Assembly: GCF_010727605.1 (NCBI RefSeq)
Contig: NZ_AP022568.1
Location: 310,001 to 374,000 of the forward strand
Direction: 5' to 3'
Length of the DNA stretch: 64,000 nt
Source of the DNA: Mycobacterium simiae
Lineage (GTDB): Bacteria > Actinomycetota > Actinomycetes > Mycobacteriales > Mycobacteriaceae
Part shown: positions 1 through 64,000 of the stretch, one piece after another
Position numbering within the stretch: the first letter of the stretch is position 1
Layout of the letters: every line of letters starts with the position of its first letter
Translations under genes and position numbers: made by a program
Notes under the pieces: generated by a model
Database searches by the model: none
Seen by the model: the letters and a program-made list of their open reading frames with translations, nothing else
What the model was told of the DNA's origin: nothing

Positions 1-1
1 C

Positions 2-694
2 CGCCGACTCACGGCCGTCCTCGCTTCCCTGACCCTTACCACCGCCGTGCTCGCCGGTTGCTCGTCGGGTTCGAAGAACAACGGCGGCCCCTTGCCCGAC
101 GCCACGACTCTGGTCAAGCAATCCGCCGACACCACCAAGACCGTCAAGAGTGTGCACCTGGTGCTGACGACCGAAGGCAAGATTCCCGGACTGCCGATCA
201 AGAAGCTGACCGGCGACCTAACCACCACGCCGAGCACCGCGGCCTCGGGCAACGCGCAGCTGTCGATGGCGGGCTCCGACATCGACGCGAACTTCGTTGT
301 CTACGACTCGGTGCTGTACGCCACGCTGACGCCGAACAAGTGGAGCGATTTCGGTAAGGCCTCCGACGTCTACGACGTCTCGGTGTTGTTGAGCCCGGAC
401 GACGGCCTGGGCAACGTGCTGGCAAACTTCACCAACGCCAAGGCTGAGGATCGCGAAACGATCAACGGCCAGACCACGATCAAGATCAGCGGCAATGTCG
501 CACCCGACGCGGTGAACAAGATCATCCCATCGCTCAGCGCGACGCAGCCCATGCCCGCCACCGTCTGGATTCAGGAGACCGGCGACCACCAGCTGGTCCA
601 AGCCAATCTGCAGAAGAGCCAAGGCAATTCGGTCCAGGTGACGCTGTCGGACTGGGGTAAGCCGGTCACCGTCACCAAGCCTCCGGTGAGCTGA
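2..694 (+). CDS. lprG: Lipoprotein LprG (5' end outside window)
   Basis: Cell-envelope lipoprotein that in mycobacteria binds triacylated glycolipids (LAM, LM, triacylglycerides) and works with the P55 pump encoded just downstream. The frame is open from base 2, so the true start and the first signal-peptide residues lie upstream of the window. Visible is the hydrophobic end of the signal peptide followed by the lipobox LAGC, with the lipidated Cys at 59-61. The mature part has the LprG/LppX fold signature ([30 protein letters not shown]) and ends TKPPVS as in M. tuberculosis Rv1411c. Its stop overlaps the P55 start by one base (TGATG). Identification is by remembered sequence similarity and operon context, and is secure. 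Confidence 0.95.
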
Positions 695-2247
695 TGAGCA
701 TGCGAGCAGGACGCGGAATCGCGATCAGCGCCGGCAGCCTGGCCGTGCTGCTGGGCGCCCTGGACGCCTACGTCGTCGTGACGATCATGCGCGACATCAT
801 GAGCGACGTTCACATCCCGATCAACCAGCTGCAGCGCATCACCTGGATCATCACGATGTACCTGCTGGGCTACATCGCCGCGATGCCGTTGCTGGGCCGG
901 GCGTCGGACCGCTTCGGCCGCAAGCTGGTACTGCAAGTCAGCCTGGCGCTATTCATCATCGGCTCGGTGATCACCGCGCTGGCCGGGCATTGGGGCGACT
1001 TCCACCTGCTGATCGCCGGTCGCACCGTCCAGGGCATCGCCAGCGGCGCGCTGCTGCCGGTGACGCTGGCCCTGGGCGCCGACTTGTGGGCGCAGCGCAA
1101 CCGCGCCAGCGTGCTGGGCGGCATCGGTGCCGCCCAGGAGCTCGGCAGCGTGCTGGGTCCGCTGTACGGCATTTTCATCGTCTGGGTGTTCCACCAGTGG
1201 CAGTACGTCTTCTGGATCAACGTGCCGCTGACCTTGCTCGCCATGGTGGCGATCCAATTCAGCCTGCCGTCGCATCAGCAGGTCGACGAACCGGAAAAGG
1301 TTGACGTCGTCGGTGGGGTGCTGCTGGCCATCGCGCTGGGCCTGGCGGTCATCGGGCTGTACAACCCGCAGCCGGACGGCAAGACGATCCTGCCCAGCTA
1401 CGGACTGCCGCTGGTGATCGGTGCCGCCGTCGTCGGGGTGCTGTTCATCCTCTGGGAGCGCTTCTCGCGGACCCGGCTCATCGACCCCACCGGCGTGCAC
1501 TTCAGGCCGTTCCTGTCCGCGCTGGGCGCTTCGGTGTGCGCCGGTGCGGCACTGATGGTGACGTTGGTCAACGTCGAGCTGTTCGGTCAGGGCGTGCTGC
1601 AGATGGACCAGACCGCGGCAGCCGGTTTGCTGCTGTGGTTTTTGATTGCGCTGCCGATCGGAGCGGTGCTGGGCGGATTCATCGCGACCCGGATCGGCGA
1701 CCGCGCCATGACGTTCCTCGGGCTGCTGATCGCGGCCTACGGCTACTGGTTGATCCACTATTGGCGGCAAGACGTGATGAGCCAGCATCACGACATCTTC
1801 GGCGTCAGCCTGCCCCTGGTGCACACGGATCTGCTGGTGGCCGGCCTGGGACTCGGGTTGGTGATCGGACCGCTCACCTCGGCAGCCCTGCGGGTTGTTC
1901 CCTCGGCCCAACACGGCATCGCGTCCGCCGCGGTCGTGGTGGCCCGGATGACGGGCATGCTGATCGGTGTTGCGGCACTGAGCGCCTGGGGGTTGTACCG
2001 CTTCAACCAGATCATCGCGGGACTGTCGGCCAAGATCTCGCCGGACGCGACCCTGTTCGAACGGGTCGCCGCCCAGGCCACGCTGTACCTGAAGGCGTTC
2101 GCCATGATGTACGGCGACATCTTCGCGGCCACCGTCGTGATCTGCGTGGTGGGTGCGCTGCTAGGTCTGCTGCTCGGCAGCCGCAAGCATCATGCCGAGG
2201 AGCCCGCGCTGCCCCCGCAAGAGGCCGTCGCGCTGGGCGAGCGCTAG
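694..2247 (+). CDS. MFS efflux pump P55 (Rv1410c-like)
   Basis: Major facilitator superfamily transporter of the DHA2, 14-helix type, 517 aa. The family exports drugs and, together with LprG, triacylglycerides and lipoglycans across the inner membrane. The sequence shows successive hydrophobic segments from residue 8 on, the loop 2-3 signature [10 protein letters not shown] near residue 68, and an acidic residue in TM1 ([10 protein letters not shown]). The ATG is shared with the lprG stop (TGATG), so the two are translationally coupled. The gene converges on ribD, with the stop codons adjacent at 2247/2248. Orthology to P55 rests on the lprG operon and overall sequence. Confidence 0.95.
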
Positions 2248-3273
2248 TCAGCCGCTCTGCGGCACCAGGCTCAGCAGCAGATCCGGCCCGAGCCGATCGG
2301 CCCCGTCGAAGCGCCACCGCAACGCCCGCGTGATGGTGGGCACGCCGACGTCGTCGACGGCGGTGACAGGGCCGCCCAACAGGATCGGTGCGACGTAGGT
2401 CAGGATCCGGTCGATGGCACCTTCGCGCAGGAAGGCACCGGCCAGCGTCGGACCGCCCTCCAACAGGATGTCGGTGCGGTCCGACAGCGCCTTGAGCACC
2501 TCCATCGGATCGCGGGTGCGGATCACCATGGTGCGCGAATCGTCGTTGAGAACCTTTGCCTCAGGCGATATTTCGCTGGTGCCGACCACCACGCGCAGCG
2601 GCTGCTTGTCCGCCAGGGACCCGTCGGGCAGCCGAGCGGTCAATGCGGGATCGTCGGCCAGTACGGTGCCGGTTCCGACGATGATCGCATCCGCCGCGGC
2701 GCGGCGGCGGTGCAGATCCAGTCGGGAAGCTTCGCTGGAGATCCACTGGCTGGTGCCGTCGGCGGCGGCGCTGCGACCGTCGAGACTGCTGGCGTACTTC
2801 CAGGTGACATGCGGCGAGCCGGTTCTTTGTTTGTGCAGCCATTCGCGCAGCGGGCCGCGAGCGACGTCGTCGGCCAGCACGCCGGACTGCACGGTCACCC
2901 CCGCCGCGGACAGCCGGGCCGCGCCGCCGGCCGCGATCTCGTTCGGGTCGGTGACGGCGTAGACGACGGTCGCGAGGCCGGCCGCGAGTAGCGCGTCCAC
3001 ACACGGCGGCGTCTTGCCGTAGTGGTTGCACGGCTCAAGGGTGACCACCGCGGTACCACCGGCCGCCAGGCTGCCCGCGCGGCGCAGCGCCAGCACCTCG
3101 GCGTGGTCGCCTCCGGTGGGCTCGGTGCCGCCCACGCCGACGACCTGACCGCCCGCGTCCAGGATCACCGCCCCGACCGGCGGATTCGGATAGGTACGGC
3201 CCTTGACCTGGTTCGACTGTTCGATCGCCAAACGCATTGCGGCGTCCAGACTTTCGACAGGCTGACCGCTCAC
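2248..3273 (-). CDS. ribD: Bifunctional riboflavin biosynthesis deaminase/reductase RibD
   Basis: Catalyses the second and third steps of riboflavin synthesis: deamination of diaminohydroxyphosphoribosylaminopyrimidine and reduction of its ribosyl chain. 341 aa. The N-terminal half (to about residue 150) is a cytidine-deaminase-like fold with the zinc site HAEV and [11 protein letters not shown]. The C-terminal half is a dihydrofolate-reductase-like domain starting near KYASSLDGR, with [10 protein letters not shown]. The GTG start overlaps the rpe stop by 4 nt (GTGA), so it is probably coupled to rpe. It is known as ribG (Rv1409) in M. tuberculosis. Confidence 0.95.
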
Positions 3274-3959
3274 TGGCGTAGGTGCGGCGATGCGGCGCGG
3301 GCCTGCCGCCGGAGTGCCTTCACCGCCGCCTCGGGATCCTCGGCGCCGTAGACCGCGGAACCGGCGACGAAGCAGTCGACGCCGGCCTCGGCGGCCTGCT
3401 CGATGGTGTCCGCATTGATGCCGCCGTCGATTTCGACCAGAATCGTCAACTCCCCCGCATCGACCAGCTTGCGTGCGGTGCGGACCTTGCTGAGCACCTC
3501 GGGAATGAAGCTCTGACCACCGAAGCCGGGCTCGACCGACATGATCAGCAGGGTGTCGAACTGCGGCAGGATTTCCAGATAGGGCTCTAGCGGGGTGCCC
3601 GGCTTGACGCTGATGCCAGCCTTGGCACCGGCCGCGCGGATGTCACGGGCCACCCCGACCGGGTTGTCGGTCGCCTCGGCGTGGAATGTGACGTTATAGG
3701 CGCCCGCCTCGGCGTAGGGCGGCGCCCAGCGGTCGGGGTTGTCGATCATCAGATGGCAGTCCATCGGAATCGGCGTGGCGGCCAGCAGGGCCTCCACCAC
3801 CGGCAGCCCGATAGTCAGGTTGGGCACGAAGTGACCGTCCATGACGTCGACGTGCAGCCAATCGGCGCCGTTCACGGCGGCCGCCTCATCGGCGAGCCGG
3901 GCGAAATCGGCGGCCAGGATCGATGGCGCTATCAGGGGTCCTCCGGTGCTGCCAGCCAT
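3270..3959 (-). CDS. rpe: Ribulose-phosphate 3-epimerase
   Basis: Interconverts ribulose-5-phosphate and xylulose-5-phosphate in the pentose phosphate pathway; the product pool also feeds riboflavin synthesis downstream. 229 aa TIM barrel. Visible are the start strand [12 protein letters not shown], the metal-ligand regions [12 protein letters not shown] and CHLMIDNP, the phosphate loop [11 protein letters not shown], and the late barrel segment [20 protein letters not shown]. It sits between fmu and ribD; the 38-nt gap from fmu contains a TANNNT box 7 nt before the ATG, so rpe-ribD may also be transcribed on its own as a leaderless message. Confidence 0.95.
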
Positions 3960-3966
3960 GTGCGCA

Positions 3967-3972
3967 AGACTA
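3967..3972 (-). promoter_or_regulatory. Leaderless-type -10 box for rpe-ribD
   Basis: Read on the minus strand, TAGTCT is followed by seven bases and then the rpe ATG. This is the TANNNT-N7-start spacing typical of mycobacterial leaderless transcripts. No Shine-Dalgarno sequence precedes this ATG, which supports the reading. No transcript data are available here. Confidence 0.5.
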
Positions 3973-3997
3973 CTGACGATCGACGCTCACCCGCCCG

Positions 3998-5386
3998 TCA
4001 CTCCCCCGCTTCGCGGCGCAGCGCCGCGGCGAACATCGCATCCGTGCCGTGGCGGTGTGGCCACAGCTGCACGTAGGGTCCGTCACCGGCCTCTGCGGGT
4101 TCGAAGAGCGGCCGGGTATCCAAGGCGGACACCGGATGCCGGCGCAGGGCGTCGGCCACCACCCCGACCGTCTCGGCCAGATGCGGCGAGCACGTCGAAT
4201 AAAGCACCACGCCGCCGGGACGGGTCAACGCGATCGCGGCGGCCAGCAGCTCGCGCTGCAGCTTGGCCAGGGCCGGCACGTCGGAAGGCTGACGGCGCCA
4301 GCGCGCCTCGGGCCGCCGGCGCAGCGCCCCCAACCCGGTACAAGGCACGTCGACGAGCACCCGGTCGAAACCGGGCCGCAGACCGCTCTCGCGACCGTCG
4401 ACTCGGCGCACGTCGACGTCCAAGCCGCGGGTGTTCGCGGTCACCAGGTCCGCCCGAGCCTGCGACGGTTCGACGGCGGTGACCCGCGCACCGCGCTCGG
4501 CGGCCACCGCGGCCAGCAACGTGGTCTTCCCGCCCGGCCCGGCACAGAGGTCGAGCCAGCGTCCGGTGTCGCGGTCGACCGGCGCCAGGGTGAGCGCGCG
4601 GGCCACCAACTGGCTGCCTTCGTCCTGCACCAGGGCCTGGCCGTCGCGCACGGGCGCCAGCCGCCCGGGATCGCCACTCGGCAGGTACACCGCATACGGC
4701 GAGTAGCGGCCGACGCTGCCCCCGACCGCGTCGGCGAGCTCCGCCGCGCTCAGCACCCCGGGGCGGGCCGCCAGGTGCACCTGCGGCCGCTCGTCGTCGC
4801 TAGCCAGCACGGCATCGAGATCGGTAGCGTGCACGCCGAGCGCGTCTGCGAGGGCCTGGGCGATCCAGCGCGGGTGCGCGTGCACGAACGCGGCGTGCCC
4901 GATCGGGTCGCGCGCCGGGTCCGGGGCCAGCTCGTCCAGCCAGGATTTCTCGTCCCGTCCTGCGATGGTGCGCAGCACGGCGTTGACGAAACCCGCACGA
5001 GCCGAATCGAATTCGAGTCCAGCCTGGTCCACTGTGGTGGAAACCGCGGCGTGTGCGTCGACACGGGTGCGCAGCAATTGGTAGGTCCCCATCCGGAGTA
5101 AGTCGAGCAGCACCGGATTGATCGACTCCGGTGCGCGTCCGGCGGCGGCGCCGATCACCGCATCGAGCAGTCCGCGGGTACGGCAGGTCCCATAGGTCAG
5201 CTCGGTGGCGAAGGCCGCGTCGCGGCCGCTGATGCCGCGCTCGCGCAGCAGCGCCGGCAGCGCCAGGTTCGCATAGGCGCCCCGTTCGCTGACGGCACGC
5301 AGCACCTGGAACGCGGCGGCCCGGGCCGGATCCAGCGGCTTGCGCCGTCGCGGCCCAGGCCGGCGCTGGTTGGAGGCCGGGCTCAT
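3998..5386 (-). CDS. rRNA (cytosine-C5) methyltransferase, RsmB/Fmu family
   Basis: SAM-dependent m5C RNA methyltransferase of 462 aa, known as Fmu (Rv1407) in M. tuberculosis. An N-terminal NusB-like helical domain (about residues 20-165, [22 protein letters not shown]) precedes the Rossmann methyltransferase domain with the SAM loop [15 protein letters not shown]. The catalytic cysteine motif is [15 protein letters not shown] and a second cysteine lies in LYSTCSPH. The start chosen at 5386 overlaps the fmt stop by 4 nt (ATGA); the frame stays open further upstream but that stretch lies inside fmt. The most likely target is C967 of 16S rRNA, by homology only. Confidence 0.92.
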
Positions 5387-6315
5387 GAGGCCCGTGCGGC
5401 CGGGTCCAGGCGCGCCCCGCGTGCCCAGTCGACGGCGTCCATGAGCTTCTTGCCGGGCGGCTGAATCTTGTTCAGCCGCACCGGTTCCGACCCGGTACCA
5501 ACCCGCACGCATTTGCGGTCCACCTGAATTACGCCGGGCGGCAAGGGCTCCGGGGCCTCGGTGTCGATCTGCACCGGCCACACCTTGACCCGCAGGTCTC
5601 CGATCATCGTCCAGGCACCGGGATTGGGTGTGACCGCCCGGATCCGCCGCTCCACCACCGACGCCGGCAGGTCCCAGCGCACCCGGGCCTGTTCGACGGT
5701 GATTTTCGGCGCGATGCTGACTCCGTCGGCCGCCTGCGGTTGCGGCGTCAGGGTTCCGTCCTCGATGCCGTCGAGTGTGGCCAACAGCAGTGCGGCGCCC
5801 GAAACTGCAAGTCGCTCAAGCAGGTCCCCGGCGGTGTCGGTGGTTTGGATCGTTTCGGTGACGACGCCGTAGACCGGGCCGGAGTCGAGGCTGGGTTCGA
5901 TCTGAAACGTCGTCGCCCCGGTGATCGGGTCGCCAGCGGCAATGGCGGCCTGGACCGGTGCCGCGCCCCGCCACGCCGGCAACAACGAGAAGTGCAGGTT
6001 GACCCAGCCGCGCGGCGGCACCGCGAGCAGTTCGTCACGCAACAGGGCGCCGTAGGCCACCACCGGGCAGCAGTCCGGTGCAAACTCGGCCAGCTCGGCG
6101 ACGAACTCCGGTGAGTTCGGGCGCGACGGCCGCAGCACCGGGAGGCCGCGGTCGAGCGCCTCGCGGGCCACCGGCGATGGTTCCGGCTTGCCGCGCCGCC
6201 CGGAGGCGGCATCCGGCCGGGTCAGCACGGCAACCACGTCATGGCGGGGCGAGTCGATGAGGCGGCGCAACGCGGGCAGCGCCGGTTCGGGAGTTCCGGC
6301 GAAGACTAGACGCAC
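5383..6315 (-). CDS. fmt: Methionyl-tRNA formyltransferase
   Basis: Formylates Met-tRNAfMet for initiation of translation, using 10-formyl-tetrahydrofolate. 310 aa. The N-terminal formyltransferase domain shows [15 protein letters not shown] at the start and the folate/catalytic segment [17 protein letters not shown] near residue 110; the C-terminal OB-like tRNA-binding domain follows from about residue 205. First gene of the fmt-fmu-rpe-ribD group. The GTG start is preceded by TAGACT and six bases with no ribosome-binding site, so the message is probably leaderless. Confidence 0.95.
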
Positions 6316-6321
6316 GCAGAC

Positions 6322-6327
6322 AGTCTA
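6322..6327 (-). promoter_or_regulatory. Leaderless-type -10 box for fmt
   Basis: Minus-strand TAGACT lies six bases before the fmt GTG, the spacing seen in mycobacterial leaderless promoters. It fixes the fmt start at 6315 and makes it the probable head of the fmt-fmu-rpe-ribD transcription unit. Confidence 0.55.
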
Positions 6328-6416
6328 AGAAGGTCTAGATCGTCGATTGCGGCAACGTCTTGCTTCCGACCGCCAAGGCGGCGTCATCGGCCCCGGCTCG
6401 GGCGCCCAGCTGATCG

Positions 6417-7013
6417 CTACTTCTGAGCCGCCGTGACGGCGATGTCACCGACGAATGCATCGGCGTCGATGTCATAGACGTAGCCGACCACCTCCACCGA
6501 CGCCGGGACCGCCGGCGAGCGCCGCACTAGCTCGACGTCATGGCGCAGCGTGGAAGTCAGGTGATCGATGGCCAGACTCTGCGACTCGTAAACGCCATCG
6601 ATGTCGATGCCCTGTTCCAGCTTGTAGGCATCAAGAAGCCCCTGACTGGTGAAACTGCTTGTCCCGCAGTTGGTGTGGTGCACGACGACGACCCGTTCCA
6701 GGCCGAACAGATGGTGGGCGATCGTGATAGACCGTAGGGCGTCGACGGCGCGGCCGCCCGCCACCACCACCGGGAAAATCGTCGAGGTGGAGCCCGCCTT
6801 TTTGCCGTCGCGGTCGTACACCACGTCCCCCGGATACACCTCGCCGGTCAGAAACTTCGCGAGTTGGAACGGAATCTCGGCAGCGCGGGGGTCGTAACAG
6901 TAGGTGACCACGGTCCGCAGGGGCACGGCATCGTGGAATGCCCTCCGCACGTCGCTCTCCACATACCCGGGGGTCGCAGAGTAGACGAACCGGTCCAGAT
7001 CTTGGCGTTCCAT
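6417..7013 (-). CDS. Divergent beta-class carbonic anhydrase-like protein
   Basis: Probable zinc enzyme of the beta-carbonic anhydrase fold, 198 aa. The conserved Cys-x-Asp-x-Arg metal/catalytic dyad is present as CYDPR and the second pair of zinc ligands as HHTNCG. It departs from the standard family: about 78 residues rather than the usual fifty-odd separate the two motifs, and the usual RNAG turn after the first strand is replaced (STIFPVVVAGG). It could therefore hydrate CO2 or act on a related small substrate. The ATG at 7013 was chosen because AAGGAAA precedes it by about eight bases; the open frame extends far upstream without any sign of homology. First gene of the accessory insertion after fmt. 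Confidence 0.75.
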   Translation of the reverse strand: MERQDLDRFVYSATPGYVESDVRRAFHDAVPLRTVVTYCYDPRAAEIPFQLAKFLTGEVYPGDVVYDRDGKKAGSTSTIFPVVVAGGRAVDALRSITIAHHLFGLERVVVVHHTNCGTSSFTSQGLLDAYKLEQGIDIDGVYESQSLAIDHLTSTLRHDVELVRRSPAVPASVEVVGYVYDIDADAFVGDIAVTAAQK

Positions 7014-7165
7014 GTTTCGCTCGTTTCCTTGGTGAACGGCACCGTTGACCGCGGGGGCACCGCGAGAACAACTGCACGCTAAAAACGTTCTGGCAGTGAA
7101 CTTTCCGCGTATCCTGTCGGCACAAGCCTGACGCACAAGCGGGCCCGGAACAAGCGGCAATCTCC

Positions 7166-7178
7166 GATCACTGTGATC
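7166..7178. promoter_or_regulatory. Perfect 6-bp inverted repeat, possible operator
   Basis: GATCAC-T-GTGATC, a perfect palindrome with one central base, lies in the 206-nt gap upstream of the carbonic anhydrase-like gene and downstream of the MOSC fusion gene. It is a plausible regulator site. It does not match the CRP consensus well, and no partner regulator can be assigned. Confidence 0.35.
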
Positions 7179-7219
7179 ACCTTTCGGCGACAAATTCGGC
7201 CGGGACCCGATGCGGGTTT

Positions 7220-8983
7220 TCAGAGATCCAGTACCACGTTGTCCGACGGCGTCGAAACACACAGGAGGACGTTGCCCTGGGCAGGCGGTTCGAGGGGGTC
7301 GAGGGTATACCGGACCTGCCCGGCTAACAGCGCAGTTTCGCAGTTGTGGCAGACGCCGGTGCGACAGGACCATCGGGTTGGTACGTCGCAGGCTTCGGCG
7401 AAGTCGAGCAGGCTTCCGTAGCTGGGCGCCCATTGCGCCGCCAACGCGCTGCGCGCGAATTGAATTTCGGGTCCCGGTCCCACCGGCCCTTCCGGTACAT
7501 GCGGTGCCTTCGCAGCCGTAGCGGCGATACCGGGTGTGAGGGCGGCCCGGGCACCGAATTTCTCGGTATGAACATGCGCCGGGTCGATACCGCATGCCGC
7601 GAGCGCCTCGCCCATCTGGTCCATGAACAGGTCGGGGCCACACACGAATGCCTGCACATTGCCCGGCAGCGCCAGGGCGCGGAGCTGGTCGACGGTGACC
7701 CGGCCCGGTTCGTCATAGTCGACGCCCCGGCGGTCGGTGGCCGCCGGGCGACTGTAGAAGACGTGTGACTGCCCGTTGGGCAACGCTTCGAGCAGCTCTC
7801 GGGCTTCCGCGGCGAATGGGTGTTCCTCGCCGTCGCGCGCCCCGTGCACCCACCAGACGGGTCGTTTCGATCCGGTCTTCACCAGCATGTGCAGCATCGA
7901 AAGCACCGGCGTCACACCGACTCCCGCAGACAACAGGACCAGTGGTTCTTGGCCGTCATCGAGATAGAAACTGCCGCGCGGGGCCGCGACGTCGAGGATA
8001 TCGCCAGGCCGGATGTGGCTGTGGATGTACGAGCTGACGGTGCCACGGGGCTCACGTTTGACGCTGATTCGATACGTGCCGGCGCCGGGCTCGTTCGACA
8101 ATGAGTAGTTGCGGATGAGGGATTCCCCGTTGGGTCCGGCCGGAAGGCGCACCGTGATCGACTGGCCGGGCAACCACTGCGGCAGCGGCGCGCCTGCCAC
8201 GTCACCCAGCGAAACGGAGCGCACGCTCTGGCTTTCGTCGTGCGTGGCGGTCACGCGCAGTCCCCGGAAGCCCGGCCAAGCCGGCGGCGGCACGTTGGTG
8301 CCCGTCAGGCCGCTGTTGCCGGTCGTCTCGGCCGTGCCCGGGCCTTGATCCAGTAGCTGCTGCAGCGACCGCTTCCATCCGGGACTCAGCGCCGGAATGC
8401 GTTGCGCGCGCTGCAGTGCGTCGCGCGGATGGCCCGGCAGGTAGAGCAGCGCGTCGATTTCGGCCACGGTGACCCCTTCGGGTCCGGCGGCGATCTTCTC
8501 GATGACCTGGCCGGCCTCGACTTCACCTTCGGTGAGCACGCGGCAGTAGAAACCCGGGCGCCGATGCGAAACGAGCAGCGCCGGCATGCGTGGCTCACCG
8601 ATCCGGATACCGACGCGATAACACGTGACCCGCGGTTGGGTGACTTCCACGACGACCTGACCGATGCGGTAGCGATCTCCGATGCACACCTCGTCGTCGG
8701 GGAGTCCGTCGACGGTGAAGTTTTCCCCGAACGCACCCGGTTTCAGGTCGTCGCGGCCAAGTTCGGCGGCCCAGTGGTCATAGGAGGCGACTTGATACAC
8801 CAGCACGGCGCGGTTTTCTCCACCATGGCCGTCCAAATCGCCTTGGCCGTCGCCGTCGATGTTGAGTCGGCGAACCATGCGGGGTCCGGCTACCGGGGCT
8901 TTCCAGATCCCGGTGTGGACTGTGCGCCCCTGCCAAGAAACATCTTTCGGCTTGCCTACGTTGACCGACACCAGTTTCGCCAT
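7220..8983 (-). CDS. MOSC / flavin reductase / [2Fe-2S] ferredoxin fusion protein
   Basis: 587 aa cytosolic redox protein made of three parts. Residues about 1-165 form a MOSC domain (YiiM type; GENRAVLVYQ, GAFGENFTVDGL and the candidate molybdenum-ligand Cys in PRVTCYRVG), followed by the YiiM 3-alpha segment. About 245-460 is a ferredoxin-NADP-reductase module with the flavin motif RNYSLSNEP and the nucleotide loop LLSAGVGVTPVLSML. About 500-587 is a plant-type ferredoxin with cluster cysteines CRTGVCHNC and LLC. Electrons could pass NAD(P)H to flavin to iron-sulfur to the MOSC-bound cofactor or a partner. YiiM-type proteins detoxify N-hydroxylated bases; the actual substrate here is unknown. 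Lies 21 nt after the membrane gene, so probably one operon. Confidence 0.85.
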   Translation of the reverse strand: MAKLVSVNVGKPKDVSWQGRTVHTGIWKAPVAGPRMVRRLNIDGDGQGDLDGHGGENRAVLVYQVASYDHWAAELGRDDLKPGAFGENFTVDGLPDDEVCIGDRYRIGQVVVEVTQPRVTCYRVGIRIGEPRMPALLVSHRRPGFYCRVLTEGEVEAGQVIEKIAAGPEGVTVAEIDALLYLPGHPRDALQRAQRIPALSPGWKRSLQQLLDQGPGTAETTGNSGLTGTNVPPPAWPGFRGLRVTATHDESQSVRSVSLGDVAGAPLPQWLPGQSITVRLPAGPNGESLIRNYSLSNEPGAGTYRISVKREPRGTVSSYIHSHIRPGDILDVAAPRGSFYLDDGQEPLVLLSAGVGVTPVLSMLHMLVKTGSKRPVWWVHGARDGEEHPFAAEARELLEALPNGQSHVFYSRPAATDRRGVDYDEPGRVTVDQLRALALPGNVQAFVCGPDLFMDQMGEALAACGIDPAHVHTEKFGARAALTPGIAATAAKAPHVPEGPVGPGPEIQFARSALAAQWAPSYGSLLDFAEACDVPTRWSCRTGVCHNCETALLAGQVRYTLDPLEPPAQGNVLLCVSTPSDNVVLDL

Positions 8984-9004
8984 GCTGAGATCCTTTCTGA
9001 AAAG

Positions 9005-10120
9005 TTATTGGTTCGCAGCCACTGGGCCGAATCCGGGCAGGATCGACAGACCCGTGACGATGACGGTGGTGAGTACCGCCATCGACACGACGTTGCCGAT
9101 GAAGGGGTGGAAGTCCGTCGGCAGGCGCCGGGCGATGGCAGCGGCCAACGGCGGTGCCGTCAGCGCGCCCAGCGCCGCGCCCGCGGCGATGGCCTGGACC
9201 GTACCGCCGAAGGCGAGCACGGTGGCCGGCGCCACCGAGACGACCGGGACGAAGGTGGGGTACCAGCCGTACTTTGCCCACTGGCGACGCCAGACGACGA
9301 CTGCCACGCCGGCGCTGATTGCCTGTGCGATCAGCAAGCGCGGCAACAGGTTTCCCGCCCCACTGGCGCTGGCCGGATCGGCCAGGTAGTTGACGACGGT
9401 GCCGGCGAGCAGTCCCGCACCGGCCCATTCGTTGCCGATGAACTGCGCTTCGGTGAAGTCGGCAAGCACGCGGCGCGCCACCCAACCGGGTCCTTGGCGT
9501 GCCGCCACCGTCAGGTGGTGTGGGGATCCGGTCTTGCAGCGCGGCACGGGCACTCCGGGTGCACGCATCCAGGGCAAGCGCCGGCACAGTGCAAACACGA
9601 TTACCGCGCTGACCCACATGCCAGTGGTGGCGCCGACGACGGTGGGCAATCCGAGTGGCCGGCAACCGAGGTTCACCGCGGCCAGCGCGACCGGTGTGGT
9701 CAACCCGGCCCCGAGTACCGCCCCGGTGAGGGCTACCGCGGGCCGCCCGCCGTAGGTCAGGACGACGGCCGGCGGCACCGACGCGAACGGTACGAACGTG
9801 GGCTGCCACTCCCCCGAGGCGGCGATCGTCCAGTCCCAGGCGGCATTGCTGAGCGCGAGGCCCAGACTCGCGCTTCCCACTGCCCACAGATACAACCCGG
9901 TTCCCGAGCTGACCGGAAAACCCATCCAGCGCTTGTCGGCGCGAAAGGCGAAATGGCCCAACATCCCCCCGGCGACCATCAACACTCCGGCAAGCGCGGA
10001 GTGGGCGAAGCCGGGCTCTGTCGCATCGCCGATCACCCAGGCTATGAGATCGGTAGTCCCTCGGTGCCCGGTGAGCGTGCCGGTCGGGCCGGCCGGCGGT
10101 ATCCGAGGCAGGTTGGTCAC
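9005..10120 (-). CDS. Multi-pass membrane protein with internal duplication
   Basis: 371 aa, family not recognised. It has about nine or ten hydrophobic segments and no long soluble domain. The two halves resemble each other: PTFVPFASVPPAVVLTYGG near residue 107 recurs as PTFVPVVSVAPATVLAFGG near residue 278, each followed by a similar Ala/Gly-rich helix. This implies a duplicated-and-fused membrane unit, as in many transporters. The GTG at 10120 overlaps the stop of the upstream FMN-protein gene by 4 nt (GTGA), which decides the start. The operon context (FMN-binding protein, MOSC-reductase) suggests a redox-linked transporter or membrane anchor, but this is inference. Confidence 0.7.
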   Translation of the reverse strand: MTNLPRIPPAGPTGTLTGHRGTTDLIAWVIGDATEPGFAHSALAGVLMVAGGMLGHFAFRADKRWMGFPVSSGTGLYLWAVGSASLGLALSNAAWDWTIAASGEWQPTFVPFASVPPAVVLTYGGRPAVALTGAVLGAGLTTPVALAAVNLGCRPLGLPTVVGATTGMWVSAVIVFALCRRLPWMRAPGVPVPRCKTGSPHHLTVAARQGPGWVARRVLADFTEAQFIGNEWAGAGLLAGTVVNYLADPASASGAGNLLPRLLIAQAISAGVAVVVWRRQWAKYGWYPTFVPVVSVAPATVLAFGGTVQAIAAGAALGALTAPPLAAAIARRLPTDFHPFIGNVVSMAVLTTVIVTGLSILPGFGPVAANQ

Positions 10121-10752
10121 GACGACGCGCGGATCTTGTCGCGCAGGTCGGCATTTTCGGCTTGCAGCGCCGCCAACTGATCCCGCAGCGCCGCCAGCAC
10201 CGGTTCGAGCTCGGCGACGGTGTACTTGGGAGTGATGTGCTGCGGGCAATTCCAGTCGAATGCCTCGACGTCGACGAGGACGGCGCGTTCCACGGCAGCG
10301 TCATACTCAGGATCCGCCAGGGATGAGGCCAATTGAGCGTCTTGCTCGACGGTGACGACCCGAGCGTGGCCGAAGATCTTGAGGCGCCGCCGGTGCGGGT
10401 AATCGACGGCGATGATGGCGACGCGATTCTGACCGGCTAGGTTGCCGGTGCTGATGTACTGCAGGTTGCCGCGAAAGTCTGCCCACCCGACTGTGTTTTC
10501 GTTCAGGACACGAAGGAAACCGGTTGGCCCGCCGCGGAATTGGACATAGGGCCAGCCCGTTTCGCTGACGGTAGCCAGATAGAAGCTGTCACGGTGAGCG
10601 AGGTAGTCCTGCTCGACCGCTGTCAGCGGGTCGGGCCCGGGCGACGCCTTTCCGACCACCCGCTTGCGGTCGTAGAAAACATCACTGCCGTGGACGTGCT
10701 GCACGGCACGCACGTCGTCGGTGAACGCGATGGTCCCGTAGTGCTTGCTCAT
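10117..10752 (-). CDS. Pyridoxamine 5'-phosphate oxidase-like FMN protein with C-terminal coiled coil
   Basis: 211 aa split-barrel protein of the PNPOx-like family, which binds FMN, F420 or haem. Typical segments are SFYLATVSETGWPYVQFRGGPTG and the barrel strand NRVAIIAVDYPHRRRLKIFGHARVV. Residues about 180-210 form heptads (LAALRDQLAALQAENADLR), probably a dimerising coiled coil not usual in the family. The ATG at 10752 has AAGGGA a few bases upstream. It overlaps the membrane gene downstream, so the two and the MOSC fusion likely form one transcript. Substrate unknown. Confidence 0.8.
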   Translation of the reverse strand: MSKHYGTIAFTDDVRAVQHVHGSDVFYDRKRVVGKASPGPDPLTAVEQDYLAHRDSFYLATVSETGWPYVQFRGGPTGFLRVLNENTVGWADFRGNLQYISTGNLAGQNRVAIIAVDYPHRRRLKIFGHARVVTVEQDAQLASSLADPEYDAAVERAVLVDVEAFDWNCPQHITPKYTVAELEPVLAALRDQLAALQAENADLRDKIRASS

Positions 10753-10823
10753 GGATTCCCTTCCGCCCATCGGGCGCATCACTTCCTCGCCATGTGACCC
10801 GCGCGTGGCTACTTCTGCAGCTG

Positions 10824-12053
10824 CTACTCGCCAAGCAGCCGGCGCTTCTGCCGGGCGAACTCCTCGTGGGTCAGGATGCCCAGTTCGTGAAGCCTTGCCA
10901 GTTCGTAGAGATCAGCCGCCAAGGTCGCGAACGACCCCGACCGGCCGCCCTGAGGCCGCATCTCGTGGCGAGCCCCCGCCGGCACACTGCTCGGCTTCGG
11001 GCGCGCGCCGGCACCCCTACATCCTGCTGTGGTCGTGGCCATCACGGCCAAGCGGTCCAGGAGGCTCTCCCGTCCCACCGCCAACGCATCCTCGGCCGCG
11101 CCCAGCGGCGCGGCCGACAGGGGAATCACCCTGGCGTGCAATGCGGGCGCTGCGGTCCACGCCGGGGGGACGGACAAGCCGCCGACCGTACCCGCCATGC
11201 CCTTTACCGCCGACACCGTAGCCGGCCCGCCGGTGGTGTCGGTGCCCAGGCGCGGCACCCCCACTTGATCCATGCGCCCCAGAATCTGGTCTTCGGTGCC
11301 GGAGATCTCGTACCCGACCCTCATGATTTCGTTCCTGGCCTGTGACGACGATTCGGAAGCCGCGTAAGCGTTCACCAAGCCGGTGGCGCCCATGGCAGTG
11401 TTGGCGGGGGACAAATAATTCAGCGGCGACGACAAGCCGAGATTCTGCAGCACAGATGCCAATCCCGTGGTGGGACTGGCGGTGCCGGTAGCGGGAAGCG
11501 CGATGGTCTGTCGTGCCAACGTGCCCGCGCCTTTCGTGGCGGGAGGTGAGGCGAAGGGTGTCAACGTCGATGCCCGCGCCGACGCCGCGGCATAGTCATA
11601 CATCGCCGTGACATCCTGCGCCCACATCTCGGCGTACTGCGCGTCGGCAGTCGCGATCGCCGGCGTATTTTGACCGAATACATTGCCCGCCACCAAAGAC
11701 GCCCACAGACTGCGATTGGCCGCGATGACCTGCGGCGGCACCGTCATTGCGAAGACCGTGCCGAAGGCCCTCGCCGCCGACCTGGCTTGGCCCGCGGTTA
11801 GCTCGGCCAGCCCCGCAGTCTCGGTCAACCACGCGATGTGGATCGTGACCGTGGCGGCCATCGCCTGTGCGGCCGGCCCACGCCATGGGCCGGCGGTAAG
11901 GCCGGTCACGGCTGAGGAGTAATCAGTTGCCGCGGAATACAATTCCGTGGCGAGCGCATCCCACGCCGTCGCGGCGCAGAGCATGGGCCCCGCACCGGGA
12001 CCGGCATAGATGCGCGCGGAGTTGACTTCCGGCGGCAAAGCCGCGAAATCCAT
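10824..12053 (-). CDS. PPE family protein (PPE-SVP type) with C-terminal SHOCT-like tail
   Basis: 409 aa. The N-terminal PPE domain (about 1-175) begins [16 protein letters not shown] with the usual WxG turn in [11 protein letters not shown]; the SVP-subgroup motif GGLSVPPAW is near residue 300. The last 30 or so residues ([28 protein letters not shown] in outline) look like a SHOCT oligomerisation motif, unusual for a PPE. PPE proteins are exported by ESX systems, normally with a PE partner; none is encoded nearby. ATG at 12053 chosen because of GGAGAGG eight bases upstream and the canonical MDF start; a GTG three codons earlier is in frame. Confidence 0.85.
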
Positions 12054-12121
12054 TGCAGACACCTCTCCGCTTTCGAGGCGGGCGGCTCGGGCCGTCCGCC
12101 TCGAAAGTCGGTGTACGAACG

Positions 12122-12988
12122 CTACAACCGGCCGAGGAAGTCGCGGATGTAGCCACTGATCTCTTCCCCGTGTGTCTCGAGTGCGAAATGCCCGGTGTCG
12201 AGCAGGTGAAATTCGCCGTTGGGCAGGTCACGACGAAACGCTTCCGCCCCGGGCGCACCGAATATTTCGTCGTTCTTGCCCCAGGTCACCAGCAGCGGTG
12301 GCTGGTGAGTGCGGAAGTACTCCTGGAACTTGGGGTAACCGTCGAGATTGAACTGGTAGTCCCAGAACAACTGCAGCTGGATGGCGTCATTGCCCTTTCG
12401 GTCCAGGCCTGCCTGGTCGAGTAGCCAGGTCTCCGGGGCAATGCGGTCGAGCCGATCGGCCGGCACGCCGTGGGTGTACTGCCAGTGCGTCGTCTTGAGG
12501 GTGAAGTATTCGCGCACCGAGTCTTCGTTCGCTGCGCGGTCTTTGGCGTGGGCGAACAGCCGGTCCCAGAAGGGGGTGAACCCTTCCAGGTAGGCGTTGC
12601 CGCTCTGGGTGATGATTGCGGTGATGCGTTCCGGCTGGCTGCTTGCGATACGCAGCCCGATGGGCGCGCCATAGTCATGGATGTAGATGGCGAAGCGTTC
12701 CAGCCCCAGGCGCGTGATGAGCTTTTCGGTGATCTCGGTGAGCCGGTCGAAGCTGTAGGTGAATTGGTTGACCGACGGCATCGCGGAACGCCCGAAACCG
12801 ATGTGGTCGGGCGCGACCAGGTGGAAGGCATCGGCCAAAGAGTCGATCAGATTGCGGAACATGTGCGAACTGGACGGAAAGCCGTGCAGCAGAAGCAATG
12901 TGGGCTTGGACCTGTCGCCGGCTTCACGGTAGAAGACGTCGAGGCCGTCGATGGATACAGTGTGGTAGCGGGTGCTGAACTCGGTCAT
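12122..12988 (-). CDS. Alpha/beta hydrolase, haloalkane dehalogenase/epoxide hydrolase type
   Basis: 288 aa. The oxyanion segment [17 protein letters not shown] leads to the nucleophile elbow IHDYGAPIG, where Asp rather than Ser is the likely nucleophile, as in epoxide hydrolases and haloalkane dehalogenases. The halide-binding Trp that usually follows the nucleophile in dehalogenases is Tyr here, so substrate class is open. The base His is in [13 protein letters not shown] at 12988 has GAGGGA just upstream; the longer frame carries no homology. Stands alone between the PPE gene and the TetR gene, which may control it. Confidence 0.8.
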
Positions 12989-13144
12989 GGTTCCCTCATG
13001 GATAGGCGTCGGTCGCGTGCCTACAGATTGCGGCCTGCGCAAGAACCGAAAAAGGACCAATACGCGATCGCTGTCATCGAGGGAGGGAATCAATGCGACC
13101 GTTGACTCGGAATCGTCACTCGGGCAAGACTTGCCGATGTGACA

Positions 13145-13657
13145 TCAAGCCAACGACGCGGTCGCCTGGTCGAATACGTCGGTATCGCCAAGGGCGCGCG
13201 CGAGGATCATTGCGCCTTCCAGGGTTGCGAAGATTTGCAGAGCGCGCGCGCTGCGATCCGCTCCCGTGAGTCGTTCCGCGATGTCATCGGTCACGCGTCT
13301 GAAGAAGTCGCGTGATGCTTGGGCAACCTCAGGCGGGAGACCGCCGGTTTCGGCGCCGAGTGCTCCGCCCATGCACATGCGTCCCGTTGTTTGCAACACG
13401 TTCCGGAACACCGAGAGGTAAGCCGAGACGACATCCGCACCTTCAGCCGTGGCCTTGGCCACCGCCGCGAGCACATTGTCGGTGTACCGGTGCATCACGG
13501 CGACCGTCAGCGCCGCCTTGGTTGGGAAGTGGTGGTGGACACTGGAGCTCTTGATACCGGCCTCAGCCGCCAGGTCGCGGAAGCTGTAGCCGTTGTAGCC
13601 GGAGTCGCTGATGTGTGCTTCGGCTAGATCCATCAAACGGTCGGCAGTGTCCTTCAT
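13145..13657 (-). CDS. TetR-family transcriptional regulator
   Basis: 170 aa one-component repressor. The N-terminal HTH is clear: SFRDLAAEAGIKSSSVHHHFPTK near residues 22-45, followed by a helical ligand-binding domain with CMGGALGAE. It is divergent from the LysR gene at 13761 and upstream of the hydrolase at 12122. Two related near-palindromic sites (13665-13680 and 13719-13736) lie in the intergenic region and are good candidates for its operators, implying autoregulation. Translation upstream of ATG 13657 in the same frame runs antisense to the LysR gene and was not used. Confidence 0.85.
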   Translation of the reverse strand: MKDTADRLMDLAEAHISDSGYNGYSFRDLAAEAGIKSSSVHHHFPTKAALTVAVMHRYTDNVLAAVAKATAEGADVVSAYLSVFRNVLQTTGRMCMGGALGAETGGLPPEVAQASRDFFRRVTDDIAERLTGADRSARALQIFATLEGAMILARALGDTDVFDQATASLA

Positions 13658-13664
13658 CACCCTC

Positions 13665-13680
13665 CCTACCGATAGATAAG
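13665..13680. promoter_or_regulatory. Candidate TetR operator, copy 1
   Basis: CCTACCGATAGATAAG, a few bases before the TetR start codon. Its reverse complement shares TATCTATCG(G/A)TAGG with the second copy 40 bp away. Position over the translation-initiation region suits autorepression. Confidence 0.5.
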
Positions 13681-13718
13681 TTTTGACAACCCTAGCGCCA
13701 GGTCGTAAATTGGGGTAG

Positions 13719-13736
13719 CTATCTATCGATAGGTAG
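13719..13736. promoter_or_regulatory. Candidate TetR operator, copy 2 (near-perfect palindrome)
   Basis: CTATCTATCGATAGGTAG, an 18-bp dyad with a single mismatched pair, midway between the divergent TetR and LysR genes. The shared core with the upstream site and the dyad symmetry are typical of TetR operators, so both directions could be controlled from here. Confidence 0.6.
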
Positions 13737-13760
13737 AGCCGACGAGGACGGTGAATCGGC

Positions 13761-14690
13761 GTGGAGTTGCGCCAGCTGGAAGCCTTCGTGGCGGTCGCAA
13801 CCGAGCTGCACTTCGGACGAGCCGCCCGGAAGCTGCACATGGGCCAGCCGACCGTGAGCGACCTGATTCGGCGTTTGGAGCGCGAGATGGGCGCGCAGCT
13901 GATGACCCGCACCACCCGGCGGGTGGCCCTGACCAGCGCCGGGAGTGAACTCCTGGGTCGTGCGAAAGTCATTCTCGACGAGGTGGGGTCGGCCTGCGCG
14001 GCAGTGCACCGGCTCTCCAAGGGCCAGGCCGGCACGGTCCGCCTCGGTATCACTCCCCCGGTTGCGCCGGTATTGGCGCCCCACCTCGCCACGGCACTGG
14101 AGAAGGCGGCACCGGACGTCAACCTGGTTGCTCGACGGTTGTGGTTACCAGACCTTGGGCGAGCGATAGCCGACGGCTCGGTCGACGTCGCAATCACCTG
14201 CGGTTCGTTCGAGGAACCGCCTGGCGTCGTCGGGGAAATGTTCTGCGGCGAGCCGTTGATGGTGGCGCTGCGGCCGGAGCATCCGCTCGCCCAGCGGGAT
14301 GCGGTCGCGCTGGACGACCTTGCCGGCGAGCGGCTCGGCATCCACAGTGCGGCGCTTTTTCCGGCCTGGGCACGGGCGCATCAGCAGGCACTCGAAGAGG
14401 CGGCGGTGTCGCCGGCAACGGTTGAGCTCGCGGACACCGATTTGTTCGCCCGGTGCTGGCCAGCGCAGCGCGAGGTTGATTGGATCATGACCACCGCATC
14501 GATGGCCGCGGTCGGATTGACCACTCCCACGCGTCCGGTGTGTCCCGCCCAAGTCATTCCGTACACGTTGCAGTGGAACCCCAGTCGAGCCGCCAACGCG
14601 GCGGTGGGTCGATTCGTGCACCTGGCGCTCACCGCTAACGTCCCGGCGGGCTGGGTCACCCTGCCGGATCACCTGCGCCACCAACGCTGA
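13761..14690 (+). CDS. LysR-family transcriptional regulator
   Basis: 309 aa. Standard LysR N-terminal winged HTH, MELRQLEAFVAVATELHFGRAARKLHMGQPTVSDLIRRLE in outline (residues 1-40), followed by a two-lobed periplasmic-binding-like effector domain starting near residue 90 (GTVRLGITPPVAPVL). The GTG start is used because the HTH begins immediately there. Divergent from TetR and convergent with the metallo-beta-lactamase-fold gene. Target unknown; candidates are the neighbouring hydrolase genes. Confidence 0.88.
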   Translation: MELRQLEAFVAVATELHFGRAARKLHMGQPTVSDLIRRLEREMGAQLMTRTTRRVALTSAGSELLGRAKVILDEVGSACAAVHRLSKGQAGTVRLGITPPVAPVLAPHLATALEKAAPDVNLVARRLWLPDLGRAIADGSVDVAITCGSFEEPPGVVGEMFCGEPLMVALRPEHPLAQRDAVALDDLAGERLGIHSAALFPAWARAHQQALEEAAVSPATVELADTDLFARCWPAQREVDWIMTTASMAAVGLTTPTRPVCPAQVIPYTLQWNPSRAANAAVGRFVHLALTANVPAGWVTLPDHLRHQR

Positions 14691-14716
14691 CCCCCTACCC
14701 CCAGGACGGGCGGCCG

Positions 14717-15556
14717 TCAGTTGCAGGGCCTGAAGGTGTAATTTTCGCCGTGCGCGAGGTAGACGAATTCTGTTGCGGCACTGGATGACTCGGCGGCCCT
14801 CTGGAAGTCATCGAGCCCCGACAAGAACACCGAGAAGTCGTTGTAGTGGATCGGGATCGCGGTACGTGGTTTGGTGATCTCCACCGCCCGCACCGCTTGC
14901 TGCCCCGTCATCGTGACGACCGTGACGAGAAATGTTGTGCCACCGGTGTGAATCAGGCCAAGGTCGATGTTGGGGTACCGGCGTGGGATGTCCGCCAGGC
15001 TATCGACGAGCATGGTGTCGCCCGTGATGTACAACCGGTACAGCTTCTCGCCGTTCCTGCTGAAGTCGAGCAGGTGCCCGTTGACCGGCATGAGGAGTTC
15101 CTCGACCGCATCGTCGGCGGCGTGTTTGGCCGGCATTGCGGTGATGGTCAGTGTCATTTCGCCTTTGTGAACCTGCAACGATTCCCAGGTGTCGAGAGCA
15201 TTGCCTTGCTCGAAGCCGAGCGCCTTCAGCTTGTCCACCGCGTCGGCCGTCGAGACAATGGGTAGCGTCTTATCGAGCTCCCGGGCAGCGACATCGTCGA
15301 AATGATCGCCGTGGTAGTGCGACAGCACAATCAGATCGATCGGCGGCAGATCGGCGATTTGACAGGCGGGCTCGACCTCGCGCCGGGCCCAGATGCCGTG
15401 CCCCAGGTCGACGTGCTCGCCCTTGTGCAGGAAGGCCGGATCGGTCAGAATCGTCAGCCCGCCGAAACGGATCAGCGTGGTGGCATTGCCGATGAAGTAG
15501 ACATCGCCCTCGGTGAAATCCGCTGTGTCGCCACCCGGCAGTGTCAACGATGTCAT
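14717..15556 (-). CDS. Metallo-beta-lactamase-fold metal-dependent hydrolase (UlaG/YtkL-like)
   Basis: 279 aa. Carries the dinuclear metal motif HYHGDHFDD, with further ligands in PAKHAADD, ITGDT and the late IPIHYNDF, matching the L-ascorbate-6-phosphate lactonase-like branch of the superfamily. An N-terminal strand NATTLIRFGGLTILTDPAF is typical of that branch. Lies 23 nt downstream of the isochorismatase-type gene on the same strand, so probably co-transcribed. Substrate unknown; a lactone or phosphodiester hydrolase is plausible. Confidence 0.82.
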   Translation of the reverse strand: MTSLTLPGGDTADFTEGDVYFIGNATTLIRFGGLTILTDPAFLHKGEHVDLGHGIWARREVEPACQIADLPPIDLIVLSHYHGDHFDDVAARELDKTLPIVSTADAVDKLKALGFEQGNALDTWESLQVHKGEMTLTITAMPAKHAADDAVEELLMPVNGHLLDFSRNGEKLYRLYITGDTMLVDSLADIPRRYPNIDLGLIHTGGTTFLVTVVTMTGQQAVRAVEITKPRTAIPIHYNDFSVFLSGLDDFQRAAESSSAATEFVYLAHGENYTFRPCN

Positions 15557-15579
15557 GCGGTCACTCTCCTCGAAAATTG

Positions 15580-16248
15580 TTACCTACGTGGCGACTTCAT
15601 TGCCGCAACGACCTCTTTGGTGTACACCACCTCGTGCGCCAGGAAGGCATAGTTCACCAGTGCCGCCTGATAGCCGTCGCCGCGGGTCGGATGCCGGGGA
15701 CCCGCGGTGGCATCACGCACGACAGTCACCTGGAACCCCTGCTCGAGCAGATCCCGAAGGTGAGACTCGACGCACATGTTGGCGAGCATGCCGCACAGAA
15801 TGACGTTGGTAATGGCGCGTTTCCGAAGCTGCAGAACCAGGTCATTGGTCTGCGGGCCCCACACCTTATGGGGGCTGGCCACGACGGTCGTCGGATCCTC
15901 GATGAAAGGGCGGAGCCGATCGAGCCAATCGGCACCCGAACCGGCGAAGCCATCCAACGACAATGCTCCACTGCGCGCAAATGTGTTGTCGTGCAATTCG
16001 TCCGATTCCAGCGGACCGTTGAACAGCCAGTCGTGGTCGGTGGGATAGAAGTAGTGCGGCGAGACGAAAACAGGAAATTCGCCAGTCTTCGCCGCCGAGC
16101 AGACAGCGACCAGATGCTCGACCGTTCCATTCTCGACAACGCTGTCCTGCACCGCATCCCAGCTTTTACCCGTTGGGCTCAGGACGTCATTCTGCGGGTC
16201 GATCATGACGACGGCAGTGATCGACGGGTCATATTTCAGTGGTGTCAT
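15580..16248 (-). CDS. Isochorismatase-family cysteine hydrolase
   Basis: 222 aa. The family triad is visible: Asp in VVMIDPQNDVL, Lys in ASPHKVWGPQ and Cys in GMLANMCVESH. Such enzymes hydrolyse amide or vinyl-ether bonds (nicotinamide, ureidoacrylate, isochorismate). The specificity cannot be read from the sequence. Start MTPLKYD at 16248 was chosen as the point where homology begins; no strong ribosome-binding site is seen. Appears to lead a small unit with the metallo-hydrolase downstream. Confidence 0.82.
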   Translation of the reverse strand: MTPLKYDPSITAVVMIDPQNDVLSPTGKSWDAVQDSVVENGTVEHLVAVCSAAKTGEFPVFVSPHYFYPTDHDWLFNGPLESDELHDNTFARSGALSLDGFAGSGADWLDRLRPFIEDPTTVVASPHKVWGPQTNDLVLQLRKRAITNVILCGMLANMCVESHLRDLLEQGFQVTVVRDATAGPRHPTRGDGYQAALVNYAFLAHEVVYTKEVVAAMKSPRR

Positions 16249-16336
16249 CGCTTCGTCGTGACGGCGTTCATGTCGTCTCCTATGAGAGATCGCCCTGGCG
16301 GGCAAACTTACACTTCAGCCGGACCAATCGCAGCGT

Positions 16337-16804
16337 TCACCACAACGGAATGTCGTAATCCAACCCGCGTTCGCAGTCGGGCCGTGGGCCGAAGAACCGA
16401 CGTTCGGACTCGTCGATCGCGACATCGTTGATGCTCGCCTCGCGCCGGCGCATCAGCCCGTTCTCGTCGAACTCCCACAGTTCATTGCCGTAGCTGCGCC
16501 ACCACTGCCCGGCGGCGTCGCGACACTCGTATTGGAAACGCACCGCGATCCGGTTGCCGCGGAAGTCCCACAAGCTCTTTCGCAGGGCGTAATCGAGTTC
16601 CCTTTTCCACTTGCCGGTGAGGAATTCGACGATCTGGTCCCGGCCGACAACGAACTGGTCGCGGTTCCGCCAGACGCTGTCCGGCGTGTAGGCCAGACTG
16701 ACCTGGTGGGGGTCGCGGGTATTCCATGCATCCTCGGCAGCCTGCACCTTTGCGAGCGCCGTCGGTAGGTCGTACGGCGGCATGGGCGGGCGGGACTCAT
16801 TCAT
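16337..16804 (-). CDS. NTF2-like protein (DUF1348/SnoaL-like)
   Basis: 155 aa single-domain protein of the nuclear-transport-factor-2 fold. Characteristic segments are [30 protein letters not shown] and the strand pair [24 protein letters not shown], matching the family annotated DUF1348. No catalytic function is established for the family. ATG at 16804 follows GGAAGG. It lies about 90 nt upstream of the isochorismatase-type gene on the same strand and may belong to its transcription unit. Confidence 0.75.
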
Positions 16805-17017
16805 CGGCTGGCATCCTTCCTGGGATCCTCCCGGATCCGTTGTCACGACAGATAGGCTGCGCCCACGACGACGTACGGATAAAGGGGCAAACGCCGATAA
16901 ATCCGATCACCCCAGCCGATCATTGGCTTCCGCGTTGGCGTGGTCGCCCAGTCGGCGTTCTCAGCGAGCCTTCAACCGGCACTCAGGATTCACCAATGTT
17001 ACCTACATACATTGTTG

Positions 17018-17037
17018 TCTATACATACTATTTCTAG
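17018..17037. promoter_or_regulatory. AT-rich promoter/operator region of the methyltransferase gene
   Basis: An unusually AT-rich patch in a GC-rich genome, containing TATACATACTATTTCT upstream of the methyltransferase. The octamer CATACTAT and the nonamer ACTATTTCT recur upstream of the MarR gene (18471-18491), so it may be the binding site of that MarR protein. In M. tuberculosis the MarR homologue Rv1404 is reported to control the flanking methyltransferase genes. Confidence 0.45.
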
Positions 17038-17089
17038 AGAGCACAGTCAGCGTCTGCCGGTGCCCTCTAGTTCCAACTCAGGAGGTCCG

Positions 17090-17908
17090 ATGACGCTCGA
17101 CACCGATACCCACGAGCAGCTGGCACCCATGCATCGGGCGCTGTGGGCGCTCGGCGACTATGCCCTGATGGCCGAGGAAGTGATGGCACCGCTGGGTCCG
17201 ATCCTGGTGGCGGCCACCGGAATTGGGCCGGGTATTGAGGTCCTCGATGTCGCCGCCGGTTCGGGAAACATCTCCCTGCCCGCGGCCGCGACCGGTGCCG
17301 CCGTCGTCTCCACCGACCTCACCCCGGAGCTGCTGGAGCGCTCCCGGGCGCGGGCCGCCGCGCGGGGTTTGATGCTGCGTTATCAAGAGGCGAACGCGCA
17401 CTCCCTGCCGTTTGGCGACGGCGCGTTCGATGTGGTGGTGTCGGCGATTGGCGTGCAGTTCGCGCCCAACCATCGGCGCGCGGCCGACGAGCTGGTCCGG
17501 GTCTGCCGGCCCGGCGGGACGATCGGCCTGATCAGCTGGACCCCGGAGGGATTCTTCGGCCGGATGCTGGCCACCATCCGGCCGTACCGACCGAGCCTGT
17601 CACCGGCCGTGCCGCCGGCGGCTCTCTGGGGACGCGAACGCTACGTCGCCGGACTCTTGGGTGGTCGGGTGAGCGGCGTCGTGGCGGTCCGCGGATTACT
17701 GAATGTCCACCGATTCGATTGCGCCACAGCGGTTCACGACTACTTCAAAAACCACTACGGCCCGACGATCGAGGCCTACGCCAACATCGGCCACGACAAA
17801 GTGCTGGCCGCTGAGCTCGACGCCCAACTCGTCGAACTGGCCGAGGAGTATCTGACCGACGGCACCATGGGCTGGGAGTACCTATTGGTCACCGCGCAAC
17901 GGCGGTGA
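17090..17908 (+). CDS. Class I SAM-dependent methyltransferase (Rv1405c-like)
   Basis: 272 aa. UbiE/Methyltransferase_11 fold with SAM loop VLDVAAGSGNISLPAAA (about residue 47), the acidic residue ending strand 2 in VVSTDLTPELL, and the post-IV motif DVVVSAIGVQFAP. Substrate unknown. ATG at 17090 has a perfect AGGAGG four bases upstream. It converges on the MarR gene with a 5-nt gap, the same arrangement as Rv1405c/Rv1404 in M. tuberculosis, where the gene is acid-induced. Confidence 0.9.
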   Translation: MTLDTDTHEQLAPMHRALWALGDYALMAEEVMAPLGPILVAATGIGPGIEVLDVAAGSGNISLPAAATGAAVVSTDLTPELLERSRARAAARGLMLRYQEANAHSLPFGDGAFDVVVSAIGVQFAPNHRRAADELVRVCRPGGTIGLISWTPEGFFGRMLATIRPYRPSLSPAVPPAALWGRERYVAGLLGGRVSGVVAVRGLLNVHRFDCATAVHDYFKNHYGPTIEAYANIGHDKVLAAELDAQLVELAEEYLTDGTMGWEYLLVTAQRR

Positions 17909-17913
17909 CTCCG

Positions 17914-18396
17914 CTATAGATCGATATCGATGGCGGCGTCGGGCTCTCCGCCGGCCGCGGTGAACGCCGTCAGGGCCCGCACCAGCCCCTGACGTTCGGC
18001 CGGCGGCATCTTCGCCACGATCGCGGCGATCTCCGCACGCCGGTACGCAGTGACCCGACGGACCACATCGCGGCCGCGCTTGGTTAGCGCGGCGATCAGC
18101 TCGCGGCGTGACGTCGGATGTGGAAGGCGATCGATCAGGCCGGCGGCCACCAGCCGGTCGACCATCCGCCCGGTTGCCGACGGCTGCACACCCAGCAGAT
18201 TGGCCAGCGTGGCCAGGTTCACCGGGCCGCGATGGGACAGGATCACCAGCGTGCGGAACTGCGCCATCGTGATCGTGTCGTCGACCTGGGCGATCGACCG
18301 CGCCGACATGCTGACCAACAGCCGGGAGGCGGTGAGCAGCGCATCGGTGATGACGTCCAGCGAATCGGCGACTTCCGTCACCTTCTCCGTGGTCAT
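17914..18396 (-). CDS. MarR-family regulator (Rv1404-like)
   Basis: 160 aa winged-helix dimer. The HTH region is LATLANLLGVQPSATGRMVDRLVAAGLIDRLPHPTSRRE in outline (about residues 60-98), with helical dimerisation segments at both ends. The M. tuberculosis homologue represses acid-inducible methyltransferase genes on either side. Here only the convergent methyltransferase remains; the second (Rv1403c-like) gene that should lie between this gene and priA is absent. Confidence 0.9.
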   Translation of the reverse strand: MTTEKVTEVADSLDVITDALLTASRLLVSMSARSIAQVDDTITMAQFRTLVILSHRGPVNLATLANLLGVQPSATGRMVDRLVAAGLIDRLPHPTSRRELIAALTKRGRDVVRRVTAYRRAEIAAIVAKMPPAERQGLVRALTAFTAAGGEPDAAIDIDL

Positions 18397-18470
18397 TCAG
18401 CGTTCCTTTCCCGTGCCCGCAACGGGCTGAACAGTTGAAAGTACACCGCCCACGAATGACGTAGGAAGGG

Positions 18471-18491
18471 ACTATTTCTCATGCATACTAT
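18471..18491. promoter_or_regulatory. Repeat of methyltransferase upstream motifs in the MarR-priA gap
   Basis: ACTATTTCT followed by CATACTAT, both also found upstream of the methyltransferase at 17018-17037. It lies in the 158-nt gap where M. tuberculosis has a second methyltransferase gene, and may be the surviving promoter/operator of that lost gene or the MarR autoregulatory site. Confidence 0.4.
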
Positions 18492-18554
18492 CGCCGCGCC
18501 GGACCGGCCGCTCGTCCAACGGCAGATTGCTCCCGGCCGGCGGCGACGGGGATC

Positions 18555-20561
18555 CTAACCAATTTGTAGCGGGTCGATTTGCACCCGAACCGGCTCATTC
18601 GTCTGCCGCGCGCTCACCACGCCAACGCCGCGGCGCAGGCTGTTCGCCAGTTGCAGACCCTGTTCGCGGCGCACCCGCACCAGCATGCGGGTCACCGGCA
18701 CACCGGTCGGGGTGCCGGGCGGGCGGCGCACCCCCGGCGGCAGGTCGACGGGGCCGAGCAGCTCCGCTCCGTCGGGCAGCATGGCCTCGTCGAGCAGGGC
18801 GGCCACCGCGCCGGCCGAGCCGTCGATGGCCGCCATGTGCACGGCGGGCGGGAGACCGACCTCGCCTCGAGCCGTCAACTCCGCCTCGGCGTGACCGACC
18901 GGATCCCACCGGATCAGCGCCTGCACGGTCGGGATGACCGATTCGGCGATCACCGTCACCAGGCCGCCTTCACCGCGAGCGCGCACCAGCGCCGCGGCGC
19001 TCATCCAGCGCCACAGCGCGTCCTCGGCCGCCCGCAGATCCTGGCGGCCCAGCAGCGCCCAGGTGTCCAGCAGCAGCGCCGCCCCGTAGCCGCCGTCCGC
19101 GTGGGGCTCGGCGCCCGGAGTGGCAACCACCAGCGCGGGCCGGGCCGCGACCTCGGCCACGATCGCGTCACCGGCCGAGGTGACGACGGGGGTGCCGGTG
19201 AAGGCGCGACCCAGCTCCTCGGCGGTGCGCCGGGCCCCGACGACCACCGCGCGCACTGCCTCCGACCCGCATCGCACGCAGCGCAGCACCGGCTCGCCCC
19301 GGCCACACCACCGACACACGGCGCCCGGCCCGCCCTCCCGCAGCGACTCCGCTAACGACAGGGGGCCGGTGCAGTGCCGGCAGCGGGCTATGGTGCGACA
19401 GCGCCCGCAGGCCAGCGAGGGGATATAGCCCCGGCGCGGCACCTGCACCAGCACCGGAGCGCCGGCCTGCAGCGCGGAGCGGGCGGCGCGCAGCGCGATC
19501 GACGGAATTCGCGCGGACCGGGCGGCCGGGTCGCGTTCGTCGGCGTAGCCGGTGTCGTCGAGGGCAACCACCCGCGGCGTGCGGGCCCGCACCGCGGGCC
19601 GAGTGGCGACGATGTCGTGGGCCCAGCCGCCGCGCACCAGAGCGTGCGCCTCGGCGGTGCGGGCATAGCCGCCGATCAGCGCCGCGCACCGGGCCTGGTG
19701 CGCACGCAGCATCGCCACCTCCCGGGCGTGCGGGTACGGAGCGCGCGGCTCGGCCAGGCTGTCGTCGCCGTCCGACCAGACCATTACCAGCCCCAGGTCG
19801 GTCAGCGGCGCGAAGACGGCGCTGCGAGTGCCGATAACCAGCCGAGCCTTGCCCCGCAGCGCCGATAGCCAGCGTCGATAGCGGGCGGCCGGGCCCAGCC
19901 CCGCCGACAACGCCGCCACGCTGTCCGCGTCGATCCGGGCGGTGGCGGCCAGCCACAGCGCGTCCAGATCGCGCTGATCGGGCACGATCGCCAGCACGGC
20001 ACGGCCGGCGCGCACCGTTTCCGCGGCGGCCTCGGCGAACCGGTCCGCCCACCGCTCCCCCGGCAGCGCCTGCCACACGGCGCGGGCGGCACGCGATTCG
20101 GCCAGCGCGGTGAGGAACTGCCCACCGCGGCCGTAGACCTCCCAACGGGACGGGTCGACGGGCGCGACGGGCATGGCCGCGGAGAACGTGCTGACCTCGC
20201 GCTCCACCCTGGCGTGCCGCGCCGGAATCGCCAGCCGCAGCACGTCGGGCCGGGTGCCGGCGTAGCGTGCGGCCACGGCGTCAACGAGCCGGCGGATCTC
20301 CGGGGTGAGCACCGGCTCGGCCGACACGACACGGTCCAACCAGCCCAGCTTGCCGACATGATCGGTGTCGTGGCGGCGCTCCAGCACGAACCCGTCCACC
20401 AGCCGGCCGTGAAATCGGACCCGCACTCGCACCCCGGGCTGTGCGTCGTCGGATTGCTCCGCCGACACCAGATAGTCGAATTCACGATCCAGGTGCGGAA
20501 CCGACAGCATCGGCAGCACGCGGGCAATCGGCTCCACCTCAACGGGCATGCGCGCGCTCAT
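18555..20561 (-). CDS. priA: Primosomal protein PriA, ATPase motifs not recognisable
   Basis: 668 aa replication-restart protein. The N-terminal 3' DNA-binding part (VLPMLSVPHLDREFDYLV) and the zinc region with eight cysteines in four CxxC pairs (CGRC, CRHC, CRWC, CVRC; about residues 380-430) are intact. In contrast, the Walker A motif GxxGxGKT is not found where expected (LTALAESRAARAVWQALP), and the DEAH-type box is replaced by WSDGDD. The protein therefore probably lacks helicase/ATPase activity and acts as a DNA-binding loader or scaffold, as reported for other mycobacterial PriA proteins. Confidence 0.9.
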   Translation of the reverse strand: MSARMPVEVEPIARVLPMLSVPHLDREFDYLVSAEQSDDAQPGVRVRVRFHGRLVDGFVLERRHDTDHVGKLGWLDRVVSAEPVLTPEIRRLVDAVAARYAGTRPDVLRLAIPARHARVEREVSTFSAAMPVAPVDPSRWEVYGRGGQFLTALAESRAARAVWQALPGERWADRFAEAAAETVRAGRAVLAIVPDQRDLDALWLAATARIDADSVAALSAGLGPAARYRRWLSALRGKARLVIGTRSAVFAPLTDLGLVMVWSDGDDSLAEPRAPYPHAREVAMLRAHQARCAALIGGYARTAEAHALVRGGWAHDIVATRPAVRARTPRVVALDDTGYADERDPAARSARIPSIALRAARSALQAGAPVLVQVPRRGYIPSLACGRCRTIARCRHCTGPLSLAESLREGGPGAVCRWCGRGEPVLRCVRCGSEAVRAVVVGARRTAEELGRAFTGTPVVTSAGDAIVAEVAARPALVVATPGAEPHADGGYGAALLLDTWALLGRQDLRAAEDALWRWMSAAALVRARGEGGLVTVIAESVIPTVQALIRWDPVGHAEAELTARGEVGLPPAVHMAAIDGSAGAVAALLDEAMLPDGAELLGPVDLPPGVRRPPGTPTGVPVTRMLVRVRREQGLQLANSLRRGVGVVSARQTNEPVRVQIDPLQIG

Positions 20562-20573
20562 GGCGCCCGCGAG

Positions 20574-21347
20574 CTAGCCGTCGACCGGCTTGGCGTCATC
20601 GTCGTCGACAGCCTGCCCGGCCGGCCCGGCCGCCGCGGTGACCTCATCGCGGCCGAAGAAGAATCCTGCCGTGATCAAAACCAGGGCCGCTGCGTACAGC
20701 CACCAGATCGGCACCGCCAACGCCTCGTGGCCAAGGATGAACCGGCTGATCGCGATCATCGCGTCGGACGCCATGAAACACACCGCCCCCACCGGCACCC
20801 AGATGGTCGGCAGCCGCGCCGCCAGCGCCGTACCCGCCATCGCGGTCAGCACCACGACGTACAGCGTCACCGGCAGCGTCAGGTGTTCCTGGCCCAGATG
20901 CGGCCAGAACCACACCACTAACCCGACGGCGCTCAGACACAGCAGCACCATCACCGCGATGCGGGCCGGCGACAGCACCCCCTTGACCACCAGCGGCGAC
21001 AGCGCGCCAATGAAGCACAGGTGCGCGCACAGGAACGCGGCCAACCCGAGGACGAACGACATGGTCCACCACGGGATGGCCAGCAACCAGTCGCCGGTGG
21101 CCGACAGCAAAAGCGCCGGCATCAACCAGCGCCGTTCGCGCACGATCGGGTGGGCGGCGGCGGCGACCGTGAGCAGCAACGCCATCGACGCTTTGAACGG
21201 CGGCTGCAGCACCCACTGTCCGGTGAGCGCGGTCCCCGGCGCAGACTGCACCGCGACCACGGTCAGGTAGACGCCGTAGGCGATGCCCGCCCAGCAGGCC
21301 GCCACCCAGCCGCCTGCCAACACCCGGGGTGCGTACGGTACTTCCAT
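20574..21347 (-). CDS. YhhN-family integral membrane protein (Rv1401-like)
   Basis: Up to 257 aa with about eight hydrophobic helices. The family includes lysoplasmalogenases; segments such as [17 protein letters not shown] and [14 protein letters not shown] match the family's early helices, and the tail is acidic and soluble ([11 protein letters not shown]). The start is uncertain: ATG 21347 shares two bases with the lipI ATG on the other strand and has no ribosome-binding site, while a GTG about eight codons in also precedes TM1. Lies 12 nt upstream of priA on the same strand. Confidence 0.75.
21334..21339 (+). promoter_or_regulatory. Leaderless-type -10 box for lipI
   Basis: TACGGT six bases upstream of the lipI ATG, with no Shine-Dalgarno sequence. 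Fits a leaderless transcript and fixes the start at 21346. Confidence 0.5.
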
Positions 21348-22305
21348 GCCCCGCTTCGACAAAGCCGACGAGAAACCTCCTATCGACCCCATCTTGCTGA
21401 AGGTACTCGACGCGGTTCCGTTCCGGCTATCCGTCGACGACGGCATCGACGCTGCACGGCAACGGTTTCGCGATCTGCCGCGCCGGCCCGTGCATCCCGA
21501 ACTGCGGGTCGAGGATCGCACCATCGAGGGCCCGGCGACGCCCCTTGACGTCCGAATCTATTGGCCGCCAACCGCTTCCACGGGGGCGACGCTGCCCGTC
21601 GTGGTTTACTTCCACGGCGGCGGGTTCGTCCTCGGCGACCTGGACACCCATGACGGCGCCGCCCGCCAGCACGCGGTGGGCGCCGACGCCATCGTGGTAT
21701 CGGTTGATTACCGATTGGCACCCGAGCACCCGTATCCCGCTGCCGTGCAGGACGCGTGGGCCGCGACGCTGTGGGTGGCCGCGCGCGGCGCCGAGCTCGG
21801 CGCCGACACCACCCGCATCGCGGTCGCCGGGGACTCCGCGGGCGGAACCCTTGCCGCTGCCCTCGCCCAGCGGGCCCGCGACGAAGGCGGGCCGCCGCTG
21901 GTCTTCCAGCTGCTCTGGTATCCGTCGCTGACCTGGGACGCGACGCTGCCGTCGTTTGCCGAGAACGCCGACGCGCCGATTCTCGACACCAAAGCGATCG
22001 CGCAGTTCTCCCGCTGGTACGCCGGCGACGCCGACCTGTTCAACCCGCCGGTCGGGATGGCGCCGGCGCGCGCCACAAATCTGGCCGGGCTGCCGCCGGC
22101 CTACATTGGGGTCGCCGGCTACGACCCGCTGCGCGACGACGGCCTGCGGTACGGGCAGCTGCTGGCTGCTGCGGGGGTGCCCACCCAGGTGCACAACGCC
22201 GAAACGATGGTGCACGGCTACCTCGGATACGCCGGTGTGGTGCCCGCCGCCACCGCCGAATTGGATCGGGGACTGACCGCGCTGCGCGCGGCGCTGCACC
22301 AATGA
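21346..22305 (+). CDS. lipI: Hormone-sensitive-lipase-type esterase LipI
   Basis: 319 aa family-IV alpha/beta hydrolase. Oxyanion motif [16 protein letters not shown], nucleophile elbow [10 protein letters not shown] (Ser near residue 162), Asp in GYDPLRDD and His in VHGYLGY form the expected active site. Acts on short-chain acyl esters in characterised relatives. Start by the leaderless box and by agreement with M. tuberculosis LipI (Rv1400c). Paralogue of the lipH gene 22 nt downstream. Confidence 0.93.
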
Positions 22306-22315
22306 TCGACGGTTG

Positions 22316-22321
22316 TACCGT
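22316..22321 (+). promoter_or_regulatory. Leaderless-type -10 box for lipH
   Basis: TACCGT six bases upstream of the lipH ATG, in the 22-nt gap after lipI. Suggests lipH can be transcribed separately as a leaderless message. Confidence 0.5.
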
Positions 22322-22327
22322 GGACTG

Positions 22328-23293
22328 ATGAGTGAGTCCCCGCTCGCCCGACCGGAGATCGATCCGACGTTGAAGGCATTGCTCGACCTGTTCCCCACGA
22401 CCTTCAGCGCCGACGACGGTGTCGAACTCGCGCGCGAGCGGCTCAAGCTGCTCAAGGTGCCGCCGGAGATGCTGCCGGATCTGCGGATCGAGCAACGCAC
22501 GATCGGCCACGGCGACCTCACCGACATCCCGGCCCGGATCTATTGGCCGCCTACCGCCGCCGACGGTTCGCCCGTCGTGGTCTTCTATCACGGCGGCGGT
22601 TTCTGTCTGGGCGACCTGGACACCCACGACCACGTCGCACGCGCTCACGCCGTGGGGGCCGAGGCGATCGTTGTCTCGGTCGACTACCGGCTCGCCCCCG
22701 AGCACCAGTATCCCGCCGGGGTCAACGACTGCTGGGCCGCCCTGCAATGGGTCGGTGCACATGCGGCCGATCTGGGCGGTGACCCGAACCGGATCGCCGT
22801 GGCCGGCGATTCGGCAGGCGCCAACCTCGCCGCGGTCATGGCGGTGCTGGCCCGCGACAACGGCGAACCGCAGCTGGCATTCCAACTGCTGTGGTATCCC
22901 GTTGCGACCGGTGATCTGTCGCTGCCGTCGCACACCGAGAACGCCATCGCACCGATTCTGGACCGCGAGGTCATCGAGGCGTTCCTGTCCTGGTATCTCC
23001 CGTCCGAGATCGACGTCACCGACCCCACCATGTTGCCGGTCACCCTCGCCCCGGCCAACGCTGCCAGCCTGTCGGGTCTGGCGCCGGCCTTCATCGGCAC
23101 CGCCGAGCACGACCCGCTACGCGACGACGGGGCGCGTTACGCCGAGATGCTCGCCGCCGCGGGCGTTTCCGTCGAACTGTGCCACCAGCCCACGCTGGTA
23201 CACGGCTACGTCAGCTTCGCGCCGGTGGTTCCCGCGGCCGCGGCCGCGGCCGAACACGGTCTGACGGCGTTACGAAAGGCGTTGCACCCCTAA
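22328..23293 (+). CDS. lipH: Hormone-sensitive-lipase-type esterase LipH
   Basis: 321 aa, the paralogue of LipI encoded immediately upstream. Same architecture: [26 protein letters not shown] with the nucleophile Ser, EHDPLRDD and VHGYVSF. Corresponds to M. tuberculosis LipH (Rv1399c), an esterase preferring short acyl chains. Followed after 16 nt by the flavin monooxygenase gene, so the three probably form a functional cluster for ester/ketone degradation (a Baeyer-Villiger enzyme makes esters that such hydrolases can split). Confidence 0.93.
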   Translation: MSESPLARPEIDPTLKALLDLFPTTFSADDGVELARERLKLLKVPPEMLPDLRIEQRTIGHGDLTDIPARIYWPPTAADGSPVVVFYHGGGFCLGDLDTHDHVARAHAVGAEAIVVSVDYRLAPEHQYPAGVNDCWAALQWVGAHAADLGGDPNRIAVAGDSAGANLAAVMAVLARDNGEPQLAFQLLWYPVATGDLSLPSHTENAIAPILDREVIEAFLSWYLPSEIDVTDPTMLPVTLAPANAASLSGLAPAFIGTAEHDPLRDDGARYAEMLAAAGVSVELCHQPTLVHGYVSFAPVVPAAAAAAEHGLTALRKALHP

Positions 23294-23309
23294 AGAAACG
23301 GAGCCGTCG

Positions 23310-24809
23310 ATGACCCCGCAGATTAACCCCGACTACCAAACCCTGATCGTGGGCGCCGGCTTCTCCGGCATCGGCGCCGCAATCAAGCTCGACAAGGCCG
23401 GGCTGCACGATTATCTGGTGATCGAAGCCGGCGACGGAGTCGGCGGCACCTGGCATTGGAACACCTATCCCGGTATCGCCGTGGATATCCCGTCGTTCTC
23501 CTACCAGTTCTCCTTCGAGCAGAGCCGACATTGGTCGCGCACCTACGCGCCGGGCCGGGAGCTGAAAGCGTACGCCGAACACTGCGTCGACAAGTACGGT
23601 CTGCGGTCGCGAATCCGATTGAACACCAAGGTCCTTGCCGCCGAGTTCGACGACGAGCTCTCGCTGTGGCGGGTGCAGACGGATCCCGGCGGGGAAATCA
23701 CGGCCAGATTCCTGATCTCGGCCAGCGGCGTGCTCACCGTGCCGAAACTGCCGGACATCGCCGGAGTGGACTCTTTCGACGGCGTCACGATGCACACGGC
23801 GCGCTGGGATCACAGTCAGGACCTGGCCGGCAGGCGGGTCGGCATCATCGGCACCGGGGCGTCGGCCGTGCAGGTGATCCCGCAGATCGCACCGATTGTC
23901 AACCAGCTCACCGTATTTCAGCGCACCCCGATCTGGTGCTTCCCCAAGTTCGATGTGCCGCTGCCGGCGGTGGCGCGCTGGGCGATGCGGATTCCGGGCG
24001 GCACGATGGTGCAGCGGCTGCTCAGTCAGGCCTTCGTCGAATTGACCTTCACCATCGCCGCGCAGTACTTCACGGTGATTCCGCTGGCCAAGCGGATGGG
24101 TGAGATGGGGCGCCGTTATCTGGCGCAGCAGGTCGAGGATCCGGACGTGCGTGAGCGGCTCACCCCCCGGTACGCGGTGGGCTGCAAGCGGCCGGGCTTC
24201 CACAACGAGTACCTGGCCACCTACAACCGCGACAACGTGCGGCTCGTCACCGAACCGATCGACAAGATCACCCCCGGATCGGTGGCCACCACCGACGGCG
24301 AACACCACGAAATCGACGTGCTGATCCTGGCCACCGGTTTCCAGGTGATGGACCCTGACAGCATGCCGCCCTTCGCGATCACCGGCAGTGCCGGTGTGAC
24401 ACTGGCCGAATTCTGGAGCCGGCACCGGCTGCAGGCCTACCAGGGCGTCAGCGTTCCGGGCTTCCCGAATATGTTCAGCGTGATGGGGCCGTACGGTTAC
24501 GTCGGCTCTTCGTACTTCGCGCTGATCGAGACGCAGACGCACCACATGGTGCGGTGCATCAAACGGGCCCGGCGCCTCGGCGCATCGCGCGTCGAGGTCA
24601 CCCGGGAGGCCAACGACCGCTATTTCGCCGAGATGATGCGGAAGCGGCACCGGCAGATCTTCTGGCAGGACAGTTGCAAGCTGGCCAACAGCTACTACTT
24701 CGACAAGAACGGTGACGTCCCGATCCGGCCGTCGACCACGCTCGAAGCGTACTGGCGCAGCCGTCGTTTCGACCTCGACGACTACCGATTCACCGGCGCC
24801 GGCACCTGA
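23310..24809 (+). CDS. Flavin-containing Baeyer-Villiger-type monooxygenase (Rv1393c-like)
   Basis: 499 aa. FAD Rossmann motif GAGFSGIGAA near residue 15, NADPH Rossmann motif GIIGTGASAVQVIPQI near residue 178, and the Baeyer-Villiger fingerprint FDGVTMHTARWDH between them. Inserts oxygen next to a carbonyl using NADPH and O2 to give an ester or lactone. Located 16 nt after lipH. In M. tuberculosis several genes (including cyp132 and vapBC10) separate the homologues; here they are contiguous. Confidence 0.9.
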   Translation: MTPQINPDYQTLIVGAGFSGIGAAIKLDKAGLHDYLVIEAGDGVGGTWHWNTYPGIAVDIPSFSYQFSFEQSRHWSRTYAPGRELKAYAEHCVDKYGLRSRIRLNTKVLAAEFDDELSLWRVQTDPGGEITARFLISASGVLTVPKLPDIAGVDSFDGVTMHTARWDHSQDLAGRRVGIIGTGASAVQVIPQIAPIVNQLTVFQRTPIWCFPKFDVPLPAVARWAMRIPGGTMVQRLLSQAFVELTFTIAAQYFTVIPLAKRMGEMGRRYLAQQVEDPDVRERLTPRYAVGCKRPGFHNEYLATYNRDNVRLVTEPIDKITPGSVATTDGEHHEIDVLILATGFQVMDPDSMPPFAITGSAGVTLAEFWSRHRLQAYQGVSVPGFPNMFSVMGPYGYVGSSYFALIETQTHHMVRCIKRARRLGASRVEVTREANDRYFAEMMRKRHRQIFWQDSCKLANSYYFDKNGDVPIRPSTTLEAYWRSRRFDLDDYRFTGAGT

Positions 24810-24830
24810 AGTCGCTGCGCCGCAACAACC

Positions 24831-25688
24831 TCAGAGAATTGCATCCGCGAGGCGATCGAGCTGTCCGACCGACTCGGTCGTCGGATGGAAGATCAGCCGG
24901 TCGAAGCCGAGGTCTCGATACCGGCTGACGGTGTCGCGGGCGTCGGCCGCCGAACAGACCATATCGGCGACGTTGATCTGTCCGTATTGCGGAGCGAATC
25001 CGTAGTAGCGCGCCAGCTGATCCCGCCCCGCCGCGACGGCGTCGGCCGGCCCGAGCCCGAAGTTCACCGATGCCTGCAGGTACGCACGCCCGGGTCGACC
25101 CGCGGCCTGCCAGCCGGTGCGAATGCGTCGCGCCAGCTCCGCCTGCTCGTCGTAATGGCGCACGGCACCGGCCGCCCACCCGTCGCCGAGGGTGATCACT
25201 CTGCGCACCACAGCGGCGGACCGTCCGCCGAACAACAGCGGAATCTGCACGGGCACAGGACATATCGGGGTGGCCTGGGCGTCCGCTGCGCCGGCCCACA
25301 GGCTGCGCAGCCGCTTTACCTGCGTGTCCAGGATCCGGCCACGCCGATGGAAGTCGGCGCCCGTGCTGGCGTACTCATCCGGTCGGTTGCCCACACCCAG
25401 TCCGACCACCAGCCGGCCGCCGGATATCCGGGCCAGGCTGGCGAGTTGCTTGGCCAGCGGAACGACTGGATACAGAGGCGCCAGTAGCACATTGGTTATC
25501 AGCGTCGGTTGGGCGGTGGCGCCGGCCGCGGCGGCCAGGGCAATCAATGAGTCCACGCCGGGGTAGAACAGCCGGTCGATCGTCGCGACGGATTCGAAGC
25601 CGACCTCTTCGCCGCGGCGTGCCCATCGGGCGATGGCGGGTCCGGGAACGTCGGCGATGTGGTTCGGCAGGCCGACTCCCAGTTTCAC
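24831..25688 (-). CDS. LLM-class (luciferase-like, probably F420-dependent) oxidoreductase
   Basis: 285 aa TIM-barrel protein. Features are KLGVGLPNHIADVPG at the N-terminus, the cofactor region TLITNVLLAPLYPVVPLAKQLASL and GGRLVVGLGVGNRPDEY, typical of F420- or FMN-using luciferase-like oxidoreductases in mycobacteria. GTG 25688 was chosen because GGGGAGG lies seven bases upstream and the family sequence starts there. Divergent from the two-module Lrp regulator, which may control it. Substrate unknown. Confidence 0.85.
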   Translation of the reverse strand: MKLGVGLPNHIADVPGPAIARWARRGEEVGFESVATIDRLFYPGVDSLIALAAAAGATAQPTLITNVLLAPLYPVVPLAKQLASLARISGGRLVVGLGVGNRPDEYASTGADFHRRGRILDTQVKRLRSLWAGAADAQATPICPVPVQIPLLFGGRSAAVVRRVITLGDGWAAGAVRHYDEQAELARRIRTGWQAAGRPGRAYLQASVNFGLGPADAVAAGRDQLARYYGFAPQYGQINVADMVCSAADARDTVSRYRDLGFDRLIFHPTTESVGQLDRLADAIL

Positions 25689-25873
25689 CGCGCAACCTCC
25701 CCGTTGCTGTCGGTATTGACGGCGGCCAGCAGATTGGTCGCGACCACGGGTACCTCCGATGCCGAAAGGATGTGAGTCCATGGTCAGCGGCACCGTCTAG
25801 TTTGGCCAGGAAAACCTCCCTCAGCGTCAGAAATAGGCGCCTTCTCGGCGTGATATGTACAGTTTTCCTCATA

Positions 25874-26854
25874 GTGGAAGCTCTTGACGCCCAAATTCTG
25901 CACGCGCTGCAGCTCTCGCCGCGGGCGTCGTTCCGGCGCATCGCCAAGGTCATCGGTACCGGTGAACAGACCGTCGCACGGCGCTACCGGGGCCTGCGCC
26001 GCGACGGGGTGCTGCGCGTGATCGGCGTGGTGAATCCGCGGGTGTACGGCGAATGCCAGTGGGTCGTCCGCGTCAAGGCAAAACCGGACGACCTCCCCCG
26101 GCTCGCCGAGGCGCTGGTCCGCCGACCCGAGGTCACTCATGTCAACGCGTTGTCGGGTGGCACCGAGCTCGTCTGCGTTGTCCGCGCTCCCCTGGACAGC
26201 GCCGAGGCGGGGCTGCTGCACCGTCTGCCCCGCACCTCGGCGGTCCTCGATATGCGGGTTGATCTGGTACTCAACGTGTTTGGCTCACCGATAGACGCGC
26301 ACTGGACCGGCTACGGGCATGTCTTGGACACCGACCAGGTCGCCAAGCTGCAGCCGCCACACCGCGCGCACCCGAATCAACCCACCGCACCGACCGCCGA
26401 GGATCAGCCGCTGCTGGATGCGCTGGCCGACGACGGCCGCATGTCCGACAGCGCACTGGCCGCGCTCACCGGATGGTCGCCGGCGCGCGTCAACCGGCGG
26501 TTACTCGCCCTGCAGGCGGGCGGCACCCTATCCTACGATCTCGACGTACTGCCGGAGCGGCTCGGATTCATGCTCAACGCGATCGTCTGGATATCGGTGG
26601 CGCCGGCCCACCTGGCAACGGTGGCCGAACAGATTGTGCGGCACGACGAGGTCGCCTCGGTCGCCACGGTCAGCGGCCCCGCCAACGTGATGGTCGTGGT
26701 GATCTGCCGCGGGCCGGCGGATCTCTACGGCTACCTGACGCAGCGTCTGGGCACCGTCGACCACATCCAGGCCTACGACGTCAGCGTCCGCAGCAAGCGG
26801 CTCAAGCAAGCCGGCTCCCTGATCGCGCACGGCCGGTTGATCCGCGCCCGCTGA
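25874..26854 (+). CDS. Lrp/AsnC-family regulator with two tandem modules
   Basis: 326 aa, about twice the usual length. The first module has HTH LDAQILHALQLSPRASFRRIAKVIG and RAM-like strands LVCVVRAPL; the second starts near residue 175 with DQPLLDALADDGRMSDSALAALTGW and ends with a second effector domain (NVMVVVICRGPADLYGYL). One polypeptide thus mimics the Lrp dimer. GTG 25874 was selected because homology begins there; the longer frame upstream has none. Probably acts on the divergent LLM oxidoreductase gene and itself. Confidence 0.82.
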   Translation: MEALDAQILHALQLSPRASFRRIAKVIGTGEQTVARRYRGLRRDGVLRVIGVVNPRVYGECQWVVRVKAKPDDLPRLAEALVRRPEVTHVNALSGGTELVCVVRAPLDSAEAGLLHRLPRTSAVLDMRVDLVLNVFGSPIDAHWTGYGHVLDTDQVAKLQPPHRAHPNQPTAPTAEDQPLLDALADDGRMSDSALAALTGWSPARVNRRLLALQAGGTLSYDLDVLPERLGFMLNAIVWISVAPAHLATVAEQIVRHDEVASVATVSGPANVMVVVICRGPADLYGYLTQRLGTVDHIQAYDVSVRSKRLKQAGSLIAHGRLIRAR

Positions 26855-26865
26855 ACGAGCGACGC

Positions 26866-26871
26866 TAGGCT
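26866..26871 (+). promoter_or_regulatory. Leaderless-type -10 box for the FMN-protein gene
   Basis: TAGGCT six bases before the ATG at 26878, no ribosome-binding site. Sits between the Lrp stop and the next gene, giving it its own probable promoter. Confidence 0.5.
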
Positions 26872-26877
26872 CGGCAC

Positions 26878-27441
26878 ATGGCAAAGGAGTTTTCCAGTCT
26901 CGACGAGTCACTGCGAGAATTCATCGAAGGCCAGGCCATGTTCTTCGTCGCGACCGCACCCTCTGAGGGCGGCCGAATCAACCTCTCCCCCAAGGGTTAC
27001 CGAGACACCTTCGCCGTGCTCGACGAGCACACCGTCGCCTACCTGGACCTGTTTGGCAGCGGGGTGGAGACGATCGCGCACCTGCGCGACAACGGCCGGA
27101 TCACGCTGATGTTCTGCTCGTTCACCCGAAACTCGCGGATCCTGCGGCTGTTCGGCACCGGACGCGTGGTGCGCCCGGACGACGCCGAATTCCCCAGCCT
27201 GCTAGCCCGTTTCGGAGACCAGCACGCCGGGGTCCGCGCCGCCATCGTCGTCGACGTGGAGCGCATCGCCGACGCCTGCGGATTCGCGGTCCCCTACTAC
27301 GAACTCGTCGACGAACGGCCGGTACTCGACAGCTACCACGCCAAAGCGGACGAACAGACCTACGTGCGCGCCGTCAAGCGCAACCAGCACAGCATCGACG
27401 GGCTACCCGCGCTGGATCCCGATCACCCGCTACCGGGCTAG
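26878..27441 (+). CDS. Pyridoxamine 5'-phosphate oxidase-family FMN-binding protein
   Basis: 187 aa split-barrel protein. Conserved family segments are [26 protein letters not shown], followed by [17 protein letters not shown] and [26 protein letters not shown], which form the flavin/F420 pocket in relatives. Function unknown beyond a likely redox role. Convergent with metK, with which its 3' end overlaps by 4 bases. Confidence 0.85.
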
Positions 27442-28649
27442 ATGGCGCGCTTGAGGTCGTCGACCTTGTCCAACTGCTCCCACGGCAGCTCGATATCGGT
27501 ACGGCCGAAGTGGCCGTACGCCGCGGTCTGCGCGTAGATCGGGCGCAGCAGGTCCAGGTCGCGGATGATCGCGCCGGGCCGCAGATCGAATACCTCGGGC
27601 ACGATCTTCTCGATCTTGACCGGGTCGACGGTCGCGGTGCCGAACGTCTCGATGAACAGCCCGACCGGGGCGGCCTTGCCGATCGCGTAGGCCACCTGCA
27701 CCTCGACCCGCTCGGCCAGCCCGGCGGCAACGATGTTCTTGGCTACCCAGCGCATCGCGTAGGCCGCCGACCGGTCCACCTTGGACGGGTCCTTGCCGGA
27801 GAACGCGCCGCCGCCATGCCGCGCCCAGCCCCCGTAGGTGTCGACGATGATCTTGCGGCCGGTCAGGCCTGCGTCGCCCATGGGGCCGCCGAGCACGAAT
27901 TTGCCGGTCGGGTTGACCAGCACCCGTGTCGACGAGGAGTCCAGGGTTTCGTGGGCCAGCTCGTCGAGCACGGTCTTGAGCACGTGCTCGCGGATGTCGG
28001 GGTCCAGCTTCTTCTCCAGGTCGATGCCGTCGGCGTGCTGGGTGGAGACCACCACGGTGTCCAGGCGGACCGGAACGTCGTCCTCGTAGGCGATGGTGAC
28101 CTGAGTCTTGCCGTCCGGGCGCAGGTAGGGCAGCGTCCCGTTCTTGCGGACCTCGGTCAGCTTCCGCGACAGGCGGTGGGCCAGCGCGATCGGCAGCGGC
28201 ATCAGCTCCGGGGTGTCGGCGATCGCGTAGCCGAACATCAGGCCCTGGTCGCCGGCGCCCTGGGAGTCCAGCGGGTCGGCCGCCCCCTCGACCCGGGCCT
28301 CGTGGGCCGTGTCGACACCTTGGGCGATGTCGGGCGACTGCGCGCCGATCCCGATGTTCACCCCACAGGACGCGCCGTCGAAACCCTTCTCCGACGAGTC
28401 GTAGCCGATGTCCAGGATGCGTGCGCGCACGGTATTCGTGATGTCGGCGAACGCCTCCTTCGCCGTCGTGGTGACCTCGCCCACCACGTGCACCTGTCCG
28501 GTGGTCACCAGCGTCTCAACCGCGACACGTGAGCGGGGGTCCTCCGCCAGAAGTGCGTCGAGGACCGAGTCGCTGATCGCGTCGCAGATCTTGTCGGGGT
28601 GCCCCTCGGTCACCGACTCACTGGTAAACAGCCGACCCTTTTCGCTCAC
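27438..28649 (-). CDS. metK: S-adenosylmethionine synthase
   Basis: Makes SAM from methionine and ATP. 403 aa, usual length. Diagnostic motifs are [16 protein letters not shown] at the start, [12 protein letters not shown], and the phosphate loop [19 protein letters not shown]. Start is GTG with GGAAGGA seven bases upstream. An AT-rich stretch with TAAAAT at about 28690-28700 on the minus strand is a reasonable -10 region. Downstream of coaBC on the same strand. Confidence 0.97.
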
Positions 28650-28743
28650 TGCGTCATCCTTCCGTACTGACTAATGTTAGTTAGGCAAATTATTTTAGGC
28701 GCCCTTGACTCAACCGGCTCAGCCGGGCGATTGCAACCGAGCG

Positions 28744-29994
28744 CTATCCGCTGTCTCCATGCAAAAACGTCACGATCGCGTCGACAATGCGACTGGCCAT
28801 CAGCGTCTTCGACCCGTGCTGCAACGCCGATTCGGTGCCGTCGGACGCCAGCAGCCAGCCGTCGTTGTTGTCCACCTCGAATGCCCTGCCATCACCGACA
28901 GCGTTGACGACCAGCAGGTCACATCCCTTGCGGCGCAACTTAGCTCGGGCATGGAACAGCACGTCGCCGTTGGCGTCGCCGGTCTCCGCGGCGAAGCCGA
29001 CGATGGCCCGCATATTAGGCAGCTCGCCGTGGGCCCGCGCGCGCACCGCGCCGGCCAACACGTCGTCGTTGCGCACCAGCCGGATCACCGGCGGTTCGTC
29101 CTTGTCGTTCGGGCCCTTTTTGATCTTGGCGGCGGCAACCTGCGCCGGTCGGAAGTCGGCGACCGCGGCGGCCATCACCAGCACGTCGGCATCGGGCGCA
29201 TGCTTGGAGACCGCGTCGGCCAGCTGCTGCGCCGAGCTGACGTGCACCACCTCGACGCCGGCTGGATCGATCAGCCCGACCGTGTGGCCGGCGATCAGCG
29301 TGACCTCGGCACCCCGCTGGGCGGCGACCCGCGCGACGGCGTAGCCCTGCTTGCCGGAGCTGCGGTTGCCGATGAAGCGCACCGGATCGATCGCCTCTCG
29401 GGTGCCGCCGGCGGTCACCAATAGCTTGCGGCCGGCCAGGTCGTACCGCAGCGCATCGGGACGTTCCAGCAGCAGGTGGGCCAGGGTGGTGATCTCCTCG
29501 GCCTCGGGCAGCCTGCCCTTGCCGCTGTCGCTGCCGGTGAGCCGTCCGAATGCCGGTTCCAACACCACCGCGCCGCGGCGCCGCAAGGTGGCGACGTTCT
29601 CGACGGTGGCCGGGTGCAGCCACATCTCGGTGTGCATGGCGGGCGCGAACAGCACCGGGCAGCGAGCCGTGAGCAGGGTGGCGGTCAGCAGGTCGTCGGC
29701 TCGGCCGTGGACGGCGCGGGCCAACAGGTCGGCCGTCGCGGGCGCCACCACGACCAGGTCCGCCTGCTGGCCCAGCCGGACGTGCGGCACCTCGGAAACG
29801 TCGGAGAAGACGCCGGTGTGCACCGGCTGCCCGGAGAGGGCCTCGAAGGTGGCGGCCCCGACGAAGCGCAACGCGGATTCGGTGGGGATGACGCGGACCT
29901 CATGGCCGGCCTCGGCAAGCTGTCGTACGACTGTGCATGCCTTGTACGCGGCGATCCCCCCGGAGACGCCGACTACGACCCGCTTGCGATCCAC
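28744..29994 (-). CDS. coaBC: Bifunctional phosphopantothenoylcysteine decarboxylase/synthetase
   Basis: Two successive steps of coenzyme A synthesis in one protein, 416 aa. The N-terminal CoaC flavoprotein domain (1-190) has GVSGGIAAYKA, the substrate-clamp region and PAMHTEMW. The CoaB synthetase domain (from about 195) shows LVTAGGTREAIDPVRFIGNRSSGKQG and the lysine-rich KIKKGPNDK. Formerly called dfp (Rv1391). GTG start with AGGAAGGG upstream. Sits between rpoZ and metK, as in M. tuberculosis. Confidence 0.96.
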   Translation of the reverse strand: MDRKRVVVGVSGGIAAYKACTVVRQLAEAGHEVRVIPTESALRFVGAATFEALSGQPVHTGVFSDVSEVPHVRLGQQADLVVVAPATADLLARAVHGRADDLLTATLLTARCPVLFAPAMHTEMWLHPATVENVATLRRRGAVVLEPAFGRLTGSDSGKGRLPEAEEITTLAHLLLERPDALRYDLAGRKLLVTAGGTREAIDPVRFIGNRSSGKQGYAVARVAAQRGAEVTLIAGHTVGLIDPAGVEVVHVSSAQQLADAVSKHAPDADVLVMAAAVADFRPAQVAAAKIKKGPNDKDEPPVIRLVRNDDVLAGAVRARAHGELPNMRAIVGFAAETGDANGDVLFHARAKLRRKGCDLLVVNAVGDGRAFEVDNNDGWLLASDGTESALQHGSKTLMASRIVDAIVTFLHGDSG

Positions 29995-30060
29995 CTATGC
30001 CGGCCCTTCCTCGCTGAAGCGGCTCCCGATGACGATCACGGCGCGCCCGGCCCCGACCCG

Positions 30061-30384
30061 TTACTCGCCTTCGGTGTGTTCAAGCAGGTCGCCGTGGATC
30101 TCGCGCATCGCGATCGAGAGCGGCTTTTCCTGCAGTCCCGGCTCGACCAGCGGTCCGACGTACTCGAGGATGCCCTCGCCGAGCTGGTTGTAGTAGTCGT
30201 TGATCTGCCGGGCACGTTTGGCGGCGTAAATCACCAGCGCGTACTTGCTCGAGACGCGGTCCAGCAACTCGTCGATCGGGGGATTGGTGATGCCCAACGG
30301 GGTGTCGTAGGCGTGTTGTCCACCGGAGGACGGATCGAAATGATCCACGGCGGACAGCGATGTGTCGGACTGCGGCATGCTCAC
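30061..30384 (-). CDS. rpoZ: RNA polymerase omega subunit
   Basis: 107 aa. Omega stabilises the beta-prime subunit during RNA polymerase assembly. Strongly conserved core [37 protein letters not shown]. Start chosen at the GTG of MSMPQSD, which has AGGAGA eight bases upstream and matches the M. tuberculosis protein (MSISQSD). Eighty-five bases downstream of gmk and 66 upstream of coaBC, probably one transcript. Confidence 0.96.
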
Positions 30385-30469
30385 GAAGACTTTCTCCTGG
30401 CGCTTGATCTGTTCAAGAGCGGTTGAAACAGCTAAAACTTTGATTCTCGATCGCGCCTGGCTAGTCGGC

Positions 30470-31096
30470 TCATGCCGTGCCAGGCGCGTTTCCCACCAGC
30501 AAGGATACCAATTCTGCGCAGGCAGACTCCAATTGCCTGTTGACCACCACCAGGTCGAAGTCATCCTGGGCGGCCAGTTCCACCCGAGCGGTTTCCAGCC
30601 GGCGCGCCATCGCCTCGGGCGTCTCGGTACCCCGCCCGACGAGTCTGGCCTGCAAATCTTCCCAGCTCGGCGGGGCCAAAAACACTGTGATGACCTCCGG
30701 CATGGCCTTCTTGATCGCGCGGGCGCCGGCCAAATCTACCTCGATGAGCACCGGGAATCCCGCGCGGGTCGCGGCCAGCACCGGCGCCGCCAAGGTACCC
30801 GACCGCTGCAGTCCACCGTGAATTTCGGCCCATTCCAGCAGGGCGCCCTGGTCGATGAGCTCTTGGAAGCGGGCGGGGCTCACGAAGTGGTAATCGACCC
30901 CGTCGACCTCTCCCGGACGCGGCGCCCGCGTCGTGGCCGAGACGCTGAAGTGCAGGTTCGGGATGCGCTCGCGCAGGCACCGAACCACTGTCGACTTGCC
31001 GACCGCCGAGGGACCGGACAGCACGACCACACAACCCTGGCCTGCCGGCTCAGGGCGCGCGACGTGCTCGACGTCCGGTCCCCCATCGGCGCTCAT
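30470..31096 (-). CDS. gmk: Guanylate kinase
   Basis: Phosphorylates GMP to GDP. 208 aa. Walker A loop [12 protein letters not shown] (residue 25 on), the GMP-binding segment [21 protein letters not shown] and the lid region [14 protein letters not shown] are all present. ATG at 31096 was chosen with GAGG about eight bases upstream and equal length to the M. tuberculosis protein. Follows mihF on the same strand. Confidence 0.96.
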
Positions 31097-31150
31097 TGGC
31101 GCGCCTCGACGGGTGCGCCCACAGGCCATGCGGCCTGCATTGTCCGCAAG

Positions 31151-31468
31151 CTAGGCGGAGCCGAACTTTTCCAGCAGGGCCTTGCGCTGGCGGTCGCCGA
31201 GCCCACGCAGGCGGCGGGTCGGGGCGATCTCGAGCTCGGTCATGATCTCCTGCGCCTTGACCTTGCCCACCTTCGGCAACGCCTCCAGCAGCGCGGACAC
31301 CTTCATCTTGCCCAGGACTTCGTCGCTCTCGGCGTCCTTGAGAACCTGGGTGAGGTTGGTGCCGCCCCGCTTGAGGCGGTCTTTCAGCTCTGCTCTGGCT
31401 CGACGTGCGGCAGCCGCCTTCTCCAACGCGGCCGCGCGCTGCTCGTCGGTCAACTGGGGAAGGGCCAC
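31151..31468 (-). CDS. mihF: Mycobacterial integration host factor mIHF
   Basis: 105 aa nucleoid-associated DNA-binding protein, essential in M. tuberculosis and originally found as the host factor for phage L5 integration. Basic N-terminal helix (LEKAAAARRARAELKDRLKRG) and the helix-two-turn-helix ending PTRRLRGLGDRQRKALLEKFG. GTG start with GGAGGAA upstream; the frame extends 24 codons further but without conservation. Nearly invariant in the genus. Confidence 0.97.
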   Translation of the reverse strand: MALPQLTDEQRAAALEKAAAARRARAELKDRLKRGGTNLTQVLKDAESDEVLGKMKVSALLEALPKVGKVKAQEIMTELEIAPTRRLRGLGDRQRKALLEKFGSA

Positions 31469-31552
31469 GATTCCTCCGTATCTGATCAATCTTTTTGTCT
31501 CTGCCGGGCGCTTGAGCCCAGCGGAGACGACCGTACTCACGGTTCCTGACGA

Positions 31553-31558
31553 AATCTA
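31553..31558 (-). promoter_or_regulatory. Possible -10 box of mihF
   Basis: Minus-strand TAGATT about 85 bases before the mihF GTG, which would give a 5' leader of roughly 75 nt. Weak evidence: only the hexamer and its position. Confidence 0.25.
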
Positions 31559-31935
31559 ACCCGACCCCCAGGTTATGGGGTCAAATGCCCAGCTTGTGCC
31601 CCGCCGTCGGGTGCATGCACGGGCAGGCTTCGGCATCGCTGGCAACGGCCGTATCCCGCGCTCGCGCGGGTGCGGCGTCAGCCCGGGCCGTAGCGGCAAT
31701 TTGGCCTCTGCCTGGGCTTTTTGCCCGGCAGTCGGGATGGGCGGGTGCTGCGCCTGGCGCCCCGCGAAAGCCGTTGGGAGGTAGCCGTGCGGGCTGGTGC
31801 GGCGGATCACGATTTGCCGCGGCGTGTCGCGCGTGTCGCGGCGCCGACAAAGCCCAGGTCTACGGGTCGATGCGGGCGGAGGTGTCGGAGCGGGCGGTTA
31901 ACCGGGCCGCCGGCAGGGACCGTTAGCGGGCCGCG
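31559..31935. other. Non-coding gap between mihF and pyrF
   Basis: About 380 bases with no gene I can support. In M. tuberculosis a PE/PPE pair (PE15-PPE20) occupies this place. The gap holds a perfect 10-bp palindrome GTGCATGCAC (31611-31620) and a short hairpin CCCGCG-CTCG-CGCGGG (31655-31670). The open frames here have no recognisable homology and look like GC-driven noise. Confidence 0.5.
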
Positions 31936-32759
31936 TTACCGGGTCCACAGGTAGGCGACGGCGTCGAGTATCCGCTCGGCCGCCGCGCGCAGCTCCGGCA
32001 CTTTCGGTCCGGCCCGCAGCACGTCGCGTGCCACCACGGGCAGCAGCTGGTCCAGCGCAGCCCCACCGAGGCCACCAAGCGCTTCGGGACGGCCACCCTG
32101 CGCCCCCACCCCCGGAACCAGCACCGGTCCTCCCAGCGCGCTCACATCAGGCGCCTCGAAGACCGTGGCGCCCAGCACCACCCCGACATAGCCTGGCCCG
32201 GCCGGGTGGGCGGACCGGTTGACGACCGCGGCCTGGTCCACGATCAATTGGGCGACGGTGCGCCCGTCGAAGGTGGCACGCTGCACGGTCCCGCCCTCCG
32301 GATTGGACGTCGCCGCGAGCACGAACACCCCCCGGTTGTGGGCCGCGGCCGTTTCCAGCAGCGGCCGCAACGAGCCGAAACCCAGATACGGCGAAGCGGT
32401 CACCGCGTCGGCGGCCAGCGGCGAGTCGCCCGCCCAGGCCGCGGCGTAGGCCGCCATCGTGGTCCCGATGTCGCCGCGTTTGGCGTCGGCCAGCACCAGC
32501 ACCCCGACCGAGCGCAGCGCGGCGATCGTGTGTTCCAGCACCGCGTAGCCGGCGGCGCCGTAGGACTCGAAGAACGCCACCTGTGGCTTGACGACCGCAA
32601 ACCCCGCAAAGGCCTCGACGCAGATGTCGCAGAACTTGGCCAGCCCGTCGGGGGTGGCCGGCAGCTCCCATGACCGCAGCAGTTCGGGATGCGGGTCGAT
32701 GCCCAGACACAACGGCCCGCGGCTCGCCTTCGCCTCGGCCAGCCGGACCCCGAACCCCG

Positions 32760-32763
<4 letters not shown>
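31936..32763 (-). CDS. pyrF: Orotidine 5'-phosphate decarboxylase
   Basis: Last step of UMP synthesis. 275 aa, the longer type-2 form found in mycobacteria. Substrate-binding start [11 protein letters not shown] and catalytic segment [20 protein letters not shown] with the active-site Lys/Asp. GTG start overlaps the carB stop by 4 nt (GTGA). Last gene of the pyr operon. Confidence 0.96.
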
Positions 32764-36124
<3,361 letters not shown>

Positions 36125-36125
<1 letters not shown>

Positions 36126-37267
36126 TAGCGGCCCCTTGCGCTTTGTTGGGCAGCCATCAGGTCGATGAACTGGTCGAACAGATATTCGGCATCGTGCGGG
36201 CCGGCCGCGGCCTCCGGATGGTATTGCACCGAGAATGCGCGCCCACTGGTGAGTTTGACGCCCTCGACGACTCCGTCGTTGGCGCAGGTGTGGCTGACGA
36301 CCGCCTCGCCGAACGGGGTGTCGAACCGCTGGCCGGCCTCCCCTTCCAGCGCGAAGCCGTGGTTCTGGGCCGTCACGGCGACTCGTCCGGTGGCGTGGTC
36401 CATCACCGGGATGTTGATGCCGCGGTGGCCGAAGACCATCTTGTAAGTGGCCAGGCCCAGCGCCCGGCCCAGGATTTGATTGCCGAAGCAGATGCCGAAC
36501 AACGGGATTCCGGCGTCGAGCACCTGGCGGGTCAGCGCGACTGTGTGGTCCGCGGTGGCCGGGTCGCCGGGCCCGTTAGACAAGAACACGCCGTCCGGCT
36601 TGATCTCGGCGATGTGCTCGAAGGACGCCCACGCCGGCAGCACGTGGCTGCGGACCCCGCGGCGGGAAAAGTTGCGCGGCGTGTTCGTCTTGATCCCCAA
36701 ATCCAGCGCGGCAACCGTAAAACGTTGCGACACTTCGGGTTCCACAATGTAGGCGTCCGGGGTGCTGACTTCGCCGGCGAGATCGGCGCCCAGCATCGAC
36801 GGCTGGTTGCGCACCCGCTCCACCAGCTCGGCCGGGTCGGCGAGCGCGGCACCGGAGAACACCCCGGCCTTCATCGAGCCGCGGCTGCGCAGATGCCGCA
36901 CCACGGCGCGGGTGTCGATACCGGCGATCCCCACGATGCCCTGGCGGATCAGCTCATCCTCGAGCGTCCCGGTGGCCCGCCAGCTGGAGGGCCGCGGCGA
37001 CGGGTCGCGGATCGCGTAACCGGCCACCCAGATCTTGTCGCCGCGGCTTTCAGCATCCTCGGCGTTCCAGCCCGTATTGCCGATCTGCGGTGCGGTGGCG
37101 ATCACGATCTGGCGGTGATAACTGGGGTCGGTCAGCGTCTCCTGGTAGCCCGACATCCCGGTGGAGAACACTGCCTCGCCGAGGGTTTCGCCGATCCTGC
37201 CGAATGGCCGGCCCGCGAAGACGCTCCCGTCTTCGAGTACCAGCAGAGCCCCGGTGGTCACGGTCAC
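36125..37267 (-). CDS. carA: Carbamoyl-phosphate synthase small (glutaminase) subunit
   Basis: 380 aa. The N-terminal CPSase domain ([16 protein letters not shown]) is followed by a class-I glutamine amidotransferase with the nucleophile Cys in [17 protein letters not shown] and the His/Glu pair in [10 protein letters not shown]. Supplies ammonia to CarB. GTG 37267 overlaps the preceding stop by 4 nt (GTGA), which decides against the longer frame. Confidence 0.96.
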
Positions 37268-37761
37268 GCGGCGTCCTCCAGCCAGCCGTCGTAGTTGTCG
37301 CGGTTGCCTGCCCGAAATCCGGTGTCGATCTCGACGCCGGATGGGAGCCGCCATCGGATGGCCAGTATCCCACTGCGGGCCGCGACCTTTCCGGCCATGA
37401 CGCGCTCGGTCCGCACCTCGGTGATCGCGCTTTGCGGAATCCAGATCGGGTTGGCCCGCACGCGTTCCAGCAGGATCCCTTCGGGGTAGCGACTCAGCAC
37501 GGCCTTGCTGCGATAGCCGAGGTCACCGGCCGTCACGCGCTCGTTGCGTTCCGGCGCCATCGTTGACCCGACATACACGCCGCGCAGCGTCGTGGTCGCC
37601 ATGCCGACCTCGTCGGGTACCGGGGGCAGGGTGCCGATCAGCTCCTGCTGGCGCTCGGCGCGGCGGCGCCAGCCGAGCATCATCACCTGGATGACCACCG
37701 CGATCGCCACCACCAGCACGGCCGCGAAGATCAGCGACCCCACCAGCGTTCCCGAATTCAT
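37264..37761 (-). CDS. Membrane-anchored protein within the pyr operon (Rv1382-like)
   Basis: 165 aa. One N-terminal transmembrane helix ([24 protein letters not shown], split here only for description) precedes a soluble beta-rich domain with conserved [14 protein letters not shown] and a C-terminal [26 protein letters not shown], resembling a PH-like domain. No known enzymatic role. It is coupled by 4-nt overlaps to pyrC upstream and carA downstream, as in M. tuberculosis, so its conserved position inside the operon is its most informative feature. Confidence 0.88.
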
Positions 37762-39062
37762 GCCGGGCTCTTCCCGTCGCGGGCGGTGATCTTGCCGCGC
37801 AACAGCGTGGCCGTCACGACGGCGGGCAACGTCATCGACTCGAAAGGCGTGTTGGACGACCGGCTGGCCAGGTCTGTCCCGGTGACCGTCCAGGTCGCGT
37901 CGGGGTCGACGACCGTCAGGTTGGCTGGCTCCCCCACCGCGAGCGGGCGGCCCTGGTCCGGTAATCCGACGATGCGCGCCGGGTTTTCGCTCATCACCCG
38001 GGCCACGTCCCGCCAGCTCAACAGCCCGGGTGCGACCATCGTCTGCACCACCACCGACAGCGCCGTCTGCAACCCCAGCATGCCGGGCCGGGCGGCGGAG
38101 AACTCGCAGCATTTCTCGTGCTCGGCGTGCGGGGCATGATCGGTGGCCACACAGTCGATGATCCCGTCGGCCAGCGCCTGGCGCAGCGCAACCGCGTCGG
38201 CGGCTTCGCGCAGCGGCGGATTCACGCGGTTAACCCCGTCGTAGCTGACCAGCGTGGTGTCGTCGAGCAACAGATGATGCGGCGTCACCTCTGCGGTTAT
38301 CGAAATGCCTTGCCCCCTAGCCCATTTCAGCAGCTCGACGGTCCCCGCAGTGGAGGCGTGACAGATGTGCACGCGGGCGCCGGCATCGCGGGCCAGCAGC
38401 GCGTCGCGGGCGACGATCGATTCCTCGGCGGCCCGGGGCCATCCCGTGAGTCCCAGCCGGGACGCCGTCGGCCCCTCGTGCGCCACCGCCCCGACGGTCA
38501 GCCTCGGCTCCTCGGCGTGCTGGGCGATCAGCACGCCGAGCCCGGTGGCGTACTCCAGGGCCCGGCGCATGATCAGCGGATCGTGCACACAGGTGCCGTC
38601 ATCGGAGAACATCCGCACCTGCGCGGCACCGGCCGCCATCATGCCCATCTCGGTCAGCTCGGTTCCGGCCAGCCCGACGGTGACGGCGCCGACCGGATGC
38701 ACATCCACCAGCCCCACCTGCTGACCGCGGTGCCAGACGTGATCGGTGACCACCGGGCTGTCGGCTACCGGGTTGGTGTTGGCCATCGCGAACACCGCGG
38801 TGTAGCCGCCCAGCGCGGCTGCGGCCGAGCCGGTTTCGATGTCCTCGGCGTATTCGCGACCGGGTTCGCGCAGGTGGGTGTGCAGGTCCACGAAGCCCGG
38901 CAACAACACGTGACCGGTCGCGTCGATGACGTCGGCCGTGTCGGGTATCGGCAGTCCGGTCCCGATTTCGGCGATCTGCCCTTCAAAACCGGGGCTGCCG
39001 ATCCGGACGTCCACCCGCTCGCCTTCGCCGTACAACCGAACGCCGCGCAGCAGCACTGTCAC
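37758..39062 (-). CDS. pyrC: Dihydroorotase
   Basis: Cyclises carbamoyl-aspartate to dihydroorotate. 434 aa amidohydrolase. Metal ligands in [12 protein letters not shown], and further motifs [29 protein letters not shown] and [17 protein letters not shown] start overlaps pyrB by 4 nt (GTGA); the stop overlaps the Rv1382-like ATG. Confidence 0.97.
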
Positions 39063-40024
39063 GAGGCCCCCTCTTTCCCGTCTGTCCCGTCCGATTCCGT
39101 TCCGACCAGGACGTGGAACAGCACGGCCATCCGCACGTGCACTCCGTTGGAGACCTGTTGCAGCACAGCGGATTGCGAGGAATCCGCCACCGATGACGCG
39201 ATTTCCATGCCGCGCACCATCGGGCCCGGGTGCAGCACCACGGCATGTGCCGGCAACATTGCCTGGCGACGGTCGGAAAGCCCGTAGCGCACCGAGTATT
39301 CGCGTACCGACGGGAAGAACCCGCCGTTCATCCGCTCGGCCTGCACCCGCAACATCAGCACGGCGTCGGCGGCGGGCAGTTCGGCGTCGAAGTCATAGGA
39401 GACGGTGGCGGGCCAGCCGTCCACGCCGACCGGCAACAGCGTCGGCGGCGCCACCAGCACCACCTCGGCGCCCAGCGTGGCCAGCAGAGTCACGTTGGAG
39501 CGGGCGACCCGGCTGTGCAGGATGTCTCCCACGATCACGATGCGGCGGCCTTCGATGCCGCCGAGCCGCTGGCGGATGGTCAGTGCGTCCAGCAGCGCCT
39601 GGGTCGGGTGTTCATGGGTGCCGTCACCGGCGTTGATCACCGACGGGCCGGCCTCGTGATCGCGTGTCCAGTCGGCCAGCAGGTGCGCGGCACCGGAGGC
39701 CGGGTGCCGAATGACCAGCGCGTCGGCGCCGGCCGCGTGCAACGTCAGCGCGGTGTCGCGCAGCGATTCACCCTTGCCCACTGAGGATCCCGAGGCGCTG
39801 ACGTTGACCACGTCGGCGCTCATCCATTTCCCGGCCACCTCGAACGACACCCGGGTGCGCGTGGAGTTCTCGTAGAACATCGTGACCACGGTGCGCCCGC
39901 GCAGCGTCGGCAGCTTCTTGATTTCGCGGCCGACCAGGGCCTGGGCGAACCGGTCGGCATCGTCGAGGATCGCCGTGGCGTCGTCACGGCTGAGGTCCCC
40001 GGCGGTCAGCAGATGTCTGGCCAT
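39059..40024 (-). CDS. pyrB: Aspartate carbamoyltransferase catalytic subunit
   Basis: Commits carbamoyl phosphate to pyrimidine synthesis. 321 aa. The carbamoyl-phosphate motif [18 protein letters not shown], the segment [16 protein letters not shown] and the aspartate-binding region [13 protein letters not shown] are visible. ATG overlaps the pyrR stop by one base (TGATG). No regulatory subunit gene is present, as usual in Actinobacteria. Confidence 0.97.
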
Positions 40025-40599
40025 CAGTCCTCGTCCCGTGCCAGGACGACTCCGTCGCGGTCGTCGTGCTCGCGCAGCAGGACGTGCACACTCTCGGTTC
40101 GCGACGTCGGCACGTTCTTGCCGACGTAGTCGGCGCGTACCGGCAGCTCGCGGTGGCCCCGGTCGACGAGTACCGCCAATTGCACGGCTCGCGGGCGGCC
40201 GACGTCGCGCAGCGCGTCCAGCGCAGATCGCACCGAGCGACCCGAATACAGCACGTCGTCGACGAGGATCACCAGCGCGTCGTCGATGCCCCCGACGGGG
40301 ATCGAGGTGACCTCCAGCGGGCGCGGCGGTTTGATGTTCAAATCGTCGCGGTACAAGGTGATGTCGAGTGCCCCGTGGCCGACCTCGACGCCGCTGAATT
40401 CGCCGATGTGGGCGGCGAGGCGGGAAGCCAGGATTACCCCGCGGGTCGGGATGCCCAACAGGACCACCCGGGGTGCGTCGGGACCGCCGTCGAGCGCGGT
40501 CTTTTCGATGATCTGATGCGCGATACGGGAAATGGTTCGACCCACGTCGGCCGCCGACATCAATTCGCGACCGGTTGCGGAATCACCCGCGGCACTCAT
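40024..40599 (-). CDS. pyrR: Pyrimidine operon regulator / uracil phosphoribosyltransferase PyrR
   Basis: 191 aa. Has the phosphoribosyl-pyrophosphate loop [20 protein letters not shown] and the PyrR N-terminal region [17 protein letters not shown]. Binds UMP and the pyr leader RNA, and may form UMP from uracil. First gene of the operon, so expression of pyrB-C-carA-B-pyrF depends on its translation start. Its leader contains a PyrR-binding loop next to the ribosome-binding site. Confidence 0.96.
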
Positions 40600-40610
40600 G
40601 CGAAACCTTG

Positions 40611-40639
40611 ACCTCCTTCTCCGCCTCTCCGGACGGATC
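40611..40639 (-). promoter_or_regulatory. PyrR-binding RNA loop and ribosome-binding site of the pyr operon
   Basis: Minus-strand transcript: a TCCG/CGGA stem encloses the loop TCCGGAGAGG (40623-40634 region), matching the PyrR-binding core GUCCxGAGAGGC known from Bacillus leaders. The strong purine run AGAAGGAGGT follows at once, 12 bases before the ATG. Binding of PyrR-UMP would cover the ribosome-binding site; in M. smegmatis PyrR is known to repress translation this way. No intrinsic terminator follows, consistent with translational rather than attenuation control. Confidence 0.75.
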
Positions 40640-41090
40640 GTTAAAGGATGTCGACTGCCCGGCAGCCTAGCACCTCGCGACGTGCGGCGCGGCCGGCGTG
40701 TCGGGCCCCGACCGGCGTCGAACCCATGTTCGAATGCGTGTGCTAGCCGCCGTCGATCCGCGGCCACCGCCCTCGATGTGCGCCGCCGCTTGCGGAGGCC
40801 GCCCTCGGCGTACCGGCCGCCCGGCGCGGCCGTGGGGTGGCGAGCACATCGCCCTGGCACGACAGGATTCCTCGCTTCGTGGTGGCAGGTACCTCGGCCG
40901 TGCCGACCTGCGCGACGAATGGCGTCGGCATGTGCGAATACTGCCACTACGCCAACGGACAACCCGGCCGGCGCCTAACGACGCGATCGACGAAAACGGA
41001 TGTCACACAGTGGAGTTCGTCACACCAACCGGGAACGATACCTGAGCTGCGCGCCGCCGCTGCCCGGCGCCCCGGGTAGCGGCGCAACCG
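40640..41090. other. Gap between pyrR and the cellulose-binding protein gene
   Basis: About 450 bases. The part next to pyrR must hold the pyr promoter (a minus-strand TAGGCT near 40665-40672 is a possible -10). The rest has only unsupported open frames, one with a Cys-rich stretch [11 protein letters not shown] at about 40930. The Rv1378c-like gene expected here from M. tuberculosis is absent. Confidence 0.45.
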
Positions 41091-41528
41091 CTAGCCGCAC
41101 GGATATTGCCTGTTGAGAACACAATTTGCCGGCGGTGAGAAGGCACCACTCAGCACTCCTCTGAAACCGCCCGTTGCCGAACCGCCCGGCGCAATGCTGC
41201 GATTCCAGTTGGCGGGGCCGAGGATAAAATGCGTGCCGGACTGAGTGAGGCTGCTGTTCCAGGTGTGTGAAATGCCTTCTCCCGCAGGGAGGTCGAACTC
41301 GATCCGCCAGTCCGTGAGCGGCGCCATAGTCATATTAGTGACGGTGAAGTGCGCGATGAACCCAGTCTGCCACGCATGTTCGACCGACAACGTCGCCGTG
41401 GCGGCAGCGGCGTGAGCGACCGGGGTGATGGCCAGCCCAAGGACGCCCACCGTCAATGCCGTCACGGCCGTCACGGCGACGTGAAGCGCTGTGCGCCCGC
41501 GCTTCACGCATTTGCTCAGTCCGGCCAT
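41091..41528 (-). CDS. Secreted protein consisting of a family-2 carbohydrate-binding module
   Basis: 145 aa. Sec signal peptide (basic RGRTALH, hydrophobic stretch, cleavage near PVAHA-A) followed by a single CBM2-like beta-sandwich: TLSVEHAWQTGFIAHFTVTN, LTDWRIEFDLPAGEGI, HTWNSSLTQSGTHF and GPANWNRSIAPGGSATGGFRG, with the aromatic residues that stack on cellulose/chitin. There is no catalytic domain. It is a close relative of M. tuberculosis Rv1987, which has been called a chitinase-like protein. ATG 41528 chosen by alignment to that protein (MAGL start). Confidence 0.9.
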   Translation of the reverse strand: MAGLSKCVKRGRTALHVAVTAVTALTVGVLGLAITPVAHAAAATATLSVEHAWQTGFIAHFTVTNMTMAPLTDWRIEFDLPAGEGISHTWNSSLTQSGTHFILGPANWNRSIAPGGSATGGFRGVLSGAFSPPANCVLNRQYPCG

Positions 41529-41729
41529 AACGGCCAACACTAAAGCCATGCGGTCGATGTCCGCCGTCGCGACGCGGGCTACGCTGCCGTACCTTTGCCC
41601 AACCGAAACCATCGCGAAACTTTGGCGCGCACAAGACCGCGCCGGCGCCCTGTTCTGACACCCGGTGTTGTCGACGGCACCATAAGCACCTCCAACGATG
41701 ACTCACAGCGAATTCCCTGTTTTCCCAAA

Positions 41730-41735
41730 TAATCT
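41730..41735 (+). promoter_or_regulatory. Leaderless-type -10 box, first of three
   Basis: TAATCT followed by seven bases and GTG. The same layout precedes the next two genes (42575-42580 TAATCT and 43384-43389 TAACCT), each without a ribosome-binding site. It sets the starts of all three at GTG. Confidence 0.6.
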
Positions 41736-41742
41736 GACCCGC

Positions 41743-42537
41743 GTGAGTGACCCCTCCAACGGGCAGTCGTGCTCGCTGATCGGCTTCGTCACCCGGGAGA
41801 ATGCACCGCAGATCACACCGGCGCGGTCCAGCCGAACCTGGATGCGAGAGATGGCGCAAGACCGGAAGGGCTGGCCCAATAGGTGTCTGCCCATGCTGAT
41901 CGCCAACCAAAGCGGTTGGGAGCTGCGCAATCCGAGCGCATTCACCGCCACCTGGCTGGGCGAGGAGAACGGCGTGGACGTGCTGATCGCGCCCGCCAAG
42001 CGCGATCCCGACCAGTTGCTGCCCGTCAGCCATTTCGGCGACGGCATTCTCACCTGGCATCTACCGCTGCTGTTTCGCACTCCGCCCGGCTACAATTTGC
42101 TCGTTCGCGGCCCAGCGAACTACCCCAAGGACGCCGTCTGCGCGCTGGAAGGAATCGTCGAGACCGATTGGGCGAGTGCAAGTTTCAGCATGAGCTGGAA
42201 ATTCACCCGCAAGTTGATGCCGGTGCGCTTCGACGTCGACGAACCGATTTGCGTGATCGTGCCGCAGCGCCGGGGCGAGCTGGAGAAGTTCGTTCCCGAG
42301 CTCAGGTGCATTGCGTCCGACATCGAACTGCAGCGTAAGTACGAGTACTTCCTGAGCTCCCGCAGCGAGACGAAACGTATCGAACAAACCGCCCGGCTCG
42401 CCGCGGGCGAGCAGGTGGAATGGCAAGGCGACTACATGCAGGGCAGGCATACCGACGGCGACGCCGGGGCACCGGATCACCAGACCCGACGCCAGCTGCG
42501 CGCCTTCATTCCGGCACGGCAAGAAAGGCCGGCGTAA
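41743..42537 (+). CDS. Conserved protein of unknown function, first tandem copy
   Basis: 264 aa from the GTG. No transmembrane helix or signal peptide. Family not firmly recognised (it may be the one listed as DUF6065). Conserved features are SLIGFVTRENAPQITPARSS near the start, MLIANQSGWELRNP, LTWHLPLLFRTPPGYNLLVRGP, DWASASFSMSWKFTR and CVIVPQRRGELE. The C-terminal part is charged and helical. Nearly the same protein is encoded 50 nt downstream. GTG 41743 is preferred over the ATG 15 codons earlier because the leaderless box and the paralogue both point to it. Confidence 0.75.
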   Translation: MSDPSNGQSCSLIGFVTRENAPQITPARSSRTWMREMAQDRKGWPNRCLPMLIANQSGWELRNPSAFTATWLGEENGVDVLIAPAKRDPDQLLPVSHFGDGILTWHLPLLFRTPPGYNLLVRGPANYPKDAVCALEGIVETDWASASFSMSWKFTRKLMPVRFDVDEPICVIVPQRRGELEKFVPELRCIASDIELQRKYEYFLSSRSETKRIEQTARLAAGEQVEWQGDYMQGRHTDGDAGAPDHQTRRQLRAFIPARQERPA

Positions 42538-42574
42538 CGCGAAGCCGAAGTCGGTGCGCTACCGCAAACGCGGC

Positions 42575-42580
42575 TAATCT
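42575..42580 (+). promoter_or_regulatory. Leaderless-type -10 box, second of three
   Basis: TAATCT, seven bases, then the GTG at 42588. The box and spacer closely resemble those of the upstream copy, so the promoter was duplicated with the gene. Confidence 0.6.
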
Positions 42581-42587
42581 GTCTCGC

Positions 42588-43376
42588 GTGAGCGACGACA
42601 GGCCGGCCCGTCCACTGATCGGCTACATCACCGGCGACAACGCACCGCAGATCATTCCGGCACCGATCACCCGGGCGTGGATGTCGGCCCAGTCGGACGC
42701 GGACAAAGGCTGGCCGAGCCGATGCCTGCCGATGCTGATTGCCAACCAAAGTGGGTGGGAGTTACGCAACCCGTGCGCGTTCAACGCCACCTGGGTAGCG
42801 CAAAACGACGGCATCGACGTGCTGATCGAACCCGATCAATACGCGGCAAACCAGCTACTGCCCGCCAGCCACTTCGGCAACGGCATCCTCACCTGGCGTC
42901 TGCCGCTGCTATTTCGCACTCCCCCGGGCTACAACCTGCTGGTCCGCGGCCCGGCAAACTATCCCAAGGACGGCGTGTGCGCCCTGGAGGGCATCGTCGA
43001 AACCGACTGGGCAAGCGCGAGTTTCAGCATGAGCTGGAAACTCACCCGGAAAATGATGCCGGTGCGCTTCGACGTGGACGAGCCGATCTGCATGATCGTC
43101 CCGCAGCGGCGCGCCGAACTGGAAGAGTTCGGCCCCGAACTGCGTAGCATCGCCGCCGACGAAGATCTGCACCGCAAACATCAACTCTTCCTTCGCGAAC
43201 GTGACGCGGCAAAGCACGCCGAACAGATCGCGCGGGTGGCCGCCGGGGACCGAGTGGAGTGGCAAGGCGACTACACCCGGGGCAGACACCGAGACGGCGA
43301 GCCCGGCGCACCGGATCACCAGACCCGCCGCCGCCTGCAAGCATTCGTGCAGCCCGGGGACGACCAGCACCGATAA
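42588..43376 (+). CDS. Conserved protein of unknown function, second tandem copy
   Basis: 262 aa, very similar over its whole length to the preceding protein (for example GILTWRLPLLFRTPPGYN and SFSMSWKLTRKMMPVRFDVDEP). The C-terminal GDYTRGRHRDGEPGAPDHQTRR also matches. Most differences are conservative, suggesting that both copies are maintained under selection. The enzymatic role, if any, is unknown; no metal or nucleotide motif is evident. Follows the first copy by 50 nt and precedes the serine hydrolase by 20 nt. Confidence 0.75.
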   Translation: MSDDRPARPLIGYITGDNAPQIIPAPITRAWMSAQSDADKGWPSRCLPMLIANQSGWELRNPCAFNATWVAQNDGIDVLIEPDQYAANQLLPASHFGNGILTWRLPLLFRTPPGYNLLVRGPANYPKDGVCALEGIVETDWASASFSMSWKLTRKMMPVRFDVDEPICMIVPQRRAELEEFGPELRSIAADEDLHRKHQLFLRERDAAKHAEQIARVAAGDRVEWQGDYTRGRHRDGEPGAPDHQTRRRLQAFVQPGDDQHR

Positions 43377-43383
43377 GGGCCGC

Positions 43384-43389
43384 TAACCT
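43384..43389 (+). promoter_or_regulatory. Leaderless-type -10 box, third of three
   Basis: TAACCT, seven bases, then the GTG at 43397 of the serine hydrolase gene. No Shine-Dalgarno sequence. Confidence 0.55.
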
Positions 43390-43396
43390 GAACCGG

Positions 43397-44602
43397 GTGA
43401 ATCTCGAAGGCAATCAGGCATCCATCCGCGAGGTCTGTGACGCCGGCCTGCTCGCCGGTGCGGTGACGGTGGTGTGGCAACGCGGAGAGATCCTGCAGAT
43501 CAACGAGATCGGCTACCGCGACGTCGACGCCGGTCTGCCCATGCAGAAAGACACCTTGTTCCGCATCGCGTCGATGACCAAGCCGGTCACGGTAGCGGCG
43601 ATCATGACCATGGTCGACGAGGGCAAGTTGACCCTCAAAGACCCCATCGCGCTGTGGGCTCCGGAGCTGGCCGACGTGCGGGTGCTCGACGACCGGCACG
43701 GCCCCCTGGACCGCACCCACCCGGTGAACCGGGCGATCCTGATCGAGGATCTGCTGACCCACACCAGCGGCCTGGCCTACGGATTCTCGGTGTCCGGGCC
43801 GATCTCGCGCGCCTACCTGCGGCTGCCGTTCAACCAGGGCCCGGACGTCTGGCTAGCGGAGCTGGCCAAGTTGCCGCTGGTGCATCAGCCCGGCGAACGG
43901 GTCACCTACAGCCACTCGATAGACCTGTTGGGCGTCATCGCTTCTCGGATCGACGGCAAACCCTTCCACCAGGTGCTCGACGAGCGGGTGCTGGGGCCGG
44001 CGGGGATGGTCGACACCGGATTCTTCGTCTCCGTGCAGGCCCGCCGACGCGCCGCGACCATGTATTCGCTCGACGATGATCATCGGCTGCGACACGACGT
44101 GATGGGTCCCCCGCACATCACGCCGCCCGCGTTCTGCAACGCCGGCGGCGGGTTGTGGTCGACCGCCGAGGACTACCTGCGGTTCGTTCGCATGCTGCTC
44201 GGCGATGGAAGCGTGGACGGGGTACGCGTGCTCTCGCCCGAATCGGTCCGGCTGATGCGGACCGACCGGCTGACCGACGAGCAGAAGCGGCACGACTTCC
44301 TGGGTGCGCCGTACTGGATGGGACGCGGTTTCGGGCTGAACCTGTCGGTGGTGACCGATCCCGCTAAGGCCGCACCATTGTTCGGGCCGGGCGGGGTGGG
44401 CACGTTCAGCTGGCCGGGCGCGTACGGCACGTGGTGGCAGGCCGATCCGACGGCGGATCTGATCCTGATCTATCTCATTCAGAACCTGCCCGACCTGACC
44501 GTCGATGCGGCGACCGCCGTCGCAGGCAACACGTCCTTGGCGAAACTGCGCACCGCCCAACCGAAGTTCGTTCGCCGCACCTATCAGGCGCTCGGCCTGT
44601 AG
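43397..44602 (+). CDS. Beta-lactamase-family serine hydrolase
   Basis: 401 aa class C beta-lactamase/esterase/DD-peptidase fold. The active-site SxxK is SMTKP (about residue 56), the second motif is YSHS in place of YxN, and a Gly-rich late segment (GPGGVGTFSWPGAYGTWW) occupies the KTG region with the His/Lys replaced, as in esterase members. No signal peptide, so a cytoplasmic esterase is more likely than an antibiotic-inactivating enzyme. Start from the leaderless box. Separated by 4 nt from the GNAT gene. Confidence 0.85.
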   Translation: MNLEGNQASIREVCDAGLLAGAVTVVWQRGEILQINEIGYRDVDAGLPMQKDTLFRIASMTKPVTVAAIMTMVDEGKLTLKDPIALWAPELADVRVLDDRHGPLDRTHPVNRAILIEDLLTHTSGLAYGFSVSGPISRAYLRLPFNQGPDVWLAELAKLPLVHQPGERVTYSHSIDLLGVIASRIDGKPFHQVLDERVLGPAGMVDTGFFVSVQARRRAATMYSLDDDHRLRHDVMGPPHITPPAFCNAGGGLWSTAEDYLRFVRMLLGDGSVDGVRVLSPESVRLMRTDRLTDEQKRHDFLGAPYWMGRGFGLNLSVVTDPAKAAPLFGPGGVGTFSWPGAYGTWWQADPTADLILIYLIQNLPDLTVDAATAVAGNTSLAKLRTAQPKFVRRTYQALGL

Positions 44603-44606
44603 CGGC

Positions 44607-45146
44607 ATGGTCGCCTACCCGCCTGATCGGATCGCCGGCCCCCGGCTGGTACTGCGACTGCCCACCCTGCAGGACGCAGGTCCGCTGTTCCAGCGGGTCG
44701 CTCGTGATCGCGCGGTGACGAAATATCTGCTGTGGTCCCCGCATCCGGATGTGGCGACGACCCGGCGGGTGATCGCCGAGAAACTCAACGCCACCGACCA
44801 GGAGCGCACCTGGGCGATCGAACTGCAGCACAGCGGCGAGGTCATCGGGCTGACCAGCTGCCGGCGGCCGGTACCGGAATCGGTCGAAATCGGTTACTGC
44901 ATGGGCCGCAAATGGTGGGGCAAGGGCTTGATGTCCGAGGTGTTGACGATGCTGCTGGCCGCGCTGGAATCCGACGCCCACGTGTCGCGCGTCTGGGCGA
45001 CCTGCAGTGTCGACAACGATCGGTCGGCGCGGCTGCTGGAGCGCGCCGGATTCGTGCTCGAGAAACGACTGCCCCGCCATGCCGTGTATCCCAACCTGGG
45101 CGCCGAGCCCCAAGACAGCCTGCTCTACGCCAAAACATTGCGCTGA
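44607..45146 (+). CDS. GNAT acetyltransferase, RimJ/RimL type
   Basis: 179 aa. Typical features are RLVLRLPTLQDAGPLFQRVARDRAVTKYLLW at the N-terminus, the acetyl-CoA loop IGYCMGRKWWGKGLMSEVLTMLL and the C-terminal CSVDNDRSARLLERAGFVLEKRLPRH. Acetylates an N-terminal or side-chain amine of an unknown target. Follows the serine hydrolase by only 4 nt, so likely co-transcribed with it. Confidence 0.87.
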   Translation: MVAYPPDRIAGPRLVLRLPTLQDAGPLFQRVARDRAVTKYLLWSPHPDVATTRRVIAEKLNATDQERTWAIELQHSGEVIGLTSCRRPVPESVEIGYCMGRKWWGKGLMSEVLTMLLAALESDAHVSRVWATCSVDNDRSARLLERAGFVLEKRLPRHAVYPNLGAEPQDSLLYAKTLR

Positions 45147-45251
45147 GGCCGCGTCGGCGCAGTACTCGGCACGTACCCTGGCAACTATCGGCGACGTCGC
45201 CGGCGAAGTTTGCCGGTGGCCGCGAGGCCGACGGATCGAAACGAGGGTGGA

Positions 45252-45965
45252 GTGACCAGCGGGGACAAACCGGGTTTGCGGCATCGCGAGCTGCCCGACG
45301 AACCACGGCACCGGCGCTGGACGAGCGGACGCGGCGTGTTGGACGGCGCCTTCCGGATTTTGCAGGCCCTCCCGGATACCGGACGAAGCCATCAACACAC
45401 CCAACTCGCACGCATCACGGGGATCCCCCGATCATCGGTCTACCGCTTGCTTGCGCAGTTGGAAGCGGTCGGCGCGGTGGAACGGCTCAACGATGGACGA
45501 TACGTAGCGGCGCCGCTGCTCGCAGAAATCGCGCGCGGCTCCGACCCCCATGCCGCCGTTCGGGAAAAGGGGCTGCAGATGATGCAGGCCTTACGCTCCA
45601 GGACGGGCGCAACAATTTCACTGGTCGTCCCGCAGCGACAGGGCTATATCGCTCTCGAAGTCTTACCGGGGCAAGTGCCGTTGGCGACGCCCATCTATTC
45701 CGGTATCGAGATGCCGGGGGCATCCGCCGGGGCCCTCGTCTTCGATCCCAGTGCCGCACCGCAGCGAGTCGCGCCCGTGAACGGGTGGGCTTATGACGAC
45801 GCCCGGGTGTACTCGGGACTGACCTGCTACGCATCAGCGATTCGTGTCGACGGGCGCACCGAAGCGGCGCTGCAGATCTCCACACCCGTCGAAACACCGT
45901 CGAACCGATTCGCCAACCTGATTCGGCGCGCCGCGGACGAAGTCGCCAGGCAACTCTCGGCGTAA
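45252..45965 (+). CDS. IclR-family transcriptional regulator
   Basis: 237 aa. N-terminal winged HTH (GVLDGAFRILQALPDTGRSHQHTQLARITGIPRSSVYRLLAQL in outline, residues about 27-70) and a GAF-like effector domain that looks somewhat short (about 140 residues). GTG 45252 follows a purine-rich GAGGGTGGA. It precedes and probably controls the GMC oxidoreductase gene 46141, as IclR proteins often regulate adjacent catabolic genes. Confidence 0.82.
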   Translation: MTSGDKPGLRHRELPDEPRHRRWTSGRGVLDGAFRILQALPDTGRSHQHTQLARITGIPRSSVYRLLAQLEAVGAVERLNDGRYVAAPLLAEIARGSDPHAAVREKGLQMMQALRSRTGATISLVVPQRQGYIALEVLPGQVPLATPIYSGIEMPGASAGALVFDPSAAPQRVAPVNGWAYDDARVYSGLTCYASAIRVDGRTEAALQISTPVETPSNRFANLIRRAADEVARQLSA

Positions 45966-46140
45966 CCTTCCCGAGCCGAATGTCCGCTGAGCGGACAGCC
46001 GGGTGACGAATCTTTTCAACGACCCTAACTTGGTGCGCAAGGCGTTGGAGCCTCCAATGACGTTGACGCGCATGCTAATACCGTTACACGGCCGCCAGAG
46101 CGGGCACGCGTCATCGCCGCATCGATCGGGGAGTCGTGAA

Positions 46141-47796
46141 ATGACCGCAAGTTCTGACATTAGCGAGGCAGAAGCCGAGCGTGTGGCCCGCTATAGCGAC
46201 GTCGAATTCGACCGGAAGGTCCAGGAAAATCAGCGATACCTGCGCGCTGCGCTGCGCGGCGTTTACGACTTTGTGGTGTGTGGATCAGGCTCTTCCGGAT
46301 CGGTGATCGCGCGCAGACTCGCCGAAAACCCCTTCGTGCATGTTCTTTTACTCGAGGCGGGCAGCGCGGACAACGTGCCAGCCGTCGTGGACCCCCGCGC
46401 CTGGCCGACGAACATCGGGAGCGACCGGGACTGGTGCTATATCGGCGAGCCGGAACCTCACCTGAATGGCCGTCACCTACCGATGGCGATGGGAAAGGTG
46501 CTCGGCGGCGGGTCCAGTATCAATGCGATGGTGTGGTCACGCGGGCACGCCCGCGACTGGGACTTGTTCGCCTACGAGTCCGGCGACCCTGCGTGGAACT
46601 CTCGCTCTGTGTGGGACATCTATCGACGGATCGAGGACTGGCACGGGGATCCCGATCCGGCGTACCGCGGCACCGGCGGCGAGGTGTTTGTCCAGCCTGC
46701 GCCCAACCCCCATCCAGTCGCGCTGGCGATGCTGCAGGGTGCGAAAGCTCTTGGTTTTCCGCATTACGAGAACGCGAATGGCCGCATGATGGAGTCGGCC
46801 CGCGGCGTGGCCATCGGCGATTTGCGGGTATGCGGTGGAAGACGGTTGTCGATCTTCCGGAGCTATACCTACCCCTACCTGGATCGTTCGAACTTAACGG
46901 TCCTTCCCGAGGCACTGGTCCACCGCGTGATCGTCGACAAGCATCGCGCTCGCGGCGTCGAAATCGTTTACCGCGGACGAAAACACGTGGTATTAGCGGA
47001 TTCGGAAGTCGTGCTCTCGCTCGGTGCGATCAACACGCCGAAGGTCCTCATGCTCTCCGGGATTGGCGACCGCGACGAACTCGGCAAGGTCGACATCGAG
47101 GTCGTACATCACCTGCCCGGGGTGGGCCGAAACCTGCAAGATCACACTGCGTTCGACTGTGTCTGGGAATACCCCGATGATGCTCTGCCGCTGCGCAACA
47201 ACGGTTCAGAGGTGGTGGTCTTCGAGCAGATCGATCCCTCGAGCGATACCCCGGACATCTTCATCTGGCAAGCGGAGGCGCCGCTGTCGACACCCGAAAA
47301 CACCGTCAAGTACGGGCTGCCGCCACATGGGTGGACGATGTTCTCCGCGATTGCCCATCCCCGCAGCCGCGGGCGAATACGGTTGTCCAGCAACGACTCA
47401 ACCGCTCCGGCGCTCATCCACACTAATGCGCTGGCCGAGCGTACAGATGTCGACGCGGCGTTGGCCTGTATCGCCCTTTCGCGAGAGATCGGGAACTCGG
47501 CCGAACTGAGGCCGCACGTCAAACGTGAGGTGATGCCGGGCAACCTGTCTGGAAAAGAGCTGGAATCGTTCGCCCGCGACGCGACGCGAACTTTTTGGCA
47601 CCAGTGCGGTACGGCCAAGATGGGGCGCGACGAGATGTCGGTGGTTGACTCCGAGCTCAAGGTCCGTGGCATCGACAACCTCCGTGTCGCCGATGCCTCG
47701 ATCATGCCCCGGATCACGACCGCGAACATCATGGCGCCCTGCGTGATCATCGGTGAGCGGGCCGCCGATCTGTTGCGTTCCACGCACCGAATCTGA
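46141..47796 (+). CDS. GMC-family FAD-dependent oxidoreductase (intact copy)
   Basis: 551 aa alcohol/choline-type dehydrogenase. FAD motif [17 protein letters not shown] (residue 45 on), the signature [23 protein letters not shown], a second signature [18 protein letters not shown], and the active-site His in [11 protein letters not shown]. The second catalytic position, normally Asn or His in the final segment, reads ANIMAP and has Met where relatives have NxNA, so activity may be altered. ATG 46141 chosen because conserved sequence begins soon after and GGGAG precedes it; the frame is open upstream to 46003. Confidence 0.88.
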
Positions 47797-47818
47797 CTTC
47801 CCTGCAGGAGATTTCACC

Positions 47819-48864
47819 ATGATTGATGTTGATTACGTCATTGTCGGAGCCGGGACGGCCGGCTGTGTGCTCGCTGCCCGCCTTTCGCAGGATCCCGATA
47901 CCCGGGTAGCGCTGGTGGAAGCGGGCCCCGCCGAGGGTCCGGCACGCATGTCGGATCCGGCGGCATCGTTCACGCTGTGCGGTTCGCAGGTCGACTTGGG
48001 GATATTCGACCACGCCCCAGGCGGGCACGTGCGGCGCTACTCATCACTATCCGCTGGGACCAGTACTCGGCGGGTCGAGCGCCATTAACGCCGCACTCCA
48101 CTTGCGCGCCAGCCGCGACAGCTACGACGCATGGGCGGGACTCGGCGCCGAGGGCTGGGACTATGAGTCTTTATTGCCGTACCTGGATCGTTGCGAGGGC
48201 GCTGATGATGGTCATCGAACCGGCCGTGCCACGGATGCTCGTCGTCTATCAGCTCGACGAACCATTGTCCGATGACGCAGCCGCCGGTCTACTGCCCTAT
48301 GTGCTGTGTCGCAGCGACGACACGGTTGCCCCCGACATCCAGCTCATCCTCAACCCGGGCCCGTGGGCGCCGCGCTGCTCGGCGTCAACGGAGATCGGTT
48401 ACTCCGTCATGTTCGCCCTGATGTCCCCGACAAGCCGAGGCAGTGTCCGCGCGGTATCGGCGGATCCCGCCGCGGCACCGCTGGTAGACCCGAACTTTCT
48501 GGCCGAAGAACGCGACGTCGAACGCATGGTGAAAGGCCTGCGCCTAGCCCGTCGCATCGGGGCGGGTGAAGCGCTCAGTCGATGGCGACGAGCCGAGCTG
48601 ATGCCGGGCACGACAGTCAATGATGAAGTGGCCCTTGGCGAGTTCGTCCGCCGCAGCGCAACGACCTACTTTCATCCTGTTGGCAGTTGCCGAATGGGCA
48701 ACGACAGCCTCGCTGTCGTCGACAGCGCGCTGTGCGTGCGTGGCATCGAAGGCCTTCGTGTCGCGGACGCCTCCGTCATGCCGGCGATCGTGTCTGCGAA
48801 TACAAACGCGACCGTGCTCGCTATCGCCGAGCGTGCGGCCGAGATCGTGACGCAGCCGAGCTGA
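47819..48864 (+). pseudogene. Decayed GMC oxidoreductase (frameshift plus internal deletion)
   Basis: Remnant of a second GMC enzyme directly after the intact one. The first frame encodes [23 protein letters not shown] up to about 47995. An extra T at 47996-47997 then shifts the frame; removing it restores [13 protein letters not shown]...[14 protein letters not shown] and LHLRASRDSYDAW. Near 48195-48205 about 200 codons are missing and the reading passes to the third frame, which carries the normal C-terminus (HPVGSCRMG, ADASVMPAIVSANTNAT). The total coding content is about 350 codons against more than 500 in the family. Non-functional beyond doubt unless the sequence has errors. Confidence 0.88.
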
Positions 48865-48893
48865 GCGTCGCCACGATCGGCAACGATCGACAG

Positions 48894-50300
48894 TCACGCT
48901 GCGGACGTGCCGGTCGCCCAGCCAGCCGCCGTCTGGTAGGCGTGACCCACGCGTAGCACGGTGTCCTCGTCCCAGACGCGGCCGATGAGCTGTAAACCAA
49001 TCGGCAGGCCGTCGTGGGTGAATCCGCACGGCACCGAAAGCGCGGGCAGACCGGCGAGATTCGCGGGGGCAGAGAACCGGATGTACGCCTGCACCGGCCC
49101 CTCGGTGAGCCCGTCCGGCCAAGTCACCTCGGGCTGGACGGCATCCATCGCGGCGACCGGCACCGTCGGGGTGAGCAGAATGTCGATCTCATCGAAAAGC
49201 GCGTTCCACTGCTGTCGGAAGAGGGCCCGCTTGCGCTGTGCGGCAAGGTAATCCGTCGCCAGGACCGACATGCCGGCCTGCAGTGCCGCACGCACCTCGT
49301 CGGTGTAGAGATCGCCGTGCTCGCGCAGCATGTCCCGGTGAAAACTGGTCGCCTCGGGCTGCAGGATGCCGAACTCGGTATCCATCACCTCCTCGGTCAG
49401 CGGCAGCCGGACTTCTCGCAGCCGCACCCCCAGATCGGCCAGTCGGGCGCACGCCGCCTCGACGGCGCCGCTGACCTGTGGATCGAGGTGCTCGGTGAAG
49501 AAGTTCACCGGGACCCCGGCCGTCGTCCCGGCCACATCGCGGCGCAGCCCGGCCGTGAAGTCCGGTACGGGAATGTCTCGCGAACCGGGGTCGCGCGGGT
49601 CATACCCGGCCATCACGTTCATCGCCAGTGCCGCGTCCTCGACGGTGCGGGTCAGCGGGCCGGCGTGATCCAATGACTCCGCGAACGGTGTCACGCCCGT
49701 GCGGGACACCCTGCCGTAGCTGGGTTTGAGCCCCACGGTGCCGCACAGCGCGGCGGGGATGCGGATGGAACCGGCGGTGTCGCTGCCCAACCCGAGGAAG
49801 CACGCCCCGACGGCGACGGCCGCCGCCGAACCCCCGCTGGATCCGCCCGCGATGCGGTCGGCGCGCCATGGGTTGCGGGTCTGGGGGGTGACGACTCCGT
49901 AGGCGAACTCGTGGGAGTGCGTACGCCCCACTACCACCGCGCCGGCCTCGCGCAGCTTTGCGACGACAACGCTGTCCGCGTCGGGCCGGTAATCCGCGCG
50001 CACGCGGGAGCTCGAGGTGCTCGGCATCCCGGCCATGTCGTAGATTTCCTTGACCCCGATCGGGATTCCGTGTAGCGGTCCGCGATACCGGCCTACCGCG
50101 ATCTCCTGTTCGGCCCGGGCCGCGGTCTCGGTGGCCAGCTCCGCGGTGACGTTGCTGAACGCGTTGATCCGCTGGTCCACCTCGTCGATGCGAGCCAGCA
50201 CCGACTCGGTCAGCTCCACCGGCGACAACGCCCTGGCCCGGATCTGCCGAGCGGCCGCGGCCAGGGTCAATTCATAGGGCTGCACGAAAACTAGCCTCAT
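48894..50300 (-). CDS. Amidase-signature family amidase
   Basis: 468 aa. The Ser-cisSer-Lys triad is visible: Lys in GIPIGVKEIYDMAG, the Gly/Ser-rich loop GGSSGGSAAAVAVG and the nucleophile Ser in GSDTAGSIRIPAALCG. It could hydrolyse amides of small carboxylic acids or act as a GatA-like enzyme, but it is isolated from gatB/gatC so a catabolic role is more likely. Divergent from the alpha/beta hydrolase gene across a 9-bp-armed inverted repeat. Confidence 0.9.
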   Translation of the reverse strand: MRLVFVQPYELTLAAAARQIRARALSPVELTESVLARIDEVDQRINAFSNVTAELATETAARAEQEIAVGRYRGPLHGIPIGVKEIYDMAGMPSTSSSRVRADYRPDADSVVVAKLREAGAVVVGRTHSHEFAYGVVTPQTRNPWRADRIAGGSSGGSAAAVAVGACFLGLGSDTAGSIRIPAALCGTVGLKPSYGRVSRTGVTPFAESLDHAGPLTRTVEDAALAMNVMAGYDPRDPGSRDIPVPDFTAGLRRDVAGTTAGVPVNFFTEHLDPQVSGAVEAACARLADLGVRLREVRLPLTEEVMDTEFGILQPEATSFHRDMLREHGDLYTDEVRAALQAGMSVLATDYLAAQRKRALFRQQWNALFDEIDILLTPTVPVAAMDAVQPEVTWPDGLTEGPVQAYIRFSAPANLAGLPALSVPCGFTHDGLPIGLQLIGRVWDEDTVLRVGHAYQTAAGWATGTSAA

Positions 50301-50315
50301 CCGTCAAGCGATAAG

Positions 50316-50343
50316 ATAACGACCACTATACTACGGTTGTTAT
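50316..50343. promoter_or_regulatory. Inverted repeat in the amidase-hydrolase divergent promoter
   Basis: ATAACGACC, ten bases, GGTTGTTAT: 9-bp arms with one mismatched pair, in an AT-rich patch between the divergent genes. The spacing of the arms (about two helical turns centre to centre) suits a dimeric repressor. The TetR encoded at 51863 is the nearest candidate. Confidence 0.55.
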
Positions 50344-50464
50344 GCCGACCGCAAGCCCCGCGATGCTCGCAGGGTATGGAGCGGCGTCCGATTCGGTATT
50401 GGACCGCCCGGGGTTGACTATGGAAACGTCTCTAGCGCAACGCATTCCAGAAAGTGAGGAACCG

Positions 50465-51373
50465 ATGCTGCGCGAGGATGTCACGTTCGATGCCGAAGGC
50501 GCCCTGCTGCACGCCTGGTGGTACCCCGCACAGCAGGTGCGCGGCCCGAGCCCGTGCGTGGTGATGGCGCATGGGTGGACGTCGACCAAGAAAATCCATC
50601 TCGACAAATTCGCCGCGGTGTTCGCCGCGGCGGGGCTATGCGTGCTGGTCTTCGACAATCGGGGCTGGGGCGAATCCGGGACCGCGCCCGGAAAGCCCCG
50701 GCACGAGGTCGACCCGTGGGAGCAGATCCGCGACTATCAGCACGCAATCACGTTCGCGCAGAACCGATCCGAAGTGGACCCCGAACGAGTGGGGGTCTGG
50801 GGAACCAGCTTTTCCGCGGCCCACGCGTTCGTCGTCGCGGCGATCGACCGTCGGGTGCAAGCCGTCTGCGGTCAAGCCCCGTTCATCAGCGGGCGGGCCA
50901 CCTACGCCAACCTCGCCCGGGTCAACAATCAGGTGGTCGGTCCGGGTTGCTTCACGGCGGATCGACGCGCTCGCGCGCGCGGCGAGCCGCCGGCCGTGGT
51001 GCCGGTGGTCGGGACGGACCCGGCCGTGCTGGTGGGACTGCCGAGTGCGGACGCCTACCAATTTTTCACCCACGCGCGGGCGGAGTTGGATCCGCAGTGG
51101 CCCAACGAGGTGACGCTACGCAGCCTGGACAACTTCTACGGATACGAACCGGCGCGTTACCTGCCCGACATCACGCCGACCCCGCTACTGATGATCGTCG
51201 GCCGCGAGGACGGTCTCACGGGTGGCAACCTCGCGGCCGCCGCGTACCAGACGGCCGCCGAACCGAAGAGCATCGTGTTCGTTCCCGGGGGCCATTTCGC
51301 CGCCTACACCGGCGACGGCTTCGCGCTGGCGTCGCGGGCCGCCCGCGATTGGTTCACCACCCACCTGGGTTAG
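50465..51373 (+). CDS. Alpha/beta hydrolase (dienelactone hydrolase/YcjY-like)
   Basis: 302 aa. VVMAHGWTSTKKIHLDKFAAVFAAAG and VLVFDNRGWGESG define the core; nucleophile elbow GVWGTSFSAAHAFV (Ser near residue 118), Asp in LMIVGREDGLTGG, His in VPGGHFAAY. ATG 50465 is preceded by GTGAGGAA; upstream in-frame starts at 50342 and 50420 add no conserved sequence. Small ester or lactone substrate likely. Convergent with the SnoaL-like gene. Confidence 0.85.
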   Translation: MLREDVTFDAEGALLHAWWYPAQQVRGPSPCVVMAHGWTSTKKIHLDKFAAVFAAAGLCVLVFDNRGWGESGTAPGKPRHEVDPWEQIRDYQHAITFAQNRSEVDPERVGVWGTSFSAAHAFVVAAIDRRVQAVCGQAPFISGRATYANLARVNNQVVGPGCFTADRRARARGEPPAVVPVVGTDPAVLVGLPSADAYQFFTHARAELDPQWPNEVTLRSLDNFYGYEPARYLPDITPTPLLMIVGREDGLTGGNLAAAAYQTAAEPKSIVFVPGGHFAAYTGDGFALASRAARDWFTTHLG

Positions 51374-51849
51374 GAAAAGTACGCATCGAACGAGTCGATG
51401 TCCGTGAGATGCGCTGTGACCTCGGAGATCTTGTCGCCGCGGATGGTCAGCACATTGACCACGTCCTGGTCGAGCCGCTTGCCGTTGTGCTCGCCGGTGT
51501 CGTGCAGCGTGACGGCGACGGTGTCGCGGCCAAAGGCGAATCCCTGCGGAGAGATATGCAGTTCGTACTGGGCGAAAGTGTCCGCGAGCCGGGTAATGTC
51601 GCCGATCCCGGTCGCCCGGCCGGACACCACGCTGGAACCCGGAATGGTCCAGGCGATGTCGTCAGTGGCGTGTTCGGCGATGCCTGCGTGGTCGTCGTGC
51701 ACGATGGCGCTGGCGAACGCACCAACGATCGCCCGCTGCTGCTGGGTGGTCGGCTCGTCCGGAGCCGCGGACGAGGCGCCGCCGGGCCCAAGGCACACCA
51801 GCACCGTAGCGATCGCCGCACCCATCAAGGTCTCGTGTAGCGTCCGCAA
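51370..51849 (-). CDS. Secreted or anchored SnoaL/NTF2-like protein
   Basis: 159 aa. A hydrophobic N-terminal segment (LMGAAIATVLVCLGPGGASSAA, beginning a few residues in) looks like a signal peptide or anchor; the rest is an NTF2-like cone fold: QQRAIVGAFASAIVHDDHAGIAEHATDDIAWTIPG and KRLDQDVVNVLTIRGDKISEVTAHL. TTG at 51849 has GAGAGGAG seven bases upstream; the ATG at 51825 has none, so TTG is preferred. Fourteen bases after the TetR gene, hence probably its co-transcribed partner. Confidence 0.65.
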   Translation of the reverse strand: MRTLHETLMGAAIATVLVCLGPGGASSAAPDEPTTQQQRAIVGAFASAIVHDDHAGIAEHATDDIAWTIPGSSVVSGRATGIGDITRLADTFAQYELHISPQGFAFGRDTVAVTLHDTGEHNGKRLDQDVVNVLTIRGDKISEVTAHLTDIDSFDAYFS

Positions 51850-51862
51850 GGCCCGGCTCCTC

Positions 51863-52462
51863 TCAATTCCGTTGCTTGCCAGCAGACTTGCCCGGAGAAA
51901 TGAGCCGGTCGATGGTCTCCCGCGTGTCATCGAGCACGCTGGCACGCGGACCCGTGTCGGGCATGGCGCGCGCGATCGACACCGCCCCCACCAGTAGAGC
52001 GACGATGCTCCACGCCCGGCGTTCCCGATCGGCGCCGTCGAGCAGCTCAGCCACCCGCTGCGCCAGCTCGGCGATCTTACGTTCGTAGGTCTGCCGGGTG
52101 GCCGTTCCCGACCGCGCCACGTCGGCGCTCAACGTCGGCATCACGCATCCGTCGGCGGGGTGATCGATGTGGTAGACGCTGAGGTATTCCGCGACAAAGC
52201 TGTTCAGCTTTTCTCGGCGCTCGGACTTGCTGCCCTGCTGCGCGTCGGACAGGAACGGCTCACCGAGCGAGGCGTCGATGATCGCCTGCAGCATCGCCTC
52301 TTTGTTGGCGAAATTCGAGTAGAACGCCCCGGAGGTGACATCGGCCGCGGCCGCCAGGCCGTCGACCCCGATCCCGTGGAAACCGGAAACCTTCATCGAC
52401 TGCGTGCCCGCGCGCAACAGCGCGGCGCGTGCTCTGGCTTTATGGTCCGGCGGATACCTCAT
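51863..52462 (-). CDS. TetR-family transcriptional regulator
   Basis: 199 aa. HTH GVDGLAAAADVTSGAFYSNFANKEAMLQAII at about residues 31-62, followed by a C-terminal domain of the type with FVAEYLSVYHIDHPADGCVMPTLSADVARSG. That Cys-containing signature resembles regulators of aldehyde or electrophile response (AcrR/NemR-like), though no ligand can be assigned. A GCATAA/TTATGC dyad lies 16-38 bases upstream of its start. Confidence 0.85.
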   Translation of the reverse strand: MRYPPDHKARARAALLRAGTQSMKVSGFHGIGVDGLAAAADVTSGAFYSNFANKEAMLQAIIDASLGEPFLSDAQQGSKSERREKLNSFVAEYLSVYHIDHPADGCVMPTLSADVARSGTATRQTYERKIAELAQRVAELLDGADRERRAWSIVALLVGAVSIARAMPDTGPRASVLDDTRETIDRLISPGKSAGKQRN

Positions 52463-52477
52463 GATGAGAACTTTATA

Positions 52478-52500
52478 GCATAACTATCGGTATCTTATGC
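52478..52500. promoter_or_regulatory. Candidate operator upstream of the TetR gene
   Basis: GCATAA, eleven bases, TTATGC: perfect 6-bp arms in an AT-rich stretch between the LysR stop and the TetR start. Placement suits TetR autoregulation. Confidence 0.45.
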
Positions 52501-53391
52501 GGGCGAGGCCGGGTCGATGGTCTGCCCGGCACACGCCACGGCCGCGGCGATGAACTCGTCGCGGGCCGCGTCGGCAATCGCGCCGTCCCACGCCAGCACC
52601 ACCTGACTGGGAGCGAGATCGTCGGCCGGCACCACCCGCAGGTCCGGGCGCCGATAGGCCATGGCCGTCGACCGGGGCAGCACCGCGAAGCCGGCGCGCG
52701 CGGCGACCAGCTCGAGCTTCTGCTCCACGCCGGTAACCGAGGACTGCACCGCCTCGCGACGCCGTTGCGGGCTGGCCAGCGCATACCACTCAGGCACGGA
52801 TGCCGGGTTCTGCAGCAGCCGCCGCGAGGCCAGGTCCGCCAAGGACACCGACGGCCGTTTGGCCAGCGGGTCATCGGCGGGTAGCACCACATCTCGGGGT
52901 TCCTCCAGCAGCGGCGTGGTCGCCAACTCGGCGAGATCGAACGGCGAGCGAGCGTAGACCAGCTGCACGTCGCCGCGGCGGACCACCTCGGCCTGTTCGG
53001 CCCAGGTCACCGGCACAATCACGACACGCCGCCCCGGGCCGGCTGCTTCGAATGCCCGCGCGGCGGCCGTCGCGAACAAGCCCGGCAGCACCCCGACGGT
53101 GACCACCACGTCGGGGCCGTCGGCTCGGGAGAGCCGGTGCCGCAGCGCCTGCGCCTCGGTGAGCAGGAATCGGCCGTCTTCGAGCAGCCGCGACCCGGCG
53201 GCAGTCAAGGTGGTGCCGCGGCTGTCCCGGTGCAGCAACGTGACGCCGAGTTCGTGCTCGAGCGCACGAATCTGGCGCGACAGCACCGGCTGGGCGATAT
53301 GCAGGCGGGCCGCAGCGCGGCCGAAGTTGAGTTCCTCCGCAACGGCGACGAAATAGCGCAGCTTGCGCATGTCCAAATCCGCGGGGGCCAT
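52495..53391 (-). CDS. LysR-family transcriptional regulator
   Basis: 298 aa. N-terminal HTH LDMRKLRYFVAVAEELNFGRAAARLHIAQPVLSRQIRALE in outline (residues 5-45) and effector domain from about residue 90 (VVVTVGVLPGLFATAA). Divergent from the SDR gene at 53463 with a 71-nt intergenic region, the usual LysR arrangement, so it probably controls that gene. Distinct from the LysR at 13761. Confidence 0.88.
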   Translation of the reverse strand: MAPADLDMRKLRYFVAVAEELNFGRAAARLHIAQPVLSRQIRALEHELGVTLLHRDSRGTTLTAAGSRLLEDGRFLLTEAQALRHRLSRADGPDVVVTVGVLPGLFATAAARAFEAAGPGRRVVIVPVTWAEQAEVVRRGDVQLVYARSPFDLAELATTPLLEEPRDVVLPADDPLAKRPSVSLADLASRRLLQNPASVPEWYALASPQRRREAVQSSVTGVEQKLELVAARAGFAVLPRSTAMAYRRPDLRVVPADDLAPSQVVLAWDGAIADAARDEFIAAAVACAGQTIDPASPA

Positions 53392-53462
53392 ACCGAAAGG
53401 GTATCGCTGCGGAGCGAAAAGGGTGTTGGACGGGTCGAGTCGGCCGTAGCAACCCTGGAGGC

Positions 53463-54179
53463 ATGAGTGTGCACTTCCAGCGCGTCCTGATCATTGGCGG
53501 AACCTCGGGCATCGGCCTGGCGGTGGCCGCCGCCGTTGCCGAACGCGGCGCGACACCCATCGTCGCTTCGCGCCGCGCGTCCAGCGTCGAGCGGGCCCTG
53601 GGCTCGCTACCTTCCGTCGCGGTCGGTGCCACGGTCGACCTCGCCGACCCGAACTCCATCGAAACGCTGGCCGAGCAGGTGGGCGACGTCGACCATTTGG
53701 TCTACACCGCGGGCGAACCGCTGCAGATGGTTCCGCTGGCCGAGCTGTCACCGGAGCTGATCACCGGCTTCTACCAAACTCGCTTCGTCGGCGCCTGCAG
53801 CGCCGCCCGGGTGTTCGGGCCGCGCCTGCCGGTGGGCGGCTCGATCACCCTGACCAGTGGATCGGCCAGCGAGCAGCCCGAATTCGGTGTGCTGCCGGTG
53901 AGCCTGTGCGGCGCGATGAACGCGCTGACCACCGCGCTGGCGGTCGAGCTGGCCCCGGTGCGGGTGAACGCCGTCGCGCCCGGCATGGTGCGCTCCCCGT
54001 TGTGGGACACCATGGCCGAGGCCGACCGGGACATGATGTTCTCCGAAGCGGCACAACGTATCCCACTCGGACGGATCGGCACGGTCGAGGAGGTGGCGCG
54101 GGCCTACCTCTACTGCATCGAACAGCCTTATGCCACCGGCGCGGTGATCAAGGTCGACGGCGGCAGCGTGCTCCGCTAG
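53463..54179 (+). CDS. Short-chain dehydrogenase/reductase lacking the YxxxK motif
   Basis: 238 aa SDR fold. Cofactor loop GGTSGIGLAVAAAVAERG, a Ser in ITLTSGSASEQP and the late NAVAPGMVRSPLWDTM are intact. Where the catalytic Tyr and Lys should lie (normally YxxxKAA), the sequence reads SLCGAMNAL, so neither is present. It may be a non-classical SDR or a binding protein. GGAGG is one base from the ATG, too close; it stands seven bases before a GTG two codons later, so the true start may be 53469. Converges with the flavoprotein gene, overlapping 4 nt. Confidence 0.82.
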   Translation: MSVHFQRVLIIGGTSGIGLAVAAAVAERGATPIVASRRASSVERALGSLPSVAVGATVDLADPNSIETLAEQVGDVDHLVYTAGEPLQMVPLAELSPELITGFYQTRFVGACSAARVFGPRLPVGGSITLTSGSASEQPEFGVLPVSLCGAMNALTTALAVELAPVRVNAVAPGMVRSPLWDTMAEADRDMMFSEAAQRIPLGRIGTVEEVARAYLYCIEQPYATGAVIKVDGGSVLR

Positions 54180-56881
54180 CCACCGGCAGCGGCCGAGTCC
54201 AGCGCCCGCCGCGCATAGGCGCGCACATCGGCGTCGCTGTCCTTGAGCGCCCGGCCCAGCGCGTCACGGGCGGCGGCATTACCGGCCCAGCGGGTCAGGC
54301 TCAGTACCGCCGCCTTCCGCACGTCGAGGTGGGCGTCGGACAACGCCTCGGCCAGCAGGGGCACCGCGCTTTCGGTCGCGGCCGCGGCCAGCGCGCGTGC
54401 GGCGCCCTCGCGTATCTGCCACGCCGGTGCTCGCAGCGAACGTTCGACGGCAACCAAATCGTCTTGGCTGCAACCTAATTCGGCCAGAGCCGTCAACGCC
54501 GCGGCCCGCACCAGCGGGTCTGGGTCGCCGATCAGTGCGCGAACGGCCGCGCCACCGGCGCGCAGCGTGGCCAGGCCGGCGGCAGCCGCGATCCGCACCT
54601 CCCTGCTCTCGTCGCGGGCGGCCCGCTCGACGCCCACCACGTCGTCGACCGACACCAAGGCGCGCACCGCCTCGCTACGCACCCGGTGGTCCGGGTCGTC
54701 CAGCGCGCGACGGTAGTGGCCGGCCGCACCGACGCGGCGGGCGGCCAGCAGATACACCGCGGCCGCGCGGACGACCGTATCGGGCGACGCCAGATACGGT
54801 TCCGCGCCGGCCGGTTCGGGCAACACCTCGACCAACTCGCGGATGCCCGCGGCGCTGGTGCGCCGCACCCCCGCGTCGGCGTCGTCGAGCGCGGCGAACA
54901 GGGCCGGCGCGTAGCCGTCCGGGATGTGTTCGGTCAGGGTGGCCACGGCGGTGCGGCGCACCCCGGGATCGGTGTCGGCCAGGTACGGCCGCAGATCGGC
55001 GATCGTGGGCTCCTCGAGGGCGAGCACCTCGGCGATCCGCGGTGACGGCGGCTCGGACGCGGTGGCGGCGGCAGTGATCCGCGTCGCGGCGGTGGCCGGC
55101 GCTTTGCCGCCCACCAGCGGCGGCTGCTGCACCGGGTGCACCGCCTGGTCCGCCGGCGGCAGGCCGTCCAGCTCCGGCACCGACACCAGGTAGGGCGCGA
55201 CGGGACGCTTGAGGAACACCATGTCGCCGTCGGGTGCCTTGCGCAGGTTGAGGTGATAACCCCAGTCGCTGTCATCGCGGACCGGCAGGTCGGCGCGCTC
55301 GTGGTAGAGGCCCCAGCGCGATTCGGTGCGGGTGAGCGAGGACCGCGCGGCCATCTCCGCGCAGTCGCGGATGAATGACACCTCGACGGCCCGCATCAAC
55401 TCGTGCGGGGTACGCGCCCCCAGCTCGGCGATTTCGGCTTGCATCCGGTCGAACGTGCGCACCGCGATGGACAGTTTGGCGGCCGTCTTGGGCGGCGCCA
55501 CATAGTCGTTGACGAAGCGGCGGAGCTTGTATTCGACCTGCGGCTGCGGCGGGCCGTCCGGATGCCGCAGCGGGCGATAGATCAGCTCGTGCGCCTCGCG
55601 CAGCTGATCCTGCGGGAGCTGTTGCGGCGCGGCCACTTCGGTGCGCAATGAGGCGGCGTGGGTGCCGGCGAGGTCGCCGAATACGAACGCGCCGATCATG
55701 TAGTTGTGCGGGACGCAGGCCAGGTCTCCGGCCGCATACAGCCCCGGGACCGTGGTTCGGGCGTGCTCGTCGACCCAGACCCCGGATGCCGAATGGCCGC
55801 TGCACAAACCGATCTCGGAGATGTGCATCTCGATGTCGTGGGTGCGGTAGTCGTGTCCCCGGTTGGCGTGAAAGGTGCCGCGGGTGGGACGTTCGGTGGT
55901 GTGCAGAATGTTCTCCAGCGCGGTGAGCGTCTCATCGGGCAAGTGCGAGACCTTCAGATAGATCGGACCGCGCGCGGAATCGATCTCCCGTTTCACCTCC
56001 GAAATCATCTGCCCGGACCAGTAGTCGGAATCGACGAAGCGCTCACCGGCCGCGTTGACCTGGTAACCGCCGAACGGGTTGGCCACATAGGCGCACGCCG
56101 GCCCGTTGTAGTCCTTAATCAGCGGATTGATCTGGAAGCATTCGATGCCGGACAGCTCGGCACCGGCGTGGTAGGCCATCGCGTACCCGTCGCCGGCGTT
56201 GGTCGGGTTCTCGTAGGTGCCGTACAGGTAGCCCGACGCCGGCAACCCGAGCCGGCCACACGCGCCGGTCGCCAGAATCACCGTCTTGGCGCCGACGGCG
56301 ACGAATTCGCCGGTCCGCGTGTTCAACGCGGCGGCACCCACCGCCCGGCCGGCATCGTCGGGGTCTGTCAGCACCCGCACCGGCATCAGGCGGTTCTCGA
56401 TGCGGATCTTCTCCCGCATCGACCGTTGCCGCAGCACCCGATAGAGCGCCTTCTTGACGTCCTTGCCCTCCGGCATCGGCAACACGTAGGAGCCGGAGCG
56501 ATGCACCCGGCGGACCGCGTACTCGCCGTGCTCGTCCTTTTCGAACTTGACGCCGTAGCGTTCCAGCCGTTGCACCATCGCGAAGCCGCGGGTGGCCGTC
56601 TGGTAGATGGTGCGCTGGTTGACGATTCCGTCGTTGGCGCGGGTGATCTCCGCGACGTAATCCTCGGGCTCGGCCTTGCCCGGGATGACGGCGTTGTTGA
56701 CGCCGTCCATGCCCATCGCCAGCGCGCCGGAGTGGCGCACGTGCGCCTTCTCCAGCAGCAGGACCTGCGCGCCCGCCTCGGCCGCCGACAGCGCCGCCAT
56801 GGTCCCGGCGGTGCCGCCGCCGATGACCAGCACGTCGCAGTCCAGCCGCTCCGGCGTTGCCGGGTCGGGAATCTGCATCAC
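54176..56881 (-). CDS. APS-reductase/fumarate-reductase-like flavoprotein with nine C-terminal HEAT repeats
   Basis: 901 aa. Residues 1-600 form the FAD flavoprotein of the fumarate/succinate/adenylylsulfate reductase superfamily: VLVIGGGTAGTMAALSAAEAG, LEKAHVRHSGALAMGMDGVN, NPTNAGDGYAMAYHAGAELSG and GLYAAGDLACVPHN; the helical C-domain of the family follows. From about 620 to the end there are nine tandem HEAT-type repeats of some 30 residues, each with a (D/S)xxVRxxAxxxL pattern. These repeats are not part of known APS or fumarate reductases and suggest a docking surface. Last gene of the GntR-ferredoxin-ABC operon; the GTG/ATG start overlaps the ATPase stop. Substrate unknown; probably the compound imported by the transporter. 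Confidence 0.85.
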   Translation of the reverse strand: MMQIPDPATPERLDCDVLVIGGGTAGTMAALSAAEAGAQVLLLEKAHVRHSGALAMGMDGVNNAVIPGKAEPEDYVAEITRANDGIVNQRTIYQTATRGFAMVQRLERYGVKFEKDEHGEYAVRRVHRSGSYVLPMPEGKDVKKALYRVLRQRSMREKIRIENRLMPVRVLTDPDDAGRAVGAAALNTRTGEFVAVGAKTVILATGACGRLGLPASGYLYGTYENPTNAGDGYAMAYHAGAELSGIECFQINPLIKDYNGPACAYVANPFGGYQVNAAGERFVDSDYWSGQMISEVKREIDSARGPIYLKVSHLPDETLTALENILHTTERPTRGTFHANRGHDYRTHDIEMHISEIGLCSGHSASGVWVDEHARTTVPGLYAAGDLACVPHNYMIGAFVFGDLAGTHAASLRTEVAAPQQLPQDQLREAHELIYRPLRHPDGPPQPQVEYKLRRFVNDYVAPPKTAAKLSIAVRTFDRMQAEIAELGARTPHELMRAVEVSFIRDCAEMAARSSLTRTESRWGLYHERADLPVRDDSDWGYHLNLRKAPDGDMVFLKRPVAPYLVSVPELDGLPPADQAVHPVQQPPLVGGKAPATAATRITAAATASEPPSPRIAEVLALEEPTIADLRPYLADTDPGVRRTAVATLTEHIPDGYAPALFAALDDADAGVRRTSAAGIRELVEVLPEPAGAEPYLASPDTVVRAAAVYLLAARRVGAAGHYRRALDDPDHRVRSEAVRALVSVDDVVGVERAARDESREVRIAAAAGLATLRAGGAAVRALIGDPDPLVRAAALTALAELGCSQDDLVAVERSLRAPAWQIREGAARALAAAATESAVPLLAEALSDAHLDVRKAAVLSLTRWAGNAAARDALGRALKDSDADVRAYARRALDSAAAGG

Positions 56882-57648
56882 GCCGCCACCGCCGAATGGT
56901 CCAGTGCCGCAATGACTTCGGCACGAAGAGTGCCGCGCTGCCGATCGGCGCGCGGGTCCGGCACCTCGACTAGGGCGCGCAGCGGTTGACCGGCCCTGCC
57001 GAGCACGACTATCCGGTCACCCAGCAGCAGCGCCTCGTCGACATCGTGGGTGACGAAGACGATCGTGGTCGGGTGCGCGCTCCAGGTCTCGATCAGCAAC
57101 CGCTGCATCGCCGTGCGGGTCTGGGTGTCCAGCGCGCCGAACGGCTCGTCCATCAGCACCGCACGCGGCGCGCCGGCCAACCCGCGGGCCAGCTGCACCC
57201 GTTGGCGCATGCCGCCGGACAGACTCTTGGGCAGGTAGTCGCCGAAGCCGGTGAGGCCGAGTTCGGCGATCCAGCGGTCGGCCTCCGCACGTCGGCCGGC
57301 ACGCGGGACACCGCGCAACCGCAGCGCCAGCTCGATGTTGGAGCGCACGGTGCGCCACGGCAGCAGCGCGTTGTCCTGGAACACCATGCCGCGATCACCC
57401 GAGGTGCTCCTCACCTCAGCGCCGTCGGCGACGATGCACCCGGCATCCGGGCGCAGCAGCCCGGCCAAGGCGCGCAGCACCGTCGACTTGCCGCAACCCG
57501 ACGGCCCGGTGAGCACCAGGATCTCGCCGGGACGCACGGTCAGGCTCAGGTCGTCGATCACCGGTACTCCGGTATAGGACAGGCGAACTCGGTCCAGTTC
57601 GAGGCGCATGGCATTGCTTGCATTGCTTGCATGGCTTGCAGTGGTCAT
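56878..57648 (-). CDS. ABC transporter ATP-binding protein (nitrate/sulfonate/taurine type)
   Basis: 256 aa. Walker [10 protein letters not shown] (residue 48 on), Q-loop [13 protein letters not shown], signature [15 protein letters not shown], Walker [13 protein letters not shown] and H-loop [13 protein letters not shown]. The LLPWRTV and DEPFGALD wording matches SsuB/TauB-type importers. The N-terminus encodes a short Ala-Ser-Asn repeat from a 9-nt tandem DNA repeat; ATG 57609 after the repeat is an alternative start. Start overlaps the permease stop by 4 nt. Confidence 0.92.
57611..57640. repeat. Nine-base tandem repeat at the start of the ATPase gene
   Basis: Three copies of GCATTGCTT (the third as GCATGGCTT) plus GCA. 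In-frame, encoding Ala-Ser-His-Ala-Ser-Asn-Ala-Ser-Asn on the minus strand. A unit length divisible by three lets copy number vary without frameshift. Confidence 0.8.
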
Positions 57649-58517
57649 CGTTGCTCCTCCTGCGCGCGCGGCAGCCAGCTGGTCACCCGACGGCCCAGCA
57701 CTTCGACGGCCGCGGCGGTCGAGAATCCCAGCACGCCGATGGTGATGATGCCGACGAACACCTGCGGATACGCCAGCACGGTGTAGTCCTGCCAGGTGCG
57801 GTAGCCGATGCCGAGCCGGCCGGAGATCATCTCCGCGGAGATCACGCAGATCCACGCCACCCCCATGCCGACCGACAGGCCGCCGAACACCCCGGGCAGG
57901 ATGCCCGGCAGCACCACCTGTGTGAGGACGTCCCACCGATTGCCACCGAGCGTGCGCACCGAGTCTTCCCACAGGGTGGGCAGCGCCCGCACCGCGTGCC
58001 GGGTGCTGACCATGATCGGGAAGTAGCCGGCCAGGAAGGTGATGAACACGATGCCGGCCTCGTCGGTCGGGAACAACAGGATCGCCACCGGAACCATCGC
58101 GATCGCCGGGACGGGCCGGGCCAGCTCGGCCAGCGGACCAAAAGTGTTGGCGAACAAGCGGGATCGACCCAGCAGCACGCCCGTCACGACGCCGATGACG
58201 GCGGCCAGCCCGAACCCGGTGAGGATCCGGATCAACGACTGCGCCAGGTCGAGCCAGTACTCGTAGGTTCCCAGCCGGCGGCCCAGCGCGTGCATGATGT
58301 CGGTGACGGTGGGCAGCGTGTCGAAGCGCAGCAGCAACCGCACCTTGTCGGCGGTGAGCAGCTGCCACAACCCGATCGCCGCGAGGACCGATGCCAGCCG
58401 CAGTAGCCGCCACTGCCACGGCGAGCCGGCCCGCCACGGTGCGCCGGCCACCGGGGCCGCGTCGAGGGCCTGCGCCGACACCGTGGCTGCCGGGTCGCCG
58501 GTGAGATAAGCGGTCAT
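57645..58517 (-). CDS. ABC transporter permease (nitrate/sulfonate/taurine type)
   Basis: 290 aa, about six transmembrane helices after a soluble N-terminal stretch of 35 residues. The cytoplasmic EAA loop is visible in TLGGNRWDVLTQVVLPGILPGVFGGLSVGMGVAW, and family wording appears in RPVPAIAMVPVAILLFPT. Forms the channel with a homodimer of itself and the ATPase encoded downstream. ATG at 58517 overlaps the lipoprotein gene stop by 4 nt. Confidence 0.92.
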   Translation of the reverse strand: MTAYLTGDPAATVSAQALDAAPVAGAPWRAGSPWQWRLLRLASVLAAIGLWQLLTADKVRLLLRFDTLPTVTDIMHALGRRLGTYEYWLDLAQSLIRILTGFGLAAVIGVVTGVLLGRSRLFANTFGPLAELARPVPAIAMVPVAILLFPTDEAGIVFITFLAGYFPIMVSTRHAVRALPTLWEDSVRTLGGNRWDVLTQVVLPGILPGVFGGLSVGMGVAWICVISAEMISGRLGIGYRTWQDYTVLAYPQVFVGIITIGVLGFSTAAAVEVLGRRVTSWLPRAQEEQR

Positions 58518-59902
58518 ACCGAACCTCCAAGGGCTTGCTGGTAATTCACGATGGCGCCGCCGGGATGCGCGGCCAGATAACGATGCGCACCGGCCGGCGT
58601 GCCGAACGGTAGGTAGTTCGGGCCGTCGCGCACCCAGACCGCCTTGTCGGCGAACCATCGGGTGCCCAGCTCGGCGTCGGGAATGTAGGCGGCGCGCACC
58701 TTGCCGCCGCGGGCGGTCGCGTCCCGGATCGCGCGGAGCAGGCTGGTCGGATCGGCCACGGTTTGGGTGGATTTCGTTCCATCCAGCCACAATTCACTGG
58801 CTCGTGCCGGGTCACCGCGCAGCGCCGACGGGTTGGCCGTGGCCGTCCTGACCGTGTCGTAGTTCAGTCCGCGAGCACCGAACACGGCGCGTAGCGGCGC
58901 GTCCTGCACGAAGCCGCTGACGTCGAGTTCGGCGAAGTCGCCGATCGACTTCAGGTAGGGCACATCGTTTTTCAGTGCCTCGATCAGCGACGGCTTGAGG
59001 GTGGTGTCGAACGACGTCCCACCGGGACCGTTGTACAGGTACACCACTTCCGGCGGCAGGCCGCTCGCCTGCGCCACGATGCGGGCCGCCTCCAGCGGCT
59101 TGGAGTTGAGGAAGTCGGTGGCGTCCAGTTGGGCCTGCAGGAAGGCCGCCAGCACTTCGGGGTGCGCGGCGGCGTAGGCGCGTCGCACCACGACGCCGTG
59201 CAAGGTGGGCAGGTTCAGTTCGGCGCCGTCGTACAGCAATTTCGCCTTGCCTTGGAATACCAGCAGCCCCGGCCAGGCGACGAACTGCGAAAGGCCCTGC
59301 ACCTGACCGGATTCCAGGGCTGAAGCGCCGACCTGTGGCTGCTGGTTGAGCACTTCGACACCGCGGATCCCAGCCCGGTCCAGGGCCCGCATCAGGGTGC
59401 CGTGTCCCGCCGAACCGACACTGGCCGAGACCTTGGACCCGGCCAGATCGTTCAACGCGGTGGCCGACGACCCGGGCGTGACCACCACCATGTTCAGCGC
59501 GCCCTTGGGGTTGTAGCCGGTGATCGAGACAATCTCGGTTTTCGCCAGCGGGTTGGCCTGCGTCTTGGAGCCGTTGATCAGCATGGGGTAATCCCCCATC
59601 GAGCCGATGTCGATCTTCTCGGCGAGCATCTGCGCGGTGATCGGGGCACCGGTGTCGTAGTCCTGCCATCGCACCGCGTATTTGGTGCCGGTGCGGGCGG
59701 TGATGTCGGCGAGCCGATGCTCGAGGTAGCCTTGCGCCCGCAGCAACGTCCCGGCGGTCACGGTGTTGATGGTCTTGGACTGATAGCCGATGACGACGTT
59801 GACCACGCCGGAGGTCGCCGACAACGATTCCAGCGAGCAGCCGGACATCAGGGCGACTACGGCCGCGATCGAAATCAACTTCGCGGCAAGGTGTTTCATC
59901 AT
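58514..59902 (-). CDS. ABC importer substrate-binding lipoprotein
   Basis: 462 aa. Signal peptide MMKHLAAKLISIAAVVALM followed by the lipobox MSGC (lipidated Cys 22), so anchored on the outer face of the plasma membrane. The mature part is an NMT1/SsuA-like binding protein: VVNVVIGYQSKTINTVTAGTLL, IDIGSMGDYPMLINGSKTQ, KVSASVGSAGHGTLMRALDRAG. About 130 residues longer than a typical SsuA, due to the C-terminal part. ATG ATG start overlaps the ferredoxin stop by 4 nt. Ligand not deducible; family ligands include sulfonates, nitrate, taurine and thiamine precursors. Confidence 0.9.
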   Translation of the reverse strand: MMKHLAAKLISIAAVVALMSGCSLESLSATSGVVNVVIGYQSKTINTVTAGTLLRAQGYLEHRLADITARTGTKYAVRWQDYDTGAPITAQMLAEKIDIGSMGDYPMLINGSKTQANPLAKTEIVSITGYNPKGALNMVVVTPGSSATALNDLAGSKVSASVGSAGHGTLMRALDRAGIRGVEVLNQQPQVGASALESGQVQGLSQFVAWPGLLVFQGKAKLLYDGAELNLPTLHGVVVRRAYAAAHPEVLAAFLQAQLDATDFLNSKPLEAARIVAQASGLPPEVVYLYNGPGGTSFDTTLKPSLIEALKNDVPYLKSIGDFAELDVSGFVQDAPLRAVFGARGLNYDTVRTATANPSALRGDPARASELWLDGTKSTQTVADPTSLLRAIRDATARGGKVRAAYIPDAELGTRWFADKAVWVRDGPNYLPFGTPAGAHRYLAAHPGGAIVNYQQALGGSV

Positions 59903-60129
59903 CGTAACAGGTACGGCATGTTGACGGTGACGGCGCCGGTCGGGCAGCGCGCCGCGCAGGGGCCGCAGTACCAGCATTCGTCGACGTGCATGTACGCCTT
60001 GCCGGTGTCGGGGTTGATGGCCAGCGCATCCAGCGGACAGATCTCGACGCACAGCGTGCAGCCGTCAATACACAGCGATTCGTCGACGGTAACCGGCACG
60101 TCGACTCGGTTGTTGTTGATCAACGTCAT
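59899..60129 (-). CDS. Small 2[4Fe-4S] ferredoxin, AprB-like
   Basis: 76 aa. Two cluster motifs: CIDGCTLCVEICP and CWYCGPCAARCP, with the CP-type fourth ligands crossed as in bacterial ferredoxins and APS-reductase beta subunits. N-terminal strand VPVTVDESLC. Likely electron partner of the flavoprotein at the operon's far end. ATG has AAGGAG six bases upstream and overlaps the GntR stop by 4 nt. Confidence 0.92.
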   Translation of the reverse strand: MTLINNNRVDVPVTVDESLCIDGCTLCVEICPLDALAINPDTGKAYMHVDECWYCGPCAARCPTGAVTVNMPYLLR

Positions 60130-60863
60130 GGCTTACTCCTTATTAGGTTGCCGCGCATGGTGATTCGGTCTCCCCGCATCCGGATGTACTCCAGGTCGAC
60201 GGGAGTACCGTCGTCCAGGCTGGTGAGACGCTCGAGCATGAGCACGGGCGCGCCGTCGGGCACCTGCAACATGGCCGCGGAGTGCGCGTCGGCCGGAATG
60301 GCTTCCAGCGCCAGCGACGCCGAGCCCAGTGACCGCCCGGCCACCTGCTCGATGAGTGCGAACACATCGTTGGTTTCCAAGGAATGCTGCAGGATTCGGC
60401 CGCCGATCTCGCGAGTGAGATAGGTCAGGTCGAGGCTGAGCGGCAGGTCGCCGAGGTAGCGCAGGCGCTCGATGAACACGGCCTGCTCGCCGGGCGCCAG
60501 GTGCAGCCGGCGAGCCACGGCCGGCGGCGCGACCACGGACATGGCGGCGCGCACCTCGTTGCGGACCTCGCCGACATGTTTGAACGTCTCCTTGAGACCG
60601 AGCAGGGAGTCGATCCGGTGGTCGTACTTGCGTTGCGCGACGTGAGTGCCGACCTTGGGACCGCGGTCGATCAGGCCCTCGTGTTTGAGAATGCCCAGCG
60701 CCTCGCGAATGCTGTTGCGCGACACCGAGAATTCGGCCGCCAGATCGCTTTCGGCCGGCAGCCCGTCCGGATAGGCCGCGGCGTGAATCTGCTGACGGAG
60801 CACGTCGGCAACCCGGCGGGCACGGTCGGCCCGGGGTCCTCCGATGGGTATCGCCGCCGCCAC
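60126..60863 (-). CDS. GntR-family regulator with UTRA domain
   Basis: 245 aa HutC-type regulator. Winged HTH at about 10-75 (LPAESDLAAEFSVSRNSIREALGILKHEGLIDRGPKVGTHVA in outline) followed by a UTRA ligand domain (LHLAPGEQAVFIERLRYLGDLPLSLDLTYLTREIG). First gene of the operon, leaderless GTG start, so it probably autoregulates the operon in response to the imported substrate or a metabolite. Confidence 0.9.
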   Translation of the reverse strand: MAAAIPIGGPRADRARRVADVLRQQIHAAAYPDGLPAESDLAAEFSVSRNSIREALGILKHEGLIDRGPKVGTHVAQRKYDHRIDSLLGLKETFKHVGEVRNEVRAAMSVVAPPAVARRLHLAPGEQAVFIERLRYLGDLPLSLDLTYLTREIGGRILQHSLETNDVFALIEQVAGRSLGSASLALEAIPADAHSAAMLQVPDGAPVLMLERLTSLDDGTPVDLEYIRMRGDRITMRGNLIRSKP

Positions 60864-60869
60864 GCCGTC

Positions 60870-60875
60870 ACGCTA
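60870..60875 (-). promoter_or_regulatory. Leaderless-type -10 box for the GntR-ferredoxin-ABC-flavoprotein operon
   Basis: Minus-strand TAGCGT six bases before the GntR GTG, without a ribosome-binding site. Only promoter-like element seen for the six-gene operon, because all downstream genes overlap. Confidence 0.5.
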
Positions 60876-61123
60876 ACGCAGCTCAGCGGCGCATTTTGGG
60901 CTCGCGGTCAGCGTCGGCACCGGCGGGGCAGCGTATTACGCCGGGTGCCCTTCCTCGGCGACCAGCGCAAATCGGAGCCCCGGCGGCTATTACGCCACCT
61001 GGGCAAACGCCCAGGCTTTGTGATCCCGGTGAGCCGAACGTCTGGATACCGGCGACCACGCCGACGAGCGGCCGGGTTGTCGCTCGACGGTGACCACGGC
61101 AGGTCCTGCGGCGGGTGAGAGCG
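60876..61123. other. Gap between GntR operon and decarboxylase gene
   Basis: About 250 bases with no supported gene, upstream of the GntR operon and downstream of the decarboxylase stop. No clear terminator hairpin with a T-run, as usual in mycobacteria. Confidence 0.4.
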
Positions 61124-63970
61124 TCAGGCGTCCTCGCTGACGGACTGCGGTACGCGGTCGCCGTTGCGCGCCCCGTTGAGCACCGACGGGTCCGCAGGCA
61201 ACTCGAACGACGGAAACGCGGTGCCCACCGCGGCGGCCGCCGCGCTGCGCTGGGCCTCCAGCCGGGCCAACGCCTCCGCGGTGAAAACCGACAGGCCCAG
61301 TTCCGGGTTGTAGCCGTGGATTTCCTTCACGTCCAGCTGGGCCAGGAAGTACAGAATCTCCTTGGACACCACCTGACCCGGAACCAGCACGGGGAAGCCC
61401 GGCGGGTAGGGCACCACGAACGTGGTCGACACCAGCTTTCGCCCCTCGGCGATTCGTCGGCCGGCGCTGCCGATCTGGACGTACTCGCGATCGGACTCCT
61501 CGTATCCCGCGTAGAACGCCGAGCGCATGTCACCGAACGCGCACGAATCCACCGGTTTGAACGCGATGTCGAACTCGCTGAAGTCGGGCAGGTGCGGCAG
61601 ATCCTCGGTGAGCTCCTCGACCCGTCGTTGGTGCAGGGTCCAGTCGGCGGCACTGGCCAGTTCACGTTCCCGATCGAGGTCGGTCGCCACCCGGCGCAGC
61701 ACGTCGAGCAGATGGTGCACGCTCGACCAGGTGACGCCGATGGTGAAAATCAGCAGCACGCTGTTGATCGACGTTTTGTTGATCTGAATCCCGAAGCGCT
61801 CCATCAGGATCTTCTCGCGGAAGTCATAGCCGTTCATCCCGGTGGCGCCCAGAAACAGGGTGACGCGCGTCGGGTCCAACACGAACTGGTCGGAGCGCCA
61901 CGCCTCATTCCACTCGGCCAACGCACCCTGTCGCACCTCGCGGTACGAGCTGACCGCGGAGGCCCGGAATTCCTCGGGCACCAGGTCGGATTCGTCGAGA
62001 ATGCGGAACCACTTGCTGATCAGTCGGTCCTTGCGCACCCGGTGCCGGAACACCAGCGCCATGTCGTAGACCTGCCGGACCAACTGGAAGCCCTCGATGT
62101 CGACCTGCCGGCGGGCCAGATCCAGGGAGGCAAGCAGCTGCTGGTTCGGCGACGTCGAGGTATGAGTCAAAAACGCCTCACCGAACGCATCGCGGGCCCG
62201 CGAATTGAAGTCGCGGTCCCGCACGTGAATCATCGACGCCTGCCGAAACGCCGACAGCGACTTATGCGTGGAGTGCGTCGCATACACCCGCACCCGCGCC
62301 CGGTCCGGGTCGGGTAACAGTCGATGGTTCACCCACTCCGATCGCGGGATCTTCGCCATGGACGCGGCCCAATCGCGGTACTGGACAGCGTATTCCGGCG
62401 ACGCCAGCATCTGCTCGAGACGTTCCGCGGCCACCATCGCCGTTCGCTGCCGGGCCCACGGCACGGCGGTGGCGAAGGCGTACCACGCCTCGTCCCACAG
62501 GAAGCAGATGTCCGGTTTGATCGCCAGCACCTCCTCCATCACCCGCCGCGGGTTGTAGACGACGCCGTCGAAGATGCAGTTGGTGAGCAACAGCATCCGC
62601 ACCTTGTCCAGCTGGCCGGCCTCTTCGAGTTCGAGCAGCGCCTTCTTGATCGTCTGCAGCGGGACGGCACCGTAGATGGCGAATTGCGGCAGCGGGTAGG
62701 CGTCCAGGTACAGCGGGTAGGCGCCGGCCAGCACCAGACCGTAGTGGTGCGACTTGTGGCAGTTGCGGTCGATCAGCACGATATCGCCGGGCCGGGTCAA
62801 AGACTGCACGACGATCTTGTTGGCCGTCGAGGTTCCGTTGGTGACGAAGTAGGTCTGATTGGAGTTCCAGGTGCGCGCGGCCTTGTCCATCGCCTTCTTG
62901 ATGTTGCCGTGCGGGTCGAGCAGCGAATCCAGACCGCCCGAGGTGGTCGAGGTCTCGGCCATGAAGATGTTGCGGCCGTAGAACTCCCCCATGTCCTGCA
63001 GCGACCTGGAGTTGAAGATGCTGGCGCCGCGGGCCACCGGCAGCGCGTGGAACTGGCCGACCGGCGCACCGGCATACGCGCGTAGGGCGTCGAAGAACGG
63101 TGTGGCGAACCGGTTTCGCAATCCAGCCACCACCGTGCTGTGCAGATCGGTGACGTCGTTGAGGCGGTAGAACGTCCGATCGTAAACGTCGTTTTCCTCG
63201 TCGTTGCCCGCCGCGATGGACTCGTCGGTGAGCAGATAAAGGTCGATGTGCGGCCGCAGCTCGCGGATCCATTCGCCGCATTCGATGCAGTCGCCGCCGC
63301 AGTCGCGACTCACCGCGTCTTCGGTGGCGCCCAGCAGGGTGTTCATCAGCGGCACCCGGTCGTGCGAGCGCAACGACACGTCATGGCGGATGATCGCGGC
63401 CTGGACCTCGCCGTTCAGGGCGACCGCGGTGATGGCGTCCTCGACGCTCGTCACGACCAGCAGCTCGAACTGGACATCCTCGGACTGGGAGCGCAGGCCG
63501 CGCAGCGCTTCGGCTAGGCAGTCGGGTCCCGTGTTGGGCGAGTCGTCGGCGAGCAACACGGTGTAGAACTGCTGCTGCTTGGCCTGGGCCACCAGCTCCT
63601 GGTCGGCCAGCGGTGCGGAGGTGTCGAAAAGTGCTGTGCGGTCGCCGTATTCGCTGAGCAGACGCACCGCCAACGACACCTCTTCGGCGAGCCGCACCGT
63701 AGATAGGCTGTCCAGGTGGGCGCGGAAGGTGGCCAGGTTTTCCGCGCCCGGATACAGCCAGTACCGCTCGTAGGCGCCGAGGCGGTCCATCAATCGCCGG
63801 ACCTTGGCCAGCTCGTGCGTCTTGTCCAGCCCGGCCAGGTCGACTTCGGCCAGGTGCCGGCAGGCGTCGTCGAGCAGGTTCCAGGTGTCGATGCGGGTGT
63901 AGGACGGATTCGCCACCGCCGCCAGCGCGGAGACATGCAGTCGTCGCGGGCCGGCACTGTAGGGATTCAT
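61124..63970 (-). CDS. PLP-dependent Orn/Lys/Arg decarboxylase-family protein (Rv2531c-like)
   Basis: 948 aa fold-type I PLP enzyme. A receiver-like N-terminal 'wing' domain (about 125-260, FYTVLLADDSPNTGPD) is followed by the PLP domain, with TNGTSTANKIV phosphate loop, DEAWYAFATAVPWA and the Schiff-base Lys in ATHSTHKSLSAFRQ. The C-terminal domain ends FVVPYPPGFPVLVPGQVV. Decarboxylates a basic amino acid by family; actual substrate not set. Matches the M. tuberculosis Rv2531c protein (annotated Adi) in length and sequence, though that gene lies far from the pyr locus there. Complete in the window; only 30 bases of upstream DNA are visible. Confidence 0.92.
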   Translation of the reverse strand: MNPYSAGPRRLHVSALAAVANPSYTRIDTWNLLDDACRHLAEVDLAGLDKTHELAKVRRLMDRLGAYERYWLYPGAENLATFRAHLDSLSTVRLAEEVSLAVRLLSEYGDRTALFDTSAPLADQELVAQAKQQQFYTVLLADDSPNTGPDCLAEALRGLRSQSEDVQFELLVVTSVEDAITAVALNGEVQAAIIRHDVSLRSHDRVPLMNTLLGATEDAVSRDCGGDCIECGEWIRELRPHIDLYLLTDESIAAGNDEENDVYDRTFYRLNDVTDLHSTVVAGLRNRFATPFFDALRAYAGAPVGQFHALPVARGASIFNSRSLQDMGEFYGRNIFMAETSTTSGGLDSLLDPHGNIKKAMDKAARTWNSNQTYFVTNGTSTANKIVVQSLTRPGDIVLIDRNCHKSHHYGLVLAGAYPLYLDAYPLPQFAIYGAVPLQTIKKALLELEEAGQLDKVRMLLLTNCIFDGVVYNPRRVMEEVLAIKPDICFLWDEAWYAFATAVPWARQRTAMVAAERLEQMLASPEYAVQYRDWAASMAKIPRSEWVNHRLLPDPDRARVRVYATHSTHKSLSAFRQASMIHVRDRDFNSRARDAFGEAFLTHTSTSPNQQLLASLDLARRQVDIEGFQLVRQVYDMALVFRHRVRKDRLISKWFRILDESDLVPEEFRASAVSSYREVRQGALAEWNEAWRSDQFVLDPTRVTLFLGATGMNGYDFREKILMERFGIQINKTSINSVLLIFTIGVTWSSVHHLLDVLRRVATDLDRERELASAADWTLHQRRVEELTEDLPHLPDFSEFDIAFKPVDSCAFGDMRSAFYAGYEESDREYVQIGSAGRRIAEGRKLVSTTFVVPYPPGFPVLVPGQVVSKEILYFLAQLDVKEIHGYNPELGLSVFTAEALARLEAQRSAAAAAVGTAFPSFELPADPSVLNGARNGDRVPQSVSEDA

Positions 63971-64000
63971 GTCGCCACCTATATCTTTGGCGCGGGTTCT

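Follow-up and report, generated by a model that had tools for sequence, protein, structure and literature searches.

A conserved six-gene operon of Mycobacterium simiae: a candidate import-and-redox module for an organic anion

The operon and its closest described counterparts

According to the excerpted text of PMC4267179, arylsulfonate desulfonation by the AsfRABC system is found in Pseudomonas putida S-313 as well as in Rhodococcus, Variovorax and Cupriavidus, and has been reported from Actinobacteria too. The system comprises a reductase, a ferredoxin, a binding protein/ABC transporter and a regulator, with asfA mutants being no longer able to use aromatic sulfonates (PMC4267179). In Rhodobacter capsulatus, IsrBHDK places an Ssu-type importer beside a low-potential isethionate reductase, for which an excerpt of PMC11423573 gives C-S cleavage with release of sulfite as the proposed reaction. 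Bphy_7232-37 of P. phymatum are described in the available part of PMC8305402 as a NifA-dependent sulfonate operon.

We analyzed a stretch of 64,000 nucleotides from Mycobacterium simiae (the window), in which six ORFs on the minus strand span positions 54176-60863. Read 5' to 3', they encode a GntR/UTRA regulator, a ferredoxin, a substrate-binding protein (SBP), a permease, an ATPase and a flavoprotein. The features were as follows:

60126..60863, minus strand: GntR/UTRA (HutC-type) regulator, 245 aa; Pfam UTRA 106 bits, GntR 53.5 bits
59899..60129, minus strand: two-cluster [4Fe-4S] ferredoxin, 76 aa; Fer4, 15-sequence alignment
58514..59902, minus strand: SsuA/TauA-type SBP, 462 aa; TIGR01728 111 bits, TauA and SsuA relatives
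58514..58831, minus strand: NosL-like C-terminal domain of the SBP, about residues 358-462
57645..58517, minus strand: ABC permease, 290 aa; BPD_transp_1 64 bits
56878..57648, minus strand: ABC ATPase, 256 aa; ABC_tran 112 bits
54176..56881, minus strand: FAD flavoprotein, 901 aa, with fumarate reductase/AprA fold and a fused HEAT domain; NF010374, NF006131
54176..55042, minus strand: HEAT-repeat domain of the flavoprotein, about residues 614-900; Pfam HEAT_2 92.8 bits

The original prediction had described six genes overlapping by 4 nt, and we observed this overlap at all five junctions. The domains of the six proteins were also confirmed, namely UTRA plus GntR, an eight-cysteine two-cluster ferredoxin, an SsuA/TauA-type SBP, a BPD permease, an ABC ATPase and a flavoprotein with FAD_binding_2 and Succ_DH_flav_C. 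The HEAT domain of the flavoprotein, the NosL-like domain of the SBP and an operator-like element before the GntR gene were absent from that prediction.

By the analogy of its parts, AsfRABC is the nearest characterized system in logic, as both contain a flavoprotein reductase, a ferredoxin, a sulfonate-type binding protein/ABC transporter and a regulator of their own. The earlier statement that no characterized system of this composition was known in mycobacteria was thus incomplete, since AsfRABC was not named there. The AsfRABC regulator is of the LysR type, whereas that of the window is GntR/UTRA, and no HEAT partner or NosL-like SBP is mentioned in the excerpt of PMC4267179. As a stand-in for AsfA, we used the flavoprotein encoded beside a 4Fe-4S ferredoxin on the CH34 megaplasmid (presumed Rmet_4334/5). 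This presumed AsfA of C. metallidurans showed 27% identity to the window flavoprotein over 406 aa and scored 56 bits on NF006131, compared with 867 bits for the window flavoprotein (cut-off, 587; residues 11-570). Within the CH34 megaplasmid, the only replicon of that strain compared, there was no match to the window flavoprotein above 30% identity. Membership in Asf was rejected on the basis of sequence, regulator and gene order, with the CH34 AsfA being only presumed.

SsuABC and TauABC share with the window the SBP, permease and ATPase families and the sulfonate-contacting Gln, whereas all three window transporter proteins missed the SsuABC/TauABC cut-offs and the operon lacks SsuD/TauD. 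IsrBHDK differs from the window module in its nitrogenase-like enzyme and radical SAM protein and in being anaerobic. The P. phymatum operon was rejected as an expression record of the module, because pBPHY01 lacks a close flavoprotein (best match, 24% identity). The available parts of the expression papers on R. qingshengii IGTS8 and M. avium paratuberculosis held no recognizable module match, and that of a Gordonia benzothiophene paper did not mention the module terms looked for.

As the best explanation, to which we assign a probability of roughly 0.45, the operon would encode, under the control of GntR, an import-and-redox module whose substrate is an organic anion with an SO3 group, namely a sulfonate or, with lower probability, a sulfate ester or sulfamate; its substrate, product and reaction direction are what we infer. 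The original prediction of an uptake-plus-redox unit for an organosulfur anion gained support from co-occurrence across phyla, taurine/sulfonate-binding relatives of the SBP and sulfur genes nearby in several distant loci, with the substrate and reaction unproven.

Binding protein and transporter

The SBP has a lipobox-like N-terminus with Cys22 and scored below the cut-off of TIGR01728 (163.5 bits). The four best solved relatives of its profile were TauA and three sulfonate-binding proteins, and PQQ and bicarbonate proteins ranked far lower. Gln41 and Gly85 were invariant in 12 of 12 SBPs; Gln41 aligned with the glutamine of SsuA GYQ, and Gly85 with TauA DSG, taken as TauA Gly61. In TauA, the sulfonate is contacted via Gln30 and Gly61, as stated in the excerpt of PMC6906117. 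The lipid-anchored SBP may accordingly resemble TauA in capturing the anion by its SO3 group, here via Gln41, and the ABC importer would carry the captured anion into the cell. The permease scored 123, 110 and 99 bits against ntrB, TauC and SsuC, each below cut-off, and the ATPase 216 bits against the taurine ATPase model (cut-off, 357).

The model of the SBP had a mean pLDDT of 60, with the C-terminal part better modelled, and its fold matches included Thi5, NrtA, CmpA and PqqT, with Z-scores similar to that of SsuA. Nitrate, bicarbonate, thiamine precursors and PQQ are likewise handled by members of the SBP family, and the flavoprotein belongs to the general FAD_binding_2/Succ_DH_flav_C family. 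These points would suit a module outside sulfur metabolism, in which an imported anion, be it a carboxylate, a nitrogenous or an aromatic one, has a C-C or C-N bond reduced or oxidized by the flavoprotein through fumarate reductase or aspartate oxidase chemistry. We regard this as unlikely, as all four of the best SBP profile relatives bind sulfonate or taurine, genes for sulfite export and other sulfur functions are repeatedly found near the module, and the best relatives of the flavoprotein are APS/PAPS reductases rather than FrdA.

The window SBP is longer than the solved SsuA/TauA-type chains (about 300-350 aa) and carries the NosL-like domain. A NosL-like domain (Pfam PF05573) was detected in 10 of 12 SBP C-terminal pieces, 6 of them above cut-off, and the C-terminal domain of the window SBP itself was NosL-like by fold. 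Trp372, Asp409 and Phe433 were the residues of this domain that the SBP alignment showed as invariant, and neither Cys nor Met was among them. The entry 7og7 names NosL as a copper chaperone, and Mrp/NBP35 or DUF971 genes were found near the core in several loci. Both observations would fit a NosL-like domain that handles copper or another soft metal, with the module importing or repairing a metal-sulfur compound instead of feeding on sulfonates. This seems quite improbable given that the domain lacks an invariant Cys or Met while the SBP keeps the sulfonate-contacting Gln, and no copper-named gene was seen among the annotated neighbours.

Flavoprotein, ferredoxin and the proposed reaction

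The window flavoprotein matched NF010374 over its full length (1744 bits; cut-off, 1196; residues 2-896) and lay above the cut-offs of both NF010374 (PRK13800) and NF006131 (PRK08275), annotation families that are named generically as 'fumarate reductase/succinate dehydrogenase flavoprotein subunit'. Sequence and fold searches both revealed the alpha subunits of PAPS and APS reductases as the closest solved relatives, whereas the APS-reductase cut-offs were widely missed (NF005331, 259 vs 557 bits; TIGR02061, 143 vs 642 bits). In particular, the position of AprA Arg265 (A. fulgidus numbering) at the flavin site, which we take to be the catalytic arginine, was occupied by Leu254, and this Leu was invariant in alignments of 15 and of 72 sequences. 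The positions of AprA Glu141, Gln145, Trp234 and Phe261 were occupied by Ser129, Val133, Tyr223 and Gln250, so that APS chemistry cannot simply carry over. MtPAPSR His346 aligned with the invariant His363; the catalytic His of AprA is presumably His398, and its equivalence to His363 is likewise presumed. The surroundings of the pocket were very strictly conserved. The likeness to AprA/AprB drawn in the original prediction was therefore retained for the fold only, on account of the invariant Leu and the missed NCBI cut-offs.

The ferredoxin has eight cysteines for two clusters, and Trp53, after the fifth cysteine, was invariant in 15 of 15 aligned sequences. It scored 33 bits against the AprB model TIGR02060 (cut-off, 136). 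Residues 13-69 aligned with residues 3-58 of MtPAPSR, and from these ranges alone Trp53 would correspond to MtPAPSR Trp42. Compared with AprAB and the PAPS reductase of Methanothermococcus (8a8o; PMC10322725, in excerpt), the window pair has the flavoprotein fold, a two-cluster ferredoxin partner and, presumably, an invariant Trp beside a cluster in common, but differs in the Leu, the loss of nucleotide-binding residues, the added HEAT domain and scores far below the family cut-offs. The shared features, together with His363, would suit a true APS/PAPS reductase, or a reverse-Apr sulfite oxidase, with a private importer. Leu254, the Ser and Val at the Glu141 and Gln145 positions, and the sub-threshold NF005331, TIGR02061 and AprB scores make this reading very improbable. 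APS or sulfate reduction proper was rejected on residues and family scores, and is largely refuted by the residues.

In the AF2 model, the HEAT part formed a helical repeat with ten-residue mean pLDDT values of 80-95 (residues 621-900). Residues 206-365, which include the aligned active-site positions, had pLDDT values mostly below 50, and we therefore make no claim on active-site geometry. The HEAT domain is fused to the flavoprotein C-terminus here, whereas Proteobacteria and Cyanobacteria have a gene of its own for it. The window C-terminus showed weak similarity to the Cupriavidus HEAT protein (33%, E 1e-6, in repeat sequence), and the latter scored 75 bits against the HEAT portion of NF010374. 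As judged mainly from gene content, with this similarity being weak, the HEAT gene is apparently fused into the flavoprotein gene.

Under the preferred reading of a module for an SO3-bearing anion, the ferredoxin would dock on the flavoprotein as AprB does on AprA and pass low-potential electrons via the Trp to FAD. The reduced flavin could then break the bond to SO3, freeing sulfite for assimilation, and the HEAT domain may be a scaffold of the complex or an assembly aid. Attack of flavin N5 on a sulfonate would have to expel a carbanion, which leaves poorly, and this counts against the explanation. We put forward only as a doubtful suggestion that the pair founds an enzyme class of its own, a reductive desulfonase of the AprAB fold that depends on ferredoxin, uses neither O2 nor an FMNH2 monooxygenase, has its own importer and occurs in about half of the sampled mycobacterial species, in Proteobacteria and in Cyanobacteria. 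If the module splits sulfonates, it would add an aerobic, ferredoxin-driven route of sulfur acquisition for soil and opportunistic mycobacteria and give an AprA-fold enzyme a role outside sulfate reduction, and the substrate question would be directly testable.

Distribution, neighbouring genes and control

The flavoprotein was present in 119 of 248 sampled Mycobacterium species. In 74 of 80 mycobacterial loci, its five partners all lay upstream with their order unchanged; five of the six misses were contig ends and one was real. In the 74 loci, 4-nt overlaps recurred at gntR/ferredoxin (64), SBP/permease (71), permease/ATPase (73) and ATPase/flavoprotein (60), but only once at ferredoxin/SBP, so that four of the five junction overlaps are conserved and the ferredoxin/SBP overlap is nearly peculiar to the window. 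One mycobacterium has lost the transporter and retained the enzyme genes, which indicates that import need not depend on the ABC transporter of the module. All six genes were also found, with order kept, in six of six further phylum-sample genomes outside the Mycobacterium sample. Tsukamurella and Nonomuraea carried them in the window order, and Variovorax in a different order. Annotated plasmid loci numbered 20 and came from three phyla; all of them contained the core of flavoprotein, ferredoxin and HEAT protein, and 16 the full ABC trio. The co-occurrence search that had been proposed as a check thus revealed the gene set in distant genomes across phyla, contrary to the refuting outcome of no co-occurrence. 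The operon seen in mycobacteria is the actinobacterial version of a bacterial gene set that is conserved but apparently unstudied, as no study of the module was found in the literature searched; it is common and spans three phyla, yet the NCBI name of the flavoprotein is only generic.

Neighbour genes were typed in the plasmid loci, with a background rate for TauE/SafE only. Five of the six TauE/SafE genes in the 20 plasmid records fell in module loci, one only partly. Three of these five come from cyanobacterial clusters that resemble each other, and the plasmids include small ones (44, 79 and 111 kb), so that about three independent events are represented and the raw count overstates the enrichment. 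Other sulfur neighbours were TauD and sulfate/sulfonate ABC genes and, elsewhere, 3-mercaptopropionate dioxygenase, rhodanese and an LLM oxidoreductase; 12 of the 20 plasmid loci had no strictly sulfur-specific neighbour. In Methylobacterium radiotolerans, FdxA and a ferredoxin-NADP reductase adjoin the module, which we read as electrons going in.

AsfA and AsfB are thought to supply electrons in arylsulfonate desulfonation. By analogy, the window pair might leave the sulfonate untouched and hand electrons to an oxygenase encoded elsewhere, such as an SsuD-like FMN monooxygenase. Apart from the shared parts list and the asfA mutant phenotype (PMC4267179, in excerpt), this reading would fit the LLM or NtaA/DmoA monooxygenases beside the module in three plasmid loci. 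It would also fit the excess of SsuD-like genes in module-positive Mycobacterium genomes (105 of 120 vs 74 of 128 module-negative; Fisher p 2e-7, ancestry and genome size uncontrolled). However, an SsuD-like match (E 1e-90) was missing in 15 of the 120 module-positive genomes, the SsuD cut-off itself was passed by only 3 of 248, no oxygenase is fixed in the module, and the strict pocket conservation fits a substrate enzyme better than a generic electron carrier. We consider such electron supply unlikely.

The best NCBIfam match of the regulator was PhnF (96.5 bits, below the cut-off of 156.8). Upstream of gntR, we found the following elements:

60935..60996, minus strand: two direct repeats GGCGYAAT, 54 nt start to start
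61023..61038 (alignment-derived), minus strand: conserved block TTnnnnTCAnCnnGAT upstream of the repeats; columns 9-24 of a 71-sequence alignment
60961..60971 (alignment-derived), minus strand: conserved TTTnnnCnGGT block lying between the two repeats; same alignment, columns 77-87

The strict repeat pattern matched once in the window, against a mean of 0.00 in 100 shuffles. Among 75 upstream regions, the best box pair with 53/54 nt spacing scored 14-16 of 16 in 73 and 13 in 2, whereas 750 shuffled regions gave none at 14 or above and 3 at 13. The repeat pair is probably an operator, as suggested by this sequence conservation. A riboswitch at this site was rejected, with no Rfam family at cut-off in the window and no convincing RNA fold: RNAalifold on the 71 upstream sequences gave only four pairs (-3.5 kcal/mol) between two self-complementary GCGC boxes, a fold energy exceeding the column-shuffle mean of -0.02 (20 shuffles).

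Under the preferred reading, GntR would derepress the operon when its ligand appears. A LysR gene adjoined the core in no more than three of the 20 annotated plasmid loci, all three cyanobacterial. The end of the LysR regulator of Pseudanabaena is formed by a copy of the module SBP, a fusion that fits substrate-induced control.

Gene order, distribution and upstream element

The module had been predicted to be a single unit of six genes coupled by 4-nt overlaps. The coordinates proved right, and all five junctions overlapped by 4 nt in the window.

54176-60863, minus strand: module of gntR, fdx (ferredoxin), SBP (binding protein), permease, ATPase and flavoprotein genes
44603-54175: stretch of some 9.6 kb that contains SDR, LysR and TetR genes, among others, and separates the flavoprotein gene from a PF00144 serine hydrolase gene

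A genome scan with the flavoprotein yielded at least 584 confirmed places, of which the best 80 were used; their record titles all named mycobacteria in the broad sense. The closest named relative among the best 80 listed was from Mycobacterium sherrisii (94%), and another homologue was 99% identical to the flavoprotein of the window. These identities place the host among the non-tuberculous Mycobacterium, close to the M. simiae group. The five partner genes were located upstream of the flavoprotein gene, in the window's order, in 74 of these 80 loci; five exceptions were cut at contig ends, and one was a true loss. Among the 74 complete loci, 4-nt overlaps were found at gntR/fdx (64), SBP/permease (71), permease/ATPase (73) and ATPase/flavoprotein (60), and at fdx/SBP in only one. 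The true loss, in M. terramassiliense (L019:7982-9001), is a natural transporter-less version, in which the closely spaced gntR, ferredoxin and flavoprotein genes are kept and the binding protein, permease and ATPase genes are absent.

The flavoprotein scored above the NF006131 cut-off in 119 of 248 sampled Mycobacterium species (120 at E 1e-150), in 12 of 396 genomes of an Actinomycetota sample and in none of 14 control genomes. Six of the 12 Actinomycetota positives were absent from the Mycobacterium sample; these were fetched, and in each the six genes were complete and ordered as in the window. A plasmid from Tsukamurella and a record from Nonomuraea showed this arrangement too. The original prediction had left co-occurrence to be checked, and the gene set was found to recur in mycobacteria and in distant plasmids.

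The serine hydrolase had a homologue in 57 of the best 80 of at least 584 loci, and its end was less than 1 kb from the flavoprotein gene in 20 of the 25 hits listed; the 9.6-kb stretch is probably an insertion in the window's lineage. The SDR gene and the flavoprotein stop are convergent and overlap by 4 nt. Within the window, Rfam gave nothing at gathering cut-offs, and no tRNA was found.

We scanned 75 regions upstream of gntR (74 loci and the window) for pairs of GGCGCAAT-like boxes spaced by 53 or 54 nt. The best pair scored 14-16 of 16 in 73 regions and 13 in two, while among 750 shuffled control regions none reached 14 and three reached 13. Two more conserved blocks were present beside the boxes at nearly fixed distances. 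The strict pattern occurred once in the window (mean of 0.00 in shuffles) and at the operon in five of eight other genomes; it was absent in three, where, as far as inspected, the boxes deviate. Away from the operon, it occurred at one site in one of the eight genomes, with the intervening block out of register, and a reversed control pattern had no occurrence in the same eight. In a genome outside the Mycobacterium sample (L146), a tight match precedes gntR, and a strict scan of the other eight loci examined alongside it gave no pattern. The element most likely acts as DNA, because RNAalifold found only four pairs, which joined the two self-complementary boxes. Most simply, we infer from these sequences a putative site of the operon's own GntR.

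Core genes on distant plasmids

Searching plasmids with the core part of the flavoprotein gave matches in 319 records. In 141 of them, a single place spanned 80% or more of the query, and the 48 top-ranking rows showed at least 54% identity over at least 96% of it. Of 24 hand-picked stretches that were fetched, 22 proved to be module loci, 20 of them annotated. The flavoprotein, the ferredoxin and a HEAT-repeat protein, here termed the core, were present in all 20, with the HEAT-repeat protein encoded separately or fused to the flavoprotein as in Tsukamurella. The trio of sulfonate-type binding protein, permease and ATPase was complete in 16 of the 20; it was not shown within the fetched stretches of Nostoc, M. 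japonicum pMLa and Acidithiobacillus caldus, and only its ATPase was listed in the incomplete gene table of S. americanum. The adjoining regulator was of the GntR/UTRA (7), Crp/Fnr (8) or LysR (3) type, with none listed in two. Both unannotated loci (Nonomuraea and Variovorax) contained all six genes by tblastn. Since the core was constant, the HEAT part separate or fused and the regulators varied, the window is the actinobacterial edition of the module, with HEAT fused to the flavoprotein and the flavoprotein last in the operon; NF010374 spans both parts of the window protein (1744 bits).

Two side observations concern single loci. The HEAT gene of a Mesorhizobium plasmid (L131:9948-10905) is annotated as two overlapping ORFs and is possibly a frameshifted copy. 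A cyanobacterial LysR of about 670 aa (L095:5652-7664) has a C-terminal half homologous to the module's sulfonate-type binding protein, with 32% identity (E 1e-49) to the binding protein of its own module in L095, the one locus compared; similar LysR genes are listed in the cyanobacterial loci L097 and L129.

Flavoprotein and ferredoxin

The flavoprotein is a member of NF010374/NF006131, and its closest solved relatives in sequence and fold were the PAPS reductase alpha subunit of Methanothermococcus (MtPAPSR, 8a8o), followed by AprA. We take Arg265 and His398 to be the catalytic pair of AprA, and AprA positions 141, 234, 261 and Asn74 presumably line its active site. Upon mapping via alignments, AprA positions 265, 141, 145, 234 and 261 corresponded to Leu254, Ser129, Val133, Tyr223 and Gln250 of the window protein, while Asn74 was retained as Asn62 and MtPAPSR His346 as His363. 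Gln145 of AprA is named as a site residue in PMC10322725. Leu254 and His363 were invariant in 15 and in 72 family members, and most positions in 206-275 showed little or no variation among the 72. The predicted AprA-like character thus held for fold and sequence kinship but not for identity as an APS enzyme, given Leu254 in place of Arg265 and a score of 259 of 557 bits, below the cut-off, on the APS-reductase alpha model, the best family beyond its own. Judged from sequence, it appears to be an enzyme dedicated to a fixed substrate other than APS or PAPS. The AlphaFold model was weak around the aligned site region, with the HEAT domain well modelled, and we therefore claim no site geometry.

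The ferredoxin contained eight cysteines; in the window its first motif is CX3C instead of CX2C, and the Trp immediately after the fifth cysteine was invariant (15/15). From the aligned ranges (13-69 to 3-58) alone, this Trp53 would occupy the position of MtPAPSR Trp42, which is proposed as the electron route to FAD in PMC10322725.

Proposed sulfur link and comparison with AsfRABC

Three lines of evidence point to sulfur, namely the relatives and pocket of the binding protein, sulfite exporters and sulfur genes beside the module. Of six TauE/SafE sulfite exporter genes on module-bearing plasmids (9.43 Mb), five were in module loci, one of them only partly, and these loci comprise 3.6% of the bases; about three of the five cases count as independent, and some of the plasmids are small. 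Next to the module, S. americanum carried TauD together with ABC genes for sulfate and sulfonate, Paraburkholderia carried rhodanese and 3-mercaptopropionate dioxygenase, and Nostoc carried sulfonate binding proteins. Counted strictly, 8 of 20 annotated loci, Nostoc included, had a sulfur-specific neighbour beyond the module's importer, and 10 of 20 when flavin monooxygenases were added, with a background rate for TauE/SafE only.

In M. radiotolerans (L132:15377-16508), FdxA and ferredoxin-NADP reductase genes directly 3' of the module's ATPase gene likely form an NADPH-to-ferredoxin feed. On A. caldus pTcM1 (L103:10102-14035), fdxA comes after the core, along with a gene for a 1153-aa FAD oxidoreductase that has only a modest Pyr_redox_2 match. 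The adjoining genes in these two species suggest the flavoprotein as the recipient of electrons. Because of the sulfur lines and these electron-inflow genes, we favour ferredoxin-driven sulfite release: an SO3-bearing compound would be imported, the ferredoxin would drive the flavoprotein, and sulfite would be freed. For the originally predicted uptake and redox conversion of a substrate, perhaps an organosulfur or other small anion, relatives, exporters and neighbours support the sulfur link, and the reaction itself is a favoured proposal.

The main rival is an Asf-like arrangement, in which the flavoprotein pair supplies electrons to an oxygenase encoded elsewhere. SsuD-like genes were indeed commoner with the module (105 of 120 versus 74 of 128 Mycobacterium genomes, p 2e-7, shared ancestry uncontrolled), but 15 module-positive Mycobacterium genomes had none. 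Among characterised systems, AsfRABC arylsulfonate desulfonation (described in PMC4267179) comes closest in logic. The CH34 AsfA/AsfB pair is named in PMC2864759, and the window's flavoprotein matched the CH34 megaplasmid in three places, none above 30% identity; the place next to a 4Fe-4S ferredoxin gene, presumably AsfA/AsfB, showed 27% identity and 56 bits on NF006131. Thus, the working logic is alike but, as far as the megaplasmid and its presumed AsfA were compared, the window is not an Asf member by sequence. The claim that no characterised mycobacterial system has a like composition agrees with a literature search, mostly outside subscription papers, that found no publication on the module, and is tempered by the similar logic of AsfRABC. 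In C. metallidurans (L089:949-3750), the gene ahead of the presumed asfA encodes a membrane fatty-acid-desaturase domain (PF00487, 102 bits), and its product might serve classic AsfAB as a di-iron oxygenase partner.
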